From positions 7,378,001 through 7,442,000 of the forward strand of contig NZ_JADBEB010000001.1 of NCBI RefSeq assembly GCF_014874095.1: a stretch of DNA of 64,000 nucleotides. Direction: 5' to 3'. This stretch comes from Plantactinospora soyae. GTDB taxonomy: Bacteria; Actinomycetota; Actinomycetes; Mycobacteriales; Micromonosporaceae. Below, in pieces: positions 1 through 64,000 of the stretch. The translations under genes and the position numbers were made by a program. Within the stretch, counting starts at the first letter, position 1, and each line of letters begins with the position of its first letter. The notes under the pieces are model-generated. The model had not been told where the DNA came from and did not search any database. It worked only from the letters and a program-made list of their open reading frames with translations.

Positions 1-249
1 GCGCACGGAAGCGTCGGCGCGCGCTTCCACCCGGAGCAGTTCCCGGGCGTGGGGCAGGAAGGCCTGGCCGTCGATCGTGAGTCGGGCGCCGCGAGCCGTA
101 CGGGTGAACAGCCGTACCTGCAGATCCTTCTCCAGTGCGGCGATGCGCTTGGACACGGCCTGCTGGGTGATCGACAGCGCGGCCGAGGCGTCCTGGAACT
201 GGCCGGCATCGGCGGCGGCGACGAAGGTACGCACGGCGTCGAGATCCAC
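1..249 (-). CDS. LysR-family transcriptional regulator, 5' part only
   Basis: The reverse strand reads a typical LysR N-terminus beginning VDLDAVRTFVAAADAG, with the winged helix-turn-helix and the ITQQAVSKRIAALEKDL recognition helix, then LFTRTARGARLT. About 83 residues are present and the reading frame runs off the left edge, so the inducer-binding domain is not visible. I chose the GTG at 249; an in-frame GTG at 269 would add seven residues. It is divergent from the MFS exporter starting near 379, which suggests it controls that gene, as is usual for LysR-type regulators; this is inference. Confidence 0.85.
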   Translation of the reverse strand, partial: MDLDAVRTFVAAADAGQFQDASAALSITQQAVSKRIAALEKDLQVRLFTRTARGARLTIDGQAFLPHARELLRVEARADASVR

Positions 250-378
250 AGACCAGATCCTACTCACACAACGATCGGTTGTGGCTCGCCGCCGGTTCGG
301 TTGTTTGATCCGCTATCCCAGGCCTTGCTTTGATCACAGCGGTCAACAGCGAGTTGATCGAAGCGGGAGGTGTGGAAC

Positions 379-1647
379 TTGGCGACGAGACGATCGCTGG
401 GTCGGCAGTTCGGATGGCTGTGGGCGGCGTACGCGGTCAGCGCCTATGGCTCCGGGTTCGGGTTCGGCGCGTTGCCGCTGATCGCCGTGCTGGTGCTGGA
501 TGCCAGCCCCGCTCAGGTGTCCGTGTTGTCCGCGGTCGGGCCGGCAGTGGGCGCACTGATCGCGTTGCCGCTCGGACCGTGGGTGGAATTCCACCGCAAG
601 CGGCCGGTGATGATCGCGATGGACCTGGCCCGGTTCGCGGTCATGCTGACAATCCCCATCGCGTACGCCCTCGGCCGGCTCAGTTTCGTCCAGTTGCTGG
701 TCGTCTCGGCCGTGGTCGCCACCGCCAAAATCGCCTTCAACGCGGCCAGCGGCGCCTACCTCAAGGCCCTCGTCCGGCCGGACGACCTGCTCGTGGCCAA
801 CGCGAGGTTCGAGTCGACGACGTGGAGTTCCATCGCGGTCGGCCCGCCGCTGGGCGGCGCTGCGGTCGGCCTGTTCGGGCCGGTCGTCACCATCGTGGCC
901 GACGCGCTCAGCTACCTGTTCTCCGCGCTGGGGATCACGGCCATTCGAGGCCGAGAAGAAGACCCGCCGCGAGCCGGCAAGCGCCGGGTCCGGGCCGGTG
1001 AGCTGCTCGACGGCTGGCGGCACCTCCTGACCCACCGCGGCCTGCGGGCGCTCTACCTCAACCAACTGCTCGTCAGCGGACTGATCATGGCCACCGAGCC
1101 GCTGCTGGCCGTACTCCTGCTTCGCGAGCTCGGATTCCCACCCTGGCAGTACGGCCTCGCCTTCGCCGCCCCCTGCGTCGGCGGACTCATCGGTTCACGC
1201 CTGGCTCCTCGTGTCGTGGCCCGGTACGGCCAACACCGGATCCTTCGTACCGTCGGCACACTGCGGGCGATCTGGCTGATCGGCCTCGCGTTCGTCCAGC
1301 CCGGCGCCACCGGCCTCGCGACGGTGATCGCGGTCGAACTCGCGATCATCATCAGCATGAGCCTGTACAACCCGGTGCTCGCCACCTATCGCCTGGAACA
1401 CATACCCGGCGACCGCATCGCCCGTACCCTGTCCGCCTGGTCAATCAGCAGCAGCGCGGCCATCGCCATCCTCAGCGCACTCGGCGGACTGCTCGCCAAC
1501 GCCACCAGCCCACGCACGGCGATCGCGGTCGCGGGAATGCTGATCCTCGCCAGCCCGCTGCTGCTACCCCGCCGTCCGGATCCCGGAGTTCCACCGGACG
1601 TGAGCTGGCAACAGCCCGTGCCCAACCGCAGGCAGCGGTCTCCGTGA
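379..1647 (+). CDS. MFS transporter (drug-efflux type)
   Basis: About 422 residues with some 12 hydrophobic segments, of the MFS_1/MFS_3 drug-exporter type. The loop after the second helix reads GPWVEFHRKRPVMIAMD, which resembles the MFS motif A region. I chose the TTG at 379 because GGGAGG lies eight bases upstream; the in-frame GTG at 370 overlaps that ribosome site. It is divergent from the partial LysR gene at the left edge and followed by an isochorismatase-fold hydrolase 120 bases downstream. The substrate cannot be told from sequence; export of a small toxic molecule is the usual role of the family. Confidence 0.85.
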   Translation: MATRRSLGRQFGWLWAAYAVSAYGSGFGFGALPLIAVLVLDASPAQVSVLSAVGPAVGALIALPLGPWVEFHRKRPVMIAMDLARFAVMLTIPIAYALGRLSFVQLLVVSAVVATAKIAFNAASGAYLKALVRPDDLLVANARFESTTWSSIAVGPPLGGAAVGLFGPVVTIVADALSYLFSALGITAIRGREEDPPRAGKRRVRAGELLDGWRHLLTHRGLRALYLNQLLVSGLIMATEPLLAVLLLRELGFPPWQYGLAFAAPCVGGLIGSRLAPRVVARYGQHRILRTVGTLRAIWLIGLAFVQPGATGLATVIAVELAIIISMSLYNPVLATYRLEHIPGDRIARTLSAWSISSSAAIAILSALGGLLANATSPRTAIAVAGMLILASPLLLPRRPDPGVPPDVSWQQPVPNRRQRSP

Positions 1648-1766
1648 AGCCGAGTGAGGGGGCCGCCAACAGCTGACAGACGCAAGCCACGCGACAACAG
1701 CACGTACCAACCCGAGCCACACGTGGGACATCGCGGCCGGGCCACCGATGCAGAAAGGCACACTTC

Positions 1767-2354
1767 ATGACTGTCACCGCAGTTGACCCATCCAGCGCGC
1801 TGGTCATCATCGACCTGCAGAATGCCATCGTCGGCGCTCCCCTGGTCCCCTACACCGGCCCGCAGGTGGTGGCTCGGGCGGTCGAGTTGGCCCGCGCCTT
1901 CCACGAACACAGCGCCCCGGTCGTCCTCGTCCGGTTGACGGCCCGCGCGGACGGATCGGATGCCGTACCGGGCCGCAACGAGATCCCGACCCGGCCCGGC
2001 TCCTTGCCGGAAGACTGGGATGTCATCGTCGACGACCTCGCCGGCCACCCCGACGACATCACAGTGACCAAGCGCACCTGGGGTGCCTTCCACGGCACCG
2101 ATCTCGACCTGCAACTGCGCCGCCGCGGTGTCACACAGATCGTGCTGGCCGGGCTCACCACCAGCATCGGCGTGGAGTCAACCGCCCGGGCCGCCTACGA
2201 ACACGGCTACCACGTCACACTCGCGACGGACGCCATGGCCGACCTGGACCTGGAGGCCCACCGCAACAGCATTCAACGGATCTTCCCTCTTCTCGGCCAG
2301 ACCGGCTCCACCACCGAGATCGTTGACCTGCTCACCGAGACCCGCGCCTCCTGA
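1767..2354 (+). CDS. Isochorismatase-family hydrolase lacking the nucleophilic Cys
   Basis: 195 residues with the isochorismatase fold. The acidic residue is D16 in ALVIIDLQN and the lysine is K102 in TVTKRTWGAFHGT. The position that carries the nucleophilic cysteine in nicotinamidase-type members is glycine here (G135 in LTTSIGVESTARAA). True isochorismatases such as EntB and PhzD also lack that cysteine, so a vinyl-ether hydrolase or a non-thiol mechanism is possible; the substrate is unknown. The ATG is preceded by GAAAGG at 1753. The gene follows the MFS exporter on the same strand and may share its transcript. Confidence 0.8.
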   Translation: MTVTAVDPSSALVIIDLQNAIVGAPLVPYTGPQVVARAVELARAFHEHSAPVVLVRLTARADGSDAVPGRNEIPTRPGSLPEDWDVIVDDLAGHPDDITVTKRTWGAFHGTDLDLQLRRRGVTQIVLAGLTTSIGVESTARAAYEHGYHVTLATDAMADLDLEAHRNSIQRIFPLLGQTGSTTEIVDLLTETRAS

Positions 2355-2444
2355 CCTGACCAACGACCGGGAAGCCGTACAGTCGAACAGCTGGAATTCG
2401 GTAGGACGAGCGTTGGCACGGGGGCAGGGCCGCCGCGCAGCCGG

Positions 2445-2693
2445 TCAGCGCGGCGCTCCGGCAAGAAGCCGGCGTGCCTCGCCCGCTCCGATGTCCGTAC
2501 CCGCGCCGCAGAGCGGGTTGGTGCAGTAGAGCCTGTGCTTCGTCCGGACCCGGAACAGCGGTACGAAGAAGAGGCTGAACCGGGTGATCTCGCGCACCAG
2601 CAGCATGCTGCCGGACTGCCCGCAGACCCGGCAGGCCATCGGGACCAGCCCCAGTCGCTCCGACTTGGTGCGCAGACCGAAGATCAGAAACAT
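2445..2693 (-). CDS. Zinc-ribbon domain small protein
   Basis: 82 residues beginning MFLIFGLRTKSERLG. It has a cysteine pair CRVCG near residue 21 and a second cysteine pair CTNPLC near residue 58, separated by a hydrophobic stretch rich in Phe, Leu and Val. This is the layout of the small zinc-ribbon proteins common in actinobacteria. The ATG at 2693 has AGGGG seven bases upstream. No partner is evident; the function is unknown. Confidence 0.6.
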   Translation of the reverse strand: MFLIFGLRTKSERLGLVPMACRVCGQSGSMLLVREITRFSLFFVPLFRVRTKHRLYCTNPLCGAGTDIGAGEARRLLAGAPR

Positions 2694-2710
2694 GCGGTAC
2701 CCCTGTTCGC

Positions 2711-2989
2711 CTAGGTCGCGTCCGGAGGGAATTCGCCGGACTCCTCCACCGTGATACCCCGATGCCAGCCGTCCCAGCCCCGGACGGCGATCCAGGTGGC
2801 TCGGGCCCGAGCCAGCTCGATGCCGTCCGGGCCGTACAGGATGCTGTGCACGAGCGCCTTGCGCCCCCTCGGCCGAGGCGACGGCGCCGCGCACCACGTG
2901 CCGCTCGCCGAGGGCGGCCGGACCAGCCGGACGGCGGTCCGTCCCAGCACGTACGACGGGCCGGCCGGGCGGGGTGAAAGTTCAGCCAA
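2711..2989 (-). pseudogene. Hotdog/thioesterase-like C-terminal fragment
   Basis: The reverse frame gives 92 residues. The segment VLGRTAVRLVRPP, then GRKALVHSILYGPDGIELA and RATWIAV, resembles the C-terminal strands of thioesterase-like hotdog proteins. Members of that family are about 200 residues or more, and nothing corresponding to the N-terminal half is seen upstream, where the permease ends at 3005. I read it as a truncated remnant; a genuine small protein is the alternative. The assignment rests on pattern memory only. Confidence 0.4.
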
Positions 2990-3004
2990 TCGCGCAGAGG
3001 ATCT

Positions 3005-4399
3005 TTACTGTGCCTTGGGGCCGGGGGTGGTGTCCTGGTGCAGGATGAACCGGTTGGTCACATAGGTGGCGGCCCAGAGGACCACCCCGATGACGAGCAG
3101 CACGGTGGCCACCCGGTAGTCGTCGCTCGCCCGGCCGGACAGCGGGCTCGCAAGGTACGCGCACGCGATCGCACCGATCACGGGGATGGCGGTGGGTGCA
3201 CGGAAGTGGGTGTGGTCCACGGGGTCGCGGCGCAGTACCAGTACGGCGATGTTTACGACAGTGAAGACACTGAGCAGGAGCAACGACGTCGTGCCGCCCA
3301 GCGCCGTCAGGTCGGCGAACCAGATCAGCCCGAAAGCGATCAGGGTGGTGAAGACGATGCCGACCCAGGGTGTGCGCCTGGTGGGGTGAACCCGTCCGAG
3401 GATTCGTGGCAGCACGCGCTCGTGGGCCATCCCGTACAGCAACCGGCTGGCCATCAGCATGTTGATCAGGGCAGAGTTCGCCACAGCGAACATGGTGATG
3501 AAGGCGAAGACGGTGATGGGAAATGCCGGCGCTCCAACCGCGACGACCTTCAGCAGCGGCGCGTCGCCCTCGCTGAGGTCCTGGGGGGAGACCAGGGCCA
3601 CCGACGAGATCGACACCAGTACGTAGACCAGTCCGGTGATGCAGAGCCCGACCAGCATGACCTTCGGAAAGATTCGGACCGGCTCCTTGGTCTCCTCGGC
3701 CATGTTCACCGAGTCCTCGAAGCCGACCATCGCGAAGAACGCCAGCGCGGTGGCCGCGGTGACCGAGAAGAACGCAGTTTCGCCCGGCGGCGAGTCGAAC
3801 TCCAGTAGACGGGACATGTCACCGTCGCCGCCGCCCAGCGCCCAGGCCCCGATGAAGATGACGATGAGCAAACCGGTCAGCTCAACGCAGGTCAGCACCA
3901 CATTCAGCTTCACACTCTCGGACACGCCCCGGAAATTGACCAGAGCGATGAGCGTCATGAAGGCAACCGCCACCGCGGTGAGCCCGAGGCCCTCGCCGAT
4001 CGATAGGTCGAAGGCCTCGGCGAAGTTGCTGGCGAACGCCTTCGACGCACTGGACGCTGAGGTGAGGCCCGAACACATCACCGCGAAGGTAACCATGAAG
4101 GTCAGAAAGTGAATTCCGAAAGCCTTGTGTACGTACAGCGCCGCACCCGCCGCCCGCGGATACTTCGTCACCAGTTCCAGATAGCTGAAGGCGGTCAGCA
4201 TCGCCACCAGGAACGCGAGTAGGAACGGTAGCCACACCGCTCCGCCCACTTCGGCGGCGACCTTGCCGGTGAGCGCGTAGACGCCGGTGCCGAGAATGTC
4301 TCCGACCACGAACAGCAGTAGCAGGCCGGGGCCTATCACCCGCTTGAGAGTCGGCTCGCCGCGCTCGATGGTTCCCTCAGGTGCCCCTGCGTCCGCCAC
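3005..4399 (-). CDS. APC-superfamily amino acid permease
   Basis: 464 residues with about 12 to 14 membrane segments. The first helix carries GPGLLLLFVVGDILGTGVYA, the glycine-rich unwound segment of APC transporters, and the later FAMVGFEDSVNMAEETKEP is the conserved loop of cationic amino acid/polyamine-type members. The GTG at 4399 is preceded by GGGGAGGG at good spacing; upstream in-frame ATGs would add an implausible basic leader. It probably imports or exchanges an amino acid across the plasma membrane. The universal-stress-like remnant to its right lies on the opposite strand. Confidence 0.85.
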   Translation of the reverse strand: MADAGAPEGTIERGEPTLKRVIGPGLLLLFVVGDILGTGVYALTGKVAAEVGGAVWLPFLLAFLVAMLTAFSYLELVTKYPRAAGAALYVHKAFGIHFLTFMVTFAVMCSGLTSASSASKAFASNFAEAFDLSIGEGLGLTAVAVAFMTLIALVNFRGVSESVKLNVVLTCVELTGLLIVIFIGAWALGGGDGDMSRLLEFDSPPGETAFFSVTAATALAFFAMVGFEDSVNMAEETKEPVRIFPKVMLVGLCITGLVYVLVSISSVALVSPQDLSEGDAPLLKVVAVGAPAFPITVFAFITMFAVANSALINMLMASRLLYGMAHERVLPRILGRVHPTRRTPWVGIVFTTLIAFGLIWFADLTALGGTTSLLLLSVFTVVNIAVLVLRRDPVDHTHFRAPTAIPVIGAIACAYLASPLSGRASDDYRVATVLLVIGVVLWAATYVTNRFILHQDTTPGPKAQ

Positions 4400-4615
4400 A
4401 GGCCCTCCCCTCGGCGTTCGCCTCCGAGGTGATGACCCGGCGCGAAGCGTGGTAAACATCATCGATGTCCAGAGCACACCCACCGTATTCGATCCACCGT
4501 GCAGGCGCGCTACGAGAACGGTCTGTTCGGGCGCACGGTGCGGTGCAGTCTCAACGCAGGCGCCGTCAGCAGGGCACGACCACTGCCGTACGCCGGCCCG
4601 TTGTCGGAGACCGGC

Positions 4616-4830
4616 ATGCACATCGTGCTGGGCGCCAATCCTGAGGCCGATCAACCGTGGATCGCCGACGCCGTCGCGGATCTGGTCCGGCAGAGCGGCG
4701 GGTCGGTCGCCGTGGGCGCCGTCGACGAGGCGGACTCGAGTCTGGCGGCGGCGCCTCGCAGTGCCTTCGCCGAGCGGGCGCAACGGGCCGCTTCGGCGGC
4801 GGTTCAGAGGGTTGGCCGCAGTCGGGATCA
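4616..4830 (+). pseudogene. Universal-stress-protein-like N-terminal remnant
   Basis: The plus frame starting at this ATG reads MHIVLGANPEADQPWIADA followed by VADLVRQSGGSVAVGAVDE and PRSAFAERAQRAA. This resembles the start of UspA-like proteins (first strand, helix, second strand). After about 70 residues the frame loses any resemblance and runs out of frame into the VOC gene at 4905. The nucleotide-binding C-terminal GxxGxxG part is missing. I infer a 3' deletion that placed the VOC gene next to it. Confidence 0.35.
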
Positions 4831-4904
4831 ACGCGAGCCAAACAGTACTTTCCAGTCGTTCCTTGCGACAATCATGTACATCCGATCACGAGCAGGAGGA
4901 CCAC

Positions 4905-5258
4905 GTGCGCGTCATACGCGTTATCGCCGACCTTCGAGTGGCTGACGTCGAGGCAGCGAGAAGCTTCTACACCGACTACCTCGGACTGGGTACCGAGGAG
5001 TTCAACCTTGGATGGGTGGCCCGCTACACCGCCCCGGACAGTGGGGCGAATCTCCAGCTCGTGACACGCGACGCGACCGCACCCGAGGATCCGGCCATTT
5101 CCGTTCAGGTGGATGACGTGGAGGGCGCATATGAGGATGCGCAGAAGCTGGGCTACGAGATCGTGCATCCGCTGACCACGGAGCCATGGGGTGTGCGCCG
5201 GTTCTTCGTCCGGGCACCGGACGGCAACGTGATCAACATCGCGCACCATCGGGGCTGA
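4905..5258 (+). CDS. VOC-superfamily protein (glyoxalase/bleomycin-resistance fold)
   Basis: 117 residues with two beta-alpha-beta-beta-beta units: VIADLRVADVEAARSFYTDYLGL at the start and the terminal RFFVRAPDGNVINIAHH. The chosen GTG has a near-perfect AGGAGGA at 4894 to 4900. Members bind a metal or sequester small ligands; substrate unknown. The protein stands alone, with a Ser/Thr kinase convergent on its right. Confidence 0.8.
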   Translation: MRVIRVIADLRVADVEAARSFYTDYLGLGTEEFNLGWVARYTAPDSGANLQLVTRDATAPEDPAISVQVDDVEGAYEDAQKLGYEIVHPLTTEPWGVRRFFVRAPDGNVINIAHHRG

Positions 5259-5361
5259 ACCAGCGGCGCGGCGCGCGGATCGGGCGGTCCTCGAAGGTGC
5301 CGTGCGTTCTCAAGGAATGCCCAGCTCACTGGCGATGTCCGAGTTTCGGCATCCACAGGCG

Positions 5362-6435
5362 TCAGGCACGGTGCCGCCCCGGGCGCGCGGCCTGCGTACC
5401 GGACTGTGCCGGAGCCGCCACGGGCCACGCGGGATCCGGCGCATCGCCGGCCGGACCGCGTCCGCCGTTGTGTAGCGGCGGCGAGAACGGCTCTACGGCC
5501 GCCATCTGGGTCATCTCGTCCAGCGCCGGATCATCGGCCGGCGTTGGCTGCCGGGGCGCCGGGACAGGCGGACGGGAGGGTGACGGCAGGACGCCGACCG
5601 GGACGTACACCTGCGCCTCCACCGCCTCGGCCAGCAGCAGCGCCATCGCGACACTCGTCGGCCGGTCGACCGGATCGGCGCTCAGGCACCGCAGGCACAG
5701 CTCGGCCACGTCGGCGGGCAGGCCGGCGACCGGCGGCAGCGGATCCGGTGGCCAGTGGACGTGTGACAACGGCCGCTCCGGTTCCGTGCGTACCGGCCAC
5801 GGCAACCGCCCGACCAGGCTGAGATAGAGCACCACGCCGACGGCGTACACGTCGGTGGCCGGGCTGGCGCCGAGCCCGTTGAGCCGCTCCGGGGCGACGA
5901 ACGCGGGCGTGCCCACCACCTCGCCCCCGGCCACCGGATCACGCTCGCCGATCAGTGCCGCGATGCCGAAATCGAGGACCTTCACCCCGGTCGGGGTGAG
6001 CACGATGTTGGCCGGCTTGACGTCCCGGTGCACGATCCCGCCCAGGTGGGCCGCGGCCAACGCGGCGCCCACCTCCGCACAGACCCGGACCGCGATCCGC
6101 CAGTCCAGCGCCCCGGACCGCAGGTGCACGGCCAGCGTCTCACCCTCCACGAGCTCCATCACGATGTACGGCGCGGGCTGACCATCGGGCAGGGGCGCCA
6201 GGCCGAAGTCGTGCACGCTGGCGATGTTGGGATGAGCCAGCCGGGCCGCGGCGCGGGCCTCCGTCCGGGCCTGGTCCACGATCGCCCGAGCGGCCACCGG
6301 ATCGGCGTGCGGCAGGGTGATGAGCTTGACCGCGACCGGCCGGTCGAGCACCTCGTCGTGGCCGTGCCAGACCTCCGACATGCCCCCTGCCCCGATCCGC
6401 TGATCGAGGCGGTACCGCCCGTCCAACACCGGCAT
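5362..6435 (-). CDS. Hanks-type serine/threonine protein kinase, soluble
   Basis: 357 residues. The glycine loop GAGGMSEV is at about 16 to 22, the catalytic lysine is K37 in VAVKLI, HRDVKPAN is at 136 to 143 with catalytic D138, DFG is at 155 to 157 and the APE motif at 181 to 183, so the kinase is intact. After residue 270 there is a Pro-rich tail without a membrane helix or PASTA repeats, so it is probably cytosolic. No obvious substrate gene adjoins; the DUF4265 gene upstream on the same strand is separated by 146 bases. Confidence 0.9.
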   Translation of the reverse strand: MPVLDGRYRLDQRIGAGGMSEVWHGHDEVLDRPVAVKLITLPHADPVAARAIVDQARTEARAAARLAHPNIASVHDFGLAPLPDGQPAPYIVMELVEGETLAVHLRSGALDWRIAVRVCAEVGAALAAAHLGGIVHRDVKPANIVLTPTGVKVLDFGIAALIGERDPVAGGEVVGTPAFVAPERLNGLGASPATDVYAVGVVLYLSLVGRLPWPVRTEPERPLSHVHWPPDPLPPVAGLPADVAELCLRCLSADPVDRPTSVAMALLLAEAVEAQVYVPVGVLPSPSRPPVPAPRQPTPADDPALDEMTQMAAVEPFSPPLHNGGRGPAGDAPDPAWPVAAPAQSGTQAARPGRHRA

Positions 6436-6581
6436 TCCGCGCCCCCGACACCTCTCCCCCGCCGCAGTCCGGATCGACGACGGCCGGCAACAGCGCTACC
6501 CCCAGTCCGCCCGACACAAACCGCGATCTTCGACATAACGGCCGGTCAGCACCCCGACGTCGGCGTCCGCCCCGGGGTTCC

Positions 6582-7076
6582 TCATGTTGCTTCTCCCCGT
6601 GTCGCGCTGCCGTGTTGCTGATCGCCCCACTCCCAGATCAGGTGCCCTTCGGCCTCGAGCTTGTCGAGGGAGCCGACCAGGTCCTGCGGGTCCGCGCCGG
6701 GCGCGATGTCGAAAACGGTGAACCGGTCTCCCCAGTGCTCATGCGGTATGCCGTCGAACTCCGCGACCGCCACCAGCGCCTCGGTGAGTCCGGTCGGCGC
6801 CGTCGGCTTGAACAGGGCGCGGAGCACCCGGTGACCGGAACGTTCGTGCACCCGGATCGGCCCGCCGGCCGGGTCGAGCGCCACCACGTCGTGGCGGGCC
6901 AGGCCGTCGGTCCAGAACGGCACGCAGACGATCCGTGCCAGCCCCTCGCCGAGGTCGGAGAGCCACAGCTCCTCGACGTGGCCGGGCAGCTTGTGCGCAA
7001 CGCCGACATACGCCTTACGCAGGGGTGCCGGCCACCCGGCCGACTCGGCGTGCACCACGTAGGTGGGTTCGGTCAC
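6582..7076 (-). CDS. DUF4265-like protein
   Basis: 164 residues beginning MTEPTYVVHAESAGWP. The pattern of a short beta-rich domain with VEELWLSDLGEGLARIVCVPFW and LDPAGGPIRVHERSGHRV fits the DUF4265 family as I remember it. There is no signal peptide or membrane segment. It lies upstream of the Ser/Thr kinase on the same strand, so the two could be cotranscribed. Function unknown. Confidence 0.55.
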   Translation of the reverse strand: MTEPTYVVHAESAGWPAPLRKAYVGVAHKLPGHVEELWLSDLGEGLARIVCVPFWTDGLARHDVVALDPAGGPIRVHERSGHRVLRALFKPTAPTGLTEALVAVAEFDGIPHEHWGDRFTVFDIAPGADPQDLVGSLDKLEAEGHLIWEWGDQQHGSATRGEAT

Positions 7077-7106
7077 CGAGCACTCCGTCTCATCCGCGTT
7101 TGTGGC

Positions 7107-7205
7107 TCATCCCGCGTACGCGAGGTACCACTCCTGGATCATCGACTTGGGCCACCAGGGCGGCGGCCACGTGCCGGTGTATCCCTTGGGCGGAGCCTTC
7201 GGCAC
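7107..7205 (-). CDS. Possible 32-residue Trp/Pro-rich small ORF
   Basis: The reverse frame starting at GTG reads MPKAPPKGYTGTW, then a Trp/Pro-rich segment and a terminal EWYLAYAG before TGA. The four tryptophans and regular prolines are unusual for a chance frame in GC-rich DNA. The ribosome site is weak (AGGA close to the GTG). It begins directly after the stop of the methyltransferase-like remnant at 7210. Could be a leader or toxin-like peptide or noise. Confidence 0.2.
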   Translation of the reverse strand: MPKAPPKGYTGTWPPPWWPKSMIQEWYLAYAG

Positions 7206-7209
7206 GATC

Positions 7210-7320
7210 CTATTGTTCTTCGACGGGTTGCAATGCCCGCTCCGCCGAGCCGTCGTCAGCGTCTCCGGTCACCGGTGCCGACGCGGGTCGTTTGGCCAGC
7301 AGGACCTCGTACGAGCGTTG
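7210..7320 (-). pseudogene. SAM-methyltransferase-like C-terminal remnant
   Basis: The reverse strand encodes RSYEVLLAKRP followed by a polar tail and TAG. YEVLLAxRP is a common C-terminal strand of class I methyltransferases. The frame is closed by TGA immediately upstream, so only the last 36 codons survive. The rest of 7077 to 7473 holds no other gene; it contains the promoter and leader of the PPOX-fold gene that starts at 7474. Confidence 0.3.
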
Positions 7321-7473
7321 TCAGTCCGGTCGGGCTGGCCGCGTGACATCCGTAAAGACGGATAAAGAAATATGACGCATGGTGTCAGGTTTTAGGTCGA
7401 TCATGGTTTCACCGGTCGGCGTCGACGGTGGATGTGGGCGTGGACCGGGCACTACGGACAGATAAGGACCTCC

Positions 7474-8004
7474 ATGCGCGAAACTCCAGCAGAGCTCAAA
7501 GAGCTTCAGACGCTCCTTGACGCCTCCCTCTCCCGCTCCACCCCGCACCTCCGCTCGATCATCAGCATTGAAAGCACACTGACCGCGGAGCAGCTCATCC
7601 AGGTCCTCACCGGCATGTGCACCCTCGCCCTGTCCACCGTGACGGCGAAGGGCGAGCCGCGGATCAGCGGTGTGGACGGACATTTCCTGCACGGCAAGTG
7701 GTATTTCGGCACGGCGCGCGGCGCGGCCAAGGCGCGCCACCTCGCGGCGCGGCCCGCTGTCAGCGCCGCGCACATGCGCGGTGAGGACCTGGGCGTGTTC
7801 ACGCACGGCAGGGTGGAGACCCTCAACCCCCAGGACGGCGAGCCGGCCGCGGACTGGCCGGACCTGCTCGCGTACTTCAAGGACTTCTACGGCGACGACC
7901 TCTTCGACTGGGACAACGACGTGGTCTACTACCGGCTGCATCCGCACTGGATGACCGCTTACGCCCCCGACATCGCAAAGCTCATGGCGACGTCCCAGTC
8001 CTGA
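7474..8004 (+). CDS. Pyridoxamine-5'-phosphate-oxidase-fold protein
   Basis: 176 residues of the split-barrel flavin-binding fold. The segment LALSTVTAKGEPRISGVDGHFLHGKWYF is the typical first two strands of PPOX-like proteins, and ARHLAARPAVSAAH is the helix-strand that follows. Members of this class bind FMN or F420 and reduce or oxidise small molecules; the true substrate is unknown. The ATG at 7474 has AAGGA upstream; an in-frame GTG at 7432 is less likely. The UvrA-like gene follows on the same strand after about 200 bases. Confidence 0.75.
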   Translation: MRETPAELKELQTLLDASLSRSTPHLRSIISIESTLTAEQLIQVLTGMCTLALSTVTAKGEPRISGVDGHFLHGKWYFGTARGAAKARHLAARPAVSAAHMRGEDLGVFTHGRVETLNPQDGEPAADWPDLLAYFKDFYGDDLFDWDNDVVYYRLHPHWMTAYAPDIAKLMATSQS

Positions 8005-8201
8005 TCCGCAGCACGGGCCGGATCGGGACCGGCCACGTGAGAGATCTGGCGAAGCCGCCGCTCAGCGCCATCGAGGATGCCCTGGCGCGCAGCGGCGAGA
8101 TCCGTTTGTTCGGCATGGGTGGAGGGCCTCTCCGCCGATGCCCTGCTGCGTTGCGAGAGGGTGGACGAAGGTTGACTGCATTCGTACGGGACGTCGCGAG
8201 T

Positions 8202-10691
8202 ATGGGGCGCGAGACCATCGACGTGGTGGGGGCTCGGACCAACAATCTGCGGGACGTGTCCGTGAGCATCCCCAAGGGGCAGCTCGTCGTCTTCACCGGT
8301 GTGAGTGGCAGTGGTAAGACCTCGCTGGCCATCGACACCCTGCACAACGAAGCCCAGCTCCGGTATCTGGAGGGGCTTTCGCCGTTCGTACGGCAGTACA
8401 TCACCCAGCGCAATCGGCCGAAGGTCGACCGCATCCTCGGGCTCGGCGCGACGCTCGCGGTCGACCAGCGCCGCCTGAACCGCAACCCTCGGTCCACGGT
8501 CGCGACGATCACCGGAATCGACGGGCACCTGGGGCTGCTGTACTCGCGCCTTCCGGGGATCGGCGCAGACCCGGCGGCGGGAAGTGGGGACGGGCATCTG
8601 ACGACCGCTCACTTCGACCGCAATACGCCGGAAGGGAGCTGTGCGGACTGCCACGGGGTGGGCGGGCGTTGGCAGGCGCAGGAGGACCTGGTCATCACCC
8701 ACCCGGAGCTTCCGCTGTTCGAGGGGGCCTCGCCCTGGTACGCGAAGTGGCGGTCGGGCGAGCACGCGTTCGTACCGGCGCTTGCCGAGCGGCGGGGCGT
8801 GGACCTCGGCCGGTCGTGGCAGTCGCTGCCTGAGGAGTTCCGTCACTGCGTGCTGTACGGCACGGGTGATGAGAAGGTCGAGGCGACCGTCGACATGACG
8901 AACAAGAATGAGACGGCCCTGTTGACCTACACCTCGAGTCAGCCGCTGCGGGGCGCGCTCGCCGAGGTGGAGCGGGTGTTCGTCAACGCCCAGACGTCCA
9001 GCGCCAAGCAGCGCTACCTGCCGTACATGCGCAAGCAGCCCTGCGGCACCTGCGGCGGCAGCGGGTACGACAAGGTGGCCCGGTCCGTACGGCTTGGCGG
9101 GCTGACGTACCCCGACCTGCTCGAGGTGGAGGTACGGGAGGTGCGTAGCTGGGCGAAGCGGGTGGCGGACGACCTGGCTGCCCGGCAGCGCGAGGTGGGT
9201 GAGCCACTGTTGCAGGACCTGGGCCGCAGGCTCGGAATCCTTGACCGGCTCGGCCTTGCCCATCTCCAGCTGTCCCGGAGCGCGGCGACGCTGTCCGGGG
9301 GTGAGTTGCAGCGGACCCGGCTCGCCGCGCAGCTCAGCACCGAGCTGAGCGGCATCATCTTCGTCCTGGACGAGCCCGGGACCGGGCTGCATCCGGCGGA
9401 CAAGGCGCACCTGCTCGACATCGCCCTGGAGCTGCGCGAGGCTGGCAACACCGTGCTCCTCGTCGAGCACGACCCCGAGCTGATCGCCCGGGCCGACTGG
9501 GTGATCGATCTGGGCCCCGGCGCGGGCCGCCTCGGCGGTGAGATCCTGGTGTCGGGGCCTCCCGCAGACGTGGCCGCCCACCCGAAGTCGCTGACCGGGC
9601 GCTATCTGGCCGGTGAGGGGCCGCGGTTGCACCGGATCCGCCGCCCGGCCGGGGATGACACCGGCTGGGTGGAGCTGCACGGCCTGCGTGCACACAATGT
9701 GACCGCGGACCTGGTGCGTTTCCCCGCCGGTCGGCTCACCTGCCTGACCGGGGTGAGCGGCAGCGGCAAGAGCAGCCTACTCGGCGCGCTCGGGGCGAGC
9801 GTAGAGGCAGCGCTGAACGGGACGACGACCGACACGGTGCGGAAGGTGACCGGCCTCGAGCGGTTCAGCTGGGTCGCCGTCGTCGATCAGGAACCGCTCG
9901 GGCGGACGCCGCGATCCAATCCGGCCACGTACAGCAAAGCGTTCGACATTGTCCGCAAGCTGTTCGCCGAGACCGACGCAGCGCAAGGGCGTGGAGTCAA
10001 CGCCTCCTGGTTCAGCTTCAACACCGCAGGTGGCGGCCGCTGCGAAACCTGCACCGGCTATGGCCGCAAGCTGGTCGACATGCACTTTCTGCCGGATGTG
10101 TGGGTGGTCTGCGACGCGTGCGAGGGTCGGCGCTACAAGCCGGAGGCTTTGGAGATCAGGTATCAGGGGTTGGCCATCGATCAGGTGCTGGAGCTGACCG
10201 TCGCCGAGGCCGTGGAGCAGTTCTCCCAACCCCGGCAGCTCGTGGAGACCCTGGGAGCCTTGAATCAGGTCGGACTTGGCTATCTCCAACTCGGCCAGAG
10301 CGCCACAGAGTTGTCCGGCGGCGAGGCGCAGCGGCTGAAGCTCGCGTCCGCGATCCAGCGCGGTGCCGCGAGCCGCAAGGCCGGCCTCGTCGTTCTCGAC
10401 GAGCCCGTCTCGGGCCTGCACCCGTCTGACATCCAGCGTGTGATGGACGCGCTCGACGTGTTGCTCGACTCGGGCAACACCGTCGTTGTGGCCGAACATG
10501 ACATCCCCGTCGCCGCGTCTGCGGACTGGGTGATCGACCTGGGGCCGGGGGCCGGTCCGGACGGGGGTGCGGTGGTCGCGGAGGGCACCCCGGACACCGT
10601 CGCAACAGCGGACACCCCGACCGCCAACTTCTTCCGGCGGTACGCGGCGGGCCTGCCGCTCCTGGAGGGGTCCACGCCGAGGATGACCTGA
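8202..10691 (+). CDS. Short UvrA-like ABC protein (drug-resistance/DrrC type)
   Basis: About 829 residues with two ABC ATPase halves: Walker A GVSGSGKT at 33 to 40 and GVSGSGKS in the second half, signature motifs LSGGELQR and LSGGEAQR, and zinc-finger cysteines CADC, CGTC, CETC and CDAC. Genuine UvrA is about 950 residues and carries a UvrB-binding domain; this short form resembles class II UvrA and DrrC, which are linked to resistance against DNA-intercalating drugs. The start is uncertain: ATG 8202 or the in-frame TTG at 8172, which has GAGGGTGG eight bases upstream. No uvrB or uvrC lies nearby. Confidence 0.85.
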   Translation: MGRETIDVVGARTNNLRDVSVSIPKGQLVVFTGVSGSGKTSLAIDTLHNEAQLRYLEGLSPFVRQYITQRNRPKVDRILGLGATLAVDQRRLNRNPRSTVATITGIDGHLGLLYSRLPGIGADPAAGSGDGHLTTAHFDRNTPEGSCADCHGVGGRWQAQEDLVITHPELPLFEGASPWYAKWRSGEHAFVPALAERRGVDLGRSWQSLPEEFRHCVLYGTGDEKVEATVDMTNKNETALLTYTSSQPLRGALAEVERVFVNAQTSSAKQRYLPYMRKQPCGTCGGSGYDKVARSVRLGGLTYPDLLEVEVREVRSWAKRVADDLAARQREVGEPLLQDLGRRLGILDRLGLAHLQLSRSAATLSGGELQRTRLAAQLSTELSGIIFVLDEPGTGLHPADKAHLLDIALELREAGNTVLLVEHDPELIARADWVIDLGPGAGRLGGEILVSGPPADVAAHPKSLTGRYLAGEGPRLHRIRRPAGDDTGWVELHGLRAHNVTADLVRFPAGRLTCLTGVSGSGKSSLLGALGASVEAALNGTTTDTVRKVTGLERFSWVAVVDQEPLGRTPRSNPATYSKAFDIVRKLFAETDAAQGRGVNASWFSFNTAGGGRCETCTGYGRKLVDMHFLPDVWVVCDACEGRRYKPEALEIRYQGLAIDQVLELTVAEAVEQFSQPRQLVETLGALNQVGLGYLQLGQSATELSGGEAQRLKLASAIQRGAASRKAGLVVLDEPVSGLHPSDIQRVMDALDVLLDSGNTVVVAEHDIPVAASADWVIDLGPGAGPDGGAVVAEGTPDTVATADTPTANFFRRYAAGLPLLEGSTPRMT

Positions 10692-10784
10692 GGCATCGTG
10701 TCCTCCCTCGATCCGACAATGTTCATCGACGGGGACAGCGCTACCTTGGGCGATCGAGACGCCCCACGCGGTGGCCAGCGAGTG

Positions 10785-11678
10785 TCAGCCGTGGCTTCCA
10801 GCGTCATTGGCGTGGATGTCGAGGAGGGCGAGGAAGGCGTTCGCCGCGGGCGTGCTGCCGGACCGGCTCCAGATGACGTATTCGACGCGGGCTGGGGCGT
10901 CCGTGACCTGGATGGTGGTCACGCCGGTGAGCTGTGGCGCGTAGGCGGACGGGAGCATGGCCACGGCGAGCCCCTGTTCGACCAGTCGGGAGATGAGGTA
11001 GGCGGTGGTCACCTCGAAGGCGACGTCGCGGCTGAGACCGGCGGCTTCGAAAGCCTGATCGGACTGGGTACGCCCGGCGGTCTTGGCCGGTAGGTCCACG
11101 AACACCTCGCGGGAGAGCCGTCGCAGGCTGACCGCCGACTCCGTGGCGAGGGGATGGTCCGGGGCTACCACGGCGACGAGCCGGTCGCGGGCGAGTTCGC
11201 GGGCGTGGACGCCTTCAGGGCGCACGGTGGTGGGCAGGCCGAGGAAGGCCGCCTCGATGACGCCCTGCTTGACCTGCTCGACGAGTTCCTCGCTCGCGCC
11301 CACGCGGAGATTGATGCGTACGGACGGGTACCGCTGGCGGTAGTCCCGCAGGATGCCGGGGAGGTCGACCGCGGCGACGGTGGGGATCAGGCCGACCATG
11401 AGCCGTCCGCGCACCTCGCCGACGGCTGCGGCGACCTCGGCGGCGGCGCGCTCCGCGGCTCCCAGGCACTGGCGGGCGGCGGGTAGGAAGGCGGCGCCGG
11501 CCGGGGTCAGCCGGACACGCCGGCTGGTGCGTTCGAAGAGCTTCGCGCCCAGTTCCCGTTCCAGGCGCGCGATCTGGTGGCTGAGCGCGGACTGCACCAC
11601 CAGGCAGCGCTCGGCGGCCCGGGTGAAGCTGTTCGTCTCGGCGACCGCGATGACGTAGCGCATCTGCTGAAGCTCCAT
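10785..11678 (-). CDS. LysR-family transcriptional regulator
   Basis: 297 residues: N-terminal helix-turn-helix MELQQMRYVIAVAETNSF with AAERCLVVQSALSHQIARLE, then a full periplasmic-binding-like co-inducer domain (GRLMVGLIPTVAAVDLPGIL and following). The ATG at 11678 was preferred over an upstream in-frame start because homology begins there. It is divergent from the operon starting at 11883 (thioredoxin-fold nitroreductase, EamA exporter, MFS exporter), and the 205-base gap between them should hold the operator, so it is the likely regulator of that operon. Confidence 0.9.
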   Translation of the reverse strand: MELQQMRYVIAVAETNSFTRAAERCLVVQSALSHQIARLERELGAKLFERTSRRVRLTPAGAAFLPAARQCLGAAERAAAEVAAAVGEVRGRLMVGLIPTVAAVDLPGILRDYRQRYPSVRINLRVGASEELVEQVKQGVIEAAFLGLPTTVRPEGVHARELARDRLVAVVAPDHPLATESAVSLRRLSREVFVDLPAKTAGRTQSDQAFEAAGLSRDVAFEVTTAYLISRLVEQGLAVAMLPSAYAPQLTGVTTIQVTDAPARVEYVIWSRSGSTPAANAFLALLDIHANDAGSHG

Positions 11679-11882
11679 TGATCCATCTTTGTTCACGATC
11701 GATGAGGTGACAAACATGTGTTGGACTCATTGATCCATTCCGGGTGAAGCTACGAGCAGGACCGGCGCGGCACAACCGTCGCCCGGCCCGAACCCCGCGT
11801 CGAACCACCGTTCGCGGGACCTCGCCGTCGATGACCGCGTGCAGCCGACGGCGCACCTCTCACTCGGAAGGACGACCTCACC

Positions 11883-12527
11883 ATGAACGTCACTGCACCC
11901 GGGCGACCGGCGCAGACCGTCGCTGACGCCTGGATCGACCCCCGCTGCCCCTGGGCATGGGTCACCTCCCGTTGGCTGTTCGAGGTCGAACAGGTCAGAT
12001 CCGTCGAGACGCGTTTCCACGTGATGAGCCTCTCGGTGCTCAACGAAGGCCGCGAGGTCCCGGAGAAGTACCGCACGGCGATGGTCGAAGGCTGGGGACC
12101 GGTACGTGTCTGTATCGCCGCCGAGCAGCAGCACGGTCCCGAGGCCCTGCGATCGCTCTACATCGCGATGGCCACCCGGATTCACCATCAGAAGGCCGGC
12201 CTGGGCCAGGACATGATCCTCGCCTCGCTCGCCGACGTCGACCTGCCGGCCGAACTCGCCGACGTCGCGCAGACGACCGACTGTGACAAGGCGCTGCGGG
12301 AAAGTCACCACGCCGGCATGGACCCGGTCGGCTCCGAGGTCGGCACTCCCGTCATCCACGTTCCCGGGCCCGGCGGCGAACTTATCGCGTTCTTCGGTCC
12401 GGTGTTGTCTCCCGCACCGCGCGGCGAGGCCGCCGGCCGACTCTGGGATGGCGTCCTCGCCCTGGCCAGCACCGACGGGTTCTTCGAGCTCAAGCGGACT
12501 CGCGACCGCGATGCCCTTTTCGACTAG
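11883..12527 (+). CDS. Mycothiol-dependent nitroreductase (Rv2466c-like), DsbA-fold
   Basis: 214 residues that align from memory along the whole length of mycobacterial Rv2466c: WIDPRCPWAWVTSRW, FHVMSLSVLNE, GWGPVRVCIAAEQQHG, SHHAGMDPVG and RGEAAGRLWD. Rv2466c has CPWC; here the motif is CPWA (C22, A25), so the resolving cysteine is missing and a monothiol mechanism with mycothiol is expected. Mycothiol is the actinobacterial thiol, which fits the host. It is the first gene of an operon with two exporters, suggesting a redox/efflux response to an electrophile or nitro compound; this is inference. Confidence 0.75.
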   Translation: MNVTAPGRPAQTVADAWIDPRCPWAWVTSRWLFEVEQVRSVETRFHVMSLSVLNEGREVPEKYRTAMVEGWGPVRVCIAAEQQHGPEALRSLYIAMATRIHHQKAGLGQDMILASLADVDLPAELADVAQTTDCDKALRESHHAGMDPVGSEVGTPVIHVPGPGGELIAFFGPVLSPAPRGEAAGRLWDGVLALASTDGFFELKRTRDRDALFD

Positions 12528-12602
12528 CAGCAGATCGAACGTCAACCGCTGTGTGGCGCCTGATGTCGGCGCCCGCGATCTCGAAAAGGAAGGCGGTACG
12601 GC

Positions 12603-13547
12603 GTGAAGAGCGACCATCGACTCCTCATCGCAGGTGTCACAGCGCTGGCGCCGGCGATCTGGGGAAGCACATATCTGGTGACGACCGAATGGTTGCCACC
12701 TGATCGGCCGCTGCTGGCCACCACCGTTCGGGCGCTTCCCGGGGGCCTGATCCTGCTGGCTCTCACCCGCCTGCTGCCGACCGGGACGTGGTGGTGGCGG
12801 TCGTTGGTGCTCGGCACGCTCAACATCGGCGCGTTCAACTTCCTGCTGTTCGTCGCGGCCTACCGCCTGCCCGGCGGCATCGCAGCGATGATCATGGCCG
12901 TACAGCCGATGATCGTCCTGATCCTGGCGGCGCTGCTCATCGGCGACAGAGTTCGGGGCACACACGTGGTCGCCTGTCTCCTGGGCACGGCTGGTGTCGC
13001 GATGCTGATGTTCAGGGGGACGGCGGCCCTGGACACCGTGGGCGTGGTCGCGGCGCTCGCCGCAGCGGCCTGTATGGCCGTCGGCATCACGCTGACCAAA
13101 CGGTGGGGACGCCCGGACCGGGTAGGACTGCTGCCTTTCACCGGATGGCAACTGATCGCCGGTGGACTCGTGACCCTGCCGTTCACGCTGATCTTCGAAG
13201 GTCTGCCGGCCACACTCACCGGGTCCAACCTCATCGGGTTCGCCTACCTCACCTCCCTCGGCGCCGTCCTCAGCTACGCACTGTGGTTCCGCGGAATCGC
13301 AAGTTTGCCCGCACTGGCAGTCTCCTTCCTCGCCCTGGGCAGCCCGATCGTCGCGACCCTCCTCGGATACCTCTTCCTGCGCCAGACGTTCTCGATCGTC
13401 CAGATGGTCGGCGTCATCGCGATCATCGTCGCCGTGCTGCTCGCGCAACCACGGCCACGACAACGTCCCGACGATCCCCCGGACAACGACAACCCCGCGG
13501 TACCCGGACCGGCGGCGCCGCCGGCCGTCAGCGGAAACCGCCGATGA
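12603..13547 (+). CDS. EamA-family (DMT) exporter
   Basis: 314 residues with ten hydrophobic helices arranged as two EamA repeats; PAIWGSTYLVTTEWLPP is the conserved first-helix region and VVACLLGTAGVAML ends the first repeat. GGAAGG lies upstream of the GTG. It sits 75 bases after the nitroreductase-like gene and 48 bases before the MFS gene, so the three are probably one transcript. The family exports amino acids, metabolites or drugs; the substrate is not visible in the sequence. Confidence 0.85.
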   Translation: MKSDHRLLIAGVTALAPAIWGSTYLVTTEWLPPDRPLLATTVRALPGGLILLALTRLLPTGTWWWRSLVLGTLNIGAFNFLLFVAAYRLPGGIAAMIMAVQPMIVLILAALLIGDRVRGTHVVACLLGTAGVAMLMFRGTAALDTVGVVAALAAAACMAVGITLTKRWGRPDRVGLLPFTGWQLIAGGLVTLPFTLIFEGLPATLTGSNLIGFAYLTSLGAVLSYALWFRGIASLPALAVSFLALGSPIVATLLGYLFLRQTFSIVQMVGVIAIIVAVLLAQPRPRQRPDDPPDNDNPAVPGPAAPPAVSGNRR

Positions 13548-13594
13548 CACGCACGCCATCGCCGACCGCTCGCCGCTCCGACAAAGAGGAAGAC

Positions 13595-14827
13595 ATGGTC
13601 ACAACAGATCCACACCCGTATTCGACCCTGAGGTCATGGCTGGGTGTCGCCGTCATCACCGCCAGCCTGTTCACCTTCGTCACCACCGAACTGATGCCCG
13701 TCGGCCTACTCACGCCGGTGAGCGCGAACCTGGATGTGTCCACGGGCGTCGCCGGACTGATGGTCACCCTGTACGGCATCTCCGCCGGCCTCGGCGTGCC
13801 GTTCATCGTCGCCTGGACCAGGCACATCAACCGGCGCATCCTGCTGTCCGCACTCCTGGCGATCCTCGCCCTGGGTAACCTTTTCACCGCCGTCTCGCCG
13901 AACTTCGCACTGATCCTCACGACCCGGCTCGTCATGGGATTCGCCAACGGCGTCTTCTGGGCCATCGGCGTGAGCATGGCGATACGCCTCGTACCCGGCC
14001 GCCTCGCCCCCCGAGCATCAGCGGTCGCGCTGTCCGGCATCTCGATCGCCGCGGTGCTGGGCATCCCGCTCGGCACGTTCCTAGAAAGCCTCACCAACTG
14101 GCGCACCACCTTCCTCATCTGGGCCGGCCTCAGCACACTGGTGTTCCTCGCCGTCACCATGGTCATCCCCTCACTACCCTCGGAGAACGCCATCCCCGTC
14201 CGGGACGTCTTCCGACTCCCCCTCCAACACCCACAACTACGCCTGGTGATGGTCGCCGTAACGCTGTACGTGCTGGGCCACTTCGCCGCGTACACCTTCA
14301 TCCGCCCCTTCGCGGAGGAACACGCGGCGGCCTCCGCCGCCTTCACCGGCACGTTGCTCGTCATCTACGGCGTCGGCGGCGCGGCCGGCAACTTCATCGC
14401 CAGCCACACCGTGACCAAGAACCCCCGAGTCAGCTTCATCATCGCCTGCACCGGACTCGTAACTGCGATGCTGCTGCTACTCACAACTGGACACACACGG
14501 TCCGGGCTGATCCTCGCCGTAGCACTCTGGGGAGTGTCCTTCGGCGCCGCCAACCTGTGCCAGATCAACCTGATGCTCGGCGCCGCACCCGGTAAATTCG
14601 AGGCAGCCATGTCCATCAACACCATGGGCTACAACACATCCATCGCGCTGGGCGCACTGTTCGGCGGATGGTTCGCCGACAATCTCGGAGTCGACAGCGC
14701 AGTCTGGTTCGGTGTCGCCCTGACAGGCGCCGCGCTGCTCGTCACCATCACCACGAGCCGGAAAACCACAACGGCGATCCCCGACAACGAGTTGGCCACC
14801 ACCGGGTACAGCCGCAGTGCAAGCTGA
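13595..14827 (+). CDS. MFS transporter (Cmx/AraJ-like drug or sugar exporter)
   Basis: 410 residues, 12 helices. The opening LFTFVTTELMPVGLLTPVS with LDVSTGVAGLMVTLYGISAG is typical of the arabinose-efflux/chloramphenicol-resistance subgroup of MFS_1. The ATG at 13595 has AAGAGGAAG upstream; an alternative ATG at 13544 overlaps the EamA stop as ATGA and would add 17 polar residues. It is the last gene of the nitroreductase-EamA-MFS unit. Two unrelated exporters in one operon suggests detoxification. Confidence 0.85.
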   Translation: MVTTDPHPYSTLRSWLGVAVITASLFTFVTTELMPVGLLTPVSANLDVSTGVAGLMVTLYGISAGLGVPFIVAWTRHINRRILLSALLAILALGNLFTAVSPNFALILTTRLVMGFANGVFWAIGVSMAIRLVPGRLAPRASAVALSGISIAAVLGIPLGTFLESLTNWRTTFLIWAGLSTLVFLAVTMVIPSLPSENAIPVRDVFRLPLQHPQLRLVMVAVTLYVLGHFAAYTFIRPFAEEHAAASAAFTGTLLVIYGVGGAAGNFIASHTVTKNPRVSFIIACTGLVTAMLLLLTTGHTRSGLILAVALWGVSFGAANLCQINLMLGAAPGKFEAAMSINTMGYNTSIALGALFGGWFADNLGVDSAVWFGVALTGAALLVTITTSRKTTTAIPDNELATTGYSRSAS

Positions 14828-14839
14828 CCGGCTGAACTT

Positions 14840-15589
14840 CTAGTGTGGGTACTTGCCGAAGGTACTGCTCAGGGCGATCCCCGCGGCGCAGGGCAACTCG
14901 CCCGGGGCCAGTTGGGTGTGCGACGGCCTCCAGATCTCCGCACCCGTCGAGGTCACGCGGGCCAGGATGCAGTCGTACTGCGCGGCCCGCAATGCCACGC
15001 CGACCCTGCCGTCCTTCGCGGCCACGTCCTGACGGATGGCCGGGTCGAGCTTCAAGGCGATGATCGCCGCGCGAACGGCGGGTTCGTCCGGACCTGCGGC
15101 CTCCAGCGCGCTCTTCAGGCGGGCGTCGACCCCGGTGAGCGACGGGTCCTTGGTGACAGGAACGGATTTGCCCGCCGGGCAATCGATGTCGTCATCGCGG
15201 CCGTCATCGTCCGGGCCGAGCTGAATGCGGAAGCAGACCGGCTCGTCGCGTTCGTCGATCACCGAGCCGTCCGCGCCGATCTCCACGCCGTGACCCGTCA
15301 CCTGCAGCACCAAGGTCACGCCGGTCTCCCAGTGCGTCTCGCCGGTGACCGCGAGAACCTTGACGTCTGGGTGCTGACCGGCGGAGTGCGCATAATCGTC
15401 AGCCTTGAAGAGGTGGTCGTACTCGAACCGGTCCAGAACGCCGTCGACCTTCTTCGCTGCGTCGTCCACGGCGCTCTCGTGGATCGGGCTCTCCGGGTGG
15501 TCGAAATACCGCCACAGCCCGCCGCCCACCAGCGCCAGAACCAGCAGCACCGCCGCACCGAACGCCATTCGCCGTCTCCTCTTGCTCAC
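14840..15589 (-). CDS. Membrane-anchored hypothetical protein
   Basis: 249 residues starting VSKRRRRMAFGAAV, so a basic N-terminus and a single helix (about residues 9 to 26) are followed by a soluble domain outside the membrane. Two cysteine-containing segments (EPVCFRI and QYDCILARV) and the ending GIALSSTFGKYPH are visible. I do not recognise a family. Earlier in-frame starts (15673) would add a basic leader without hydrophobic content. It is convergent with the MFS gene, with only 12 bases between the stops. Confidence 0.65.
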   Translation of the reverse strand: MSKRRRRMAFGAAVLLVLALVGGGLWRYFDHPESPIHESAVDDAAKKVDGVLDRFEYDHLFKADDYAHSAGQHPDVKVLAVTGETHWETGVTLVLQVTGHGVEIGADGSVIDERDEPVCFRIQLGPDDDGRDDDIDCPAGKSVPVTKDPSLTGVDARLKSALEAAGPDEPAVRAAIIALKLDPAIRQDVAAKDGRVGVALRAAQYDCILARVTSTGAEIWRPSHTQLAPGELPCAAGIALSSTFGKYPH

Positions 15590-16137
15590 GGGCGAAGTAT
15601 GCCGTAGCCAGGGCGGCCCTGACGCCCCCTGGTTCGGCTTGAGCCAGGTCGGAAAGGACCGGCGACTCGCCAACCCCCGAGCACCTGGACCCCCGGCCCC
15701 GCCGAGCGCGTTCGTGACGTTCTGAAGAAATGAGGAAAACGCGATGACCGTACGTTGAATGCGGTCAGTGACTCGATGGTCGGCATCGCGGGCACCAAAA
15801 GGTGACCGCGCGGACGGCCAGCGTGGGCGCCGGCTGCTGGTCGGCCTACCCCTACATCTGCCGCACCTCCGGCGGATCCGGACCGCCAGGTCCGACCCGG
15901 ACGAGCGTCGCTGGCTGGCGCTTCGCGACCGGCACTACCTGGGGTTCACCCTCGCATCATCGGTCGCTGCCGACTGCTCCCCGGCGCCATCCCACGATCC
16001 CCGGAAGTAGCCGGCTCGAGGCGCACTGACCTGGCCGATCTGCATGCCGCGTAACTCTTGCCCGTTCGACCCTCCGGCCATACGATCCACGGCGTGGTTG
16101 AACATGTTCAAGATGGTTCGTTGGGCGGGGTGGGCTC
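15590..16137. other. Gene-free stretch with a possible DUF4338-like scrap
   Basis: No complete gene is seen. On the plus strand, around 15820 to 15960, a short frame reads RRLLVGLPLHLPHLRRI and then DERRWLALRDRHYLGF. The RWxxLRxxHYLGF pattern recalls DUF4338 proteins associated with some transposons. The frame has no credible start and ends at TAG near 16008. The rest holds the promoter and leader of the gene at 16138. Confidence 0.3.
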
Positions 16138-17079
16138 GTGAAGGTCGTCATTCCCGGCGGAACTGGGCAGGTTGGCGCGATTCTGGATCGGGCTTTGACC
16201 ACACAGGGTCACGATGTCGTGCTGTTGACGCGCTCGCCGAAGAGTGCGCGTCAGGTTTACTGGGACGGCTCCATGCTTGGCCCGTGGGAGAACCAGATAA
16301 ACGGCAGCGATGTGGTCATCAATCTGGCGGGGCGCAGTGTGAGCTGTCGGTACACCGCGGAGAACCTCGAAGCCATGATGAGCTCACGGGTGGAGTCGGC
16401 GCGGGTGGTCGGCGAGGCCATCGCCGGGGCGGCCCGGCCACCCAGATTGTGGATGCAGATGAGCACCGCAACGATTTATGCGCACCGCTTTGACGCTGCC
16501 AACGACGAGTACGGCGGACTGATCGGCGGCGACGAGCGCGGAGTGCCCGGGTACTGGGCCTACAGCGTAAACATCGCACGTAACTGGGAGGCTGCGCAGG
16601 AACAGGCAGCGACTCCCGATACCCGTAAGATCGCGCTGCGCTCGGCCATGGTGATGAGCCCCGACCGCGGTGGCGTGTTCGACGTGTTGAGCTGGTTGGC
16701 GCGGCTCGGACTCGGCGGACCGGTCGCGGGCGGTGGGCAGTACGTCTCATGGATCCACGACCGGGACTTCACCCGCGCCATCCAGTTCCTCATCGAGCGC
16801 GACACCCTCACCGGGCCCGTGAACCTGGCCGCACCCGGCCCGTTGCCACAGCGAGAATTCGCGCGGGAATTACGTTCGGCCTGGGGAATGCCGGTCGGCC
16901 TGCCGGCCACCAGATGGATGGCCGAGATCGGCGCGTTCGCCATCCAGTCGGACACCGAACTGCTGTTGAAGAGCCGACGAGTCGCCCCGGGACGGCTCGC
17001 TGATGCGGGCTTCGCCTTCGACTTTCCGGAGTGGCGGACCGCGGCCGCGGATCTGGTGGTGCGGCATCGCCGAGGCTAA
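16138..17079 (+). CDS. TIGR01777-family NAD(P)-binding oxidoreductase
   Basis: 313 residues of the extended SDR fold: Rossmann motif GGTGQVG at 7 to 13, NLAGRSVSCRYT in place of the usual NLAG motif, and a C-terminal DUF1731-like region with LLLKSRRVAPGRLADAGF and FPEWRTA. These are hallmarks of the TIGR01777 (SulA/YfcH-like) group of epimerase-like proteins. The GTG start follows a G-rich site. The gene stands alone on the plus strand. The physiological substrate of this family is generally unknown. Confidence 0.85.
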   Translation: MKVVIPGGTGQVGAILDRALTTQGHDVVLLTRSPKSARQVYWDGSMLGPWENQINGSDVVINLAGRSVSCRYTAENLEAMMSSRVESARVVGEAIAGAARPPRLWMQMSTATIYAHRFDAANDEYGGLIGGDERGVPGYWAYSVNIARNWEAAQEQAATPDTRKIALRSAMVMSPDRGGVFDVLSWLARLGLGGPVAGGGQYVSWIHDRDFTRAIQFLIERDTLTGPVNLAAPGPLPQREFARELRSAWGMPVGLPATRWMAEIGAFAIQSDTELLLKSRRVAPGRLADAGFAFDFPEWRTAAADLVVRHRRG

Positions 17080-17363
17080 GGGCTTCGCGCCATGGTACAG
17101 AGTGAAGCGACCCATTTCGTGACTGAGTGCCGTCCTCGCGGATGAGGTAGATGGCTCACTGATCTGCCACCGTGCCTGCGCGCAGGCAGAGTACGAACCG
17201 TCACGCTCGGCGGTTCGGCATCGCCCCGGGTGCCCGGCATCCTGAATTGCCGAGAACCATGCGTCGTACGGATATCAATCCGCGGCGGACGGTGAAGTGG
17301 CAGGGCTGGTGCCGTACGGACGGTGGGGTGGTCATTGGCGGCGATTGCCGACAGAAGGAGCTG

Positions 17364-17870
17364 CTACCGGGGTGCCATTCTCGGCATGATTCTCTGTTCA
17401 CCGGTGGCGGCCATCGAGTGCATCGCGCCGCTGGCGAGCGGGATCAGCCGGGCCAGGCCCGGCTGTCCGTTACGTCGGGCCAAGTCGGGCCCGAGGCGAG
17501 TCATCAGCAGAGTGAGCGCCGGCAGGGGTCGGACGTAGAGGGTGATGTCGCTGATCAGGCCATCGGCGTCCAGGCGCAGCCGCTGGGCTTCGTAGAGACG
17601 CGTCGTGCCGATCTGCGCCTCGTAGAAGAGCGCCACGGTACGGCCCTCGGCGACCTGGTCGGTGTAGGTGATCTCATCGATCGCGGCCAGCGCCACTTCG
17701 AGCAAGGTGCGTACTTGCCGGTGGCCTTGGAAGGTGAACTGCTCGGTGATCGGCGAGACCAGAGTGACATCAGGGCTGAGGGCGGCGACCGCACCGGCGG
17801 CGTCACGGGCCTCGCCGGCGGCCCGCCATGCGGCGACGGCGTCATACGGCTGATCCACGGATACTCCCAT
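17364..17870 (-). CDS. NTF2-like / SnoaL-like small protein
   Basis: 168 residues. The opening DAVAAWRAAGEARDAAGAVA followed by LSPDVTLVSPITEQFTFQGH is the helix-strand start of NTF2-fold proteins, and LFYEAQIGTTRLYEAQRLRLD gives the sheet. The ligand is unknown. The upstream 17080 to 17363 stretch (284 bases, on the downstream side of this gene) shows nothing I can name. Confidence 0.7.
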   Translation of the reverse strand: MGVSVDQPYDAVAAWRAAGEARDAAGAVAALSPDVTLVSPITEQFTFQGHRQVRTLLEVALAAIDEITYTDQVAEGRTVALFYEAQIGTTRLYEAQRLRLDADGLISDITLYVRPLPALTLLMTRLGPDLARRNGQPGLARLIPLASGAMHSMAATGEQRIMPRMAPR

Positions 17871-18196
17871 CTGTGCTGTGGTTTTCGGAGGGGCTCTGGT
17901 ATTACACGACCGCTGTCACGTCATGACCGCTGTCGGACTACCACGGTTGGCGGGAACCCAAACTCCACCATGGATGATGCTACGTCGGCCGTGCTGGAGC
18001 GGTTCCGCGTCCCTACGATGCTCTGACTCCGAGTGGGCCGGATGCACCCCGCTGATGTCCCAGGCTGTAGGCGATACCCTCGTTTCGACAGATCCCGACA
18101 TCGGCCAGCGCGCGACACCAGTCACGGGCCCTGACAGTCGCGGCGCGCGCGGACGGCGGGGCAGAAGCGGACGTTGGCCGTAGACCAGGCGTCCCT
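17871..18196. other. Gene-free stretch
   Basis: I see no start codon with a plausible ribosome site and no recognisable protein on either strand. It lies between the divergent NTF2-like gene and the transposase remnant, and may hold the promoter of the former. Confidence 0.4.
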
Positions 18197-18719
18197 AATG
18201 TTGACGGCACGAAGGAACTCATCGCCCTGATCGACGGCTACCGGGAGTCGACCGGGTCGTGGGCGGACCTGCTGCGTGACTGTGCCCGCCGCGGGATGCG
18301 CGCCCCGGTCCTGGCCGCCGGTGACGGCGCGCTGGGGTTCTGGACGGCGTTGCGGGAGGTGTTCCCCACCACCCGGGAGCAGCGCTGCTGGTTCCACAAG
18401 ATCGGTAACGTGTTGTCGGCGCTGCCGAAGTCCGCCCACCCGGGCGCGAAGAAGGCCCTGGCCGAGATCTGGAACGTTGAGGACCGCGACCACGCCCGCC
18501 GTGCCGTGGCGGCGTTCAAGCTGGCCTACGGCGCCAAGTTCGTCAAGGCCGTCGCGAAGGTCACCGACGACCTCGACGAGCTGCTCGCGTTCTACGACTT
18601 CCCCGCCGAACACTGGGTGCATCTGCGCACCACCAACCCACCTTGTCGCCCTGGTCCGCTCCGGGGCCAAATTCGAGAACGGCTTCTTGGTCGAGCGCGA
18701 CGAGACCGTCGCAGCCTGA
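18197..18719 (+). pseudogene. IS256-family (Mutator) transposase remnant
   Basis: The plus strand reads GTKELIALIDGYRESTGSW, then APVLAAGDGALGFWTALREVFP, QRCWFHKIGNVLSALPKS and EHWVHLRTTNP, the central-to-late part of an IS256-type DDE transposase. Near 18640 the frame changes and the text jumps to LVALVRSGAKFENGFLVERDE, which is the C-terminus of the same family. So about 60 residues, including the ESTFATVRxRT block, are deleted and the N-terminal DDE part is also missing. It cannot be active. Confidence 0.8.
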
Positions 18720-18743
18720 TCACACGTCACCGAACGACACCGA

Positions 18744-18756
18744 TTGACAATTGCTC
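18744..18756 (+). repeat. 13-bp direct repeat, left copy
   Basis: TTGACAATTGCTC occurs here and again at 20110 to 20122 in the same orientation. The pair brackets a 1.35-kb segment holding the C45-family gene and the cut end of the membrane-protein gene. It lies 24 bases after the transposase remnant. Confidence 0.6.
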
Positions 18757-18953
18757 CCGCCGCTCGTCTACTTGACTCCCGGCTCCTCCAACGCGGGACA
18801 TTGTCGCCGGCTTGGTATCGGCCACGCTCGCATTCAGCGGCTTCAACCAGATCCAGCGCCTGGCCGTCGCCGATGGCGGCCACCTGGTGATTCACCCCGC
18901 AATTGGCTAGGTTGCCCTCACCTCGACCGATTCTCACAGGGGGAGTGGCAGCC

Positions 18954-19901
18954 GTGCGGCAAGAGCACAAGATCTTCCAGGCGATCGAGGTCGGCGACGG
19001 CGGCGACGGGCGGTGGGCCGCCTACGCCCGGACCCTGTGGCAGGAGATGGAGGGCCTGCTGACCGAGGAGGGCCGGACTCCGCAGGGCGCGAACCGTGTT
19101 CGGGCGCTGTTCCGTACGCACATGCCGGAACTGGTCCCGGTTCTGGACCGCCTGGCCGGCCAACTCGACCGGCCCGGGGCGGAAGCCTTCCTCACCCACG
19201 CGGCACTGCGGCTGTTCACCCAGTCCTGCACCCAGATCGGCCAGAACGGCACTCTGCTGCGCAACTATGACCTACGGCCCGATCAGTGCGAGGGGACCAT
19301 CGTCTACTCCTGCTTCCTGCGCCCCGTGATCGGGATGCAGGACATGCTGTGGGGCTTGCTGGACGGGATGAACGACGCCGGTCTCGCGGTCTCGCTCACC
19401 TGGGGCGGACGTTCCGCCTACGGACGGGGCTTCGCCATTTTCGTCGTGGTGCGCTACCTGCTGGAGACGTGCGACACCGTCGATGAGGCGGTCGGCAGGC
19501 TGCGGTCCCTTCCGGTCGCCGTCCCCCAGAACCTCACCCTTGTCGATCCCACCAAGGCGGTGACGGTGTTCGTGGGGCCGGATATGTCACCGACGGTGGC
19601 GCCGGATGCCTGCGCCGCCAACCACCAGCACCTGCCGGTGACCGACGAGCAGGAGCGTGCCCTGCGGACGCAGGAGCGGCTGCGCGCCATTCGCGCCGCG
19701 GGTGTGGACGACGTGGCGGCGATGCTGAAGCCGCCGCTATACCAATCCGTCGACGAGCAGGGGTTAAGAACGCTCTACACAGCCCACTACCGGCCCGTCG
19801 ACGGCCGTGTGACGTACTACTGGCCCGGTGAGTCCTGGCAACAGTCCTTCGGCGACTTCACACCCGGATCCCGCACCGTGACCTTGGGCCGGACCAGCTG
19901 A
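18954..19901 (+). CDS. Peptidase C45-like / acyl-CoA:6-APA acyltransferase-fold protein
   Basis: 315 residues of the Ntn-hydrolase type. The likely nucleophile is C92 in QSCTQIGQNGTLLRNYDL, matching the Cys followed by NxxLxxRNYD seen in isopenicillin-N acyltransferase (AAT) and related C45 proteins, and GMNDAGLAVSLTWGGR is the conserved downstream block. Such proteins self-cleave before the Cys and then hydrolyse or transfer acyl-amides. The GTG at 18954 has AGGGGGAG eight bases upstream. It is the only intact gene between the two 13-bp direct repeats, next to a transposase remnant, so acquisition by transfer is plausible. Confidence 0.8.
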   Translation: MRQEHKIFQAIEVGDGGDGRWAAYARTLWQEMEGLLTEEGRTPQGANRVRALFRTHMPELVPVLDRLAGQLDRPGAEAFLTHAALRLFTQSCTQIGQNGTLLRNYDLRPDQCEGTIVYSCFLRPVIGMQDMLWGLLDGMNDAGLAVSLTWGGRSAYGRGFAIFVVVRYLLETCDTVDEAVGRLRSLPVAVPQNLTLVDPTKAVTVFVGPDMSPTVAPDACAANHQHLPVTDEQERALRTQERLRAIRAAGVDDVAAMLKPPLYQSVDEQGLRTLYTAHYRPVDGRVTYYWPGESWQQSFGDFTPGSRTVTLGRTS

Positions 19902-20085
19902 GAGGCTTTCCGGACCCCTGCTCACCCTGCATGAAGATCCTGCAAGAACGTGATGTCACCCACCGCTGACAGGCCCTCCCTCGGCCCGCCCCGCCACGGC
20001 CACACGATGAACCGGCAGGGGCTCGGCATCGCTCCACCTGTCGGACGCGCGCCTCCCCCAATACGCCCCGACAAGGCGTCTCTCG

Positions 20086-20832
20086 CTACATAGTCACCAA
20101 CCACAGGTCTTGACAATTGCTCATCAGCAGGATCAGGAGATGATCCGAGAGGTCGGTGCCGGCACCGAAGGATCGTTGTATCAGCGAGTGTCCGGCGATG
20201 CACATCATGAGGGCGACGATCAGTCCGGGTATGACCGCAGCGTAGACGGGTACTGGCCGGCCGCCGAGCAAGGGCAGCGAGCGTGGGAAGACCTCGCCAC
20301 GGGGCCGGATCAGTCCGAGGGTCAGCCAGGTACCGCCCTCGCCGGCGGCCGCGAGGGCCAGTCCGAAGATGCGGAGACCGGGGTGTTCGGCGAGGGTCTC
20401 GGCGCTTTCACCGATAGGCCAGGGCGTTAGCCAGCTCAGCCGGGTCACGACGTACGGCAGTGGGCAGAGAGCGGCAGACCAGGTCAGGATGCGACCCCAG
20501 GAGGCTGCGGAGGCCGGTGTCGTCCATGGAGCGCCCGGCCGTCCGCAGGATTGGCAGTGGCCGCGATGGTGCCGCAGGAGGCGTACCAGCACCGCGGCCC
20601 AACAGGCGCCGGCCGCCAAGGATCCGAACACGACCAGCGGCCGGTATCCAGTTGGTTCAGCGTCGCGTGCGATGTAACTCAACCACAACAGCAGGGCGCC
20701 GAAGGCTATCCCGGTGGCGCCCGCGGCGCTGCCGTTGTGGGGCCTCGCGAGCCTGAACAGGCGGGTGGTCAGCGCGGCGACGATCGCGGCGGGTACTGCC
20801 AGCGTCATCAGGTACGCGGTGATGGTGAGCAC
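20086..20832 (-). CDS. Multi-pass membrane protein, probably 3'-truncated
   Basis: 248 residues with about six hydrophobic helices (LTITAYLMTLAVPAAIVAAL, ATGIAFGALLLWLSYIA and others) and a cytoplasmic CQSCGRPG motif between helices three and four. I do not recognise the family with certainty. The end, LILLMSNCQDLWLVTM, stops within what should be another helical region and exactly at the right-hand 13-bp repeat, so the gene is probably cut. The start is GTG at 20832 or a later ATG. Confidence 0.55.
   Translation of the reverse strand: MLTITAYLMTLAVPAAIVAALTTRLFRLARPHNGSAAGATGIAFGALLLWLSYIARDAEPTGYRPLVVFGSLAAGACWAAVLVRLLRHHRGHCQSCGRPGAPWTTPASAASWGRILTWSAALCPLPYVVTRLSWLTPWPIGESAETLAEHPGLRIFGLALAAAGEGGTWLTLGLIRPRGEVFPRSLPLLGGRPVPVYAAVIPGLIVALMMCIAGHSLIQRSFGAGTDLSDHLLILLMSNCQDLWLVTM
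20110..20122 (+). repeat. 13-bp direct repeat, right copy
   Basis: TTGACAATTGCTC, identical to 18744 to 18756. It falls inside the last codons of the membrane-protein gene on the opposite strand, where the protein seems to be cut. Confidence 0.6.
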
Positions 20833-20837
20833 CCCGC

Positions 20838-21071
20838 AAGCCGGAACCGGCGCTGTCCGGCCGCGAGACGGAAATCGTCTCCCTGGTCGCTGACGGCCTG
20901 ACCAACCCCGAAATCGGCGCCGAACTGCACATCACCACCGGAACCGTCAAGACCCACCTCACCAGCATCCAGCGCAAGCTGAAGGTGCGAAACCGCGTCG
21001 GTATCGCTCACTGGGCGTGGCAAACACGCACCCGGACGCGGAGGCCAGGAGCACCGGGCGAGCAGCGCTAA
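20838..21071 (+). pseudogene. LuxR-type HTH fragment of a response regulator
   Basis: The plus frame reads ALSGRETEIVSLVADGLTN, then PEIGAELHITTGTVKTHLTS and RKLKVRNRVGIAHWAW, a full LuxR/GerE C-terminal helix-turn-helix, ending at TAA 21069. The receiver domain that should precede it is absent; instead the DNA immediately upstream is the start of the divergent membrane-protein gene. So only the DNA-binding domain remains, without a convincing start codon. Confidence 0.65.
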
Positions 21072-21234
21072 CTGCGGATCGGCAACCCCAGTCAAGTGAA
21101 CAGGCTGATCATTCCCGGGTACAGCAACCGCACGGTCATACCAGAGATCATCAGCCCGAGCCGAGAACCCCAGCTCACAGCCGGTGCGACGAGTTACGGC
21201 AGGCACACGGCACGACGCCCAGGCCCGGTAGCCG

Positions 21235-21276
21235 ACGCCGCACGCCGCACGCCGCACGCCGCACGCCGCACGCCGC
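21235..21276 (+). repeat. Six tandem copies of a 7-bp unit
   Basis: ACGCCGC is repeated six times without interruption, followed by a partial unit. It lies 119 bases upstream of the sialidase start in otherwise gene-free DNA (21072 to 21394). A run of 7-bp units can slip during replication, but it is outside any coding frame I accept. Confidence 0.85.
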
Positions 21277-21394
21277 ACGAGGAGTTGTAGCTATCTTTCC
21301 TTCACGTCAATGGAGACGTAGGTTATTTACCTGCCGTTCAACGGTGGCAGATACCGTCCGGGACCTACCGCGTCCGGACCTGGGGAGGATCGAC

Positions 21395-22645
21395 GTGAAC
21401 ATGAGGGGCCGAACCGCCACCATCCTGGTGATCACGAGCATCGCTGTCGCCGCAGTCGTACCGCCAACCGGCGCGGCTGGAGCGGCGGTCGACGATCCCG
21501 CAAAGGACGTCGCCCAGTACCACGCCGGGTTTCCGCTGTTCCGCAGTGCGAACATGTCCTCGCCGGACAAGCTCTCCAGTGGGGTGGGCTTCCACTCTTT
21601 CCGGATCCCGGCCGTCGTCCGGACCACCACCGGCCGGATCCTGGCCTTCGCCGAGGGCCGGCGGCACAACAACCGGGACCACGGCGACATCAACCTCGTC
21701 TACAAGCGCACAAAGACCACGACGGACCACGGAGCGGCGCCCGGCGACTGGGAGCCCCTCAAGGAGGTCGTGGGCTCGGGCAACGGGACCTGGGGAAACC
21801 CGACCGCGGTCGTGGACGGCGCCACCATCTATCTTTTCCTGTCCTGGAACGCGGGCGACCGCAGCCTGAAGGGCGGTGAGGAACTGCCGGACGGCTCCCT
21901 GACCAAGAAGATCGATTCCACCGAGGCCGGCCGGCGCCGTCTCTACCTGGTCACCAGCACGAATGACGGCGCGACCTGGTCCCAGCCTCAGGACATGACC
22001 TCGCAACTGACGCCGAACGGTTGGTCGTGGGATGCGGTCGGCCCCGGTATCGGTATCAAGCTCACTGCCGGACAGCTGGTGATCCCCGCGAAGGGTCGCA
22101 ACATCGTCGGCCTGGGCAGTCCGGGCAACCGCAGCTGGTCGTACCAGCTCCTGACCGGCGCGGGAAACGAGGGCACGATCGCCCAGACCCCCGACGGCAA
22201 CCTCTACCGCAACGATCGGCCAGACTCCGGCACGTACCGCTGGGTTGGCCGCGGCACGTTGAGCGGGTTCGGCACCCTCACCGCCGACGGCGGCCTGCCC
22301 GACCCACGGTGCGAAGGTTCGGTGCTGCTCTACAACACCGACTCGCCGGCCCGCACCGTCTTCCTCAACTCGGCGTCGACCACCAGCCGGCGCGAGATGC
22401 GGGTGCGAATCAGCTACGACGCCGACGCCCGCAAGTTCAACTACGGCCGCAAGCTGAGCGATGCACCCGTCTCCGGCGTCGGCTACGAGGGCGGCTACTC
22501 CAGCATGACAAAGACGGCCGACTTCCGGATCGGCGCACTGGTGGAAACCGACTTCTTCAACGACGGATCAGGAGCGAACTCCTACCGGGCGATCGTGTGG
22601 CGCCGGTTCAACCTGTCCTGGATCCTCAACGGCCCCAATAACTGA
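21395..22645 (+). CDS. Secreted exo-alpha-sialidase (GH33-like)
   Basis: 416 residues. A signal peptide (RTATILVITSIAVAAVV, cleavage near GAAGAA) precedes a sialidase domain with the FRIP motif SFRIPAVV at 68 to 75, supplying the first catalytic arginine, and an Asp-box STNDGATW at 188 to 195. EGGYSSM near the C-terminus is the likely site of the nucleophilic tyrosine. It should release terminal sialic acids from glycans outside the cell. The GTG at 21395 has GGGGAGGA five bases upstream; an ATG two codons later is possible. No sialic acid catabolic genes lie nearby. Confidence 0.85.
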   Translation: MNMRGRTATILVITSIAVAAVVPPTGAAGAAVDDPAKDVAQYHAGFPLFRSANMSSPDKLSSGVGFHSFRIPAVVRTTTGRILAFAEGRRHNNRDHGDINLVYKRTKTTTDHGAAPGDWEPLKEVVGSGNGTWGNPTAVVDGATIYLFLSWNAGDRSLKGGEELPDGSLTKKIDSTEAGRRRLYLVTSTNDGATWSQPQDMTSQLTPNGWSWDAVGPGIGIKLTAGQLVIPAKGRNIVGLGSPGNRSWSYQLLTGAGNEGTIAQTPDGNLYRNDRPDSGTYRWVGRGTLSGFGTLTADGGLPDPRCEGSVLLYNTDSPARTVFLNSASTTSRREMRVRISYDADARKFNYGRKLSDAPVSGVGYEGGYSSMTKTADFRIGALVETDFFNDGSGANSYRAIVWRRFNLSWILNGPNN

Positions 22646-22660
22646 CATTGAACTCGGCCG

Positions 22661-22691
22661 GGTCGGACGGCGTGCTGACCTGCCGCCGACC
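22661..22691. terminator. Hairpin between convergent genes
   Basis: GGTCGGACGGC pairs with GCCGCCGACC (one bulged A) around a ten-base loop. It lies between the stops of the sialidase (plus) and the sulfite-oxidase-family gene (minus), so it can serve both. Confidence 0.5.
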
Positions 22692-22693
22692 CC

Positions 22694-23989
22694 TCAGGCC
22701 ACGGTGACCGGATGCCGCACGACAGCGCCGAACAGGTAGCCCTGGGTGTTGTGCGGCACCGTCTCGGGCTGAGTTGCTCCGGTGACGTCGGTGGCCCGCG
22801 CCCGCAGTGCGTACACCCCGGAGGCCGGCGGCTTCCAGGAGATCTTCCACCGCTGCCAGCCCTTTCCGACGGTAGAGCCGACCAGACGGGCGCGACGCCA
22901 CGACGTACCGCCGTCGGTATTCACGACGACCTGCCGTACCGGTCCATTCGCCGACCAGGATCGGCCGCGCAGCACGTACCGCCGCCCCGCCGCGAGTTGG
23001 GCGTCCCAGGGCAGTTCGAAGGCGCTCTTGACCACCTGCGGACCCAGCAGCGTGCCCTCCTGCGGGTAGTCCGGCCCGATCAGGCGGTAGAACTGGGTAT
23101 TCCACGGCGAGAACAGCGGACCGTCGGACACCTCGATCTGGCCGACCCACTTGATCGACGAGATCCCGATCCAGGACGGCACCACCAGCCGGACCGGGAA
23201 CCCGTGATCCGGCGGCAACGGCTCACCATTCATCTCGTACGCCAGCAGCACGTCGCGCAGCGCCTTGGCCAGCGGCAGCGGGCGGCGCACCGGACCGAGG
23301 TTCACTCCCCCGCTGACGAAGTCCGCGTCCAGCCCCTGCGGCATGACGTCGACCGCCGCCGGAGTCAACCCGGCAGCACGCAGCACGGTGGACAGTGGCA
23401 CCCCGCGCCACCGGGCCACCCCGATCGCACCCAGCTTCCATGGGGTACCGGACACCTGCTGGCCCTGCTGGTTCGTGAAGAAGCTGCGGCCGTTTCCCGC
23501 GCACTCCACAAAGGCGGTCAGGGTGCGGGCCGGAAGGGCCCGCAACTGTCGGTAGCTGAACTCGACCGGGTCGGCGGCGGTGGGCGCGCCGGCCAGTCCC
23601 GTGCCGAACAACCGCAGCCGCCAGCTCTCCGGGTCGAGCACCGGCGTCTGCGTGTGGTTGCGAACGAAGAACCGGTCGATCGGCACCAGGTACCCCTGAC
23701 CGAACAGCGCCTCCCACCGCGTTTCGGCGTTGGTGCCGTGCACCTGGAAAAGCTCGGCCGGCAGCGGCTTCAGGATCGGCCCGACTGCTGCCGGTGTCCG
23801 GGCCGCCGGCTCGGCGGACGCCATCGGTACGGACGCGAACTGCGACGCCACCAGCGGCAATCCGACACCCCCCGCCAGGCGCATCACGTCACGCCGGGAG
23901 AGACCGTGACCCCGAGCTTCTCCGCGCAGCCACTGCCCGAGCCGCAGCCGGTCGTAGGCACCCTCGTTCGTCAACTCGTTCTGGTCCAT
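22694..23989 (-). CDS. Tat-exported sulfite-oxidase-family molybdoenzyme
   Basis: 431 residues. The N-terminus has a twin-arginine motif SRRDVM at 31 to 36 followed by a hydrophobic stretch, so the folded enzyme is exported by Tat. The Oxidored_molyb domain contains C163 in FVECAGNGRS, the cysteine that ligates molybdenum in this family, and GFPVRLVVPSWIGISSIKW; a Mo-co dimerisation domain (VRQVVVNTDGGTSWRRA) follows. It probably oxidises sulfite or reduces a sulfoxide-like substrate at the cell surface. The ATG at 23989 is preceded by GGGGGAAG. No cytochrome partner is adjacent. Confidence 0.9.
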   Translation of the reverse strand: MDQNELTNEGAYDRLRLGQWLRGEARGHGLSRRDVMRLAGGVGLPLVASQFASVPMASAEPAARTPAAVGPILKPLPAELFQVHGTNAETRWEALFGQGYLVPIDRFFVRNHTQTPVLDPESWRLRLFGTGLAGAPTAADPVEFSYRQLRALPARTLTAFVECAGNGRSFFTNQQGQQVSGTPWKLGAIGVARWRGVPLSTVLRAAGLTPAAVDVMPQGLDADFVSGGVNLGPVRRPLPLAKALRDVLLAYEMNGEPLPPDHGFPVRLVVPSWIGISSIKWVGQIEVSDGPLFSPWNTQFYRLIGPDYPQEGTLLGPQVVKSAFELPWDAQLAAGRRYVLRGRSWSANGPVRQVVVNTDGGTSWRRARLVGSTVGKGWQRWKISWKPPASGVYALRARATDVTGATQPETVPHNTQGYLFGAVVRHPVTVA

Positions 23990-24040
23990 GTCAGCTTCCC
24001 CCTCGGCGGACGGGCGGCTCACCGCAGCCAACCCAAAGGC

Positions 24041-24070
24041 AGCCTACTTTTCCCATAGCTCTTGTAGGCT
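24041..24070. promoter_or_regulatory. Inverted repeat upstream of the molybdoenzyme gene
   Basis: AGCCTAC at 24041 and GTAGGCT at 24064 form a 7-bp inverted repeat with a 16-base AT-richer spacer, about 50 bases upstream of the start at 23989. This is the size of an operator for a dimeric regulator; a hairpin is the alternative. Confidence 0.35.
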
Positions 24071-24221
24071 ATAGGACCACAGGCTCCCCGCGCGAGACCG
24101 GAGATCATGCCGTCGGCGGATCCAACCGCGTGCGCAGGCCGAACCCGGGATCAAGCCGGCCTGGGCCGCAGCGGCGTTCACCAGGCCTGGAGGTGAGCTG
24201 ACCGGCGATCCGTGCTCCCGG

Positions 24222-24995
24222 CTATCCGGCGTGGTGGTGGAACGTCCGGACCAGGTCCTCGACCCGGGCCCGCAGCTCCAGGAACTCCGGCGTCCGCTTG
24301 ATCGCCAGTTCGCGCTCCTCGGGCAGCTCCAGCGTGATGTCGGCGGCTATCCGCCCGGGATCGCTGGCCAGCACCACCACCCGCTGACCGAGGAAGACGG
24401 CCTCTTCCACGTCGTGGGTGACCATCAGCACGGTCGTGCCGGTGTCCCGCCACACCCGTCGGATGAAAAGTTGCATGTCCTCCTTGGTCTGCACGTCCAG
24501 CGCGCCGAACGGCTCGTCGAGGAGCAGGACGTCCGGCTCGCAGGCCAGTGCCCGGGCGATCGCCACCCGTTGGCGCTGCCCGCCGGAGAGTTGTCTCGGC
24601 AGGGCCGAGCGGAGTGCGGTCAGCCCGGTCTCCTCCAGATACCAGGCGACCCGGCGGGACCGCTCCGCCCGGTCGATCCGGAGCAGTTCCAGGCCGAACG
24701 CGACGTTGCGCTCGACCGTCCGCCAGGGATAGACGGCCCCGCTCTGCAACACCAGGCCACGGTCCGGGCCGGGCCCGAGCACCGGGTTGCCGTCGAGCAG
24801 AATCTCCCCGGCCGACGGCCGGTCGAGCCCGGCGACCAGGGACAGCAGCGTGGACTTGCCGGAACCGCTCGCCCCGACCACGCAGACGAACGAGGTACGG
24901 GCGATCCGCAGGTCGATGTCGGTCAGTGCGGGTACGGCCCGACCACGTCGCTGGAACTCCCTGCCGACTCCGACGAGTTCGAGCAGCCCGGTCAC
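24222..24995 (-). CDS. ABC importer ATPase (SsuB/TauB-like), guanidine operon
   Basis: 257 residues with Walker A GASGSGKST at 41 to 49, Q-loop, signature LSGGQRQRV and Walker B DVLLLDEPFGALD, the layout of nitrate/sulfonate/taurine importer ATPases. The GTG start overlaps the permease stop as GTGA, so translation is coupled. It is the last gene of the unit led by the guanidine riboswitch and gdmH, so it should power guanidine uptake; that substrate is inferred from context, not from this protein. Confidence 0.85.
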   Translation of the reverse strand: MTGLLELVGVGREFQRRGRAVPALTDIDLRIARTSFVCVVGASGSGKSTLLSLVAGLDRPSAGEILLDGNPVLGPGPDRGLVLQSGAVYPWRTVERNVAFGLELLRIDRAERSRRVAWYLEETGLTALRSALPRQLSGGQRQRVAIARALACEPDVLLLDEPFGALDVQTKEDMQLFIRRVWRDTGTTVLMVTHDVEEAVFLGQRVVVLASDPGRIAADITLELPEERELAIKRTPEFLELRARVEDLVRTFHHHAG

Positions 24996-25882
24996 GGCAC
25001 CCACCTTCCGATCCGGTCCCGGGTGATCCGCAGCGCCACGTCGGCGGTCACCCCGATCAGGCCGATCACCACCAGGATCGCGAAGATCTTGTCGGTCTGG
25101 GTGAAGCGCTGGGCGAGCAGGATCCGCTTGCCCAGTCCCTCCTGGCTGTTGACCAGCTCGGCGACCACGACCAGCCCCCAGGCGGCGGCGAAGTTCACCC
25201 GTACCGCGTCGACGATGCCGGGCAGGGCGTACGGCAGGATCACCTTGCCGAGGACCTCACTCCGCCGGGCGCCCAGCGTGTACGACACGTTGACCAGGTC
25301 CAGCGGCACCTGTCGGACCGCGTCGGCGACCATCAGCATGTTGAAGAAGACCGTGCCGATGAAGATGAGCGCGATCTTCGGAGACTCCCCGATGCCCAGC
25401 CAGATCAGCAGCAACGGCGTGAATGCGGCGGCTGGCAGGTACCGCAGCAGTCCACTGACCGGTTCCAGCGCCGAACGGGCGGCGGTGAAACTGCCCATCG
25501 CCACGCCGAGCGGCACCGCCACCGCGACCCCGAGCCCGTACCCGTAGAGGATCCGCCGGACGGTGGCCCAGGCGTCGGTGACGAGTTCCCCACTGCGGGC
25601 CATCTCGACTCCGGCCGCCCAGACCGCGCCCGGGGCCGGCAGGAACCGCGGGTCGACGGCCCCGGTGGCGCCGAGCACCAGCCAGGCCAGCAGCGGTACG
25701 GCCACCGACGCCAGTACCAGGATGGTGCGGGTCCGGCCGGGCAACGGGGTACGCAGCGCCAGTACCGTTCCCGGCCGCCCGGACGGACGGCGGCGGGGCA
25801 GCGACCCGAAGAGTTGCCGGGCGGTCGGCGGACGTTCCGGCGCCGCTCCCCCGGACGGACGCGGCTCGGCGAGGCGTTCCAT
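24992..25882 (-). CDS. ABC importer permease (SsuC-like), guanidine operon
   Basis: 296 residues: a 50-residue basic cytoplasmic leader, then about six membrane helices of the BPD_transp_1 fold with the coupling-helix region VSYTLGARRSEVLGKVILPYALP. The fold is that of SsuC/TauC. It lies one base after the stop of the binding-protein gene and overlaps the ATPase gene by four bases. Its job, moving guanidine across the membrane, is inferred from the riboswitch and gdmH upstream. Confidence 0.85.
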   Translation of the reverse strand: MERLAEPRPSGGAAPERPPTARQLFGSLPRRRPSGRPGTVLALRTPLPGRTRTILVLASVAVPLLAWLVLGATGAVDPRFLPAPGAVWAAGVEMARSGELVTDAWATVRRILYGYGLGVAVAVPLGVAMGSFTAARSALEPVSGLLRYLPAAAFTPLLLIWLGIGESPKIALIFIGTVFFNMLMVADAVRQVPLDLVNVSYTLGARRSEVLGKVILPYALPGIVDAVRVNFAAAWGLVVVAELVNSQEGLGKRILLAQRFTQTDKIFAILVVIGLIGVTADVALRITRDRIGRWVP

Positions 25883-25883
25883 C

Positions 25884-26891
25884 TCAGGTCGCCGCTTGTA
25901 CGAACTTCGGCTCCAGCAGCCCGTCTAGGGACGGCTTGGCCGGGGCCAGTTCGGTCTTCACCAGGAACTCGGCGATCTGGTCGGCCTGGTGGTCCAGGTG
26001 GGTGGGGTCGGCACCGGGGGTGAACGCGGCGAGGTTCTGTTCCCGGGTGAAGATGGTGGTGCCGGCGTTGTACGTCTGGTAGTCGGCCTCGCTGACCCCG
26101 CCCCGGCGCGCCATGATCGTCACCGCCTCGCCCGGGTTCGCCGTGATCCACTTCAGGGTGTCGAACCAGGTCTGCACGACCTTCTGCACCTCGTCCGGAT
26201 GGTCGGAGACGAATTCGGTGTCGAAGGCGAGGTGATCGGGAATGGCACCGGGGAAGTCCTTCGACGTCGCGATGGCCCGGCTTCCGGAGCGTCCCAGCGC
26301 GGTGGTGGTGAACGGCGCGAACACCCCGACCGCGTCGACCTGGCCGGCCACGAACGCCGCTGCGGCGGCATCGGTGAGCAGCGGGGTCAGGGTGATGTCC
26401 CGTTCGGTCAGGCCCGCCTTCTCGAGGGCGAGCAGCAGCAGGTAGTGGTCGACCGTGCCCTGCTCGACCGCGACCTTCCTGCCCCGCAGGTCGGCGACGC
26501 TGTTGATGCCGGGCGCCGCGATGATCTGGTCGTTGCCGGTCGAGTTGTCGTTGACCAGGACGATCGTCTGTTTGGCCCCACCGCTGACCGAGGAGAGGGT
26601 GTCGTTCAGGGTCTGGCTGTTGGCGTCGAGGTTGCCGGTGCTCAGCGCCTGGAGGCTGTCGGTGTAGCTGTCGAAGTACGTCACCTCCACGGTGACGCCG
26701 TTCTCCTTGAACAGTCCCTTCTCCTGCGCGACCTGCCAGGGGAACCAGCCCGGCCAGGCACTGAAGCCGAGCCGTACCGTGGCGGGCTGGCCCGGACGGG
26801 CCCCGCCGTCCCCGCCGCAGGCCGCCGTGGCGGCCAGTACGACGACGCACGCCGCGACCGCCAGGAGTTCCGTCAGGTGCCGTCTTCTCAT
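25884..26891 (-). CDS. ABC importer substrate-binding lipoprotein (SsuA/NMT1-like), guanidine operon
   Basis: 335 residues. The signal peptide ends in a lipobox-like VLAATAAC, so the protein is lipid-anchored outside the membrane. The mature part begins VRLGFSAWPGWFPWQVAQEKGLF, typical of NMT1/SsuA-type binding proteins, with DLRGRKVAVEQGTVDHYLL as the second-lobe entry. The ATG overlaps the gdmH stop as ATGA. Given the riboswitch, guanidine or a guanidino compound is the expected ligand. Confidence 0.85.
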   Translation of the reverse strand: MRRRHLTELLAVAACVVVLAATAACGGDGGARPGQPATVRLGFSAWPGWFPWQVAQEKGLFKENGVTVEVTYFDSYTDSLQALSTGNLDANSQTLNDTLSSVSGGAKQTIVLVNDNSTGNDQIIAAPGINSVADLRGRKVAVEQGTVDHYLLLLALEKAGLTERDITLTPLLTDAAAAAFVAGQVDAVGVFAPFTTTALGRSGSRAIATSKDFPGAIPDHLAFDTEFVSDHPDEVQKVVQTWFDTLKWITANPGEAVTIMARRGGVSEADYQTYNAGTTIFTREQNLAAFTPGADPTHLDHQADQIAEFLVKTELAPAKPSLDGLLEPKFVQAAT

Positions 26892-28042
26892 GGCTTTCTC
26901 CCAGGCAGATGACCGGCGCGGACGAGGCACCCGAGGGTGTCGCAGATGACCCGGGTGGCGATCAGCGAGGTGATCTCCGCGTTGTCGTACGGCGGAGAGC
27001 ACTCCACCACCTCGATGCCGGCGAGCGGTCGTTCGGCGATCAGTTGGATGAACTTCAGGACCTCGCGCGGCAGGAAGCCGCCCGGTTCGGGCCAGCCCGT
27101 ACCGGGGACGAACGCGGCGTCGAGGCAGTCGACGTCGAAGGAAAGCCAGACCGCCTCGGCACCGTCCCAGGCGACCTCCAGGGCCTTCGCGGCGGCGGCC
27201 TCGATTCCCATCTCGACGCAGTCGGTGACCGTCATGATCGTGGTGCCGCGCTCCCGGCCGACCTTCACCCCGGGCCGGGGCGCCTGCCAGCCGCCGATGC
27301 CGATCTGGACCAGGTTCTTCGGCGGGACGTTGGGGATGTCCGTGGCGTGGAACCACGGCGTGGTGTGCATCCGCTCGTCGAGATCCGTCTCCTGGGTGTC
27401 GACGTGCCGGTCGAAGTGGATGATGCCGAGGTTTCCCGACAGGTGCTCGGCCACCCCGCGCACGGTGGGGTAGCCGATCGAGTGGTCGCCGCCGAGCACG
27501 ACCGGAAAGGCGCCCGAGGCGTAGACGTGGCCGACCGCCTTGGAGATCTGGTCGAAGGTCTTTTCGATGTTGGCCGGGATGGTGAAGATGTCACCGAGGT
27601 CGGCGATCGTGATCGATTCCCGCAGGTCGACGCCGAGTTCGAAGCTGTACGGCCCGTACAGCGCGGAGATCTTCCGGATACCCTGGGGGCCGAACCGGGT
27701 CCCCGGCCGGTACGTCGTACCGCCGTCGAAGGGGGCGCCGAGCACCGCGACGTCGTACTCGCCGCAGGTGGTGACGTCCTCGACGTAGGGCGCCTTGAGG
27801 AAGGTGTTGATTCCGGCGAAGTGCGGTAGCTCGCCGCGGGAGAACGTCGGGATCCGGCGATCCACGATGGAGTCCGCGCCGGGCAGTCCGAGTCGCAGTC
27901 CGCGTTCGACCTCCGCCTCCCATCTGGTGGTGGGAAGTTCCGCCTCCCGCTCCACCGCGTAGCGAGCCTCGGGGCCGTAATTGTCGTGCAGCGGCGGGGT
28001 CTGCCCGTCCGACTGACCGTGATGATGGTGCGCGAAGCCCAT
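26888..28042 (-). CDS. gdmH: Guanidine hydrolase (ureohydrolase family)
   Basis: 384 residues of the arginase/agmatinase fold. The metal-binding motifs are GGDHS at 184 to 188, DRHVD at 211 to 215 within HFDRHVDTQETDLDERMH, and SFDVDCLD at 301 to 308, followed by PGTGWPEPGG. The DRHVDTQ and GWPEPGG variants match, from memory, the cyanobacterial Ni-dependent guanidine hydrolase Sll1077 rather than agmatinase. That enzyme splits guanidine into urea and ammonia. A guanidine-I riboswitch in its leader makes the assignment strong. The start ATG 28042 has GGAGG six bases upstream. An N-terminal HHHH run is unusual. Nickel chaperone genes (hypA/hypB), found beside the cyanobacterial gene, are not in this window. 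Confidence 0.9.
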   Translation of the reverse strand: MGFAHHHHGQSDGQTPPLHDNYGPEARYAVEREAELPTTRWEAEVERGLRLGLPGADSIVDRRIPTFSRGELPHFAGINTFLKAPYVEDVTTCGEYDVAVLGAPFDGGTTYRPGTRFGPQGIRKISALYGPYSFELGVDLRESITIADLGDIFTIPANIEKTFDQISKAVGHVYASGAFPVVLGGDHSIGYPTVRGVAEHLSGNLGIIHFDRHVDTQETDLDERMHTTPWFHATDIPNVPPKNLVQIGIGGWQAPRPGVKVGRERGTTIMTVTDCVEMGIEAAAAKALEVAWDGAEAVWLSFDVDCLDAAFVPGTGWPEPGGFLPREVLKFIQLIAERPLAGIEVVECSPPYDNAEITSLIATRVICDTLGCLVRAGHLPGRKP

Positions 28043-28087
28043 GGGCACCTCCGGAAAGGTCGCCCGGCCGGGAACAGCCGGGTGTTG

Positions 28088-28205
28088 GCTGTCTCCCGGG
28101 CTTTTGTCCCGCCGTGGAACGGTGCCGACAGCGCCGCCGGCCCCGCCTGCGCCTCTCGGACCAGGCCCGCCCCCCTGCGGGGGCGGCGGAACCCTAGGCG
28201 CGCCT
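28088..28205 (-). promoter_or_regulatory. Guanidine-I (ykkC) riboswitch
   Basis: On the reverse strand, in order: CTAGGGTTCCG at 28197 to 28187; a strong hairpin CCGCCCCC/GGGGGGCGG; CTGGTCCGAGAG; ACGGC; and GGGACAAAAGCCCGGGAGA ending at 28092. These blocks are the conserved core of the ykkC guanidine-I aptamer, in correct order and spacing. It lies 46 bases upstream of the gdmH start. Between aptamer and the GGAGG site a second stem, CCCGGC with GCCGGG, could form and may be the expression platform; whether control is transcriptional or translational I cannot tell. Guanidine binding should turn the operon on. Confidence 0.93.
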
Positions 28206-28310
28206 CAGTGGATGAGTCGTATCGAAACGTAGGGCGCCCGCGTTTCCCGCGTTTTGCCCGCCCGTTGCCGGCAGGTATCGGCCGCGTCTGCGGTCGCTCT
28301 CGCGCGCGAT

Positions 28311-28463
28311 GTTATTTAACACTCTGCCCGTTAAGTTATCAACCACCCTACCGAACCCGTGACAACCACTCCGGCCCCACTGACGACCAGAGTCCCCGCT
28401 CAACGCGGTCTCCATCGGGGCCCGGCGGGGTGGCTCTCGCGGCAACCGTGATGTTAAGTTAAC
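28311..28463. promoter_or_regulatory. GTTAA-type putative operators before the first kinase operon
   Basis: In the divergent spacer, AT-rich motifs stand out from the GC-rich background: GTTATTTAAC at 28311, GTTAAGTTATCAAC at 28330, and the perfect 11-bp palindrome GTTAAGTTAAC at 28453 to 28463, 47 bases before the kinase start. Similar GTTAAC motifs lie in front of the phosphodiesterase operon (35071 to 35096). The DeoR repressor encoded at 30769 is the likely ligand; this is inference. Confidence 0.5.
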
Positions 28464-28509
28464 GTCTACGCCTGTTCATTTGCTCTCGCCGTGGAGGCGG
28501 TAATCCTCG

Positions 28510-30009
28510 ATGCGAAAACACCAGCCGGCCGCCGGGCGACTCTGGGCGGGCGTCGACGTCGGCACCCAGAGCCTGCGGGTCCTGCTCGTCGACGGCGCCG
28601 GCACCGTCGCCGGGCACGGATCGCAGGCCCTGACCAGCCAGCGGACCGGCGACCGGCACGAACAGGACCCGACCGACTGGTGGTCCGCGCTCGGCGCGGC
28701 GTTCCGGCGGGCCCTGCGCGACGTCGAACCGACCCGGGTCGGCGCACTGGCGATCTGCGGCACCTCCGGCACCTTCCTGCTGGCCGGTCCGGACGGCGAG
28801 GCCCGGACCCCGGCCCTGATGTACGACGACTCCCGGGCCCAGCGTGAGGCCGAGGACGTCGCGAAAGCCGGCGCCGACGTCTGGGCCGCGCTCGGGTACG
28901 CCACCCAACCGTCCTGGGCCCTGCCCAAGCTGCTCTGGCTGCTCCGACACGGCCCGGCCGAGCTTCGCGCGGACCTTGACGCCGGCCGGGTCGCACTGCG
29001 GCACTGCGGCGACTACCTCGCCACCCGGTTGACCGGGTCCCCGGTGGCCACCGACTGGAGCACCGCGCTCAAGACGGGGTACGACCCCGACGGCGGGGGC
29101 TGGCCGACCGGCGTACTCGACAAGCTCGGGCTCCCCTCCGGCACGCTGCCCCGGGTGGTCCGGCCGGGAACCCGGATCGGCGCACTCGACCCGACCGGGG
29201 CCGCCCATACCGGGCTCCCCGTCGGGGTGCCCGTACGGGCCGGCATGACCGACGGCTGTGCCGCCCAGATCGCCGCCGGGGCGCTGGAGGCCGGAAGCTG
29301 GAACTCCGTCCTCGGCACCACGCTGGTCCTCAAGGGCGTCACCCCGGTCCGGCTGACCGATCCGGTCGGTGCGGTCTACTCACACCGGCACCCGGACGGC
29401 GGCTGGCTGCCGGGCGGGGCGTCGAACGTGGGGGCCGGCGCGCTGGAGGCGAGGTTTCCCGGCGTCGACCGGGCCGGAATGGACCGGGCCGCCGCCGGGT
29501 ACGAACCGGCCGGCGGGCTCGTCTATCCACTCCGCTCCCCCGGCGAGCGGTTCCCGTTCGTCCGGCCCGCCGCCGAGCCGTTCGAGGTGGGCACCTTCGC
29601 CGACGACGCGGACCGGTACGCCGCAGTGCTCCAGGGCGTCGCGTACGTGGAACGGCTCTGCTACGCCCACCTTCGCCGGCTCGGGGCCGACGTCACCGGC
29701 CCGCTCTCGCTGACCGGCGGGGCGACCCGCAGCCGGTACTGGTCCCAACTGCGCGCGGACGTACTCGGCCGGGAGGTGACCCTGCCGCGTACCGCCGAAC
29801 CGGCGTTCGGGATGGCCGTGCTGGCGGCGGCCGGCGACGACAACCTCACCGAGGCGGCCCGCCGGATGGTACGGGTGGCCCGGGTACTGGCGCCCCGGCC
29901 CGGCACCCGGGAACGGTTCGCCGAGCCGTACGCCCGGTTCGTCGACGCGCTCGCCGTGCGGGGACACGTCGACGAGGAGTTCGCCACCTACGCCAAGGAG
30001 CTGTCGTGA
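28510..30009 (+). CDS. FGGY-family carbohydrate kinase 1
   Basis: 499 residues with the two-domain FGGY fold: LWAGVDVGTQSLRVLLVDGAG at 11 to 31 (phosphate loop 1), the AICGTSGTFLLAG segment, WNSVLGTTLVLKGVT in the C-domain, and the adenosine-binding SLTGGATRSRYWSQLRADVLGREV. It should phosphorylate a sugar, ketose or polyol with ATP. The length and loops recall xylulokinase/AI-2-kinase-like members, but the substrate is open. It is the first gene of a tightly overlapping operon; the next start overlaps its stop as GTGA. GTTAA operators lie upstream. Confidence 0.85.
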   Translation: MRKHQPAAGRLWAGVDVGTQSLRVLLVDGAGTVAGHGSQALTSQRTGDRHEQDPTDWWSALGAAFRRALRDVEPTRVGALAICGTSGTFLLAGPDGEARTPALMYDDSRAQREAEDVAKAGADVWAALGYATQPSWALPKLLWLLRHGPAELRADLDAGRVALRHCGDYLATRLTGSPVATDWSTALKTGYDPDGGGWPTGVLDKLGLPSGTLPRVVRPGTRIGALDPTGAAHTGLPVGVPVRAGMTDGCAAQIAAGALEAGSWNSVLGTTLVLKGVTPVRLTDPVGAVYSHRHPDGGWLPGGASNVGAGALEARFPGVDRAGMDRAAAGYEPAGGLVYPLRSPGERFPFVRPAAEPFEVGTFADDADRYAAVLQGVAYVERLCYAHLRRLGADVTGPLSLTGGATRSRYWSQLRADVLGREVTLPRTAEPAFGMAVLAAAGDDNLTEAARRMVRVARVLAPRPGTRERFAEPYARFVDALAVRGHVDEEFATYAKELS

Positions 30010-30692
30010 CCAGTACGACGCTGGTGCTCGCCCGGCACGGCCGGACCGGTTGGCACCATCCGAACCGGTACGCCGGGCGCAGCGACGTACCGCTCGACAC
30101 CGTCGGCGAGCGGCAGGCCCAGCAGTTGGCCCGGTGGGCGGCACGGCAGGAGTTCACCGGCCTGGTCTGCTCCCCGTTGCGCCGGGCCCGGGACACGGCC
30201 GCCCCGACCGCGACGGCGACCGGCCTGTCCCCGCTGGTGGAGCCTCGGCTGCGGGAACTCGACTTCGGCATCGCCGAGGGCCGTACCCTGACCGACCTGC
30301 GCGCCACCGACCCCGAGCTGGTGGCCCGGTTCGAGGCCGATCCGGCGGCCGACCACTTCCCCGAGGGCGAACGGCCGGATCAGGCCGTGTCCCGGGCCCT
30401 CGAAGCGCTCACCGCGCTGGCCACCGCCGATCCCGGCGGACGGATTCTGGTGGTCGCGCACAACACGCTGATCCGGCTGGTGACGTGTGCGGTGCTGGGG
30501 GTGCCGCTGGCGGAGTACCGCCGCCGGCTGCCGCTGCTCGATCCGGTCGCGACCACCACCCTCCGGTTCCCGGTCCCGGCCGACCGTGCAGGGCTGCACG
30601 CCGAGCCGGTGGCGTTGCTGGCCTACAACGTGCCGTTGTGTCGAGGATGGGACGATCCCGACCACGACGACGCCGACCAGAGGAAAACATGA
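30006..30692 (+). CDS. Histidine phosphatase (phosphoglycerate-mutase-like)
   Basis: 228 residues. LVLARHGRTGWHHPNRYAGRSD carries the phosphorylated histidine in the RHG motif, and VVAHNTLIRLVTCAVLG carries the second catalytic histidine; LRELDFGIAEG is the expected acidic block. It belongs to the branch that removes phosphate from small molecules. The GTG overlaps the kinase stop. Having a phosphatase directly behind a sugar kinase suggests that it acts on a different phosphate, for example one released from an imported phosphodiester. The tail is polar, and its last codons carry the ribosome site AGAGGAAA for the mini-ORF that follows. Confidence 0.85.
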   Translation: MTSTTLVLARHGRTGWHHPNRYAGRSDVPLDTVGERQAQQLARWAARQEFTGLVCSPLRRARDTAAPTATATGLSPLVEPRLRELDFGIAEGRTLTDLRATDPELVARFEADPAADHFPEGERPDQAVSRALEALTALATADPGGRILVVAHNTLIRLVTCAVLGVPLAEYRRRLPLLDPVATTTLRFPVPADRAGLHAEPVALLAYNVPLCRGWDDPDHDDADQRKT

Positions 30693-30772
30693 GCGAGCGC
30701 AGCGAGCGAATCAGCCAACTCAGGGCGAACGTGCCTCATGACGGCACGCAGCGAAGCGGAGTGCCGGCATGA
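30689..30772 (+). repeat. MSERSERI-type mini-ORF repeat, copy 1
   Basis: An 84-base element reads as a 27-codon ORF opening MSERSERI. Its ATG overlaps the stop of the phosphatase gene and its TGA overlaps the ATG of the DeoR gene, both as ATGA. AGAGGAAA precedes it, and its last bases supply GGAG as ribosome site for the next gene. An inner hairpin GTGCC/GGCAC is present. A related copy is at 43918. I know this family as a dispersed Micromonosporaceae repeat; peptide function is doubtful. Confidence 0.7.
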
Positions 30773-31557
30773 GCGCTACTGACTCTCCTGAGCGCAGCCG
30801 GCCCGCCCAACGCCAGGTGGAGATCGCCGAACACGTGCTCCAGCACGGTTCGGTCTCCGCCACCGAGCTGGCCGAGATGTTCCACGTCAGCCTGATGACC
30901 ATCCACCGCGACCTGGACGAGTTGGAGCGTCAGGGCGTGGTCCGCAAGTTCCGGGGCGGCGTCAGCGCCCAACCGTCGAGTGTCTTCGAGTCGAACGTGT
31001 CGTTCCGGCTGCGCGCCGCCCGGGAGGAGAAGCTGGCCCTGGCCCGCCAGGCGCGGGCCCTGATCGAACCGGGCATGGCGGTGATGCTCGACGACTCCAC
31101 CACCACCCTGGAGGTGGCCCGGCTGCTGGAGGACGACGCCGGCCCGCTCACCGTGATCACGAACTTCCTGGAGACGATCAAGCTGCTCTCCGGGGTACGC
31201 GGCGTACGGCTGCTGGCGCTCGGCGGCGAGTACTACCCGACCCACGACTCGTTCCTCGGAGTGCCGTGCGTGGAGGCGATCGAGGCGCTGCGGGTCGACC
31301 TGCTGTTCGCCTCCACCTCGGCGGTCTCCGGCGGGTACGCCTACCACCAGGAACAGGAGATCGTCCTGGTGAAACGGGCGATGATCCGCGCGGCACAGCG
31401 CAGCGTGCTGATGGTGGACCACACCAAGCTCGGCCGGGCCGCGCTGCACCGGCTGGCACCGCTGCGTGAATTCGATCTGGTGATCACCGACGCCAAGGCC
31501 CCGGAGGAGACGTTGTCGGAGATGCGTGAACATGGTGTCCGGTACGACATCGCGTGA
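30769..31557 (+). CDS. DeoR/GlpR-family transcriptional repressor
   Basis: 262 residues: an N-terminal DeoR helix-turn-helix with SVSATELAEMFHVSLMTIHRDL at about 28 to 49 and the wing GVVRKFRGGV, then the DeoR C-terminal sugar-phosphate sensor (EEKLALARQARALIEPGMAVML, TVITNF, VDLLFASTSAVSGGY, RSVLMVDHTKLGR). Such repressors sense phosphorylated sugars. Sitting inside the operon, it probably controls both this unit and the downstream phosphodiesterase-ABC unit through the GTTAA motifs. It overlaps the start of kinase 2. Confidence 0.9.
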   Translation: MSATDSPERSRPAQRQVEIAEHVLQHGSVSATELAEMFHVSLMTIHRDLDELERQGVVRKFRGGVSAQPSSVFESNVSFRLRAAREEKLALARQARALIEPGMAVMLDDSTTTLEVARLLEDDAGPLTVITNFLETIKLLSGVRGVRLLALGGEYYPTHDSFLGVPCVEAIEALRVDLLFASTSAVSGGYAYHQEQEIVLVKRAMIRAAQRSVLMVDHTKLGRAALHRLAPLREFDLVITDAKAPEETLSEMREHGVRYDIA

Positions 31558-33010
31558 ACCCGTGGTGCTCGGCGTCGACGTCGGAACCACGGTCACCAAG
31601 GCGGTCGCGTTCGGCCCGGACGGCGCGGCACTGGCCCGCGCGGCCCGGCCCACGGTGCTCGACCGGGCCGGCCCCGGCCGGTACGAGCAGGACGCCGACC
31701 AGGTGCTGGAGTCCGTGCTGGCGGTGCTCGGCGAACTGCGGGAGCGGGTGCCCCGGCCGGTCACCGCGCTCGGGGTCACCGGACAGGGCGACGGGCTGTG
31801 GCTGGTCGACGCCGACGGGCGCCCCGTCCGGCCGGCGATCTCCTGGTTGGACGCCCGGTCCACGCCGATCCTGGAGCAGTGGGCGGCGGACGGGCTGCTG
31901 GAGGTGGCGTACCGACGTACCGGCAACTACCCGTTCCCCGGCGCCTCCGGACCGCTGCTGGCCTGGCTCGACGCGCACGAACCGGCCGTACTGGACCGGG
32001 CCGCCACCGCCGCGTACTGCAAGGACATGGTCGTGCAGCGGCTCACCGGGCTGCGGGCCACGGACCCGTCCGACGCCTCGGCCCCGTTCCTCGACCCCCG
32101 CACCCGCCGGTACGACGAGGACCTGATCGCGGCCTGCGGCCTGGCGCACCGCCGGCACCTGCTGGCGCCGGTGCACGACGCCCCGCACGCCACGCTGGAC
32201 GCGGCAGCGGCCGAGCGGACCGGCCTGCCGGTCGGCCTGCCGGTCATCGCCGCGCCCTACGACCTGCCCGCCTCGGCCTGGGGTGCGGGGGTCCGGTCGG
32301 TCGGCGCCGGACTGCTCATCGTCGGCACCACCCTCGCCTGCCAGGTACTCCGGGACGAGGTCGACACGACCGGCGAGCCGTGCGGCCTGACGCTGAACAC
32401 CTGGCAACCCGACCGGTGGCTACGGGCCCTGCCCGCGATGGTCGGCACGGCCGCACTGGACTGGGTGCTCCGGCTCGTCGGTGCGGCCGTCTCCGACCTG
32501 CCGGACCTGCTGGCCCGGGGCCGGGCCGACGGGCTGACCGTGCTGCCGTTCTTCGCCGAGGCCGGTGAGCGGGCGCCGTTCGTGGCGCCCCGGGCCAGGG
32601 CCCGGATGGACGGCCTGCACCTGGGCACCGAGCCGGCGGATCTGGTCCGGGCGACCTGTGAGGCGATCGCGTACAGCGCCCGGCACTGCCTGACCGCCGC
32701 GGAGCTGACCGGCGAACTCACCGCCTGCGGCGGCGGGGTCGGGTCGGCACGCTGGGCGCAGATCTTCGCGGACGCGCTGGGCCGACCGGTGCGGGTGCTG
32801 GCCGGTGAGGAGATCGGGGCGCGCGGCGCGGCGCTGGCGGCGCTGTCGGTGGCCGGTGGCGCCGACCCGGACGCGTCCGGCTGGTACCCGCCGGGCCAGC
32901 GGTACGAGCCGGACGGGCCGGCACGGGACCGGTACGAGGCCGGTTACGCCCGCTATCTGGAGCACATCACGCAGGCCCGTCCGGCCTGGAATCGAAAGGT
33001 AGACGCTTGA
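31532..33010 (+). CDS. FGGY-family carbohydrate kinase 2
   Basis: About 492 residues: VVLGVDVGTTVTKAVAFGPDG at the start, ALGVTGQGDGLWLVDADGRPVRPAISWLDAR, the long C-domain segment LLIVGTTLACQV and LTACGGGVGSARWAQIFADALGRPV. It is only distantly similar to kinase 1 and looks closer to the xylulose/erythritol/ribulokinase-like branch. The start overlaps the end of the DeoR gene: ATG 31532 or GTG 31526, both behind GGAG. The stop overlaps the TTG of the dehydrogenase gene. Two kinases in one operon suggests that two products of one substrate are both phosphorylated. Confidence 0.85.
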   Translation: MVSGTTSREPVVLGVDVGTTVTKAVAFGPDGAALARAARPTVLDRAGPGRYEQDADQVLESVLAVLGELRERVPRPVTALGVTGQGDGLWLVDADGRPVRPAISWLDARSTPILEQWAADGLLEVAYRRTGNYPFPGASGPLLAWLDAHEPAVLDRAATAAYCKDMVVQRLTGLRATDPSDASAPFLDPRTRRYDEDLIAACGLAHRRHLLAPVHDAPHATLDAAAAERTGLPVGLPVIAAPYDLPASAWGAGVRSVGAGLLIVGTTLACQVLRDEVDTTGEPCGLTLNTWQPDRWLRALPAMVGTAALDWVLRLVGAAVSDLPDLLARGRADGLTVLPFFAEAGERAPFVAPRARARMDGLHLGTEPADLVRATCEAIAYSARHCLTAAELTGELTACGGGVGSARWAQIFADALGRPVRVLAGEEIGARGAALAALSVAGGADPDASGWYPPGQRYEPDGPARDRYEAGYARYLEHITQARPAWNRKVDA

Positions 33011-34011
33011 CAACCACCCACGTCCTGATCGCGGGCGACCATTTCGTGACGCCCGACCTGGTCACCGACGCGCTACGGGCGCGGATCGGTCCGGTGTTCA
33101 CCGCCCGCACGCTGACGCTGCCCTGGCCGCACGTCCCGTTCGGCCGGATCGCCGAGGTGGACGAGGCGTCCGGGGACGAGGACGAGCTGATCGCGGCGCT
33201 GGCCGGAGTGGAGGTGGCGGTGACCCAGATGGGCCCGTTCACCGCCCGGGTGTTGGGCGCGGCGGACGCGTTGCGGCTGGTCGTGGTGTGCCGGGGCGGC
33301 CCCGTCAACGTCAACCTGGCGGCCGCGGCGCAGGCGGGGGTGCGGGTCCGGACCACGCCGGGGCGCAACGCGGTCGCCGCCGCCGAGCACGCCGTGGCGC
33401 TGATCCTGGCCACCCTGCGGCAGATCCCGGACCGGCACGCCGGTGTCCGGGACGGTGCCTGGCGCAGCGACCTGTACGCGCTGGACGAGGTCGGTTCCGA
33501 ACTGGCCGGCAGCACGGTCGGGCTGGTCGGCTACGGCGCGATCGGCCGGCGGGTCGGTCGGATCCTGCGGGCCTTCGACGCGGAGGTGCTGGTCCACGAC
33601 CCGTACGCCGATCCGGCCACGCTGGACGGCGCGAGCCCGGTCGGGCTGGCCGAGCTGCTGGAGCGGTCGGCGGTGTTGAGCCTGCACGCCCGGATGACCC
33701 CGGAGACCGCCGGCATGATCGGGGTGAAGGAGCTGGCCCGGCTGCCCCGTGGTGCCGTACTGGTGAACACCGCGCGCGGCGGCCTGCTCGACTACGACGC
33801 CGTGGTGGACGCGCTGGAGTCGGGGCAGTTGGGCGGGGCCGGGTTCGACGTCTTCGACACCGAGCCGCTGCCGGCGGGCTCGCGGCTGCGTACCGCGCCC
33901 CGGGTGGTGCTCACCCCGCATCTGGCCGGCGCCACCCGGCAGACCGCCGAGCGGGCCGCCGCCCAGGCCGCCGACGCCGTCGCCGAGTACCTCGCCGAGC
34001 GGGACCGGTGA
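33007..34011 (+). CDS. D-isomer-specific 2-hydroxyacid dehydrogenase
   Basis: 334 residues with the NAD-binding motif VGLVGYGAIGRRVG (GxGxxG at 175 to 180) and the catalytic set: arginine in VVCRGGPVNVN near residue 96 or the later LVNTARGG, glutamate in FDVFDTEPL, and histidine in LTPHLAGAT. It interconverts a 2-hydroxy and 2-keto acid, as in phosphoglycerate or erythronate-phosphate dehydrogenases. The TTG start overlaps the kinase stop as TTGA. It probably acts on a sugar-acid or phospho-sugar-acid intermediate; this is inference. Confidence 0.87.
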   Translation: MTTTHVLIAGDHFVTPDLVTDALRARIGPVFTARTLTLPWPHVPFGRIAEVDEASGDEDELIAALAGVEVAVTQMGPFTARVLGAADALRLVVVCRGGPVNVNLAAAAQAGVRVRTTPGRNAVAAAEHAVALILATLRQIPDRHAGVRDGAWRSDLYALDEVGSELAGSTVGLVGYGAIGRRVGRILRAFDAEVLVHDPYADPATLDGASPVGLAELLERSAVLSLHARMTPETAGMIGVKELARLPRGAVLVNTARGGLLDYDAVVDALESGQLGGAGFDVFDTEPLPAGSRLRTAPRVVLTPHLAGATRQTAERAAAQAADAVAEYLAERDR

Positions 34012-34892
34012 CCGACCCCGAGCCGGTGACCGATCGCGAGCCGGTGACCGGCCCCGAGCCGGTGACCGATCCTGGATCGACGACCGGGGCGCAGGTGCGG
34101 ACCGAAGACCTCGTGGCGCTGCTGCCGGTCGCCACGGCGGCGGTGGACCTCGCCGCCGACCTGATCCGGACCGGCCGGCCCGGTGCGTTGACCGCCAAGG
34201 GCGAGCGGGACATGGCCTCGGAGGTGGACTTCGCGGTCGAGCGGGCGGTCCGGGAGTACCTGCGCCGACGTACCCCGCAGATCGGGTTCGTGGGCGAGGA
34301 GGAGGGTTCGCTGGATCCCGACGCCGAACTGGTCTGGGTGCTCGACCCGGTGGACGGGACGGTCAACTTCGTCCACGGCCTGCCACTGGTGGCGGTGTCG
34401 CTGGGGCTGCTCCGCGCCGGCCGGCCGGTGCTCGGCGTGATCGACCTGCCGCTGCTCGGCCAGCGTTACTGGGCGGTCGAGGGTGCGGGCGCGTACGCCG
34501 ACGGGAAGCGGATCTCGGCGAACCGGCCGACGGGGCTGGACGAGGCGCTGGTGGCGATCGGCGACTACGCCGTGGGCAGCGGCGCGGCCGGGCGTAACCG
34601 CGAGCGGCTGGCGATGACCGCCGCGCTGGTGTCCCGGGCCCAGCGGGTCCGGATGCTCGGCACCGCCGCGGTGGACCTCGCCTGGCTGGCCTCGGGCCGG
34701 CTGGACGCGCTGGTGATGTTCTCGAACAACCCGTGGGACGTGACCGCCGGGGTGGTGCTGGCCCGAGAGGCGGGGGCCCGGACGGTGGATCGGGACGGCA
34801 GCGAACACACCCTCGCCGCGACGGCCACCATCGCCGCCGCGTCACCCGTGCTGGACGAGATCCTGGCCCTGGTACGCGGTCTCGCGGACTGA
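34008..34892 (+). CDS. Inositol-monophosphatase-family phosphatase
   Basis: 294 residues. Metal-binding motifs are GEEEG at 96 to 100, DPVDGTVNF at 113 to 121 and WDVTAGVVLAREAG near the C-terminus, so it is an intact Mg-dependent sugar or polyol phosphatase. The N-terminal 22 residues are a short repeat (EPVTD, EPVTG, EPVTD) without parallel in the family. The GTG overlaps the dehydrogenase stop as GTGA. Phosphatase AccG of agrocinopine catabolism belongs to the same family, and here too a glycerophosphodiesterase gene follows. Confidence 0.87.
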   Translation: MTDPEPVTDREPVTGPEPVTDPGSTTGAQVRTEDLVALLPVATAAVDLAADLIRTGRPGALTAKGERDMASEVDFAVERAVREYLRRRTPQIGFVGEEEGSLDPDAELVWVLDPVDGTVNFVHGLPLVAVSLGLLRAGRPVLGVIDLPLLGQRYWAVEGAGAYADGKRISANRPTGLDEALVAIGDYAVGSGAAGRNRERLAMTAALVSRAQRVRMLGTAAVDLAWLASGRLDALVMFSNNPWDVTAGVVLAREAGARTVDRDGSEHTLAATATIAAASPVLDEILALVRGLAD

Positions 34893-34910
34893 ATCTTCCT
34901 CGGCACGACT

Positions 34911-35096
34911 CTTAACGGCCGATGGCCGGTTCTTAACATCTTCCTAGGTCACCGGTGGCCGGTGCGGGCCCTGCGCTGTCGCCCGTCGCACAGCGCACAC
35001 GACCGCACCCGCTCCGCTTTTGCCTGCTCCGCAGCCTCGATTCCACACTTGCCCCGCCGGTTCCGATCGTGTTAACTACCGACGGTATGTGTTAAC
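34911..35096. promoter_or_regulatory. GTTAAC/CTTAAC direct-repeat operators before the phosphodiesterase operon
   Basis: The 274-base gap before 35167 contains two CTTAAC (34911 and 34932, 21 bases apart) and two GTTAAC (35071 and 35091, 20 bases apart), each pair spaced by two helical turns. A further GTTAAG lies near 35125. Together with the palindrome at 28453 they form a candidate regulon of the DeoR repressor. Confidence 0.5.
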
Positions 35097-35166
35097 AACG
35101 TCCGTGATAGCAACGTTCTACGGCGTTAAGAGCGGTGGGCTACCGCCGGTCACCCGAGGAGGCTCG

Positions 35167-35871
35167 ATGTTCCTGACGATCGCGCATCGGGGCGATCCGC
35201 TCGCCCACCGCGAGAACACCATGCCGGCGTTCCAGTCGGCGGTCGACAAGGGCGCGAACACCCTGGAGTTCGATCTGCGGCTGACCCGGGACGGCCGGAT
35301 CGCGTTGCTGCACGACGCCCGGCTGGACCGGTTGTGGGACGTACCGGCGGCGATCGCCGACCTGACCCTCGCGCAGGTACGGACGGCCGGCACCGACGGT
35401 CACCAGGTGCCCACCCTGGACGAACTGCTCGTCGCCTTCCCCCGGACGACGTTCCTGGTCGACCTGAAGACCGACGACGTGGTCGAGCCCGCGGTCCGGG
35501 AACTGCGCCGGCACGGCGACGCCTTCGACCGGGCCATCTTCGTGGCGGCCCGCAGCGGCGGCCGGGAGGCACTGGTCCGGCTGCGCGCGGCCGAGCCGGA
35601 CGCGCTGATCGGGCTGGACTGGACCGAACCCGCACCGCCGCCGCAGGACCTGCTGGACGCACTGCGCCCGCAGTACTTCGGTCCGCGCTGGCGGGTCGCC
35701 GACGCGTGCGGGGTACCGGCGATGCGGGAGCGCGGCTACCAGGTCTGGGTCGGCCCGCTCGTCGCCGAGGCGGACCTGGCCGCCGCGTACGCGTACGGAG
35801 TGGACGGCATCGTCAGCGACGACGTCGACGCCCTGCTGCGGCTCGCCGCCCCCGTTCCGGCCGGTGAGTGA
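35167..35871 (+). CDS. Glycerophosphodiester phosphodiesterase family protein
   Basis: 234 residues of the GDPD TIM barrel: HRG at 7 to 9 with H7, E34 and D36 in TLEFDLRLT, and H49 in ALLHDARLDR, matching the catalytic and metal-binding residues of GlpQ/UgpQ. There is no signal peptide, so it acts inside the cell on an imported phosphodiester, like UgpQ. GAGGAGG precedes the ATG. It leads an operon with two permeases and a binding protein, and the next start lies within its last codons. AccF, which splits the sugar phosphodiester agrocinopine, belongs to this family. Confidence 0.88.
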   Translation: MFLTIAHRGDPLAHRENTMPAFQSAVDKGANTLEFDLRLTRDGRIALLHDARLDRLWDVPAAIADLTLAQVRTAGTDGHQVPTLDELLVAFPRTTFLVDLKTDDVVEPAVRELRRHGDAFDRAIFVAARSGGREALVRLRAAEPDALIGLDWTEPAPPPQDLLDALRPQYFGPRWRVADACGVPAMRERGYQVWVGPLVAEADLAAAYAYGVDGIVSDDVDALLRLAAPVPAGE

Positions 35872-36826
35872 CCCGACGGTAGCCGGGCGGGGCAGGCCGG
35901 TGCCGACCGCCGGCGACACCGCCCGACGATCCGTGGCCCGGACCCGACGCGGTCGGCGCCTGCGGGAGTACGCCCTCTTCCTGGCCTTCGTCGCGCCCAA
36001 CTTCCTGCTGATCGGGGTCTTCTCGTACTGGCCGGTGGTCTACAACGCCTACCTGAGCCTGACCGAGTGGGACATGATCGCCCCGGTCAAACGGTTCGTC
36101 GGGCTGGACAACTACGTCGACCTGTTCACCGGCAACGAGTTCGTCGACGTGCTCGGTACCACGGCGTACTTCATGGTCGGGGTGGTCGGCGGCAGCCTGG
36201 TCCTGGGTCTGGCGGTGGCGGTGCTGCTGAACCAGCGGCTGCGCGGCCGGGGGCTGGTCCGGACCATGGTCTTCGCGCCGCACGTGCTCTCCGGCGCCGC
36301 GATCGGACTGGCCTGGCTGTTCATCTTCGACCCGAACTACGGGCTGTCCCGGTTCCTGTTCGAACTCGTCGGCGCCACCTCGCCGGCCTGGCTCACCGAC
36401 TCCGACTGGGCCCTGCCGGCGATCATGATCGTCTACCTGTGGAAGAACGTCGGCTTCTGCGCGATCGTCTACCTGGCCGGGTTGCAGAACCTGCCCCGGG
36501 ACCTCTACGAGTCGGCGGCGCTGGACGGCGCCGGCGCGTGGCGGATCTTCCGCCGGATCACCCTGCCACTGCTCTCTCCGGTGACGTTCTTCCTGGTGGT
36601 GACGACGATCATCTCGTCGTTCCAGGCCTTCGACGTGATCGCGGTGATGACCGACGGCGGGCCGGGCGGAGCGACCACCATCCTCTCCTGGTACGTCTAC
36701 GACAAGGGCTTCATCGCCTTCCAGGCCGGTCCGGCCGCCGCGGGTGCGGTGGTGATGTTCGCGATCCTGCTCGCGGTCACCCTGCTGCAGACCCGCTATC
36801 TCGAGCGAAAGGTGCACTACCGGTGA
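35864..36826 (+). CDS. ABC sugar-type permease (UgpA-like)
   Basis: 320 residues: a 40-residue basic leader, six membrane helices and the EAA-type coupling loop LYESAALDGAGAWRIFRRITLP. It is the first permease of a carbohydrate-uptake class 1 importer. The GTG overlaps the phosphodiesterase gene by eight bases and the stop overlaps the next GTG. Its company (GDPD enzyme) mirrors the E. coli ugpBAECQ operon. Confidence 0.88.
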   Translation: MSDPTVAGRGRPVPTAGDTARRSVARTRRGRRLREYALFLAFVAPNFLLIGVFSYWPVVYNAYLSLTEWDMIAPVKRFVGLDNYVDLFTGNEFVDVLGTTAYFMVGVVGGSLVLGLAVAVLLNQRLRGRGLVRTMVFAPHVLSGAAIGLAWLFIFDPNYGLSRFLFELVGATSPAWLTDSDWALPAIMIVYLWKNVGFCAIVYLAGLQNLPRDLYESAALDGAGAWRIFRRITLPLLSPVTFFLVVTTIISSFQAFDVIAVMTDGGPGGATTILSWYVYDKGFIAFQAGPAAAGAVVMFAILLAVTLLQTRYLERKVHYR

Positions 36827-37647
36827 CCACACGGATGCGCCGGTTCGGCCTCTACGCACTGCTCGCCCTGGTCGGAGTGACCATGGTGGGGCCGCTGTAC
36901 TGGCTGTTCACCTCGTCGCTGAAGCAGTCCGGCGACATCTACACCTTCCCGCCCGTCTGGTGGCCCGGTGACCTGCGCTGGGGCAACTACGCGGAGGCGT
37001 GGCGGGCGGCGCCGTTCGGCCAGTTCTACCTCAACTCCCTGATCACCACCGGTTCCGGGGCGCTGCTGGAGGTGGCGAACGCGGTGCTCACCGCGTACGC
37101 CTTCGTGTTCCTGCGGTTTCCGGCCAAGCGGGTGCTGTTCGCCGCGCTGCTCGGCGCGCTGATGGTGCCCGGACACGTCACCCTGCTCGCCAACTACCTG
37201 ACCGTGGCCGACCTGGGCTGGATCAACACCTACCAGGGCATCGTCATCCCGGGCGCGGCCTCGGCGTTCGGCGCGTTCCTGCTGCGCCAGCACATGCTGA
37301 CCATCCCCATCGAGATCATCGAGGCGGCCCGGGCGGACGGCGCCGGGCACCTGCGCATCCTGTTCCGGGTCGTGCTGCCGCTGTCCCGCCCGATGCTGAT
37401 CACGGTCGCGATCGTGTCGCTGGTCAGCAAGTGGAACGACTTCATCTGGCCGTTGATCGTCACGAACACCGAGACCATGCGGACCCTGCCGGTGGGGCTG
37501 CTGATGCTCAAGGACGCCGACGGCTACGTCAACTGGGGCTCCGTGATGGCCGCGACCGTCTTCGTCGTACTTCCGGTCCTCGCCGTCTTCTTCGTCGCCC
37601 AGCGGCAGATCGTCGCCGGCCTCACCCAGGGTGCCGTCAAGGGCTGA
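36823..37647 (+). CDS. ABC sugar-type permease (UgpE-like)
   Basis: 274 residues, six helices, with coupling loop IIEAARADGAGHLRILFRVVLP and the late SKWNDFIWPLIV motif typical of MalG/UgpE-type permeases. The GTG overlaps the stop of the first permease as GTGA. Partner of the preceding permease. Confidence 0.88.
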   Translation: MTTRMRRFGLYALLALVGVTMVGPLYWLFTSSLKQSGDIYTFPPVWWPGDLRWGNYAEAWRAAPFGQFYLNSLITTGSGALLEVANAVLTAYAFVFLRFPAKRVLFAALLGALMVPGHVTLLANYLTVADLGWINTYQGIVIPGAASAFGAFLLRQHMLTIPIEIIEAARADGAGHLRILFRVVLPLSRPMLITVAIVSLVSKWNDFIWPLIVTNTETMRTLPVGLLMLKDADGYVNWGSVMAATVFVVLPVLAVFFVAQRQIVAGLTQGAVKG

Positions 37648-37684
37648 CGTCCGACCTGCTCCTCACTCCCGGAGGGAACCAACC

Positions 37685-39028
37685 ATGTCCACACCCCTTT
37701 CCCGGCGCCGGTTGCTCGGCCTCGCCGGTGGCGCCGCGCTCGCGTTGACGCCGCTCGGCTGTGGCGGTGGCGGCGGAAGCGGCGGCAGCCAGTTCAGCCA
37801 GCCGAAGGGCGACGTGCCCGGCCAGTACGCCAAGCGGCAGCGGGTGGTGGTCTGGTACCCGTACAGCGGAGTGCCGGCCGACGCCTTCAACCGGCTGGTC
37901 GGCAAGTTCAACGAGTCCCAGCAGGACGTCTACCTGGAGGCGCAGTTCCAGGGCACCTACGACGAGGTGTCCCAGAAGCTCGCCGCCGGCCTCCAGGCCC
38001 GGCAGATCCCGGAGTTGTGCATCTTCTCCGAGGTGACCTGGCACCGGTTCCATCTCAACCAGACGCTGGAGCCGATGACCGGCTACTTCGACAACGGCTT
38101 CTCCCCAGCCGAGTACGTCGACTCGCTGATCGCCGAGGGCACCGTCCGGAACGAGGTGTGGTGGGTGCCGTTCGGCCGCAGTACGCCGCTGTTCTACTAC
38201 AACCGGGACATGTTCGCGAAGGCCGGCCTGCCGGATCGGGGCCCGAAGACCTGGGACGAGTTGCGGGAGTGGGCACCGGCGCTGCAGAAGGTGAGCGTCG
38301 GCGGCCGGGCGCCCCGGCTGCACGCGTACCCGCGGGTGGACGGGGACTGGATGTTCCAGGGCGCGGTGTGGCAGTGGGGCGGGAACTACTCCAAGGGAAT
38401 GGAGGTGGCCATCGACACCGGCGGCGCGGTCGAGGCCGGTGAGTGGCAGCGGCGGCTGATCCACCAGGACAAGCTCGCCTACATGACCGAGAGCCCCCGG
38501 GTCGACTTCACCAACGGGCTGGTCGGCACGCTCCAGGACTCCACCGGCGTGATGACGACGCTGACCAAGGAGGCCAAGTTCGCGTTCGGCGCCGCCTTCC
38601 TGCCCGAGCAGAAGGCGTTCGGCTGCCCGACCGGCGGCGGTGGGCTGGCGATGCTGGCCGGCCCGCCGAAGGAGCGCAAGGAGGCCGCGTTCGAGTTCAT
38701 CCGGTTCGCCGCCAGGCCGGAGAACGTGGCGCAGTGGTCGGTCGACACCGGCTACCTGCCGTCCACCAAGGCCGCGCAGCAGACCCCGGAGTTGCAGAAG
38801 CTCTTCACCGAGCGGCCCGGCTACAAGGTCGCGGTGGACCAGTTGCCGAAGACCCAGGCGCAGGACCAGGTCCGGCTGCTGGTGCCGAACGCGAACAAGG
38901 CCATCTACGGCGGCCTACAGAAGATCTACGCCGACAACCAGCCGGCCCAGCAGGTCTTCTCGGCGGTGGCGGAGGAACTGCGCAAGAACGCCGAGAGCGT
39001 CAAGGACGCGGTCGCCAAGTACAGCTGA
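37685..39028 (+). CDS. ABC sugar-type substrate-binding lipoprotein (UgpB-like)
   Basis: 447 residues. The N-terminus combines twin arginines (LSRRRLLGLAGG) with a lipobox-like TPLGC, so it is a lipoprotein, possibly Tat-exported. The mature domain shows VVVWYPYSGVPADAFNRLV, FNESQQDVYLEAQFQGTYDE and LCIFSEVTWHRF, similar to UgpB-like extracellular solute-binding proteins. GGAGGGA precedes the ATG. No ATPase gene follows; actinomycetes often use one shared MsiK-type ATPase for such importers. Ligand inferred: a glycerophosphodiester or sugar phosphodiester. Confidence 0.87.
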   Translation: MSTPLSRRRLLGLAGGAALALTPLGCGGGGGSGGSQFSQPKGDVPGQYAKRQRVVVWYPYSGVPADAFNRLVGKFNESQQDVYLEAQFQGTYDEVSQKLAAGLQARQIPELCIFSEVTWHRFHLNQTLEPMTGYFDNGFSPAEYVDSLIAEGTVRNEVWWVPFGRSTPLFYYNRDMFAKAGLPDRGPKTWDELREWAPALQKVSVGGRAPRLHAYPRVDGDWMFQGAVWQWGGNYSKGMEVAIDTGGAVEAGEWQRRLIHQDKLAYMTESPRVDFTNGLVGTLQDSTGVMTTLTKEAKFAFGAAFLPEQKAFGCPTGGGGLAMLAGPPKERKEAAFEFIRFAARPENVAQWSVDTGYLPSTKAAQQTPELQKLFTERPGYKVAVDQLPKTQAQDQVRLLVPNANKAIYGGLQKIYADNQPAQQVFSAVAEELRKNAESVKDAVAKYS

Positions 39029-39040
39029 CCGTCTCCGCCC

Positions 39041-39079
39041 CGGCCCGCCGCCTCCGCACCTGACTCTGGCGGCGGGCCG
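39041..39079. terminator. Strong hairpin between convergent operons
   Basis: CGGCCCGCCGCC at 39041 and GGCGGCGGGCCG at 39068 form a perfect 12-bp stem with a 15-base loop. It lies between the stops of the UgpB-like gene and the GH78 gene, so it probably ends both transcripts and separates the two catabolic loci. Confidence 0.75.
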
Positions 39080-39121
39080 CCGGGCGGACGCACCCGGGGA
39101 CGAGACGGGGCCGTCGGCGGA

Positions 39122-42100
39122 TCAGCCGCGGCGGAACCGGTACGTGCCGGAGCCGACCGTGAAGACCGCCGACCCGTCGTCGGCGCGGTGGCTGGCGCGT
39201 ACCCCGTCGGCGTCGGACGCGGGCGTTCCGCCCTCGGTGACGTCCGCCGGGTCGGCGTCCGGCACCCACACCTCGGCCGTGGTGTTCGGCGGCACCGTCA
39301 CGTCGAGAATGAACGCCCCCGCCTCGTCCCGCCAGGCCACGGCGGCCCGGCCGTGCACCGTCGCCAACTCGGCCTCGGCGGAGGACAGACCCCCGCCCGG
39401 TCGGGGTCGGATCCGGATCGTCCGGTATCCCGGCGCGGTCGGGGCGAGTCCGGCGACGGTGCGGTAGAGCCAGTCGCCGACCGCGCCGTACGCGTAGTGG
39501 TTGAACGAGGTCATGTGCGGGTTCTGGAAGCCACGGGAGTCGCTCCACGAGTCCCAGCGCTCCCAGATGGTCGTGGCGTCGCCGTGCACCACCGGATACA
39601 GCCAGGACGGGTACCCCGACTGGGTCAACAGCCGGTACGCGACGTCCACCCGACCGCCCTCGGTCAGCGCGTCGAGTAGCCACGGAGTGCCGAGGAACCC
39701 GGTGGTCAGGTGGTCGTGCCGGGCGGCCACCTCGGCGGCGAGCCGGTCCACCGCCGCCGGCCGATCGGCAGCGGGCAGCAGGTCGGCGTGCAGCGCCAGC
39801 ACGTACGCGGTCTGGGTGCCGGACGAGACCCGGCCGCCGCCACCGACGTACCGGGCCTGGAACTGCGCGCGCAGCCGGTCGGCGAGGGCGTGCCAGTCCC
39901 CCGCCCTCGGGTCGGCGACGCTCTCGGCGAGCCGGGCGGCGAGTCGGGCCGTGTACGCGAAGTACGCGGTGTTGACCAGTTCCTTCGGGGTCGGGGTGAC
40001 GGCGAGCCAGTCGGCGTACCCGCCGTCGGGCTGGTCCCCGCCGCCACGCCGGTCGAGGTACCGCAGCCAGCCGTCCATCGCGTCCAGGCTCTCGGTCACG
40101 GCGCGCCGGTCGGCGTACGCGGTCAGCAGCCGTTCCGGCACGATCGCCACGGCGTCGCCCCAGCCGCCGCTGCCGGCCCACCGGGTCGGGTTGTCGACCT
40201 GGGCGCCGGTCATGACGTCGGGTGCCACGTGTGCGATCGCGCCGTCCGGGCGTTGGGCGTCGCGGACGTCCTGCAGCCATTTGCGCAGGAACGAGCGGAC
40301 GTCGTAGTTGAACGCGGCGGTGGCGGCGAACACCTGGGCGTCCCCGGTCCAGCCCAACCGCTCGTCGCGCTGCGGGCAGTCGGTGGGCACGGTGAGGAAG
40401 TTGCCGCGCTGGCTCCACACGATGTTCGCCTGGAGCCGGTTCAACGGCTCCGACGAACAGCCGAACCTGCCGGTGGCCGGCATGTCGGCGTACGCGACCA
40501 CGGCGGTGACGTCGGCGCCGTCCAGTGCCTCCGACAGGCCGCTGACCTCGCAGTAGCGGAAGCCGTGCACGGTGAACCGGGGCTCGTACTCCTCGCCGTC
40601 GGGCTCGCCGCGCAGCACGTACTCGTCGGTGGCTCGGGCGGTCCGCAGGGCCGTCAGGTACAGCTCGCCGTCCGGGTCGAGCACCTCGGCGTGCCGCAGC
40701 ATGATGCGTTGCCCTGCCCGGCCGCGCAGCCGCAGCCGCAGCCAGCCGGCGATGTTCTGGCCGAAGTCGACGACGACGGTGCCCGGCCGGAGTTCGGTGA
40801 CGGTCCGCGCCGGCAACTCGTGCAGCGCGCGGATCGGCTCGGCGATCTGGGCCTGGGGCGCGCCGGCCGGTCCGGGTACCGGCACCGCCGCCGGCCAGTC
40901 CGTGTCGTCGAAGTCGGGCTCCCGCCAGCCGGCCGGCTCGCGGCGGGCATCGTAGACCTCGCCGTTCTGCAGGTCGGCGTAGCGCAGGCCGCCCTCGCCG
41001 GTCCGCCACCGCCCGTCGGTGCCGAGCACGGTGTGCGTACCGTCGTCGAGGTCCAGGTGCAGTTCGGCGCGGAGCGCGCGGACGTCGCCGTAGTGTCCGG
41101 CGCCGAGAAAGCCGACCTGGCCGGCGTACCACCCGTCGGCGAGGGTCCCGGCGAGCGCGTTGCGTCCCGGCCGGAGCAGGGCGGTGACGTCGTAACACTG
41201 GTACGGCACCCGTAGCTGGTAGTCGGTCCAGCCGGGAGCGAGCCGGTGGTCGCCGACCGGCGCCCCGTTGATCGTCAGCTCGTACAGCCCGGCGGCGGTG
41301 GCGTAGAGCCGGGCCCGCCGCACCGGCGCCGACACCTCGAAGGCACGCCGCAGGTACGGGCTCGGTCGGTAGGTTGCCGGTTCCCGGCCCCACGGCGGGT
41401 TGCCGTGCGGTCCGAGAGCCACCGCCTTGGCCCAACCGGAGTCGTCGTGGTCGGGCCGGGCCCAGTCCGGCGTCGCCTCGCCGGACCCGGTCCACCCGCC
41501 CGGACCGGCCAGCTCGCCCGGACCAGCAAGCTCGCCCGGACCAGCAAGCTCGCCCGGACCGATCTGTTCGGGCCGGATCGGGGCGGCGGCGGCCCGCCAC
41601 CGGTCGTCGGCGACCAGCAGCACCGGGTGCAGGTCGGCCAGGCTCACCGTCAGCCGAGCGACCAGGCCGCCGGGCAGCGCGCCGGCCACCGCGCGCAGCG
41701 CGAGCACGTTGCGGCCGACCCGGACCGCCGGACGCGGGTCGGTGCCGTGCACCGGCACGCCGTTGAGCCAGGCGGTGATCTCGGCGGCGCCGCCGGTGGT
41801 CAGCTGGGCCCCGGTCACCGCGCGACCGGGCGGCACGGTGAACTCGGCCCGGAACAGCGCCTCCGCCGGCGCGGGCGTTCCGGCCGCCCAGATCCGTTCG
41901 ATGTTCTCGAACGGCGCCCGGGTGTCCAGGTCGATCCGGACCGGTACGGCGGCCTCGGCGGCCGAGGTGATCCAGTCGGCCGTCCACTCGCCGGGCCGCA
42001 TCAGTCCACTTTCCCAGGTCGCCGGTTGGCTCCAGTCGGATGGTTCGACGCGCTCGTCGATCACCCGGACCCGCCAGTGGTAACGGGTCCGGGGGCGCGG

Positions 42101-42337
42101 GGGCGGCCCGCCGTACGGCACGTCGACGGAGTCGGCGGAGGCAACGGTGCCGGAGTCCCAGACCACGGCGTCGGCGTCGTCGGTGACCACGACCTGGTAC
42201 GCCGTCTGCGCGCGCCCCCGGGCCCCGGCGGGAAGTTGCCAGCCGAGCAGTGGTCGGGGTTCGTCGATACCGATCGGGTCGACGGCCCGCTCGACGCGCA
42301 GGGACACCGGCCGGATCGTGGACTGGCTAGTTCTCAC
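39122..42337 (-). CDS. GH78 alpha-L-rhamnosidase
   Basis: 1071 residues. The order is an Ig-like N-domain (PLLGWQLPAGARGRAQTAYQ), the rhamnosidase N domain with LYATAAGLYELTINGAPVGD, a concanavalin-like domain, the (alpha/alpha)6 catalytic domain with DCPQRDERLGWTGDAQVF, where acidic residues include the general acid, then GGWGDAVAIVPERLL, and the C-domain (GYRTIRIRPRPGGGLSSAEAE). It removes terminal alpha-L-rhamnose. No signal peptide is seen, so it acts inside the cell on imported oligosaccharides. The GTG at 42337 has AGGAG. Residues near 270 form a PGELAG repeat. It is divergent from the ABC/GH106 operon across LacI-type operators. Confidence 0.92.
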   Translation of the reverse strand: MRTSQSTIRPVSLRVERAVDPIGIDEPRPLLGWQLPAGARGRAQTAYQVVVTDDADAVVWDSGTVASADSVDVPYGGPPPRPRTRYHWRVRVIDERVEPSDWSQPATWESGLMRPGEWTADWITSAAEAAVPVRIDLDTRAPFENIERIWAAGTPAPAEALFRAEFTVPPGRAVTGAQLTTGGAAEITAWLNGVPVHGTDPRPAVRVGRNVLALRAVAGALPGGLVARLTVSLADLHPVLLVADDRWRAAAAPIRPEQIGPGELAGPGELAGPGELAGPGGWTGSGEATPDWARPDHDDSGWAKAVALGPHGNPPWGREPATYRPSPYLRRAFEVSAPVRRARLYATAAGLYELTINGAPVGDHRLAPGWTDYQLRVPYQCYDVTALLRPGRNALAGTLADGWYAGQVGFLGAGHYGDVRALRAELHLDLDDGTHTVLGTDGRWRTGEGGLRYADLQNGEVYDARREPAGWREPDFDDTDWPAAVPVPGPAGAPQAQIAEPIRALHELPARTVTELRPGTVVVDFGQNIAGWLRLRLRGRAGQRIMLRHAEVLDPDGELYLTALRTARATDEYVLRGEPDGEEYEPRFTVHGFRYCEVSGLSEALDGADVTAVVAYADMPATGRFGCSSEPLNRLQANIVWSQRGNFLTVPTDCPQRDERLGWTGDAQVFAATAAFNYDVRSFLRKWLQDVRDAQRPDGAIAHVAPDVMTGAQVDNPTRWAGSGGWGDAVAIVPERLLTAYADRRAVTESLDAMDGWLRYLDRRGGGDQPDGGYADWLAVTPTPKELVNTAYFAYTARLAARLAESVADPRAGDWHALADRLRAQFQARYVGGGGRVSSGTQTAYVLALHADLLPAADRPAAVDRLAAEVAARHDHLTTGFLGTPWLLDALTEGGRVDVAYRLLTQSGYPSWLYPVVHGDATTIWERWDSWSDSRGFQNPHMTSFNHYAYGAVGDWLYRTVAGLAPTAPGYRTIRIRPRPGGGLSSAEAELATVHGRAAVAWRDEAGAFILDVTVPPNTTAEVWVPDADPADVTEGGTPASDADGVRASHRADDGSAVFTVGSGTYRFRRG
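41511..41560 (-). repeat. 18-bp tandem repeat inside the GH78 gene
   Basis: AGCTCGCCCGGACCAGCA occurs twice in tandem with a third partial unit. On the coding strand it encodes repeated PGELAG, in a linker-like stretch between two domains of the rhamnosidase. Confidence 0.7.
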
Positions 42338-42360
42338 GTCGACTCCTGTGAAGATGACAG

Positions 42361-42372
42361 TGAAACCTTTCA
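42361..42372. promoter_or_regulatory. LacI-type operator, rhamnosidase side
   Basis: TGAAACCTTTCA is an inverted repeat of TGAAA with a 2-base spacer, 24 bases upstream of the GH78 start. The TGAAANNTTTCA form is typical of LacI-family operators in actinobacteria. No LacI gene is in the window. Confidence 0.55.
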
Positions 42373-42448
42373 GAACCGGCAGAGGTTAACATCGCGCCCG
42401 CGCTTGTCAAGGCGCTCAGGAGCGCGCAATCGCATGCCCAGCAGGGGG

Positions 42449-42478
42449 TTGACAGCCCGGTTAATGGGCTCGTAACCT
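42449..42478 (+). promoter_or_regulatory. Putative promoter of the ABC/GH106 operon
   Basis: TTGACA at 42449 and TAACCT at 42473, 18 bases apart, match the -35 and -10 consensus of primary sigma factors. The spacer contains the inverted repeat AGCCC/GGGCT (42454 and 42466), a possible extra operator. Confidence 0.45.
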
Positions 42479-42558
42479 CCAGCTCAGGCTGATATATCTC
42501 ACACTTTTGCCTGAGTACTTCTCAACACTACTGAGAGCGCCCGTCCGGGCACGACTTC

Positions 42559-42570
42559 TGAAACGTTCCA
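42559..42570. promoter_or_regulatory. LacI-type operator, ABC operon side
   Basis: TGAAACGTTCCA differs at one base from the perfect palindrome TGAAACGTTTCA. It lies 38 bases before the binding-protein start and pairs with the palindrome at 42361, so one LacI-type regulator may control both divergent units. Confidence 0.5.
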
Positions 42571-42607
42571 TCGGCTCTCGGGGCCGCCCGCAGCACAGGA
42601 GGAACAG

Positions 42608-43921
42608 ATGACAGGGCAGTTCGGCAGGGCGCAGCGGCGTACGACGGTCAGCCGTGCGGGTTTCCTGCGCCTCCTCGGCGGAGCCACCGCCGCCACCGCC
42701 GTACCCGGATTGCTGGCCGGCTGCGGCGGCGGGTCGGGCGGCAGTGACGGCAAGGACCTCAAGATGATCGGCGCCGGCAGCCAGGAGGCCGGGCTGGCGC
42801 TCGCCCTCGACCAGTACAAGCAGCAGCACCCGGACGTCTCGATCAACCTCTCGTTCGCGCCGGCCGACCAGATCCAGACCTCGGTACGGGCGCAACTGGC
42901 CGCCGGCAACGCCCCGGACCTGCACGCGGTCTACCCCGGCAACGGCAGCGCGATGTCCATGGTGCAGATCAGCAAGGCCGGCCTGCTCGCCGACCTGAGC
43001 GCCCAGTCGTGGACCCAGCGCATCCCGACCGGCTTCAAGGGCGCCTACTCCAACGACGGCAAGACCTACATCTTCTCGCCCGGCACGAGCGTGCTCGGTG
43101 CGGTCTACAACAAGAAGGCGTTCGCCACCGCCGGGGTGGAACCGCCGACCACCTGGAGCGAGCTGATCCGGGTCTGCGAGACGCTCAAGCGCAAGGGCAT
43201 CGTGCCGATCGCGCTCGGCGCCCAGACCCCCTGGGTCACCCAGCTCATCAACTACGCCCTGGTGCCGTCCAAGGTCTACGCCAAGCAGCCCGACTTCGAC
43301 GACCGGATGGGCGCCGGCACCACGAGCTTCGCCCAGTCCGGCTGGCGGGACGCCATGGCCGCGTACCTCGAACTGCAGGAGCGGGGCTTCTTCAACGACA
43401 ACCCGAACGGCACCACGTACGAGCAGTCGGTCTCGCTGGTCGGCACCGGCAAGGCGGGCATGGCGATCCAGGTCTCCGCCGTACTCGACGCGTTCCGAAA
43501 GGCGGCGACGGCCCCGGACGACATCGCGATGTTCCCGATGCCCGGCAGCGACGTCGCGGCGGAGAACTGGATCCCGGGCGGGATCGTGGTCGGCATCGGA
43601 GTCAGCGCCAAGAGCAAGGGACTCGACACGGCGAAGTCGTTCGTCGAGTTCTGCGCCCAACCGGCGATCGTCGGGGCGTGGGCGAAGGCCGCCGCCTGCG
43701 TGCCGCTCTACGCCGACGGTGAGCCCGACGTCGACCCGGTGCTCAAGCCGTTCATGCCGTACCTGGCGGAGAACAAGGCGGTGCCGTTCATGGATCAACG
43801 GTGGCCCAACGCCCAGGTCCAGCCGACCCACTTCGCGGTGGTGCAGGAACTGCTCGGCGGCCGGAACACCATCGAGGGCGCGCTGACCAAGATGGACGAG
43901 GCGTACCGGAAGACGTCATGA
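42608..43921 (+). CDS. ABC sugar-binding lipoprotein, rhamnoside operon
   Basis: 437 residues. A hydrophobic leader (VSRAGFLRLLGGATAATA) ends at the lipobox-like GLLAGC; the mature part shows ALALDQYKQQHPDVSINLSF, APDLHAVYPGNGSAM and WSELIRVCETLKRKGIVPIAL, as in carbohydrate-uptake class 1 binding proteins. AGGAGGA precedes the ATG. The stop overlaps the MSERSERI mini-ORF. Its ligand is probably a rhamnose-containing oligosaccharide, given the two rhamnosidases. Confidence 0.88.
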   Translation: MTGQFGRAQRRTTVSRAGFLRLLGGATAATAVPGLLAGCGGGSGGSDGKDLKMIGAGSQEAGLALALDQYKQQHPDVSINLSFAPADQIQTSVRAQLAAGNAPDLHAVYPGNGSAMSMVQISKAGLLADLSAQSWTQRIPTGFKGAYSNDGKTYIFSPGTSVLGAVYNKKAFATAGVEPPTTWSELIRVCETLKRKGIVPIALGAQTPWVTQLINYALVPSKVYAKQPDFDDRMGAGTTSFAQSGWRDAMAAYLELQERGFFNDNPNGTTYEQSVSLVGTGKAGMAIQVSAVLDAFRKAATAPDDIAMFPMPGSDVAAENWIPGGIVVGIGVSAKSKGLDTAKSFVEFCAQPAIVGAWAKAAACVPLYADGEPDVDPVLKPFMPYLAENKAVPFMDQRWPNAQVQPTHFAVVQELLGGRNTIEGALTKMDEAYRKTS

Positions 43922-43995
43922 GCGAGCGTAGCGAGCGAATCGGCCAGCTCAGTGCCAGTTGTGGCGGCGCCGAGCGCAGCGAGGGGCCGGCATGA
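43918..43995 (+). repeat. MSERSERI-type mini-ORF repeat, copy 2
   Basis: A 78-base element, 25 codons, opening MSERSERI. As in copy 1, its ATG overlaps the upstream gene's stop and its stop overlaps the downstream ATG, and its end (GAGGGGCCGGC) supplies the ribosome site of the next gene. The two copies agree in the first 24 bases and the last 10 but differ in the middle. Confidence 0.7.
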
Positions 43996-44939
43996 CCGTG
44001 CTCAAGGAGGCGGCGGCGTCGTCGGCGTCGCGGGCGGCCCCGGTCGCACCGCGCCGACGCCGCCGGTCGGGTACGGCACCACCATGGCTGTTCGCGGTAC
44101 CGGCCGTCGCCGTGTACGCCCTGGTGGTGCTCTACCCCAGCCTCGCCGGGGTCGGTTCGGCGTTCACCGACTGGTCCGGGGTGGGCGAGGACCGATCGTT
44201 CATCGGCCTGGCGAACTTCCGCGAACTCCTGCACGACGAGCAGGCACTCGGGTCGCTGCGCAACACGCTGCTGCTGACCGTCGCCATCGTCTTCGTGCAG
44301 AACGGCATCGGCCTGCTGCTCGCGCTCGGCGTACACACCGCGATCAAGAGCCGGATGACGCTGCGGGCGGTGTTCTTCGCCCCGGTGGTGGTCAGTCCGG
44401 TGATGGTGGCCTTCCTGTGGAAGTACGTCTACAACCCCGCACCGGACGCCGGGCTCAACGCGCTGCTCGGCTCGATCGGGCTCGGCGGGCTGCGCCAGGA
44501 CTGGCTCGGCAACCCGGACCTCGCGCTCTGGTCGACCGCGTTCACGGTGATCTGGCAGTGCGCCGGGTACTCGATGGTGATCTTCCTGGCCGGCTTGGAG
44601 GGCGTACCGAAGGAACTGCACGAGGCGGCGATGGTGGACGGCGCCGGCAGCCTCGGCCGGTTCCGGTACATCACCTGGCCGCTGCTGGCGCCCGCCGTGA
44701 CGATCAACGTGATGCTCTCCACCGTCGGCGGGCTGACGCTGTTCAGCCAGATCCTCGCGATGACCGGCGGTGGACCGGGTTACGCCACCGACACCCTGTC
44801 CACGGTGCTCTACAAACAGGCGTTCGTGTACGGCCGGTTCGGCTACAGCACCGCGGTCGCGCTGGTCCTGGCGCTGTTCGTGGCCGCCGTGTCCTTCGTA
44901 CAGATCGCCTACCTGCGCTCCCGGGAGACCACCTCATGA
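43992..44939 (+). CDS. ABC sugar permease 1, rhamnoside operon
   Basis: 315 residues with six helices. A basic leader RRRRRSG precedes the first helix PWLFAVPAVAVYALVVLYP; the coupling loop is ELHEAAMVDGAGSLGRFRYITWP. It is a MalF/UgpA-type permease. ATG overlaps the mini-ORF stop; the stop overlaps the next ATG as ATGA. Confidence 0.88.
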   Translation: MTVLKEAAASSASRAAPVAPRRRRRSGTAPPWLFAVPAVAVYALVVLYPSLAGVGSAFTDWSGVGEDRSFIGLANFRELLHDEQALGSLRNTLLLTVAIVFVQNGIGLLLALGVHTAIKSRMTLRAVFFAPVVVSPVMVAFLWKYVYNPAPDAGLNALLGSIGLGGLRQDWLGNPDLALWSTAFTVIWQCAGYSMVIFLAGLEGVPKELHEAAMVDGAGSLGRFRYITWPLLAPAVTINVMLSTVGGLTLFSQILAMTGGGPGYATDTLSTVLYKQAFVYGRFGYSTAVALVLALFVAAVSFVQIAYLRSRETTS

Positions 44940-45763
44940 ACACCCGGTACCGGCCCCGGACCTTCCTGCTGGAGATCGTGATGGTGGCCGCCGCGGTGGC
45001 CTTCCTGTTCCCGGTCTACGTGCTGGTGACGCTCGCGCTCAAGGACCCGGGCCAGGTGGCGAACAACCCGCTGGGCCTGCCCGATCCCCCCGGCGTGCAG
45101 AGCTTCTCGGCCGCCTGGCAGCAGGCGTCGCTGGGCTCGTCGCTGCTCAACAGCGCGATCATCACGGTGGTGAGCATCGTCGCCCTGGTCGCGCTGGGCT
45201 CGCTGGCGGCGTACTTCCTGGCCCGCCGGGCCACCCGGCTCAGCTACGGGCTCTACATCCTGTTCCTGCTCGGCATCATCCTGCCGATCCAGCTCGGCAT
45301 GATCCCGCTCTACCAGCTCGTCTCCGATCTGGAGCTGATCGGCACGTACCAGGGAATGATCCTGTTCTACACCGGCATCCAGTTGCCGTTCACCGTCTTC
45401 CTCTACACCGGTTTCATCCGGTCGCTGCCGGCCGACTACGCCAACGCGGCGCTGATCGACGGCGCCTCGCACCTGCAGGCGTTCACCCGGGTGGTGTTCC
45501 CGCTGCTGCGGCCGATCACCGGCACGGTGCTGATCCTGAACGCGGTGCACGTCTGGAACGACTTCTTCACCCCGCTGCTCTACCTGGGCGGCTCCGGCCG
45601 GGAGACCGTCCCGGTCCGGGTGTTCGCGTTCGTCAACGAGTACACCTCGGACTACGGCCTGGTCGCCGCCGGCCTGGTGCTGGCCGCACTGCCGATCCTG
45701 GCCGTCTTCCTCGTCCTCCAGCGGTACGTCATCCGTGGCTTCTCCAGCGGCCTGAAGGGCTGA
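44936..45763 (+). CDS. ABC sugar permease 2, rhamnoside operon
   Basis: 275 residues, six helices, with the coupling loop YANAALIDGASHLQAFTRVVFP and the late HVWNDFFTPLLYL motif, as in MalG-type permeases. The start overlaps permease 1. No ATPase gene follows; a shared MsiK-like ATPase elsewhere is expected. Confidence 0.88.
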   Translation: MNTRYRPRTFLLEIVMVAAAVAFLFPVYVLVTLALKDPGQVANNPLGLPDPPGVQSFSAAWQQASLGSSLLNSAIITVVSIVALVALGSLAAYFLARRATRLSYGLYILFLLGIILPIQLGMIPLYQLVSDLELIGTYQGMILFYTGIQLPFTVFLYTGFIRSLPADYANAALIDGASHLQAFTRVVFPLLRPITGTVLILNAVHVWNDFFTPLLYLGGSGRETVPVRVFAFVNEYTSDYGLVAAGLVLAALPILAVFLVLQRYVIRGFSSGLKG

Positions 45764-45767
45764 CCCG

Positions 45768-48700
45768 ATGCTTCCCGAACGGCTCCCAGCGGACCGACTT
45801 CCCGAACGGCTCCCAGCGGACCGACTTCCCGAACGGCTCCCAGCGGACCGACTTCCCGAACGGCTCCCAGCGGACCGACTTCCCGAACAGGTCGCGGGAG
45901 CCCGCCTTCCCGGGCGGATCCCGGCGGACCGGCTTCCCGATCGGCTGGCGGCGGTGCTCGCCGAGCCGCCGAAGGCCTTCTCACCGGTACCGATCTGGTG
46001 GTGGAGCGGCGAAGCACTGGACGCCGAGCGGCTGCGCTGGCAACTCGAACGGTTTGCCGAGGGCGGGGTCTACAACCTGGTCGTACTCAACCTGGCCCCG
46101 TCCGGGCCCGCGCACGGCGCCGATCCGGACGATCCGCCGTTCCTGTCGGAACGCTGGTGGGAGCTGTTCCTGGGCGCCTGCGACGACGCCAAGCGGCTCG
46201 GGATCAGCCTGTGGTTCTACGACCAGCTCGGCTTCTCCGGCGCCGACCTCCAGGCCAGGCTCGTCGCCCGGCACCCGGAGTACGCCGGCCGGCGACTGCA
46301 CCGGGTCACCGTCACCGCGACCGGCGCCGGGCGGCTGGAACTACGCTGCCCGGCCGGTGGGCGACCGATCGGCGCGGCGGTCGAGGTGGTCGACGAGGCG
46401 GGCCGGCCGGCCGGGCCACCCGAGCCGGTCCCGTTGACCGGTACCGCCGCCACCTGGCAGGCACGCAGTCCCGGGTTCCGACTCTCGCTGTACTACGACA
46501 CCGATCACGGCTTCGACTACCTTGCCCCGGCGGCCTGCGCGACCCTGCTCGACCAGGTACACGCCGAGTTCGCCCGCCGGCTCGGTGACCGGCTCGGGAC
46601 CGTGGTGGTCGGCTCCTTCCAGGACGAACTGCCGGCCCTGCCCACCTGGTCGGCCACCTTCGCCGCAGAGTTCACCGCCCGGTACGGCTACGACCTGGGT
46701 AGCCGGCTCGGCGCGCTGTGGGACGCGGCGCTGCCGGACGCCGACCGGGTCCGCCACGACTACCACGCCCTGCGGGCCGCGCTCGCCGAGGGGGCGTTCT
46801 TCCGCCCACTGGCGCAGTGGCACGACCAGTACGGCCTGCTGGTCGGCTGCGACCAGCAGGATCCGGCGCGGGCCGGGCACCCGGTCGAGGGCGCCTCGTT
46901 GTACGCCGACTACCCCCGTACGCACCGCTGGTTCAGCGCGCCCGGCTCGGACCACCACGGCGACGCCCGGATCCACTCCTCCCTCGCCCACCACTACGAC
47001 CAGCCCCGGGTCTGGATCGAGGCGTTCCACTCGACCGGCTGGGGCGGCACCCTCGAAGAGACGTTCGACTGGCTGCTGCCCTGGCTGCGTACCGGCGCCA
47101 CCCTCTACAACCCGCACGCCGTGTACTACTCCACCAAGGCGGGCTGGTGGGAGTGGGCGCCACCGGCCACCGACTGGCGGCAGCCGTACTGGCGGCACCA
47201 CCGCGCGTTCGCCGACACCGTGACCCGGCTGTGCGCCGCGCTGTCGCTGGGCCGGCACATCTGCGAGGTGGCCGTGCTGCACCCGACCACCACCGCGCAG
47301 GCGGACCTGCGACTCGACGGAGCCGGCGCGGTGGCCGCCCGCGCCCAGACGGTGTACCGGGAGTTGATCGGTGATGCCGCCTGGTTCGCGCCGGTCCCCG
47401 GGGTACTGGATCTGGCCAGGCTGGACGCGGACGTGATCGATGACGACTCGCTCGCCTCCGCCCAGGTGCGCGGCCGGACCCGGGGTGGCCCGGGCGGCGT
47501 CACGCCACCCCGGCTGTGCGTGGCCGGCGAGGAGTACACCGCCGTCGTGCTGCCGGCCGCGACCGTGCTGGAGGAGGCGACCGCCCGTCGGCTGGACGAG
47601 TTCGTCGTGGCCGGTGGGCTGCTCGTCGCGGTTGGCGCGCTGCCGGAACGCGGCGTCCCCGGCCCGGCGACCGACCGGACGACCGCCACGCCGACGACCG
47701 GGCCAAGCGCAGCCGGGCCGGCGAGCGACCCGGGGCCGGCGGCGACGGTGGCCGACGCGGTGGTGGCCCGATTGCGGGAACGGTTCGTCACCGGCGAGGC
47801 CCGGTTCGTCCGGTCCGCCGCCGAACTGCCCGGCGCGCTCGCCGACCTGACTCCGCGGGTGGTCGCCGACGTTCCCGTGCTGGCCCGCGACATCGACGGT
47901 GCGCTCACCGTCTTCGTCACCGCCACCGCGTGGAGTGCCACCGAGGTGGACGGCCGGCCGGAGCAGCGCGGTCCCGGACACGGTTGGGACAACGTCGGCT
48001 ACGACTTCGACCCCGCCCGCTACCTGTCCGAGGTACGGGTCCAGGTTCGGCACGCGCCCGGCGCCCCGGTGCTGGCGAGCCCGTTCGGTACACCACCCCG
48101 TGCGCTGCCGTACACGGTGGACGGCGAGGTGACGGAGGTGGTCGTACCCTTCACCGACGGCCCGGCCGCGCTACTGGTGTTCCCGCCCGGGTCACCGCCG
48201 ACCGCTTCCTCCGCCGGGACACCGTCGCCGGCCCTCGTCGCGCACCCGGAGACGCTGCTGCTCGACGGGGAGTGGCTCGCCGAACTGGTGCCCACGCTGG
48301 ACAACAGGTGGGGCGACTTCGCCTGGCCGCCGTCCACCGCCACCGACCCGATCGTGCAGCGGTGGGAACTGGAGCACCGGGTGGACGGCGCCGATGGGTG
48401 GCAACCGGGGCTGGCCACGTTCGGGCCGCACGGCCTGGTCGGCAACAACACCCCGGTGACCTACTCGGCCAGCCGGGGCATCCGGAAGGATCCGATCCAC
48501 CGGCCGGCGCTGGGGCCGAAGGGACACGTACCCGAGGAGTTCCTGGACTTCGGACTGGTGCCGGCCGGCACTCCGGTCCGGTTCCGGGCCGAGTTCACCC
48601 TGACCGACGCCGACCTGACCGGCACCGACCCGGACCGGCTCACCGTGGCTGTCGGCGCGCCGGCCGCGAAACGACTCTGGCTGGACGGCGCCCCGGTACC

Positions 48701-49982
48701 GATCGACGACGGTGGCGGGCACCTCGGCACCGCGCCGGTACGGCTCGCCGCCGGGCGGCACGAACTCGAACTGGAACTCGTCCCCGCGACCGACCTGGCA
48801 CTGCGCGCGCACCTCGCGTTCGTCCGGGACCCGGACCGGTACCGCCGACCGGAATGGATCACGGTGGACGGATTGCCGGAGCCCGGCCGGCGGATCACCT
48901 TCGGCACCACGGTCACGCTGGACCGCCCGGCCCCCGACGCGGCCCTTCACCTCACCGCGCTCGGCAGCACCCGGCTCCTCGTCAACGGCGTGGAGGCGGG
49001 CCGGCAGGGCGGCTTCGCGCCGTACGAGCGGCCGATTCCGACCGTACGCCGCTACGAGTTGGGTCGGGTGCTGCGGCCCGGCGCCAACGAGGTGGTCGTC
49101 GAGCTGACCACGCCGTCGCCGATCCTGGTCGACGCCGTCGCCAACGGCCACGGTCTCGTCACCGACACCGACTGGTGGGCCACTGTGGATGGAACGTCGG
49201 CCAGGGTGGTCCGGCACCGCCGGGCGCACCGGGTGGTCGCCGACCTCTACGTGACCCGCCGCCCGCATCCGCTGCCCGGGGCGGCCTGGCTGGAGGACAC
49301 CGACCAGGCCGACACCGTCGTGCCGGTCACGTTCGCCGTACCTCGCCCGCCGGGCAGGCGGGTGGAGTGGCTGCGGTTCGCCATTCCGCCCGGCGCGACC
49401 CGGCTCGACCTCCACATCGTCGGTGACGCCGACATGTACGTCGACGACCGGCCGGTCGACGCGTACACCGGGGTCGACGGCGCCGGTCCGGACGGTGCGG
49501 TGTCGATGAGCGCCGAACTGCCCGCCGGCGCCCGGGTGGGTCAGTTACGGATCCAGACCCGGCCGGGGTACGAGGCGGGTGCGGCGCTCACCGGGCCGGT
49601 CCGGTTCACGGTCGGACCGGGAAGGCTCGACCTCGGCGACTGGGAGCGGCACGGACTCGCCGGCTACAGCGGCGGGGTGCGTTACCGGCGCACCGTCGTC
49701 ATCCCTCCGCAGGCCCGGGACGTCCGGCTCGATCTCGGCCGGCTACGCGGCTCGGCGGAGGTGACGGTGGACGGTCGCGGCGCCGGAGTGCGGTTCTGCG
49801 CGCCGTACGTCTTCGACCTCGGTCAACTGGCACCGGGCGAGCACACCGTCGACGTCGAGGTGTTCGGGACCCTCGCACCGTACCTGGACACCGTCAGTCC
49901 GACCCACTTCGTCTTCCCGGGACAGCGGGTGTCCGGCCTCTTCGGCCCGGTACGCCTGCACTGGGACATCAGCGACAGCTAA
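45768..49982 (+). CDS. GH106-like alpha-L-rhamnosidase with N-terminal tandem repeat
   Basis: Up to 1404 residues. After a repeat region of about 60 residues (LPERLPADR units) the fold begins with PPKAFSPVPIWWWSGEALDA and YNLVVLNLAPSGP, then EAFHSTGWGGTLEETFDW and LHPTTTAQ, which fit the Glyco_hydro_106 family; the C-terminus carries two jelly-roll domains with GH2-like features (VRYRRTVVIPPQARDVRLDL). The enzyme probably removes rhamnose from a complex glycan inside the cell. The start is uncertain: ATG 45768 lies within the repeat and lacks a ribosome site, while GTG 45954 would begin just before the fold. It is four bases after permease 2. Confidence 0.72.
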   Translation: MLPERLPADRLPERLPADRLPERLPADRLPERLPADRLPEQVAGARLPGRIPADRLPDRLAAVLAEPPKAFSPVPIWWWSGEALDAERLRWQLERFAEGGVYNLVVLNLAPSGPAHGADPDDPPFLSERWWELFLGACDDAKRLGISLWFYDQLGFSGADLQARLVARHPEYAGRRLHRVTVTATGAGRLELRCPAGGRPIGAAVEVVDEAGRPAGPPEPVPLTGTAATWQARSPGFRLSLYYDTDHGFDYLAPAACATLLDQVHAEFARRLGDRLGTVVVGSFQDELPALPTWSATFAAEFTARYGYDLGSRLGALWDAALPDADRVRHDYHALRAALAEGAFFRPLAQWHDQYGLLVGCDQQDPARAGHPVEGASLYADYPRTHRWFSAPGSDHHGDARIHSSLAHHYDQPRVWIEAFHSTGWGGTLEETFDWLLPWLRTGATLYNPHAVYYSTKAGWWEWAPPATDWRQPYWRHHRAFADTVTRLCAALSLGRHICEVAVLHPTTTAQADLRLDGAGAVAARAQTVYRELIGDAAWFAPVPGVLDLARLDADVIDDDSLASAQVRGRTRGGPGGVTPPRLCVAGEEYTAVVLPAATVLEEATARRLDEFVVAGGLLVAVGALPERGVPGPATDRTTATPTTGPSAAGPASDPGPAATVADAVVARLRERFVTGEARFVRSAAELPGALADLTPRVVADVPVLARDIDGALTVFVTATAWSATEVDGRPEQRGPGHGWDNVGYDFDPARYLSEVRVQVRHAPGAPVLASPFGTPPRALPYTVDGEVTEVVVPFTDGPAALLVFPPGSPPTASSAGTPSPALVAHPETLLLDGEWLAELVPTLDNRWGDFAWPPSTATDPIVQRWELEHRVDGADGWQPGLATFGPHGLVGNNTPVTYSASRGIRKDPIHRPALGPKGHVPEEFLDFGLVPAGTPVRFRAEFTLTDADLTGTDPDRLTVAVGAPAAKRLWLDGAPVPIDDGGGHLGTAPVRLAAGRHELELELVPATDLALRAHLAFVRDPDRYRRPEWITVDGLPEPGRRITFGTTVTLDRPAPDAALHLTALGSTRLLVNGVEAGRQGGFAPYERPIPTVRRYELGRVLRPGANEVVVELTTPSPILVDAVANGHGLVTDTDWWATVDGTSARVVRHRRAHRVVADLYVTRRPHPLPGAAWLEDTDQADTVVPVTFAVPRPPGRRVEWLRFAIPPGATRLDLHIVGDADMYVDDRPVDAYTGVDGAGPDGAVSMSAELPAGARVGQLRIQTRPGYEAGAALTGPVRFTVGPGRLDLGDWERHGLAGYSGGVRYRRTVVIPPQARDVRLDLGRLRGSAEVTVDGRGAGVRFCAPYVFDLGQLAPGEHTVDVEVFGTLAPYLDTVSPTHFVFPGQRVSGLFGPVRLHWDISDS
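45771..45878 (+). repeat. 27-bp minisatellite at the start of the GH106 gene
   Basis: Four perfect tandem copies of a 27-bp unit encoding LPERLPADR, followed to about 45950 by two degenerate units (LPGRIPADR, LPDRL). The frame stays open because 27 is a multiple of three, so copy number changes would not shift the reading frame. Confidence 0.9.
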
Positions 49983-50013
49983 GCCCACGTCGCCGTCAGG
50001 AGGGATCGAACGA

Positions 50014-51462
50014 ATGACCGCCATCGACCCGTACCCCGTCGCCCTGGACGACCGGATCAGCCCGCCGCGCCCCCGGGTCGGCCTGGTGGCCGGCGGCCTC
50101 GGCGCCTACTGGCCACAGTTCCCCGACCTGTTGCCCCAGCTCCGGCGCTCCAGTGACCGGGTCGCGCAGCGGATGCGGGAACTCGGGGCGGACGTCGTGG
50201 ACGTCGGGTTCATCTCCGACGCCCAGGAGGGCGCGGTGGCCGCCGAGCGGCTCCGCGAGGCCGGCTGCGACATCATCGTCGGGTTCCTCACCACCTACAT
50301 GACCGCGACCATGCTGGTGCCGGTCGCGCAGCGCAGCGGCGCACCGGTGCTGCTGATCAACCTCCAGCCGACGAAGTCGATGGACCACACGAGCTTCGAC
50401 ACCGGGCAGTGGCTCGCCTACTGCGGTGCCTGCCCGCTGCCTGAGATGGCCAACGCGTTCCGGCGGGTCGGGGTGCCCTTCCGGTCGGTCTCCGGCTATC
50501 TGGAGGACGAGCGGGCCTGGCAGCGGATCGGCCGATGGGTGCGGGCCGCCGGTGTGCGGGCGGCGCTGCGGCGCGGCCGGCACGGGCTGATGGGGCACCT
50601 CTATCCGGGCATGCTGGACGTGGCCACCGATCTCACCCTCGTCTCGGCGAACTTCGGCGGGCACGTGGAGGTGCTGGAATTCGACGACCTGCGGGTCCGG
50701 GTGCCCGAGGCGGGCACCGCCGAGGTGACGGCGAAACTCGACCAGACCCGGGAGATCTTCGAGCTGACCGGGTCGGTCGACGCCGACGACCTCGACTGGG
50801 CGGCCCGGGTCGCGGTCGGACTGGACCGGCTGGTCGACGACTTCGGGCTGGACAGCCTCGCCTACTACCACCGGGGCCTGGACGGGGAGATCCACGAGCG
50901 GCTCGGCGCCGGCATGATCCTCGGCGCATCACTGCTGACCGCGCGGGGCGTTCCGGCCGCCGGCGAGTACGAGCTGCGTACGTCGCTGGCGATGCTCGTC
51001 ATGGACCGGCTCGGCGCCGGCGGCTCGTTCACCGAGTTCCAGGCGCTCGACTTCGACCGAGGGCATGTGGAGATGGGCCACGACGGGCCGGCGCACCTGG
51101 CGATCAGTGCCCGCCGCCCGCTGCTGCGCGGCCTCGGCGTCTACCACGGCAAGCGCGGCTGGGGCGTGTCGGTCGAGTTCGACGTCACCCCGGGCCCGGT
51201 CACCGCGTTCGGGCTACGGCAGGACCGGGACGGCCGGTACGCTTTCGTCGCCGCCGAGGGCACCGTGGTCGACGGACCGCACCTGACGATCGGCAACACC
51301 ACGTCCCGGGTCGACTTCGGCTGTGATCCGGGCGAGTGGACCGACGCGTGGAGCGGCACCGGCATCTCCCACCACTGGGCGCTCGGTACCGGACACCGCA
51401 GCGCCGACCTGCGCGCCGTGGCCGACCTGCTGGAGCTGGACTTCGTCGAGGTACGCCCCTGA
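50014..51462 (+). CDS. L-fucose/L-arabinose isomerase family protein
   Basis: 482 residues. RPRVGLVAGGLGAYWPQFP, GADVVDVGFISDAQEGAV, PVLLINLQPTKSMDHT and the GHVEMGHDGPAHLA segment, with its metal-binding glutamate and histidine, fit the L-fucose/L-arabinose isomerase superfamily. It would convert the released deoxy sugar or pentose into the ketose. GGAGGGATCG precedes the ATG. As the last gene of the rhamnosidase operon it may act on L-rhamnose, L-fucose or a related sugar; the exact substrate is unknown. Confidence 0.82.
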   Translation: MTAIDPYPVALDDRISPPRPRVGLVAGGLGAYWPQFPDLLPQLRRSSDRVAQRMRELGADVVDVGFISDAQEGAVAAERLREAGCDIIVGFLTTYMTATMLVPVAQRSGAPVLLINLQPTKSMDHTSFDTGQWLAYCGACPLPEMANAFRRVGVPFRSVSGYLEDERAWQRIGRWVRAAGVRAALRRGRHGLMGHLYPGMLDVATDLTLVSANFGGHVEVLEFDDLRVRVPEAGTAEVTAKLDQTREIFELTGSVDADDLDWAARVAVGLDRLVDDFGLDSLAYYHRGLDGEIHERLGAGMILGASLLTARGVPAAGEYELRTSLAMLVMDRLGAGGSFTEFQALDFDRGHVEMGHDGPAHLAISARRPLLRGLGVYHGKRGWGVSVEFDVTPGPVTAFGLRQDRDGRYAFVAAEGTVVDGPHLTIGNTTSRVDFGCDPGEWTDAWSGTGISHHWALGTGHRSADLRAVADLLELDFVEVRP

Positions 51463-51530
51463 CCGCTGATCTGCTGGAACAACCCGGCCGCCGGCGTGGC
51501 AGAAATGACGTTGCCGCTGCCGGTGATGGG

Positions 51531-52721
51531 TTAGTGCTGGGTCTCGTAGGCGCCCATGTCACACGGCCACGCCGGGCCGGACGGGCGGCGGGCCACATAA
51601 CGTTGGTCGGAGCCGTTGCACAGAACGTCGGCGCCCCAGATTCGGTTGATCGCCGGGCTGCCTGGCAGCAGCTCCGTCGTGTAGGAGGGGCCGCCGTTGT
51701 CCTTGAGCGGGCCGAGCATCGGATCGACGCCGTTGATCATGCCTTCGACCGGCGGCGCCCAGCCGCCGTCGCGGCCCTGGCTGGCGGTGCAGGTCCGGTC
51801 ACCCACCAGCGTGTAGCGGAGGGTAAGGCCGGCCGATGAGCCCAGGCGGCAGTTGAGTCCGGAGTTGTTGGCGATGATCGACCCGGTGATGGAGGAACTG
51901 GAGCTGTTCTGGAACGCGATGCCACCGGATGCCTGCTCCTCGGCCAAGGCGCGGTTGCCGGCGACGGTCACGTGCACGGCGTCGAGGGAGGCGTCGCTGG
52001 CCCACATCGTGATGCCGACGCCGGGAGACAGGCGCCGGCCGACGTTGTTGACGACGCTCGAGTCGTACAGCTTGAGGTGGCCGCCAGCGCCCTCGATGGC
52101 ACCGCTGGAGCCAGACACCGTGTTGTTGCGCACCGCCGTGTTGCGTATCTCCATCTGCCCCACGTTCAGAATGCCGCTGCCGTACCGCGCCTCGTTCAGA
52201 GCGACGGTCGAATCGGTGACAGCCATGGTGCCAAGGTTGAAGATTCCACCGCCATCCTCGTGGGCCAGGTTGTACGCCACGACGACCCGGGTCAGGCTCA
52301 TCGTCGCCCGGTTGTGGATACCGCCGCCGCGGTAGGCGCTGCCGAGGCCCACCGACAGGTCGACCAGTCGGACGTCGGTCAGGCCACCGCCCGCCCAGAC
52401 CACGGTGCCCGTCTGCATAGCGCTGAGCAGCGTGCCCGGACCAATGCCCTGGATGGTCACCGTCCGGTCGGCACCGACGCTCACCCCGCCCTCAAACGTG
52501 CCCTCGCCCACGTGGATGTGCGCCTGCGACCCGGGAGAGACCAGATCCACGGCGTGCTGCACGGTCGCGCACGGTGCCACCTCCGTACACGGCTGCGTGT
52601 CACTTCCGGTGGTGGTGACGTACAGGTGAGGCTCGGCCGCGGCAGCAGGATCGCCGATGAAGAACACGGAGACTGCGGACAGGACCACGCTCGCAGACAA
52701 GGCGACACACCGGCGATTCAT
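51531..52721 (-). CDS. Secreted right-handed beta-helix protein (choice-of-anchor Q type)
   Basis: 396 residues. A signal peptide ending in PAAAAEP is followed by AVDLVSPGSQAHIHVGEGTFEGGV and serial 20-to-25-residue rungs rich in Gly, Asn, Thr and Val (GGGIHNRATMSLTRVVVAYN, GGGIFNLGTMAVTDSTVALN), which make a parallel beta-helix, and ends with DNGGPSYTTELLPGSPAIN and CDMGAYE, the choice-of-anchor Q motif. Likely a surface or secreted carbohydrate-binding or degrading protein. GGAGGG precedes the ATG. It is convergent with the isomerase gene. Confidence 0.85.
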   Translation of the reverse strand: MNRRCVALSASVVLSAVSVFFIGDPAAAAEPHLYVTTTGSDTQPCTEVAPCATVQHAVDLVSPGSQAHIHVGEGTFEGGVSVGADRTVTIQGIGPGTLLSAMQTGTVVWAGGGLTDVRLVDLSVGLGSAYRGGGIHNRATMSLTRVVVAYNLAHEDGGGIFNLGTMAVTDSTVALNEARYGSGILNVGQMEIRNTAVRNNTVSGSSGAIEGAGGHLKLYDSSVVNNVGRRLSPGVGITMWASDASLDAVHVTVAGNRALAEEQASGGIAFQNSSSSSITGSIIANNSGLNCRLGSSAGLTLRYTLVGDRTCTASQGRDGGWAPPVEGMINGVDPMLGPLKDNGGPSYTTELLPGSPAINRIWGADVLCNGSDQRYVARRPSGPAWPCDMGAYETQH

Positions 52722-53426
52722 CAACAACCCTCCAAGGCTCGCAGACGATCTTCGCATTCCGCTGTCGAACGGATATCGACGAGTCGTCATCCCGACTGAC
52801 AGCCCAAAAATCTCGAAGGTCCGTTAAACCGGGGCAGGCCCACAAGAGACCTGATCCGCGAATTCGTACGCCGTAGGGTTAATCATGATGTTCCCCGGGC
52901 TCAGCCCACTCAACACCCCGGCGATCGCAACTGTGAGTGTGAGGGTGCGGTTCTGAGGTCGTAGGAGCGTGCTCCCGCGGGCCGCGGTCTGACCCGGATC
53001 GCCAGCGGCTCGGTAGATGCCTGCACGCCAATCTGTCGACAGTGGCTCGTGCCGGCGGTGGTGGTCGGGAAGGACACACGATAGCCAGGATCGCCCTGCC
53101 GTGGGCGGTGTCGCGGTCGGTGATGTGGTCCGAGGCTTGGGGTGACCCGCACGTAGATCGATCGGATGGACCTTGACCAACTCGGATCTCACCCGCCGGA
53201 CGATGCAGGACCCTCTGCGAGTCGTGGGACTCAGCACGACCTACGGACACTCGAGTGGAGCATGACAAAGGCTTCGCCCCGGCGGTGGAGCCAGCCTGCA
53301 CCCCGGACCGATTGTGCCGCAGGTCATCGGCATGATTGTCGCCGTGCAGGGCACCTGTCAGCTTCGGAACGAGCATCCCAGCTGATTGCTGCACCCTCGT
53401 GGCTGACCGGCGTCGAGAGGCTCAGC
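52722..53426. other. Gene-free stretch with no recognisable gene
   Basis: Open frames exist on both strands, but none has a credible start plus recognisable protein. The reverse frame near 52830 to 52960 ends in a fairly natural SGLSPGNIMINPTAYEF and then a TAA; it might be the tail of a lost gene. Confidence 0.4.
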
Positions 53427-54233
53427 TCAGCCGATGCGGCCGACGCCGCCGAACAGGTAGACCTCCGGCTCGTCGGCCTCCGGGTTGGGGCGCCAGCGCG
53501 AGCACGTAACGACGCCGGGCTCCAGCAGATCCAACCCGTCGAAGAAGCGTTCGAGCTCCACCTTCGTCCTGGCGCGGATTGGCGTACCGCCACGCTCGGT
53601 GGTCTCCCGCATCACGCGCAGCATCGGCTCGCCGTGGATCTCCGCGGTGGAGTGGGTGAGGACCAGGTAACTACCGGTGGGCATCGCCTGCACCAGCTGC
53701 GCGACGGAGCCGTACGCCACGTCGTCGTCCATGAGGTGGTTGACGACGCCGAGGAGCATGAGTCCGATCGGCTGCGAGAAGTCGAGCGTCTGCCGCGCGG
53801 ACGCGAGTATCGTGCCCGGCTGCCGCAGATCGGCTTCGACGTAGTCGCAGCTGCCTCCCGGCGCGCTGCTCAGAAGCGCACGCGCATGCGCCATGACGAG
53901 CGGGTCGTTGTCGATGTAGACCACCCGGCAGCGCGGGTCGAGGGACTGCGCGACCTCGTGGGTGTTGTCCGCCGAGGGGAGCCCGGTGCCGACGTCGAGG
54001 AACTGACGGATGCCGGCATCCTCGACCAGGAACCTGACCACGCGCTTGAGGAACGCGCGCTCGGACTTCGCCCCGATGGGGATGTCCGGGATGTGTGCGA
54101 TCACCTCAGCGCCGACGGCCCGGTCGACCGCGAAGTTGTCCTTGCCACCGAGCCAGTAGTTCCAGACTCGCGCCGAGTGCGGAACCGTGGTGTCCAGTCT
54201 GGAGTCTGAAGGGAACTCCTGGTCCTCGGTCAT
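53427..54233 (-). CDS. SAM-dependent methyltransferase, DUF574 type
   Basis: 268 residues. HSARVWNYWLGGKDNFAVDR is the diagnostic opening of this actinobacterial family, and FLDVGTGLPSADNTHEVAQ and VVYIDNDPLVMAHAR give the SAM-binding motifs I and II. LERFFDGLDLLEPGVV and EPEVYLFGGVGR complete it. The family is very abundant in actinomycetes, and its targets are mostly unknown. The ATG is at 54233. Confidence 0.88.
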   Translation of the reverse strand: MTEDQEFPSDSRLDTTVPHSARVWNYWLGGKDNFAVDRAVGAEVIAHIPDIPIGAKSERAFLKRVVRFLVEDAGIRQFLDVGTGLPSADNTHEVAQSLDPRCRVVYIDNDPLVMAHARALLSSAPGGSCDYVEADLRQPGTILASARQTLDFSQPIGLMLLGVVNHLMDDDVAYGSVAQLVQAMPTGSYLVLTHSTAEIHGEPMLRVMRETTERGGTPIRARTKVELERFFDGLDLLEPGVVTCSRWRPNPEADEPEVYLFGGVGRIG

Positions 54234-54403
54234 GAGGGCATTCTGTCGCACCGAAGGGGCGGTGACGCAAGTGGGGCGGCGGTCCGACCGCACGGCGGGC
54301 TCCAATTGGGTGCCCAGCTACGGCAACCGCATGAGGCCCAGCAGAGCATCGATCGACACCGAACCGTCCGGGACGCTACCGGTTCAGCCCACGGTGATGA
54401 TCA

Positions 54404-54797
54404 TTGGGATGGCGGGAGCCTCAGAGCCTGGTAAAGGCCCGACCCTGTCTGTATATCTTGCCGCCGGTGTCGCCGCATCTACCACCCCTGCCACCCTCGA
54501 AGAGAACCCTCAACCGCATGCACAACAGCCTGCGAGAACAGGTCCGCGAACGGGTCGAGGGCCGTAACCGGCAACCCACGGCCGCATTGGTCGACTCCCA
54601 GTCGCTACGGGGCGCGGACACCGTCGGCCGGCGCGGGCGTGGCACGACGCGGGAGAGAAGGTCAACGGCCGCAAGCGGCACATCGCCGTCGACACCTGCG
54701 GACTACTCCTCGCCGTCCTGGTCACCGGCGCCAACGTTCAGGACCGGGGCGGCGCCCAGCCGCTGCTGCGGGCGCTACGCGCGTGCCATCCCAGCGC
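54404..54797 (+). pseudogene. IS5-family transposase remnant
   Basis: The plus strand reads MHNSLREQVRERVEGRNRQP, TAALVDSQSLRGADTVGR, and, after a frameshift near 54640, GEKVNGRKRHIAVDTCGLLL and AVLVTGANVQDRGGAQPLLR. These are the centre of an IS5/IS4-type DDE transposase, including the first catalytic aspartate in VDSQS and the second in VDTCG. The beginning and end are missing; the right end abuts the membrane-protein gene. Confidence 0.8.
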
Positions 54798-54803
54798 GGG
54801 CGG

Positions 54804-55190
54804 TCAGGCGGTGGGCCCAGCGGCGATGATGAGGACGCCGACAGTGAGCAGGACGCTGACGGGCGTCTGGACGATGCGCTCCTGCCGGCTTCGTGAGATC
54901 GCGTTCATGACGATGCTCACCGCGCTGTAGGCGAACAGGACCCAGGTGGCCACGATGACCAGGCGCGTTCCCCGGCCAGGCAGGATCCCAGCGCGGCCCA
55001 TCACCAATACCGCGAAGCCGGCGTAGAGCAGGATTGCCACGGCCGACGCGACGCGAAGCCGCGGTGGCAGCACAGGGTGCTGTCCGCCCCACCCGTAGTT
55101 GCCGAGGGGCAGGCCGCTGATGAGGAGAATCTGCATCAGGGCGAGCCCAGCCAAGATGCTCAGCGTCAGGACAAGTGCCACCGTGGTCAT
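54804..55190 (-). CDS. Four-helix membrane protein of unknown function
   Basis: 128 residues with about four membrane helices (VALVLTLSILAGLALMQILL, VASAVAILLYAGFAVLVMG, LVIVATWVLFAYSAVSIV, VSVLLTVGVLIIAAG). No family is recognised. The ATG overlaps the stop of the PadR gene, so the two form one unit; the regulator probably controls this gene. Confidence 0.65.
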   Translation of the reverse strand: MTTVALVLTLSILAGLALMQILLISGLPLGNYGWGGQHPVLPPRLRVASAVAILLYAGFAVLVMGRAGILPGRGTRLVIVATWVLFAYSAVSIVMNAISRSRQERIVQTPVSVLLTVGVLIIAAGPTA

Positions 55191-55747
55191 CGATCCTCGG
55201 TCCTTCCATTCTCAGCCCCTGTCGCCGGGACCAGCTCTGCCAGTAACTCCGCCAACCAGGCGACCGCTCCCTCGCTGGTGCGCACCCCGTACTCCAAGGC
55301 CGCACGGGGGTATCGCGGCGGGTGGGCTGCACCCTCGGGTACGCCAGTCGCAACATTGATCGCCCTGATCTCCTCGAGGTCGTCGACGGCCCGCTGATGC
55401 AGAGCACGCAATACCTCGCGTCGATCCTGCGGCTCGTCGAGGAGGTCCAGCAGGAGTACGCGGGCCAGCATGGACGCTTCGGAGTCCTCTGCCGCGTGTG
55501 GCTGCTTCATCCATTCGAACCAGGCGCGTCGGCCCTGCCCGGTTGCCAGGTACTGCTTCTTCTTACGCGAGGAGTCGGCAGCCTCCACCACGTCGACGTC
55601 GCCCGCGTCATGGAGCTGTCGAAGCGCGCGGTGGATGCTCCCGTAGCTCGCTGCGTAGATGTGCGACAACCCCGCCCTGAACTGGCTGTGCAGGTCGTAG
55701 AGCGACCGCGGTTGGGAGAGCATCAGTCCAAGGATCAGCAACCTCAC
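55187..55747 (-). CDS. PadR-family transcriptional regulator
   Basis: 186 residues: MRLLILGLMLSQPRSLYDLHSQF followed by YAASYGSIHRALRQLHDAGDV, the PadR winged helix, and a C-terminal helical dimerisation domain (RREVLRALHQRAVDDLEEI). It should bind as a dimer to its own promoter and respond to a small hydrophobic ligand. It is translationally coupled to the membrane-protein gene. Confidence 0.85.
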   Translation of the reverse strand: MRLLILGLMLSQPRSLYDLHSQFRAGLSHIYAASYGSIHRALRQLHDAGDVDVVEAADSSRKKKQYLATGQGRRAWFEWMKQPHAAEDSEASMLARVLLLDLLDEPQDRREVLRALHQRAVDDLEEIRAINVATGVPEGAAHPPRYPRAALEYGVRTSEGAVAWLAELLAELVPATGAENGRTEDR

Positions 55748-56208
55748 TCATCCAATGTATCTCATGGATAGGTCGCATGGCGGTGTGGCCCCCGCTCCGT
55801 ACGCCGACAGCAAGGGCGCCGTGCGCCCGACGGAGGCCGACACAGCGTCGCCTCCGTACGCCTTCGGCCGCCCCGGAACTGGTGGCGCCGTCGGCGGACA
55901 TCCGACCGATCGTCCTGCTGGCTCCGGTCTCCACCAGCGTCAGCGCACTGATCCAATTGGGAGCATCCGGGTACTCCCAACTAGCAGGACGGAGGCCAGC
56001 TCGGACAGCGCTGGCTCCAGCTGGGAGTCGCGGAGTTGGCGGCCGGCCAAGACCAGGGCCGCTGCGCCGAAGAGCCGCGCACAGCGGAGGCCGCACCAGG
56101 CAAGGTGCCCGATACGGCCTCCGGTGCTCAGGCTCGGCGCCTGGTCGTACGCGCTGCTTCCAAGGACGCAGCCGGGTGCCAGGCAGGTGCCAGGCAGCCG
56201 GCGCCTGG
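55748..56208. other. Gene-free stretch without recognisable content
   Basis: Several open frames cross the region on both strands, but none looks like a conserved protein. It contains the promoter side of the PadR gene and borders the decayed region to the right. Confidence 0.4.
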
Positions 56209-56410
56209 TCATCCCCGCTTTGACACGCGCAGCGGGAACGTCGGGGCGCCGACGGTGTCGAGCGTGATGGTGTTCGCCGCCACGTACCGGTCCAGGTACG
56301 GCGACCGGTCGCCCTGGGTGGGCGAGTCGAACCGCGGGTCCTGCACCTCCAGGCCGAGCCGTGCACCGGTGACGGTGATCGTCTGACCAGAGGGAACAGG
56401 GCGCCAGCCC
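56209..56410 (-). pseudogene. C-terminal fragment of an unknown protein
   Basis: The reverse frame reads SGQTITVTGARLGLEVQDP, FDSPTQGDRSPYLDRYVAA and NTITLDTVGAPTFPLRV before its stop, which looks like natural protein. Upstream it runs into the opposite-strand fragment that starts near 56415, so only the tail is left. Family unknown. Confidence 0.35.
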
Positions 56411-56414
56411 CGTG

Positions 56415-56996
56415 AGGTGATGGTTCCGACGAACCACACGCGGGGCGGGCGTACCGGACTGAGGTCGAGTGGTCGTACCAGCGGATCACCACCGGGGGCG
56501 ACGTACCAGCACGCGTGTCGGAGCAGCAGACCAACGTGCACGTCACCGAGGAGGTCAAGGTGGTCATCCCGGACACCGTGGCCTCGCCGGGACTGCTCTG
56601 GGCCCGGACCACCTTCACCCGCCCCGGCGGAACCCCCTACTCGGGTCCGGATCTGTACGCGTTCGCCCTGTTCCGGGCCCCACAGGGCTCTACTTCCTGG
56701 GGCCGATGACCGACGACCGGGGTCGGCCACGACGGCCGGGCGGGCGACGGCGAGTACACCGCCGGACTGCTGATCCGGGACGTGCTGAAGGACCTGGAGA
56801 AGGCCGGCCAGCAGCCGCAGGGCATCTGGAAGGTCTTCGTCTTCGCCCAGGACGTCGACCTGCTTCCGCCGGGTACTCCGGCCAAGGTCGCCGCGCAGAC
56901 CGTCGGCGGCGTCTTCGTGGCCAGTGCCGTCCAGATCACCTTCGACTCCAGCCAGCCCTGCCCTTTGGAGGCGCAGAGCAGCATCAAGGTCGTCTG
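56415..56996 (+). pseudogene. Broken gene of unknown function with two compensating frameshifts
   Basis: The plus frame reads TEVEWSYQRITTGGDVPARV, EEVKVVIPDTVASPGLLWAR and YSGPDLYAFALFRAP, then a one-base shift gives GLYFLGPMTDDRG, and a second shift near 56720 returns to GHDGRAGDGEYTAGLLIRDV and GIWKVFVFAQDVD through to the TGA at 56994. In the actual frame the first shift meets a TGA at 56707. The N-terminus is also missing. I do not recognise the family; a sequencing error is possible. Confidence 0.5.
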
Positions 56997-57172
56997 ACCA
57001 GCCTTGGACTTGTGGGTACGGCGGGGGCCGAGCGAGGCTCCCGCCGTACGGCGCGCCGGACCAGCCGAGCGCCCAATTTTCGATCTTGCCATCCGCCCCT
57101 ACTCTGGCCGCATGTGCCGAACTGGCAGCGTGCGCCATCTATAACAACACCACCCCGTCGTTCCGGAGCGCG

Positions 57173-57670
57173 GTGATCATCTTCTGTCTCACTGCGGCAC
57201 CGCTGTTCCTCATCGCTGGCCTGACGATCGATCCGGCGCCGAAGCCGCTCGGGGTGCTGCTGGACGGCACCGTGCTCGACCACGCGCCGCCCCGGCCGGG
57301 AGACGCCAGCGCGGCCATCGTCTCGGTGCAGACGCCGGAGGGTCGGGTCATCTGCGGCATCGAGCGGGTCCTTCTCCCCGAAGGCCGGCTGCCGGTGGTC
57401 GGCGCGACGATCACCGTTGATTACGCCGACGGCAGGTGCCGCCCGGAGCCGGAAGACAACACCGGCATCCGAGTGGGTCTGGTTCTCATTGGCGCGACCG
57501 GCGTCATCGGGGTGAGTACGTACTTCTGGCGCAGGTCCGGGCCGGGTCGACGGTTCCGGGCCGCACGGAAGGCGGCCGACCGCCGACGCAACCACCCACG
57601 CCGGACGCCCTCACGCGACCGTCCAGGACGCAACGTCAATCGTGTTTCTGGTGGAGCCGAGGGGATTTGA
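57173..57670 (+). CDS. DUF3592-like membrane protein
   Basis: 165 residues: a first helix VIIFCLTAAPLFLIAGLTI, an extracellular domain of about 75 residues with two cysteines (VICGIERV and DGRCRPE), a second helix VGLVLIGATGVIGVSTYFW and a basic tail. The layout resembles DUF3592 proteins. The start is uncertain because the frame is open far upstream; the GTG at 57173 opens just before the first helix. Its tail overlaps the tRNA-like remnant. Confidence 0.5.
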   Translation: MIIFCLTAAPLFLIAGLTIDPAPKPLGVLLDGTVLDHAPPRPGDASAAIVSVQTPEGRVICGIERVLLPEGRLPVVGATITVDYADGRCRPEPEDNTGIRVGLVLIGATGVIGVSTYFWRRSGPGRRFRAARKAADRRRNHPRRTPSRDRPGRNVNRVSGGAEGI

Positions 57671-57676
57671 ACCCTG
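57649..57676 (-). repeat. tRNA 3'-end remnant (possible attachment site)
   Basis: On the reverse strand GGGTTCAAATCC, CCTCGGCTCC and ACCA form a T-loop, the 3' acceptor strand and CCA. No D-arm, anticodon arm or 5' acceptor strand (GGAGCCG expected) lies upstream, and one base of the T-stem is missing. Integrases often recombine into such tRNA 3' ends, so this may be an att site of a lost element. Confidence 0.5.
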
Positions 57677-57922
57677 GCCTCCTCTTACCAACCGTCACCC
57701 TCCCGGGCTTGTCATCGCTGGTCGTATCTTGGCGTTGAGCTGCACAGACGCCGTCCCGCGTTGGTCGCCGCCTGTCACTGGTAGTCAACTCTGAGGAGGG
57801 TTCTCGGGCGGTAAACGGGGCTCGGTCCGGCGGGTCCCGGCGGACGCCGCCACCATTGGCACGTTCTGGCGGCGCCTCGAAACACTCGCCACATACTGCC
57901 AACGAATCAACGGCTCAGGACA

Positions 57923-58939
57923 CTAGTCGGCGCTCTTGACTGGGGCTGATGGCGCGCCGGCTTCCTTTCCTTTATTCCGGGCGGACGCGAGCAATTTTGG
58001 CAGCCGATCGGCGAAATTTTCCGGGAAGGCGTGCCCCAAACCGGCTACTTCATCCAGCACGCAGACCAGTCCGATTTCTCGCGAAGTGGCGACTGCGGCC
58101 AGCGCACCGTCGCGTACGTCGCCGTCCTCGCTGCCGAGCACCACATGGCCAGACAGCTCTCGGCGGACCGCCGCCCCGGCCAGGCTGGCGTCGACCTGCT
58201 CGGAGTCGATCGCCGGCGCCATCGCGATGAAGGCCACGGCTGGTCCGGCAAGCGCCCAGCGGATTGCCACCCGCCCGCCAGCGGAGAAGCCCGCAGACAC
58301 TAGCGGCAGTGCTCGCTCGGCCGGGGTGAGGTTGGCCAGCGCCGCCTCGACGTCCCGCACCGCGACCTCATGCTCCGGCCAGGACCGGTAGGTTGGCGTG
58401 TTGCGTTGGGTTGACTCAACGGCGAGCAGTAGCCAGCCCACGTCCACCGCCGACGCCCAAGCCCCCGCAGCGTCGTCAGCGTCCTCCCCGGCGCCGTGCA
58501 GCGCGACCAGCACCCCGACAGGCTCTCCCAACGGCCGACGGACCAGTGGCGGACGGGCCTGACTGGCCGCGGCGACTGCGCGGTCGTGCGCGGTGGCAAC
58601 CAGCTCAGCGAAATCGGGCAGCTCACGCAGCGGCGCTAAGTCATCGTCCTCGACCAGGATCCGCCGGTGCCACCAAGCCCCGGCGGCCAGCGCTGCTGCC
58701 ATCTCGGCGTACGCCTCGGCGGGCCGGCCGTCCTTGACGAGCAGACACGCGGCCATGTGTGCCAGGTCAGCCCGCCAGTCCGGCAGGTCGGCGTAGGCCG
58801 TCCGGGCCAGCGCAGCCCCTTCCGCATGACGGCCGGCTCTGTAATGGGCGAAAATTCGGTCTTCCATCGCCCGATATCGGGCTCGGTCGTTGGCCACGGG
58901 CCTGATCTTCTCCGGTCCGTCAAACGGAATACCGATCAA
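57923..58939 (-). CDS. Alpha/beta hydrolase with N-terminal helical-repeat domain
   Basis: 338 residues. The first 120 are helical and Ala-rich (DRIFAHYRAGRHAEGAALAR, HMAACLLVKDGRPAEAYAEM), like a TPR pair. The hydrolase follows: VGVLVALHGAGEDADD, nucleophile elbow GFSAGGRVA, acid in VLGSEDGDV and histidine in GLGHAFP. It resembles carboxylesterase/phospholipase-like proteins. No signal peptide. The substrate is unknown. Confidence 0.75.
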   Translation of the reverse strand: MIGIPFDGPEKIRPVANDRARYRAMEDRIFAHYRAGRHAEGAALARTAYADLPDWRADLAHMAACLLVKDGRPAEAYAEMAAALAAGAWWHRRILVEDDDLAPLRELPDFAELVATAHDRAVAAASQARPPLVRRPLGEPVGVLVALHGAGEDADDAAGAWASAVDVGWLLLAVESTQRNTPTYRSWPEHEVAVRDVEAALANLTPAERALPLVSAGFSAGGRVAIRWALAGPAVAFIAMAPAIDSEQVDASLAGAAVRRELSGHVVLGSEDGDVRDGALAAVATSREIGLVCVLDEVAGLGHAFPENFADRLPKLLASARNKGKEAGAPSAPVKSAD

Positions 58940-59084
58940 GCCAGGGCGTCGCTCTCATACAGCGCGGGAGAAGCCGCAGCAAGTCGCCGGGTGGACAGCG
59001 TCCGCCCCAACTACGGCTGCGGGCGTGCCGATGAGTGGACTTCGAACGGGCAGCGACGGCCCCTCAGGAGAAGTAGACAGCGCG

Positions 59085-59235
59085 GCCAGCTCCAGCCTGC
59101 GCTTCAGACAGAACGAGCAGATGGCCGAGACGCTCGACCTCTTGGTCGAGCAGTCCGGCGCGCGCTTCGAGACCGTCGGCTCGATGCGCAAGGATAGGTC
59201 GGTCTTCGTGACCATGAAGCTGCCCACGGCGGCTT
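59085..59235 (+). pseudogene. DUF932-like (phage/plasmid protein) remnant
   Basis: The plus frame reads FRQNEQMAETLDLLVEQSGA, RFETVGSMRKDRSVFVTMKL. This matches the DUF932 core, in which an asparagine-rich QNE is followed by an alternating ETxGSLRxGRxVFV block. Nothing of the rest is visible. The surrounding 58940 to 59533 has no other gene. Confidence 0.45.
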
Positions 59236-59533
59236 CTCACCGTGGACCGAACGTCGCGCCTACCGGTCGGTTGAGGGAAGCCCGTTTGGCGGTGTGTCCT
59301 CCAACAAGGTGAAACCTGAGCGATTTTCCTCTTCTGTCTGAGATTTCCGCTGACCGTGATTACGGTGAGGTTCGGGCGATCAAGCAGTTCACCGCGGCGA
59401 CGAAGCCCGGCAGCCATCGGTCCACGCGCCGCTCGGCGGTGCTTCCGACCGGTTACGGCTTCGGCTGGGTCGCGTTGGCAGCCACGCACATCTGCCCACC
59501 TTCGGAAACCACTGAGCAACGAGGGAGAAATAC

Positions 59534-60400
59534 ATGCTCGGTATCTCGCTACGTCGGCCGAAGATCATCGCCGCAACGCTCGCCGCCGCAACGCTCTTCA
59601 CGGTGCTCGGCTCAGCCACCCCGCACGTGTTCGCGGACGGCGGTCCGCAGCCAACCCCCAATGAGGAGCATGACACCAGGCCAACCATCGTTCTGGTGCA
59701 TGGCGCCTGGGCCGACGGATCGAGCTGGAGTCAGGAGGTCCGCAACCTCCAGGCACGCGGTTTCGAGGTCCAGGTTGCGCCGCAACCCAACCGGGGGCCG
59801 ACGATCGACAGCGGCTACCTGGAGGACTTCCTGTCCACCATCGAAGGTCCCGTCGTGCTCGCGGCCCACTCGTACGGCGGCTTTGTGGCAAGCGACGCCG
59901 CGACCGGCAACAGCAACGTCAAGGCACTCGTGTTCGTCGACGCGTTCGCCCCAGACGAAGGGGAGACCGTGGAAGAACTCACCGCCGGCTCCGGCTCGGT
60001 GCTTGAGCCGGCCTTGACCGACCCCACGAGCGTTTTCAAGCTCGTGCCGTTCCCTGGTGCCCCAGAAGGGGCGGTCGACTCGTACGTCCTGCCGAAGGTG
60101 TTCATCAACGGCTTCGCCAACGATCTGCCTCGGCGTCAGGCGGAGGTGCTCGCCGTATCCCAGATTGCCCTGGCCACGAACGCCCTGGCGGAGCCGGCCA
60201 CGGAGCCGGCGTGGAAGACGATCCCGTCGTGGGCGGTGATCGGTACCGAGGACCGGGTTATCCCGCCGGCCCGCCAGGAGGAGATGATGAATCGGGCGGG
60301 AGCGAAGATTACCCGGATCGACGCCTCTCACCTGGGACTGATCTCGCATCCCGACGAGGTCACCGAGGTCATCCTGAAGGCGGCCCGGGCAACTGCCTGA
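59534..60400 (+). CDS. Secreted alpha/beta hydrolase
   Basis: 288 residues. An N-terminal signal peptide (RRPKIIAATLAAATLFTVL, cleavage near VFADG) precedes TIVLVHGAWADGSSWSQEV, the nucleophile elbow AHSYGG with S113, the acid in IGTEDRVIP and the catalytic histidine in DASHLGLIS. It is a complete member of the secreted esterase-like branch related to salicylate-esterase-type alpha/beta hydrolases. GAGGGAG precedes the ATG. A broken homologue lies convergent to the right. Confidence 0.85.
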   Translation: MLGISLRRPKIIAATLAAATLFTVLGSATPHVFADGGPQPTPNEEHDTRPTIVLVHGAWADGSSWSQEVRNLQARGFEVQVAPQPNRGPTIDSGYLEDFLSTIEGPVVLAAHSYGGFVASDAATGNSNVKALVFVDAFAPDEGETVEELTAGSGSVLEPALTDPTSVFKLVPFPGAPEGAVDSYVLPKVFINGFANDLPRRQAEVLAVSQIALATNALAEPATEPAWKTIPSWAVIGTEDRVIPPARQEEMMNRAGAKITRIDASHLGLISHPDEVTEVILKAARATA

Positions 60401-60635
60401 AAGGGCTTCTGACAACGGCAGCAACCGTGGCCGCGTGGGCCGGGCTCTCTGATAACCGGATGGTACGCCGTTCACCTCGGGGTCTGGTACAGGTAGAAGT
60501 TCCGCAGCTCCGGCATGGCCGTACCCTGCTTGACTTGAAAGTCCGGCGAGTCGGCATTCCAGCGCCAGCTGGCCGCTCTCGCTTGCTGACCTAGGACAAG
60601 TTACCTCGAAGTAGAAGCAAGCTTGCGAAAAGGTC

Positions 60636-60668
60636 GGCCGTGGCATCGCGGTGAGCGGTGCCACGGCC
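60636..60668. terminator. Hairpin between the two hydrolase genes
   Basis: GGCCGTGGCA and TGCCACGGCC form a perfect 10-bp stem with a 13-base loop, between the stop of the intact hydrolase and the stop of the convergent broken copy. Confidence 0.6.
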
Positions 60669-60678
60669 AGTTGTTGTG

Positions 60679-61490
60679 TCAGCTGGTCGCCTTGGCAGCG
60701 GCCTCGATCTGGTTGGTGACCGCGCCCGGAACGGTGACCATGGACAGGTGGGGGCGTTGATCTCGATGGTGTGCGCCTTGGCCCTCTTGGACATGGCGAT
60801 CTGCTCGGCGGCGGGGATGACGGCGTCCTGATTGCCGATCAGCGACCACGAGGGAATGGCGCGCCAGGCCGGCTCGCCGGACTCCTCGATCAGGGCGTTC
60901 GGGGCCAGGGGGCGCTGCCGGGCGGCCAGCACCGCGAACGTCCTTGGCGGGAGTGGTCTTGTCGGCGAACGCCTTGCCGAAGACCGACGGCTTCACGTAG
61001 AGGTTGACAACTCCCGGATCGGCGCCGGGGATCGCGACCTGGTCGAAGACGGTGGACGCTTCGGCCGCGAAGACCGAGCCCGGCACCGCCGAGGTCAGCG
61101 ACAGCACGGCGAGGTGCGTGTCCGGGAGGTACGCGTCGACGTACACCAGGGCCTTGACCTGCTTGTCGCCCAGAGGCGTTCGTGATGACCATGCCGCCGT
61201 AGGAGTGCCCGACGAGGACGATCGGTCCGGTGATGGTGTCCAGGTATGCCCGAAGATTCGCGGCGTCGTTGTCCCCGCCCGACAGCAGATGCGGCGGCGT
61301 GACCACCCGGTAGCCGTCGTGCTGGAGCTTGGCTGCCACCTTGTCCCAGCTCGACCCCGTCCGCCCACGCACCGTGCACGGGCATGACGGTCGGCTTGGC
61401 CGCCGCAGGGCGCGAGTGCTGGGCGTGACTCGTCAAGGCCTGGGTGGTGCCGATACCGGCACCACCCAGGGTGAGGGCACCGATAGCCAC
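60679..61490 (-). pseudogene. Alpha/beta hydrolase pseudogene with four frameshifts
   Basis: The reverse strand spells, across three frames, MAIGALTLGGAGIGTTQAL, VMPVHGAWADG, GSSWDKVAAKLQHDGYRVV, VLVGHSYGGMVITN, QVKALVYVDAYLPDTHLAVL, AWRAIPSWSLIGNQDAVIP and HLSMVTVPGAVTNQIEAA. This is a secreted hydrolase like the intact neighbour, with frame changes near 61370, 61170, 60935 and 60750. All catalytic blocks can be read, so decay may be recent or the stretch carries sequencing errors. Confidence 0.8.
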
Positions 61491-61589
61491 GCCTACATAG
61501 ATGAGGCGCCGCCGGGAGCACCCCGGCGAGTGCGGTGCGTTGTAAGGCCGTAGGCGGCCTGCTCAACGAGACTCAGGTGCGGCCAGTCC

Positions 61590-61835
61590 AGGTGGCAGCT
61601 CGGATGGGCGCGGAGACCGACAGCGGCCCACGCTGCCCGGTGAACAGCAGTCCCGGCTCGCTGCCGCGCTTGCTGATCCACGCCGAGATCCGCTGTCGGG
61701 CCACCGCAGGCAGCGGCACCTCGCGGACTCATCCCCCTTGCCGTGCATCCGGATGGCGCTGGTGCGGGCGGTAATGGCGATGTCATCGATGTCGAGTCGG
61801 GCGCACTCCTCGACCCGACCGCCCTGGTCACTGGC
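61590..61835 (-). pseudogene. Tyrosine recombinase (integrase) remnant
   Basis: The reverse strand reads VEECARLDIDDIAITARTSA, RMHGKGDE and, after a frameshift, VPLPAVARQRISAWISKRGS, EPGLLFTGQRGPLS. This is the start of the catalytic domain of XerC/phage-type integrases. The HxxR and tyrosine part is missing. It lies 3.9 kb from the tRNA-like remnant. Confidence 0.6.
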
Positions 61836-61840
61836 CTATC

Positions 61841-63136
61841 TCACCTGTCTAAAAGGTTGTCGGCGACGGTGGAGGTCGGGGTGTTGAGCATGCCGTCGAA
61901 CGCGTCGAGGACGGGGGTGTGCAAGTAGGCGCTTTGTATCCGGATGCGGTCAGGGCCAAGGGCAAGACCGGCGTCACCGGGAACCTCTTGGCGTGCCCGG
62001 CGAAGGTCGGCGATGCTGAGCCCCAGGCCGGCATCGGCGAAGGCGGCTTCGACGCTTCCCGGCTCGGGCGCCTCCAACGCGGTGTTGTCGATGGCGAACC
62101 CGAAGCGCGTGTTCTCGTCGGGGCGCATATCGGCTGTGTGTCCGGTGGTGCTCGTCAGGCCGAGGGCGAAGTACTCGTCGCCGAGAACGCGGTGCAGGTG
62201 CTGTCCCATCGGGAGCCCCGTGAGGTGACCGTTGAAGGAGATCGGCAGCTTCTGGATGTGGGCGTTGTGAGCCGCCAGCACGACCCGGGTCCCAGGTTCA
62301 AGGCGCTCCAGATGCCACAGGACCGACCCGGCCATGTAGACGTCGCGGGCCGAGGTGTCGGCGGTCAGCCCGTTTCCGGCGTAGAGGCCGGCCATGGCGC
62401 GGAAGCCGTAGTCGGCGTGGCAGGCGCCTTCGAGGCGACGCAGGGCGATGTCGTAGCTGCGCTGGTCACCGCGGGAAAGGTACAGCGCTTCGACGGCGCG
62501 GAACCGGATGAGCAGGCGCATCAGGATAGCGCTGAGGGCGTCCTGTTCGGCGGTGGCCAGGCGTGTCCAGGCCGGTGCGGCCGAGGCCGCGGAGGCACCG
62601 GCGAACGATTCGGCGATCCGCATCGCCGTCTGGAGCGCCGGTAGGGTGTCGGGATCGATCTCGCGGAGGTAGTCAGCGACCGGGGCCAGGGCGGGAACCA
62701 AGGATCCACCGGCTGCCGGGATGTCGATCCCGGCGAAACGCACCGGCTCCGAGGCTGTGGCGTTGTGCCGGCGCATCCAGCGCAGTGGCTCATCGACTCC
62801 CACGGGGATCGCCTCGGCGAGCTGGGCCGACAGATCATCATCCGCCCCCTCCCCCTGGGCCCAGGCGTCAAGGGGGAAGCCTTCGCTCAAGCCGTATTCG
62901 AAGGCCAGGACGGTGAAGCCGCAGCGTTCGACGAGGAACCGCAGGATGCGTTCGCGCATGAGTGCGAACTCGTTGATGAAGTGGGAGTTTTCACCGATCG
63001 CGACGACGCGGGCTTCGCCGATGATGCCGCGCAGCGGCTCCAGGTCATCGAGCGGCGCCTGACGGTCGAGGTGGGTAAGCGGGACGGCATGGGATTGCAA
63101 CCAGTCAGCAAATGTTTGTGGTGGGTAAGCAGGCAT
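61841..63136 (-). CDS. Erythromycin-esterase-family protein
   Basis: 431 residues. VVAIGENSHFINEFALMRERI at 45 to 65 supplies the glutamate and histidine of the active site, FEYGLSEGFPL the second acidic residue, and RVVLAAHNAHIQKLPISFNG the late histidines, as in EreA/EreB-like proteins. Many members act on substrates other than macrolides, so resistance is not certain. The gene lies next to a Vat-like acetyltransferase on the same strand. Confidence 0.82.
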   Translation of the reverse strand: MPAYPPQTFADWLQSHAVPLTHLDRQAPLDDLEPLRGIIGEARVVAIGENSHFINEFALMRERILRFLVERCGFTVLAFEYGLSEGFPLDAWAQGEGADDDLSAQLAEAIPVGVDEPLRWMRRHNATASEPVRFAGIDIPAAGGSLVPALAPVADYLREIDPDTLPALQTAMRIAESFAGASAASAAPAWTRLATAEQDALSAILMRLLIRFRAVEALYLSRGDQRSYDIALRRLEGACHADYGFRAMAGLYAGNGLTADTSARDVYMAGSVLWHLERLEPGTRVVLAAHNAHIQKLPISFNGHLTGLPMGQHLHRVLGDEYFALGLTSTTGHTADMRPDENTRFGFAIDNTALEAPEPGSVEAAFADAGLGLSIADLRRARQEVPGDAGLALGPDRIRIQSAYLHTPVLDAFDGMLNTPTSTVADNLLDR

Positions 63137-63380
63137 GCTGACAGCTCGATTCTCAGTGCTGGAATGTGGATGGATCGCCGATGGGGCAACGGATCACCGC
63201 AGGTTGGCAACCACCGGAGGATCGGCGAACATGACGGTGAAGCCGCTAGGCCTCACCGCGCGTAGCGCCTTCCCGAAGAGGAGGCGCGGAGTGGCTGGGA
63301 ACGGGAGTTGGCGGGGCGCGAAGGTGTCCACAGGTCGGAGGCCGGCTTCCGCAGTGGCGGTCCTCCTGCGCCGGGACCGT

Positions 63381-64000
63381 TCAACGGCCCGTCGCTCTGC
63401 GTGTCGGCGCCTCTTGACATGCCTCCACCGGGTGACCGGACGCCGCGTCCTCCAGTTCGTCGATGCTGCCGGACATGATCGTGCGGATGTGTTCGGTGAT
63501 GTGCTGGAGCGGCCAGTCCCACCAGGCCAGGGCGAGGAGGCGGTTGATGTCGGCATCGCTGTAGCGGCGGCGGATGAGACGGGCGGGGTTGCCGCCGACG
63601 ATGCCGTAGTCGGGCACATCGTCAACGACGACGGAACCGGAAGCGATGACCGCTCCGTTGCCGATACGGACGCCGGGCATCACCATGGCCCGGTAGCCGA
63701 ACCAGACGTCATGGCCCACCACGGTGTCACCCCGTCCGGGCAGGCCGGTGATGAGATCGAAGTGCTCCGCCCAGGAACCGCCCATGATCGGGAAGGGGAA
63801 CGTCGAGGGACCGTCCATGCGGTGGTTGGCGCCGTTCATGATGAACCGCACGCCCTCGCCGAGCGCGCAGAACTTTCCGATGACCAGCTTCTCCGGCCCG
63901 TAGTGATACAGCACGTTGCGGGTCTCGAACGCGGTCGGATCATCCGGATCGTCGTAGTAGGAGAACTCGCCGACCTCGATCAGCGGGGAGGTGACCAGCG
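63381..64000 (-). CDS. Vat-like/CatB-related O-acetyltransferase, 5' part outside the window
   Basis: The reverse frame is open from the right edge to its stop at 63381 and reads LIEVGEFSYYDDPDDPTAFE, HYGPEKLVIGKFCALGEGVR, FIMNGANHRMDGPSTFPFPI and a left-handed beta-helix with TVVGHDVWFGYRAMVMPGVR and GAVIASGSVVVDDVPDYGIV. H in GANHRMDG is the catalytic histidine of the xenobiotic acetyltransferase group (Vat, CatB). Substrates include streptogramin A and chloramphenicol. About 206 codons are visible. The gap 63137 to 63380 to its left holds nothing I can name. Confidence 0.85.
   Translation of the reverse strand, partial: LVTSPLIEVGEFSYYDDPDDPTAFETRNVLYHYGPEKLVIGKFCALGEGVRFIMNGANHRMDGPSTFPFPIMGGSWAEHFDLITGLPGRGDTVVGHDVWFGYRAMVMPGVRIGNGAVIASGSVVVDDVPDYGIVGGNPARLIRRRYSDADINRLLALAWWDWPLQHITEHIRTIMSGSIDELEDAASGHPVEACQEAPTRRATGR

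Follow-up and report, generated by a model that had tools for sequence, protein, structure and literature searches.

Two adjacent operons on the + strand of the window (the whole 64,000-base stretch of DNA that was analysed) probably form a single regulon, controlled by DeoR, through which a glycerophosphodiester (glycerol-phosphate-X) would support growth. The gene composition given in the initial annotation was confirmed, with all ten frames open where it had placed them. Operon 1 (28510–34892) runs FGGY kinase–histidine phosphatase–DeoR–FGGY kinase–2-hydroxyacid dehydrogenase–IMPase and operon 2 (35167–39028) GDPD–UgpA–UgpE–UgpB, with overlaps of 4 to 26 bases at six of the eight junctions within them. 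Because the two promoters have a half-site in common, it is more fitting to speak of a single regulon that comprises both operons. The features are as follows.

28300–28509, no strand: operon 1 promoter region, GTTAA/TTAAC half-site cluster at 28316, 28330, 28453 and 28458/9; predicted DeoR operator
28510–30009, +: FGGY1, FGGY-family sugar kinase, XylB/ribulokinase-like (Pfam FGGY_N/C)
30006–30692, +: histidine phosphatase, branch 1 (His_Phos_1, 1.3e-49); overlaps FGGY1 by 4 bp
30769–31557, +: DeoR-family regulator (Pfam DeoRC and HTH_DeoR), predicted regulon repressor
31532–33010, +: FGGY2, second FGGY-family kinase (FGGY_N/C); start ATG 31532 or GTG 31535
33007–34011, +: D-2-hydroxyacid dehydrogenase, PGDH/GhrB-like (2-Hacid_dh_C, 4.4e-54); TTG start
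34008–34892, +: inositol-monophosphatase-family phosphatase, IMPase (Inositol_P, 1.1e-55); GTG start
34893–35166, no strand: operon 2 promoter region, GTTAA/TTAAC cluster at 34912, 34933, 35071/2, 35091/2 and 35125; predicted DeoR operator
35167–35871, +: GDPD-family phosphodiesterase (Pfam GDPD, 2.9e-27); no signal peptide by eye
35864–36826, +: UgpA-like permease (BPD_transp_1)
36823–37647, +: UgpE-like permease (BPD_transp_1)
37685–39028, +: UgpB-like binding protein (SBP_bac_8, 2.7e-38); pocket Y92, E116, S166, G220, W222, S286, G318, Y357, R397

Inspection of the translations by eye found the catalytic residues of the GDPD (HRG..EN..EFD..HD), the RHG..E..H motif of the histidine phosphatase, the DPVDGT and WDVTAG motifs of the IMPase, an invariant R/E/H triad in the dehydrogenase and a catalytic Asp in each FGGY kinase. 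No ATP-binding subunit (UgpC) was found among the ten genes, by frames and Pfam.

We infer a pathway, including its reactions, the direction of the dehydrogenase, the inducer, a shared ATPase and X itself, in which UgpB and UgpAE, with an ATPase from elsewhere in the genome, would import intact glycerophospho-X. The GDPD would then cleave it, most simply to sn-glycerol-3-phosphate and X, or alternatively to glycerol and X-phosphate, from which the IMPase-type enzyme would strip the phosphate to give free X. X may be a small polyol, ketose or sugar acid, which the FGGY kinases would phosphorylate and the 2-hydroxyacid dehydrogenase oxidize or reduce before it enters central metabolism. Closely coupled to FGGY1, the histidine phosphatase may dephosphorylate an intermediate or curb its accumulation, and a phosphorylated intermediate would free DeoR from the GTTAA(C) operators of both promoters. 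Alongside the gene identities, the co-conservation of the operons, the shared half-site and the UgpB pocket residues give sequence-level support to the phosphodiester catabolic system that the initial annotation had proposed.

Twelve of the 18 GTTAA/TTAAC matches in the 64,000-base window fall in the two promoters, which together span 484 bases. Close DeoR orthologues track this half-site: all 16 distinct loci whose DeoR reaches 70% identity have GTTAA upstream of FGGY1, no locus does if its DeoR is missing or at best below 60% identical, and at 60–69% identity only 10 of the 24 loci listed have an exact GTTAA in the FGGY1 promoter (that of Kribbella catacumbae, L129, has none). DeoR is the presumed reader of the half-sites. 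We also fetched 11 UgpAEB operons that lie apart from the core, on other contigs or hundreds of kilobases away, in genomes G012, G021, G050, G070 and G086. For 10 of them, the sole GTTAA of the 17–20 kb stretch lies no more than 300 bp ahead of the ugpA match on its upstream side, as compared with GTTAA in 5 of 134 control intergenic regions. GTTAA is the top-enriched 5-mer in the upstream set of these operons (16 seen, 0.97 expected) and ranks third, after ATATG and TAACA, in the FGGY1 upstream set. Genome-wide, paired half-sites were not commoner than the reversed pattern; no GTTAA was found in the L149 ugpA promoter or in L160, and a SorC-type regulator adjoins ugpA in L154 and, by eye, in L156 and L157.

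The comparative data divide the regulon into a conserved core of kinases, dehydrogenase and histidine phosphatase and a variable part of GDPD, IMPase and importer (72 distinct core loci). The arrangement is more than chance, because 28 of the family's 150 genomes encode a close relative of the dehydrogenase, and at 72 of 95 distinct FGGY1 loci both FGGY2 and the dehydrogenase lie beside FGGY1. A GDPD stands beside the core in 18 of the 72 loci, against about 1.6% expected, and these GDPDs are of four mutually distant types, one Streptomyces layout accounting for eight of the 18. Seven of the 28 genomes have a GDPD within 15 kb of the dehydrogenase, where 0.53 would be expected (p 1.4e-6; p 0.016 when counted as three independent layouts). 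Seven of the 150 genomes encode an intact UgpB at least 43% identical, and every one of them belongs to the 28 that have the dehydrogenase (p 4e-6, relatedness ignored); G065, which has no dehydrogenase, retains a degraded UgpB fragment that is 75% identical and interrupted by two stops. The initial annotation had made its reading depend on co-conservation of the two operons, and they are indeed co-conserved: all ten genes are present and collinear in L041, core, UgpAEB and GDPD form a single run in Kribbella catacumbae, and Streptomyces sp. NBC_01727 (L149) has the same genes minus the IMPase within 17 kb in several runs. In 6 of 72 loci, the core has a PHO4-type phosphate transporter cluster as its neighbour (Pfam-checked in two). 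A search at 1e-60 found the dehydrogenase in none of six further genomes from the genus to which the window belongs, so the regulon appears patchy and possibly acquired.

M. tuberculosis UgpB is the best solved relative of the window UgpB (245 bits). Counted by hand on the alignment of the two, Y92, S166, S286 and Y357 align with Y78, S153, S272 and Y345 (four phosphate ligands), and G318, E116 and R397 with G306, D102 and R385 (three glycerol-hydroxyl ligands); the Tyr, Ser and Leu205/Trp208 positions in the M. tuberculosis protein are our assumption. Each of the seven residues reported to bind phosphate or glycerol is kept, with Asp replaced by Glu at D102, and a Gly aligns with Leu205, so the pocket would suit a glycerophosphodiester. 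The excerpt of PMC12718374 on which this comparison draws names two Tyr and two Ser as phosphate ligands and Gly, Asp/Glu and Arg as glycerol-hydroxyl ligands, with numbering for a marine protein and for M. tuberculosis Gly306, Asp102 and Arg385. As the AlphaFold model of UgpB is poor (pLDDT 41), the pocket claim is based on the alignment.

Our best guess is that glycerophospho-X comes from glycerol-phosphate glycopolymers of the teichoic-acid kind or from deacylated glycolipids rather than from an opine. The narrower version of the glycerophosphodiester reading, in which the substrate is a teichoic-acid-type fragment, is tentative but possible; a secreted TagC-like propeller of the relatives would bind or cut glycerol-phosphate glycopolymers, UgpBAE would import the freed glycerophospho-polyol or -glycoside, and the core would burn the polyol or sugar. 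Such fragments are favoured because relatives repeatedly have secreted β-propellers of one TagC-like family near the regulon, next to core or Ugp-GDPD operons at nine distinct loci (L041, L042/L062, L060, L052, L149, L154, L155, L156 and L157). PF21311, a phage receptor-binding platform propeller family matched among the control genomes only by B. subtilis, is over cut-off in L041, L052, L060, L149 and G094 (= L042) and just over in L156; in NBC_01727 the protein bears the annotation ‘teichoic acid biosynthesis protein C’, and of only 10 PF21311 matches in the 28 dehydrogenase-bearing genomes, three lie within 10 kb of the core. However, PF21311 has no match in the window genome, so that the teichoic-acid fragment suggested by the initial annotation draws its support from relatives; furthermore, the L154 copy falls below the cut-off, the L157 copy has no Pfam match, and the L154–L157 group is only about 25–28% identical to the other copies where compared. 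We know of no catalytic role for TagC-like proteins.

In a different reading, the system is an ordinary glycerophosphodiester scavenger for deacylated phospholipids (GPC, GPE, GPI, GPG) and the kinases act on a glycerol- or inositol-derived sugar by regulatory coincidence. The regulon shares with Ugp uptake (E. coli ugpBAECQ, C. glutamicum ugp and glpQ, M. tuberculosis UgpAEBC) a UgpA/UgpE/UgpB-like importer, a GDPD and the glycerol-phosphate pocket residues, but lacks UgpC in the cluster, scores well below the equivalog cut-offs (UgpA 171/335, UgpE 162/297, UgpB 110/411 bits) and combines the importer with a pair of FGGY kinases, two phosphatases and a hydroxyacid dehydrogenase. Unlike the Pho-regulated systems, neither promoter (28300–28509, 34893–35166) has an exact match to GTTCAYC, which we take to be the PHO-box core consensus; clustered DeoR-associated half-sites are found instead. 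Moreover, choline, ethanolamine and glycerol 3-phosphate need neither two sugar kinases nor a hydroxyacid dehydrogenase. We thus consider scavenging rather unlikely, even though the closest relative of UgpB, that of M. tuberculosis, is described in the source extract as a glycerophosphocholine/glycerophosphodiester binder and, in the sections of a 2021 review cited here (PMC7866108), C. glutamicum ugp and glpQ respond to phosphate limitation. The same sections describe Streptomyces as without ugp clusters or import of whole glycerophosphodiesters, and leave the fate of glycerol 3-phosphate open.

Neither kinase reaches any NCBIfam cut-off: FGGY1 and FGGY2 score 177 and 208 bits for xylulokinase (XylB, TIGR01312, cut-off 380) and 93 and 86 of 528 bits for the LsrK equivalog of autoinducer-2 Lsr catabolism. 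The top PDB sequence match of FGGY1 is SePSK (D-ribulose kinase), and matches listed from its fold search are 18–29% identical; fold and catalytic Asp are shared with the xylulokinase and SePSK families, whose specificity cut-offs are not reached here. The presence of the core is not in itself a sign of a phosphodiester, because 54 of the 72 core loci lack a GDPD in the examined stretch, 23 have a Peripla_BP_4-type importer and only four a UgpB of the present type; FGGY1 also occurs without the other core genes in Thermoleophilia and Acidobacteria MAGs. It is nevertheless improbable that the substrate broken down by the core is a plain monosaccharide or sugar acid bound by UgpB while GDPD and IMPase hitch-hike or act on lipids, as four GDPD types plus an IMPase have been recruited, GDPD adjoins UgpB in 8 of the 11 operons apart from the core, and the aligned UgpB pocket, with its phosphate ligands retained, argues against a plain sugar as ligand. 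A rhizobial parallel to the core is on Sinorhizobium meliloti pSymB (L146), where FGGY2-like (34%), 2-hydroxyacid dehydrogenase (43%), FGGY1-like (34%) and DeoR (45%) genes share one stretch that adds glycerol-3-phosphate dehydrogenase, two class II aldolases, an isomerase and TPI, with no GDPD among the genes listed.

The initial annotation had also likened the locus to agrocinopine catabolism by Agrobacterium acc, while noting the different importer; the importer is indeed SBP_bac_8/SBP_bac_1, not family 5, the class to which we assign AccA. The likeness is therefore one of logic, not kinship. As far as the consulted accounts of acc go, whole-phosphodiester import, phosphodiesterase cleavage, a phosphatase and a sugar-phosphate-responsive repressor recur in the proposed system, and GDPD- and IMPase-family enzymes with a repressor are common to both at family level; the present regulon adds kinases, dehydrogenase and histidine phosphatase, is spread across soil actinomycetes, and its GDPD, IMPase and importer are variable rather than core. 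An actinobacterial opine phosphodiester system related to Acc is accordingly very unlikely and the opine-like substrate gains no support, despite the matching enzyme classes, the AccF-released sugar phosphate that is the AccR effector in the cited part of PMC4526662, and a family-5 binding protein beside an Asanoa-group core variant (L034). Xanthomonas XanT-XanP xanthosan uptake and hydrolysis is, in the available description, likewise a dedicated sugar-phosphodiester nutrition module, but its TonB-dependent transporter and 2H phosphoesterase have no family in common with the ten window genes.

Overall, our analysis ties a ugp-GDPD cluster to a carbon-catabolic core through shared half-sites and co-occurrence in several actinomycete lineages, and genes of these kinds are found together on one Streptomyces plasmid. 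The regulon supplies a concrete gene set and a predicted operator to guide the search for its substrate, offers a way into the many FGGY kinases whose specificity is unassigned, and suggests a connection, open to testing, between wall-polymer turnover and soil actinomycetes. It is a doubtful but conceivable extension that a DeoR-controlled actinomycete pathway (TagC-like/UgpBAE/GDPD/IMPase/kinases/dehydrogenase/Pit-DUF47) eats the teichoic-acid-type glycerol-phosphate glycopolymers of others, or recycles its own: the secreted propeller would handle the polymer, UgpBAE import glycerophospho-X, GDPD and IMPase free X, the kinase pair and 2-hydroxyacid dehydrogenase burn it, and a Pit/DUF47 pair deal with surplus phosphate in some species. 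If so, TagC-like proteins would gain a role in teichoic acid breakdown.

The two same-strand operons proposed in the initial annotation were borne out, with six and four genes found on the plus strand of a 9.7 Mb, single-contig genome:

28510..34892, plus strand: operon 1, in gene order FGGY1 kinase, histidine phosphatase, DeoR regulator, FGGY2 kinase, D-2-hydroxyacid dehydrogenase and inositol-monophosphatase (IMPase)-family phosphatase
35167..39028, plus strand: operon 2, in gene order glycerophosphodiesterase (GDPD), permeases UgpA and UgpE, and binding protein UgpB

Six of the eight junctions inside the operons are overlaps of 4 to 26 bases, and the catalytic motifs, read by eye, are unbroken. 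An arginase/agmatinase-family gene (26888-28048, minus strand) diverges from FGGY1. Downstream of the regulon, the stretch 39122-49982 carries a GH78 alpha-L-rhamnosidase on the minus strand, and a carbohydrate ABC importer and a 1404-aa protein on the plus strand. The latter has a weak GH106 likeness, under the cut-off (20.7 versus 29 bits); proteins of its cluster lie near the FGGY core in 7/72 loci, and one of these seven, in L102, exceeds the GH106 cut-off.

The kinases and the dehydrogenase form a conserved core. Among 95 distinct FGGY1 loci (80 named and 27 handle loci with duplicates merged, the window itself left out), 72 also carried FGGY2 and the dehydrogenase within the FGGY1 stretch, at tblastn identities above 34 % and 45 %, respectively; the 23 FGGY1 groups without one or other gene, several of them on short contigs, were set aside. 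Core loci include Streptomyces, Actinomadura, Nonomuraea, Kribbella and Phytoactinopolyspora, and 67 of the 72 have the histidine phosphatase. The importer partnering the core is exchangeable: Peripla_BP_4-type importers lie beside it in 23/72 loci, the UgpB type of the window in 4/72, and a family-5 binding protein importer in L034, of the Asanoa group.

A GDPD gene lies beside the core in 18/72 loci, a lower bound from a profile seeded with the GDPDs of these loci (weak matches in L125 and L128 were not counted), versus about 1.6 % expected from the 8 GDPD matches in 9.7 Mb; one Streptomyces layout accounts for 8 of the 18. Of the 28 family genomes with the dehydrogenase, 7 have a GDPD within 15 kb of it, versus 0.53 expected (P=1.4e-6, or P=0.016 when counted as three layouts). 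The genomes behind the UgpB, dehydrogenase, GDPD and propeller (PF21311) counts are related, and the P values ignore this kinship. Four GDPD types are represented beside the core, with mostly 26-45 % likeness from one type to another:

Type of the window and its relative L041
Type of Dactylosporangium, Hamadaea and Phytoactinopolyspora alkaliphila
Type of Kribbella, Phytoactinopolyspora endophytica, family genome G021 and Streptomyces sp. NBC_01727
Longer type, its start judged signal-like by eye, present in Actinomadura kijaniata as well as eight Streptomyces

A simple motif check missed the longer proteins of L092 and L084, which were assigned as GDPDs by Pfam and by our own profile, respectively. 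Why such dissimilar GDPDs would have been recruited is difficult to see unless the core encounters a substrate derived from phosphodiesters. The IMPase type was found beside the core in eight loci, a lower bound because clustering missed the IMPase of L045/L066 (a tblastn match at 33 %), and it also occurs without a GDPD (L136, 55 %). As 54/72 core loci are without a GDPD, the core evidently also handles material arriving by other routes.

The importer co-occurs with the core's dehydrogenase among genomes. Intact UgpB proteins at least 43 % identical to that of the window occur in 7 of 150 family genomes, and each of these seven belongs to the 28 dehydrogenase-bearing genomes (P=4e-6, relatedness ignored). 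This count excludes a decayed piece in genome G065 (G065:C1:368180-368569), a fragment 75 % identical to the window's UgpB with two in-frame stops; G065 has no dehydrogenase match at 1e-60. Five of the seven genomes carry extra UgpAEB copies, either on a different contig from the core or separated from it by hundreds of kb. We fetched 11 of the 12 separate operons as stretches of 17-20 kb, omitting one of genome G070 near 108,954, and a GDPD adjoins UgpB in 8 of the 11. One Ugp-GDPD operon (L153:8923-11529, genome G050) encodes a tandem UgpB pair, each member 52 % identical to that of the window.

These separate operons supply the strongest test of the putative regulon, and one that is independent of the window. 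In 10 of the 11, the sole GTTAA site of the whole stretch, a half-site (GTTAA/TTAAC) of the predicted DeoR operator, lies within 300 bp upstream of the ugpA match, L160 being the exception with no GTTAA site. Only 5 of 134 other intergenic regions, drawn as a control from the separate-operon stretches and core loci, contain the sequence, and GTTAA is the top-ranking 5-mer in the ugpA promoter set. Counting against a single regulon, a SorC-type regulator lies beside ugpA in L154 (by Pfam) and in L156 and L157 (by eye). A GATGAGCGAT-like motif precedes ugpA, besides GTTAA, in L154, L155, L156 and L157.

Within the window, 12 of all 18 half-site matches cluster in the 484 bases upstream of FGGY1 and GDPD, and neither promoter region contains an exact PHO-box core (GTTCAYC). 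GTTAA ranks third in enrichment among 5-mers in the FGGY1 promoter set. It lies upstream of FGGY1 in 16/16 distinct loci whose DeoR is at least 70 % identical (one per duplicate pair; L106, at 68.9 %, was left out) and in 10 of the 24 loci listed at 60-69 %, Kribbella catacumbae L129, whose core, UgpAEB and GDPD genes form a single run, being among those without; where DeoR is below 60 % or missing, Asanoa loci included, no half-site precedes FGGY1. The presence of the predicted operator follows the DeoR regulator. The Asanoa-group core variants with neither a DeoR match nor GTTAA upstream of FGGY1 are L034-L038, L061, L064 and L068; by eye, dihydroxyacetone-kinase-like genes lie close to some of this group. 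Also against a single regulon, the ugpA promoter of L149 (Streptomyces sp. NBC_01727) has no exact half-site, although the FGGY1 promoter has one. Among the matches listed for the window's genome, 4/8 and 6/12 paired half-sites belong to this locus. Genome-wide, however, such pairs do not outnumber the pattern read in reverse, and five other paired regions held no related genes by eye; a wider regulon in this genome was rejected on both counts. Half-site pairs alone are not specific, so the regulon argument rests on promoter position.

What the importer might carry is suggested by its closest solved relative, Mycobacterium tuberculosis UgpB (245 bits). The available text of a 2025 study (PMC12718374) describes two Tyr and two Ser as phosphate ligands, and Gly, Glu/Asp and Arg as glycerol-hydroxyl ligands, with a pair of Trp residues clamping small G1P/G3P. 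The predicted structure of the window's UgpB was poor (pLDDT 41) and was not used; in the alignment, with numbering counted by hand, all seven ligands are retained, whilst the clamp keeps W222 and has G220 at the position of M. tuberculosis Leu205. Five relatives of this UgpB type concur; three of them carry Asp in place of Glu, and L104 is gapped at position 220. In the Dactylosporangium-type UgpB (L043) the Arg ligand is not clearly kept. The pocket would suit a glycerophosphodiester that is bulky at its far end.

The part X freed from such an imported glycerophospho-X would be a small polyol, ketose or sugar acid. Neither FGGY1 nor FGGY2 reached a specificity cut-off, and Lsr/AI-2, xylulokinase, glycerol kinase and gluconokinase identities were rejected, every score being under its cut-off. 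The FGGY1 model is good (pLDDT 91), with xylulose and glycerol kinases as nearest folds, but matches 18-29 % identical among the 50 best did not narrow the specificity. Its nearest PDB relative is SePSK, for which D-ribulose phosphorylation is reported in the available text of PMC4880283; since the residues in common are generic, assignment of FGGY1 as a D-ribulose kinase was not adopted and is kept as a lead. The rhizobial locus L146 (Sinorhizobium meliloti pSymB) combines an FGGY pair and a 2-hydroxyacid dehydrogenase with two class II aldolases, TPI and a glycerol-3-phosphate dehydrogenase (GlpD equivalog). Its kinase pair, dehydrogenase and DeoR are 34-45 % alike to their window counterparts, the DeoR at 45 % identity. 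Though this likeness is limited, the layout fits glycerol phosphate and a ketose phosphate as products.

Nine distinct loci have a protein of a TagC-like family next to the core or to one of its Ugp-GDPD operons; the propeller model PF21311 is over its cut-off in five or six of these, and the others were assigned through our own profile and an identity of about 25-28 %. In 6/72 loci the core adjoins a PHO4-type phosphate transporter cluster. Together, these neighbours favour teichoic-acid-type polymers as the source of the diester, a lead rather than a result because PF21311 has no match in the window's genome.

A literature search, judged by titles, found no paper describing this gene set or the kinase-dehydrogenase core. 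Overall, comparative sequence evidence indicates that the two operons are real and co-conserved and, by their half-sites, co-regulated. The system of the window resembles agrocinopine catabolism in logic and Ugp in parts, with the addition of the kinase-dehydrogenase core.
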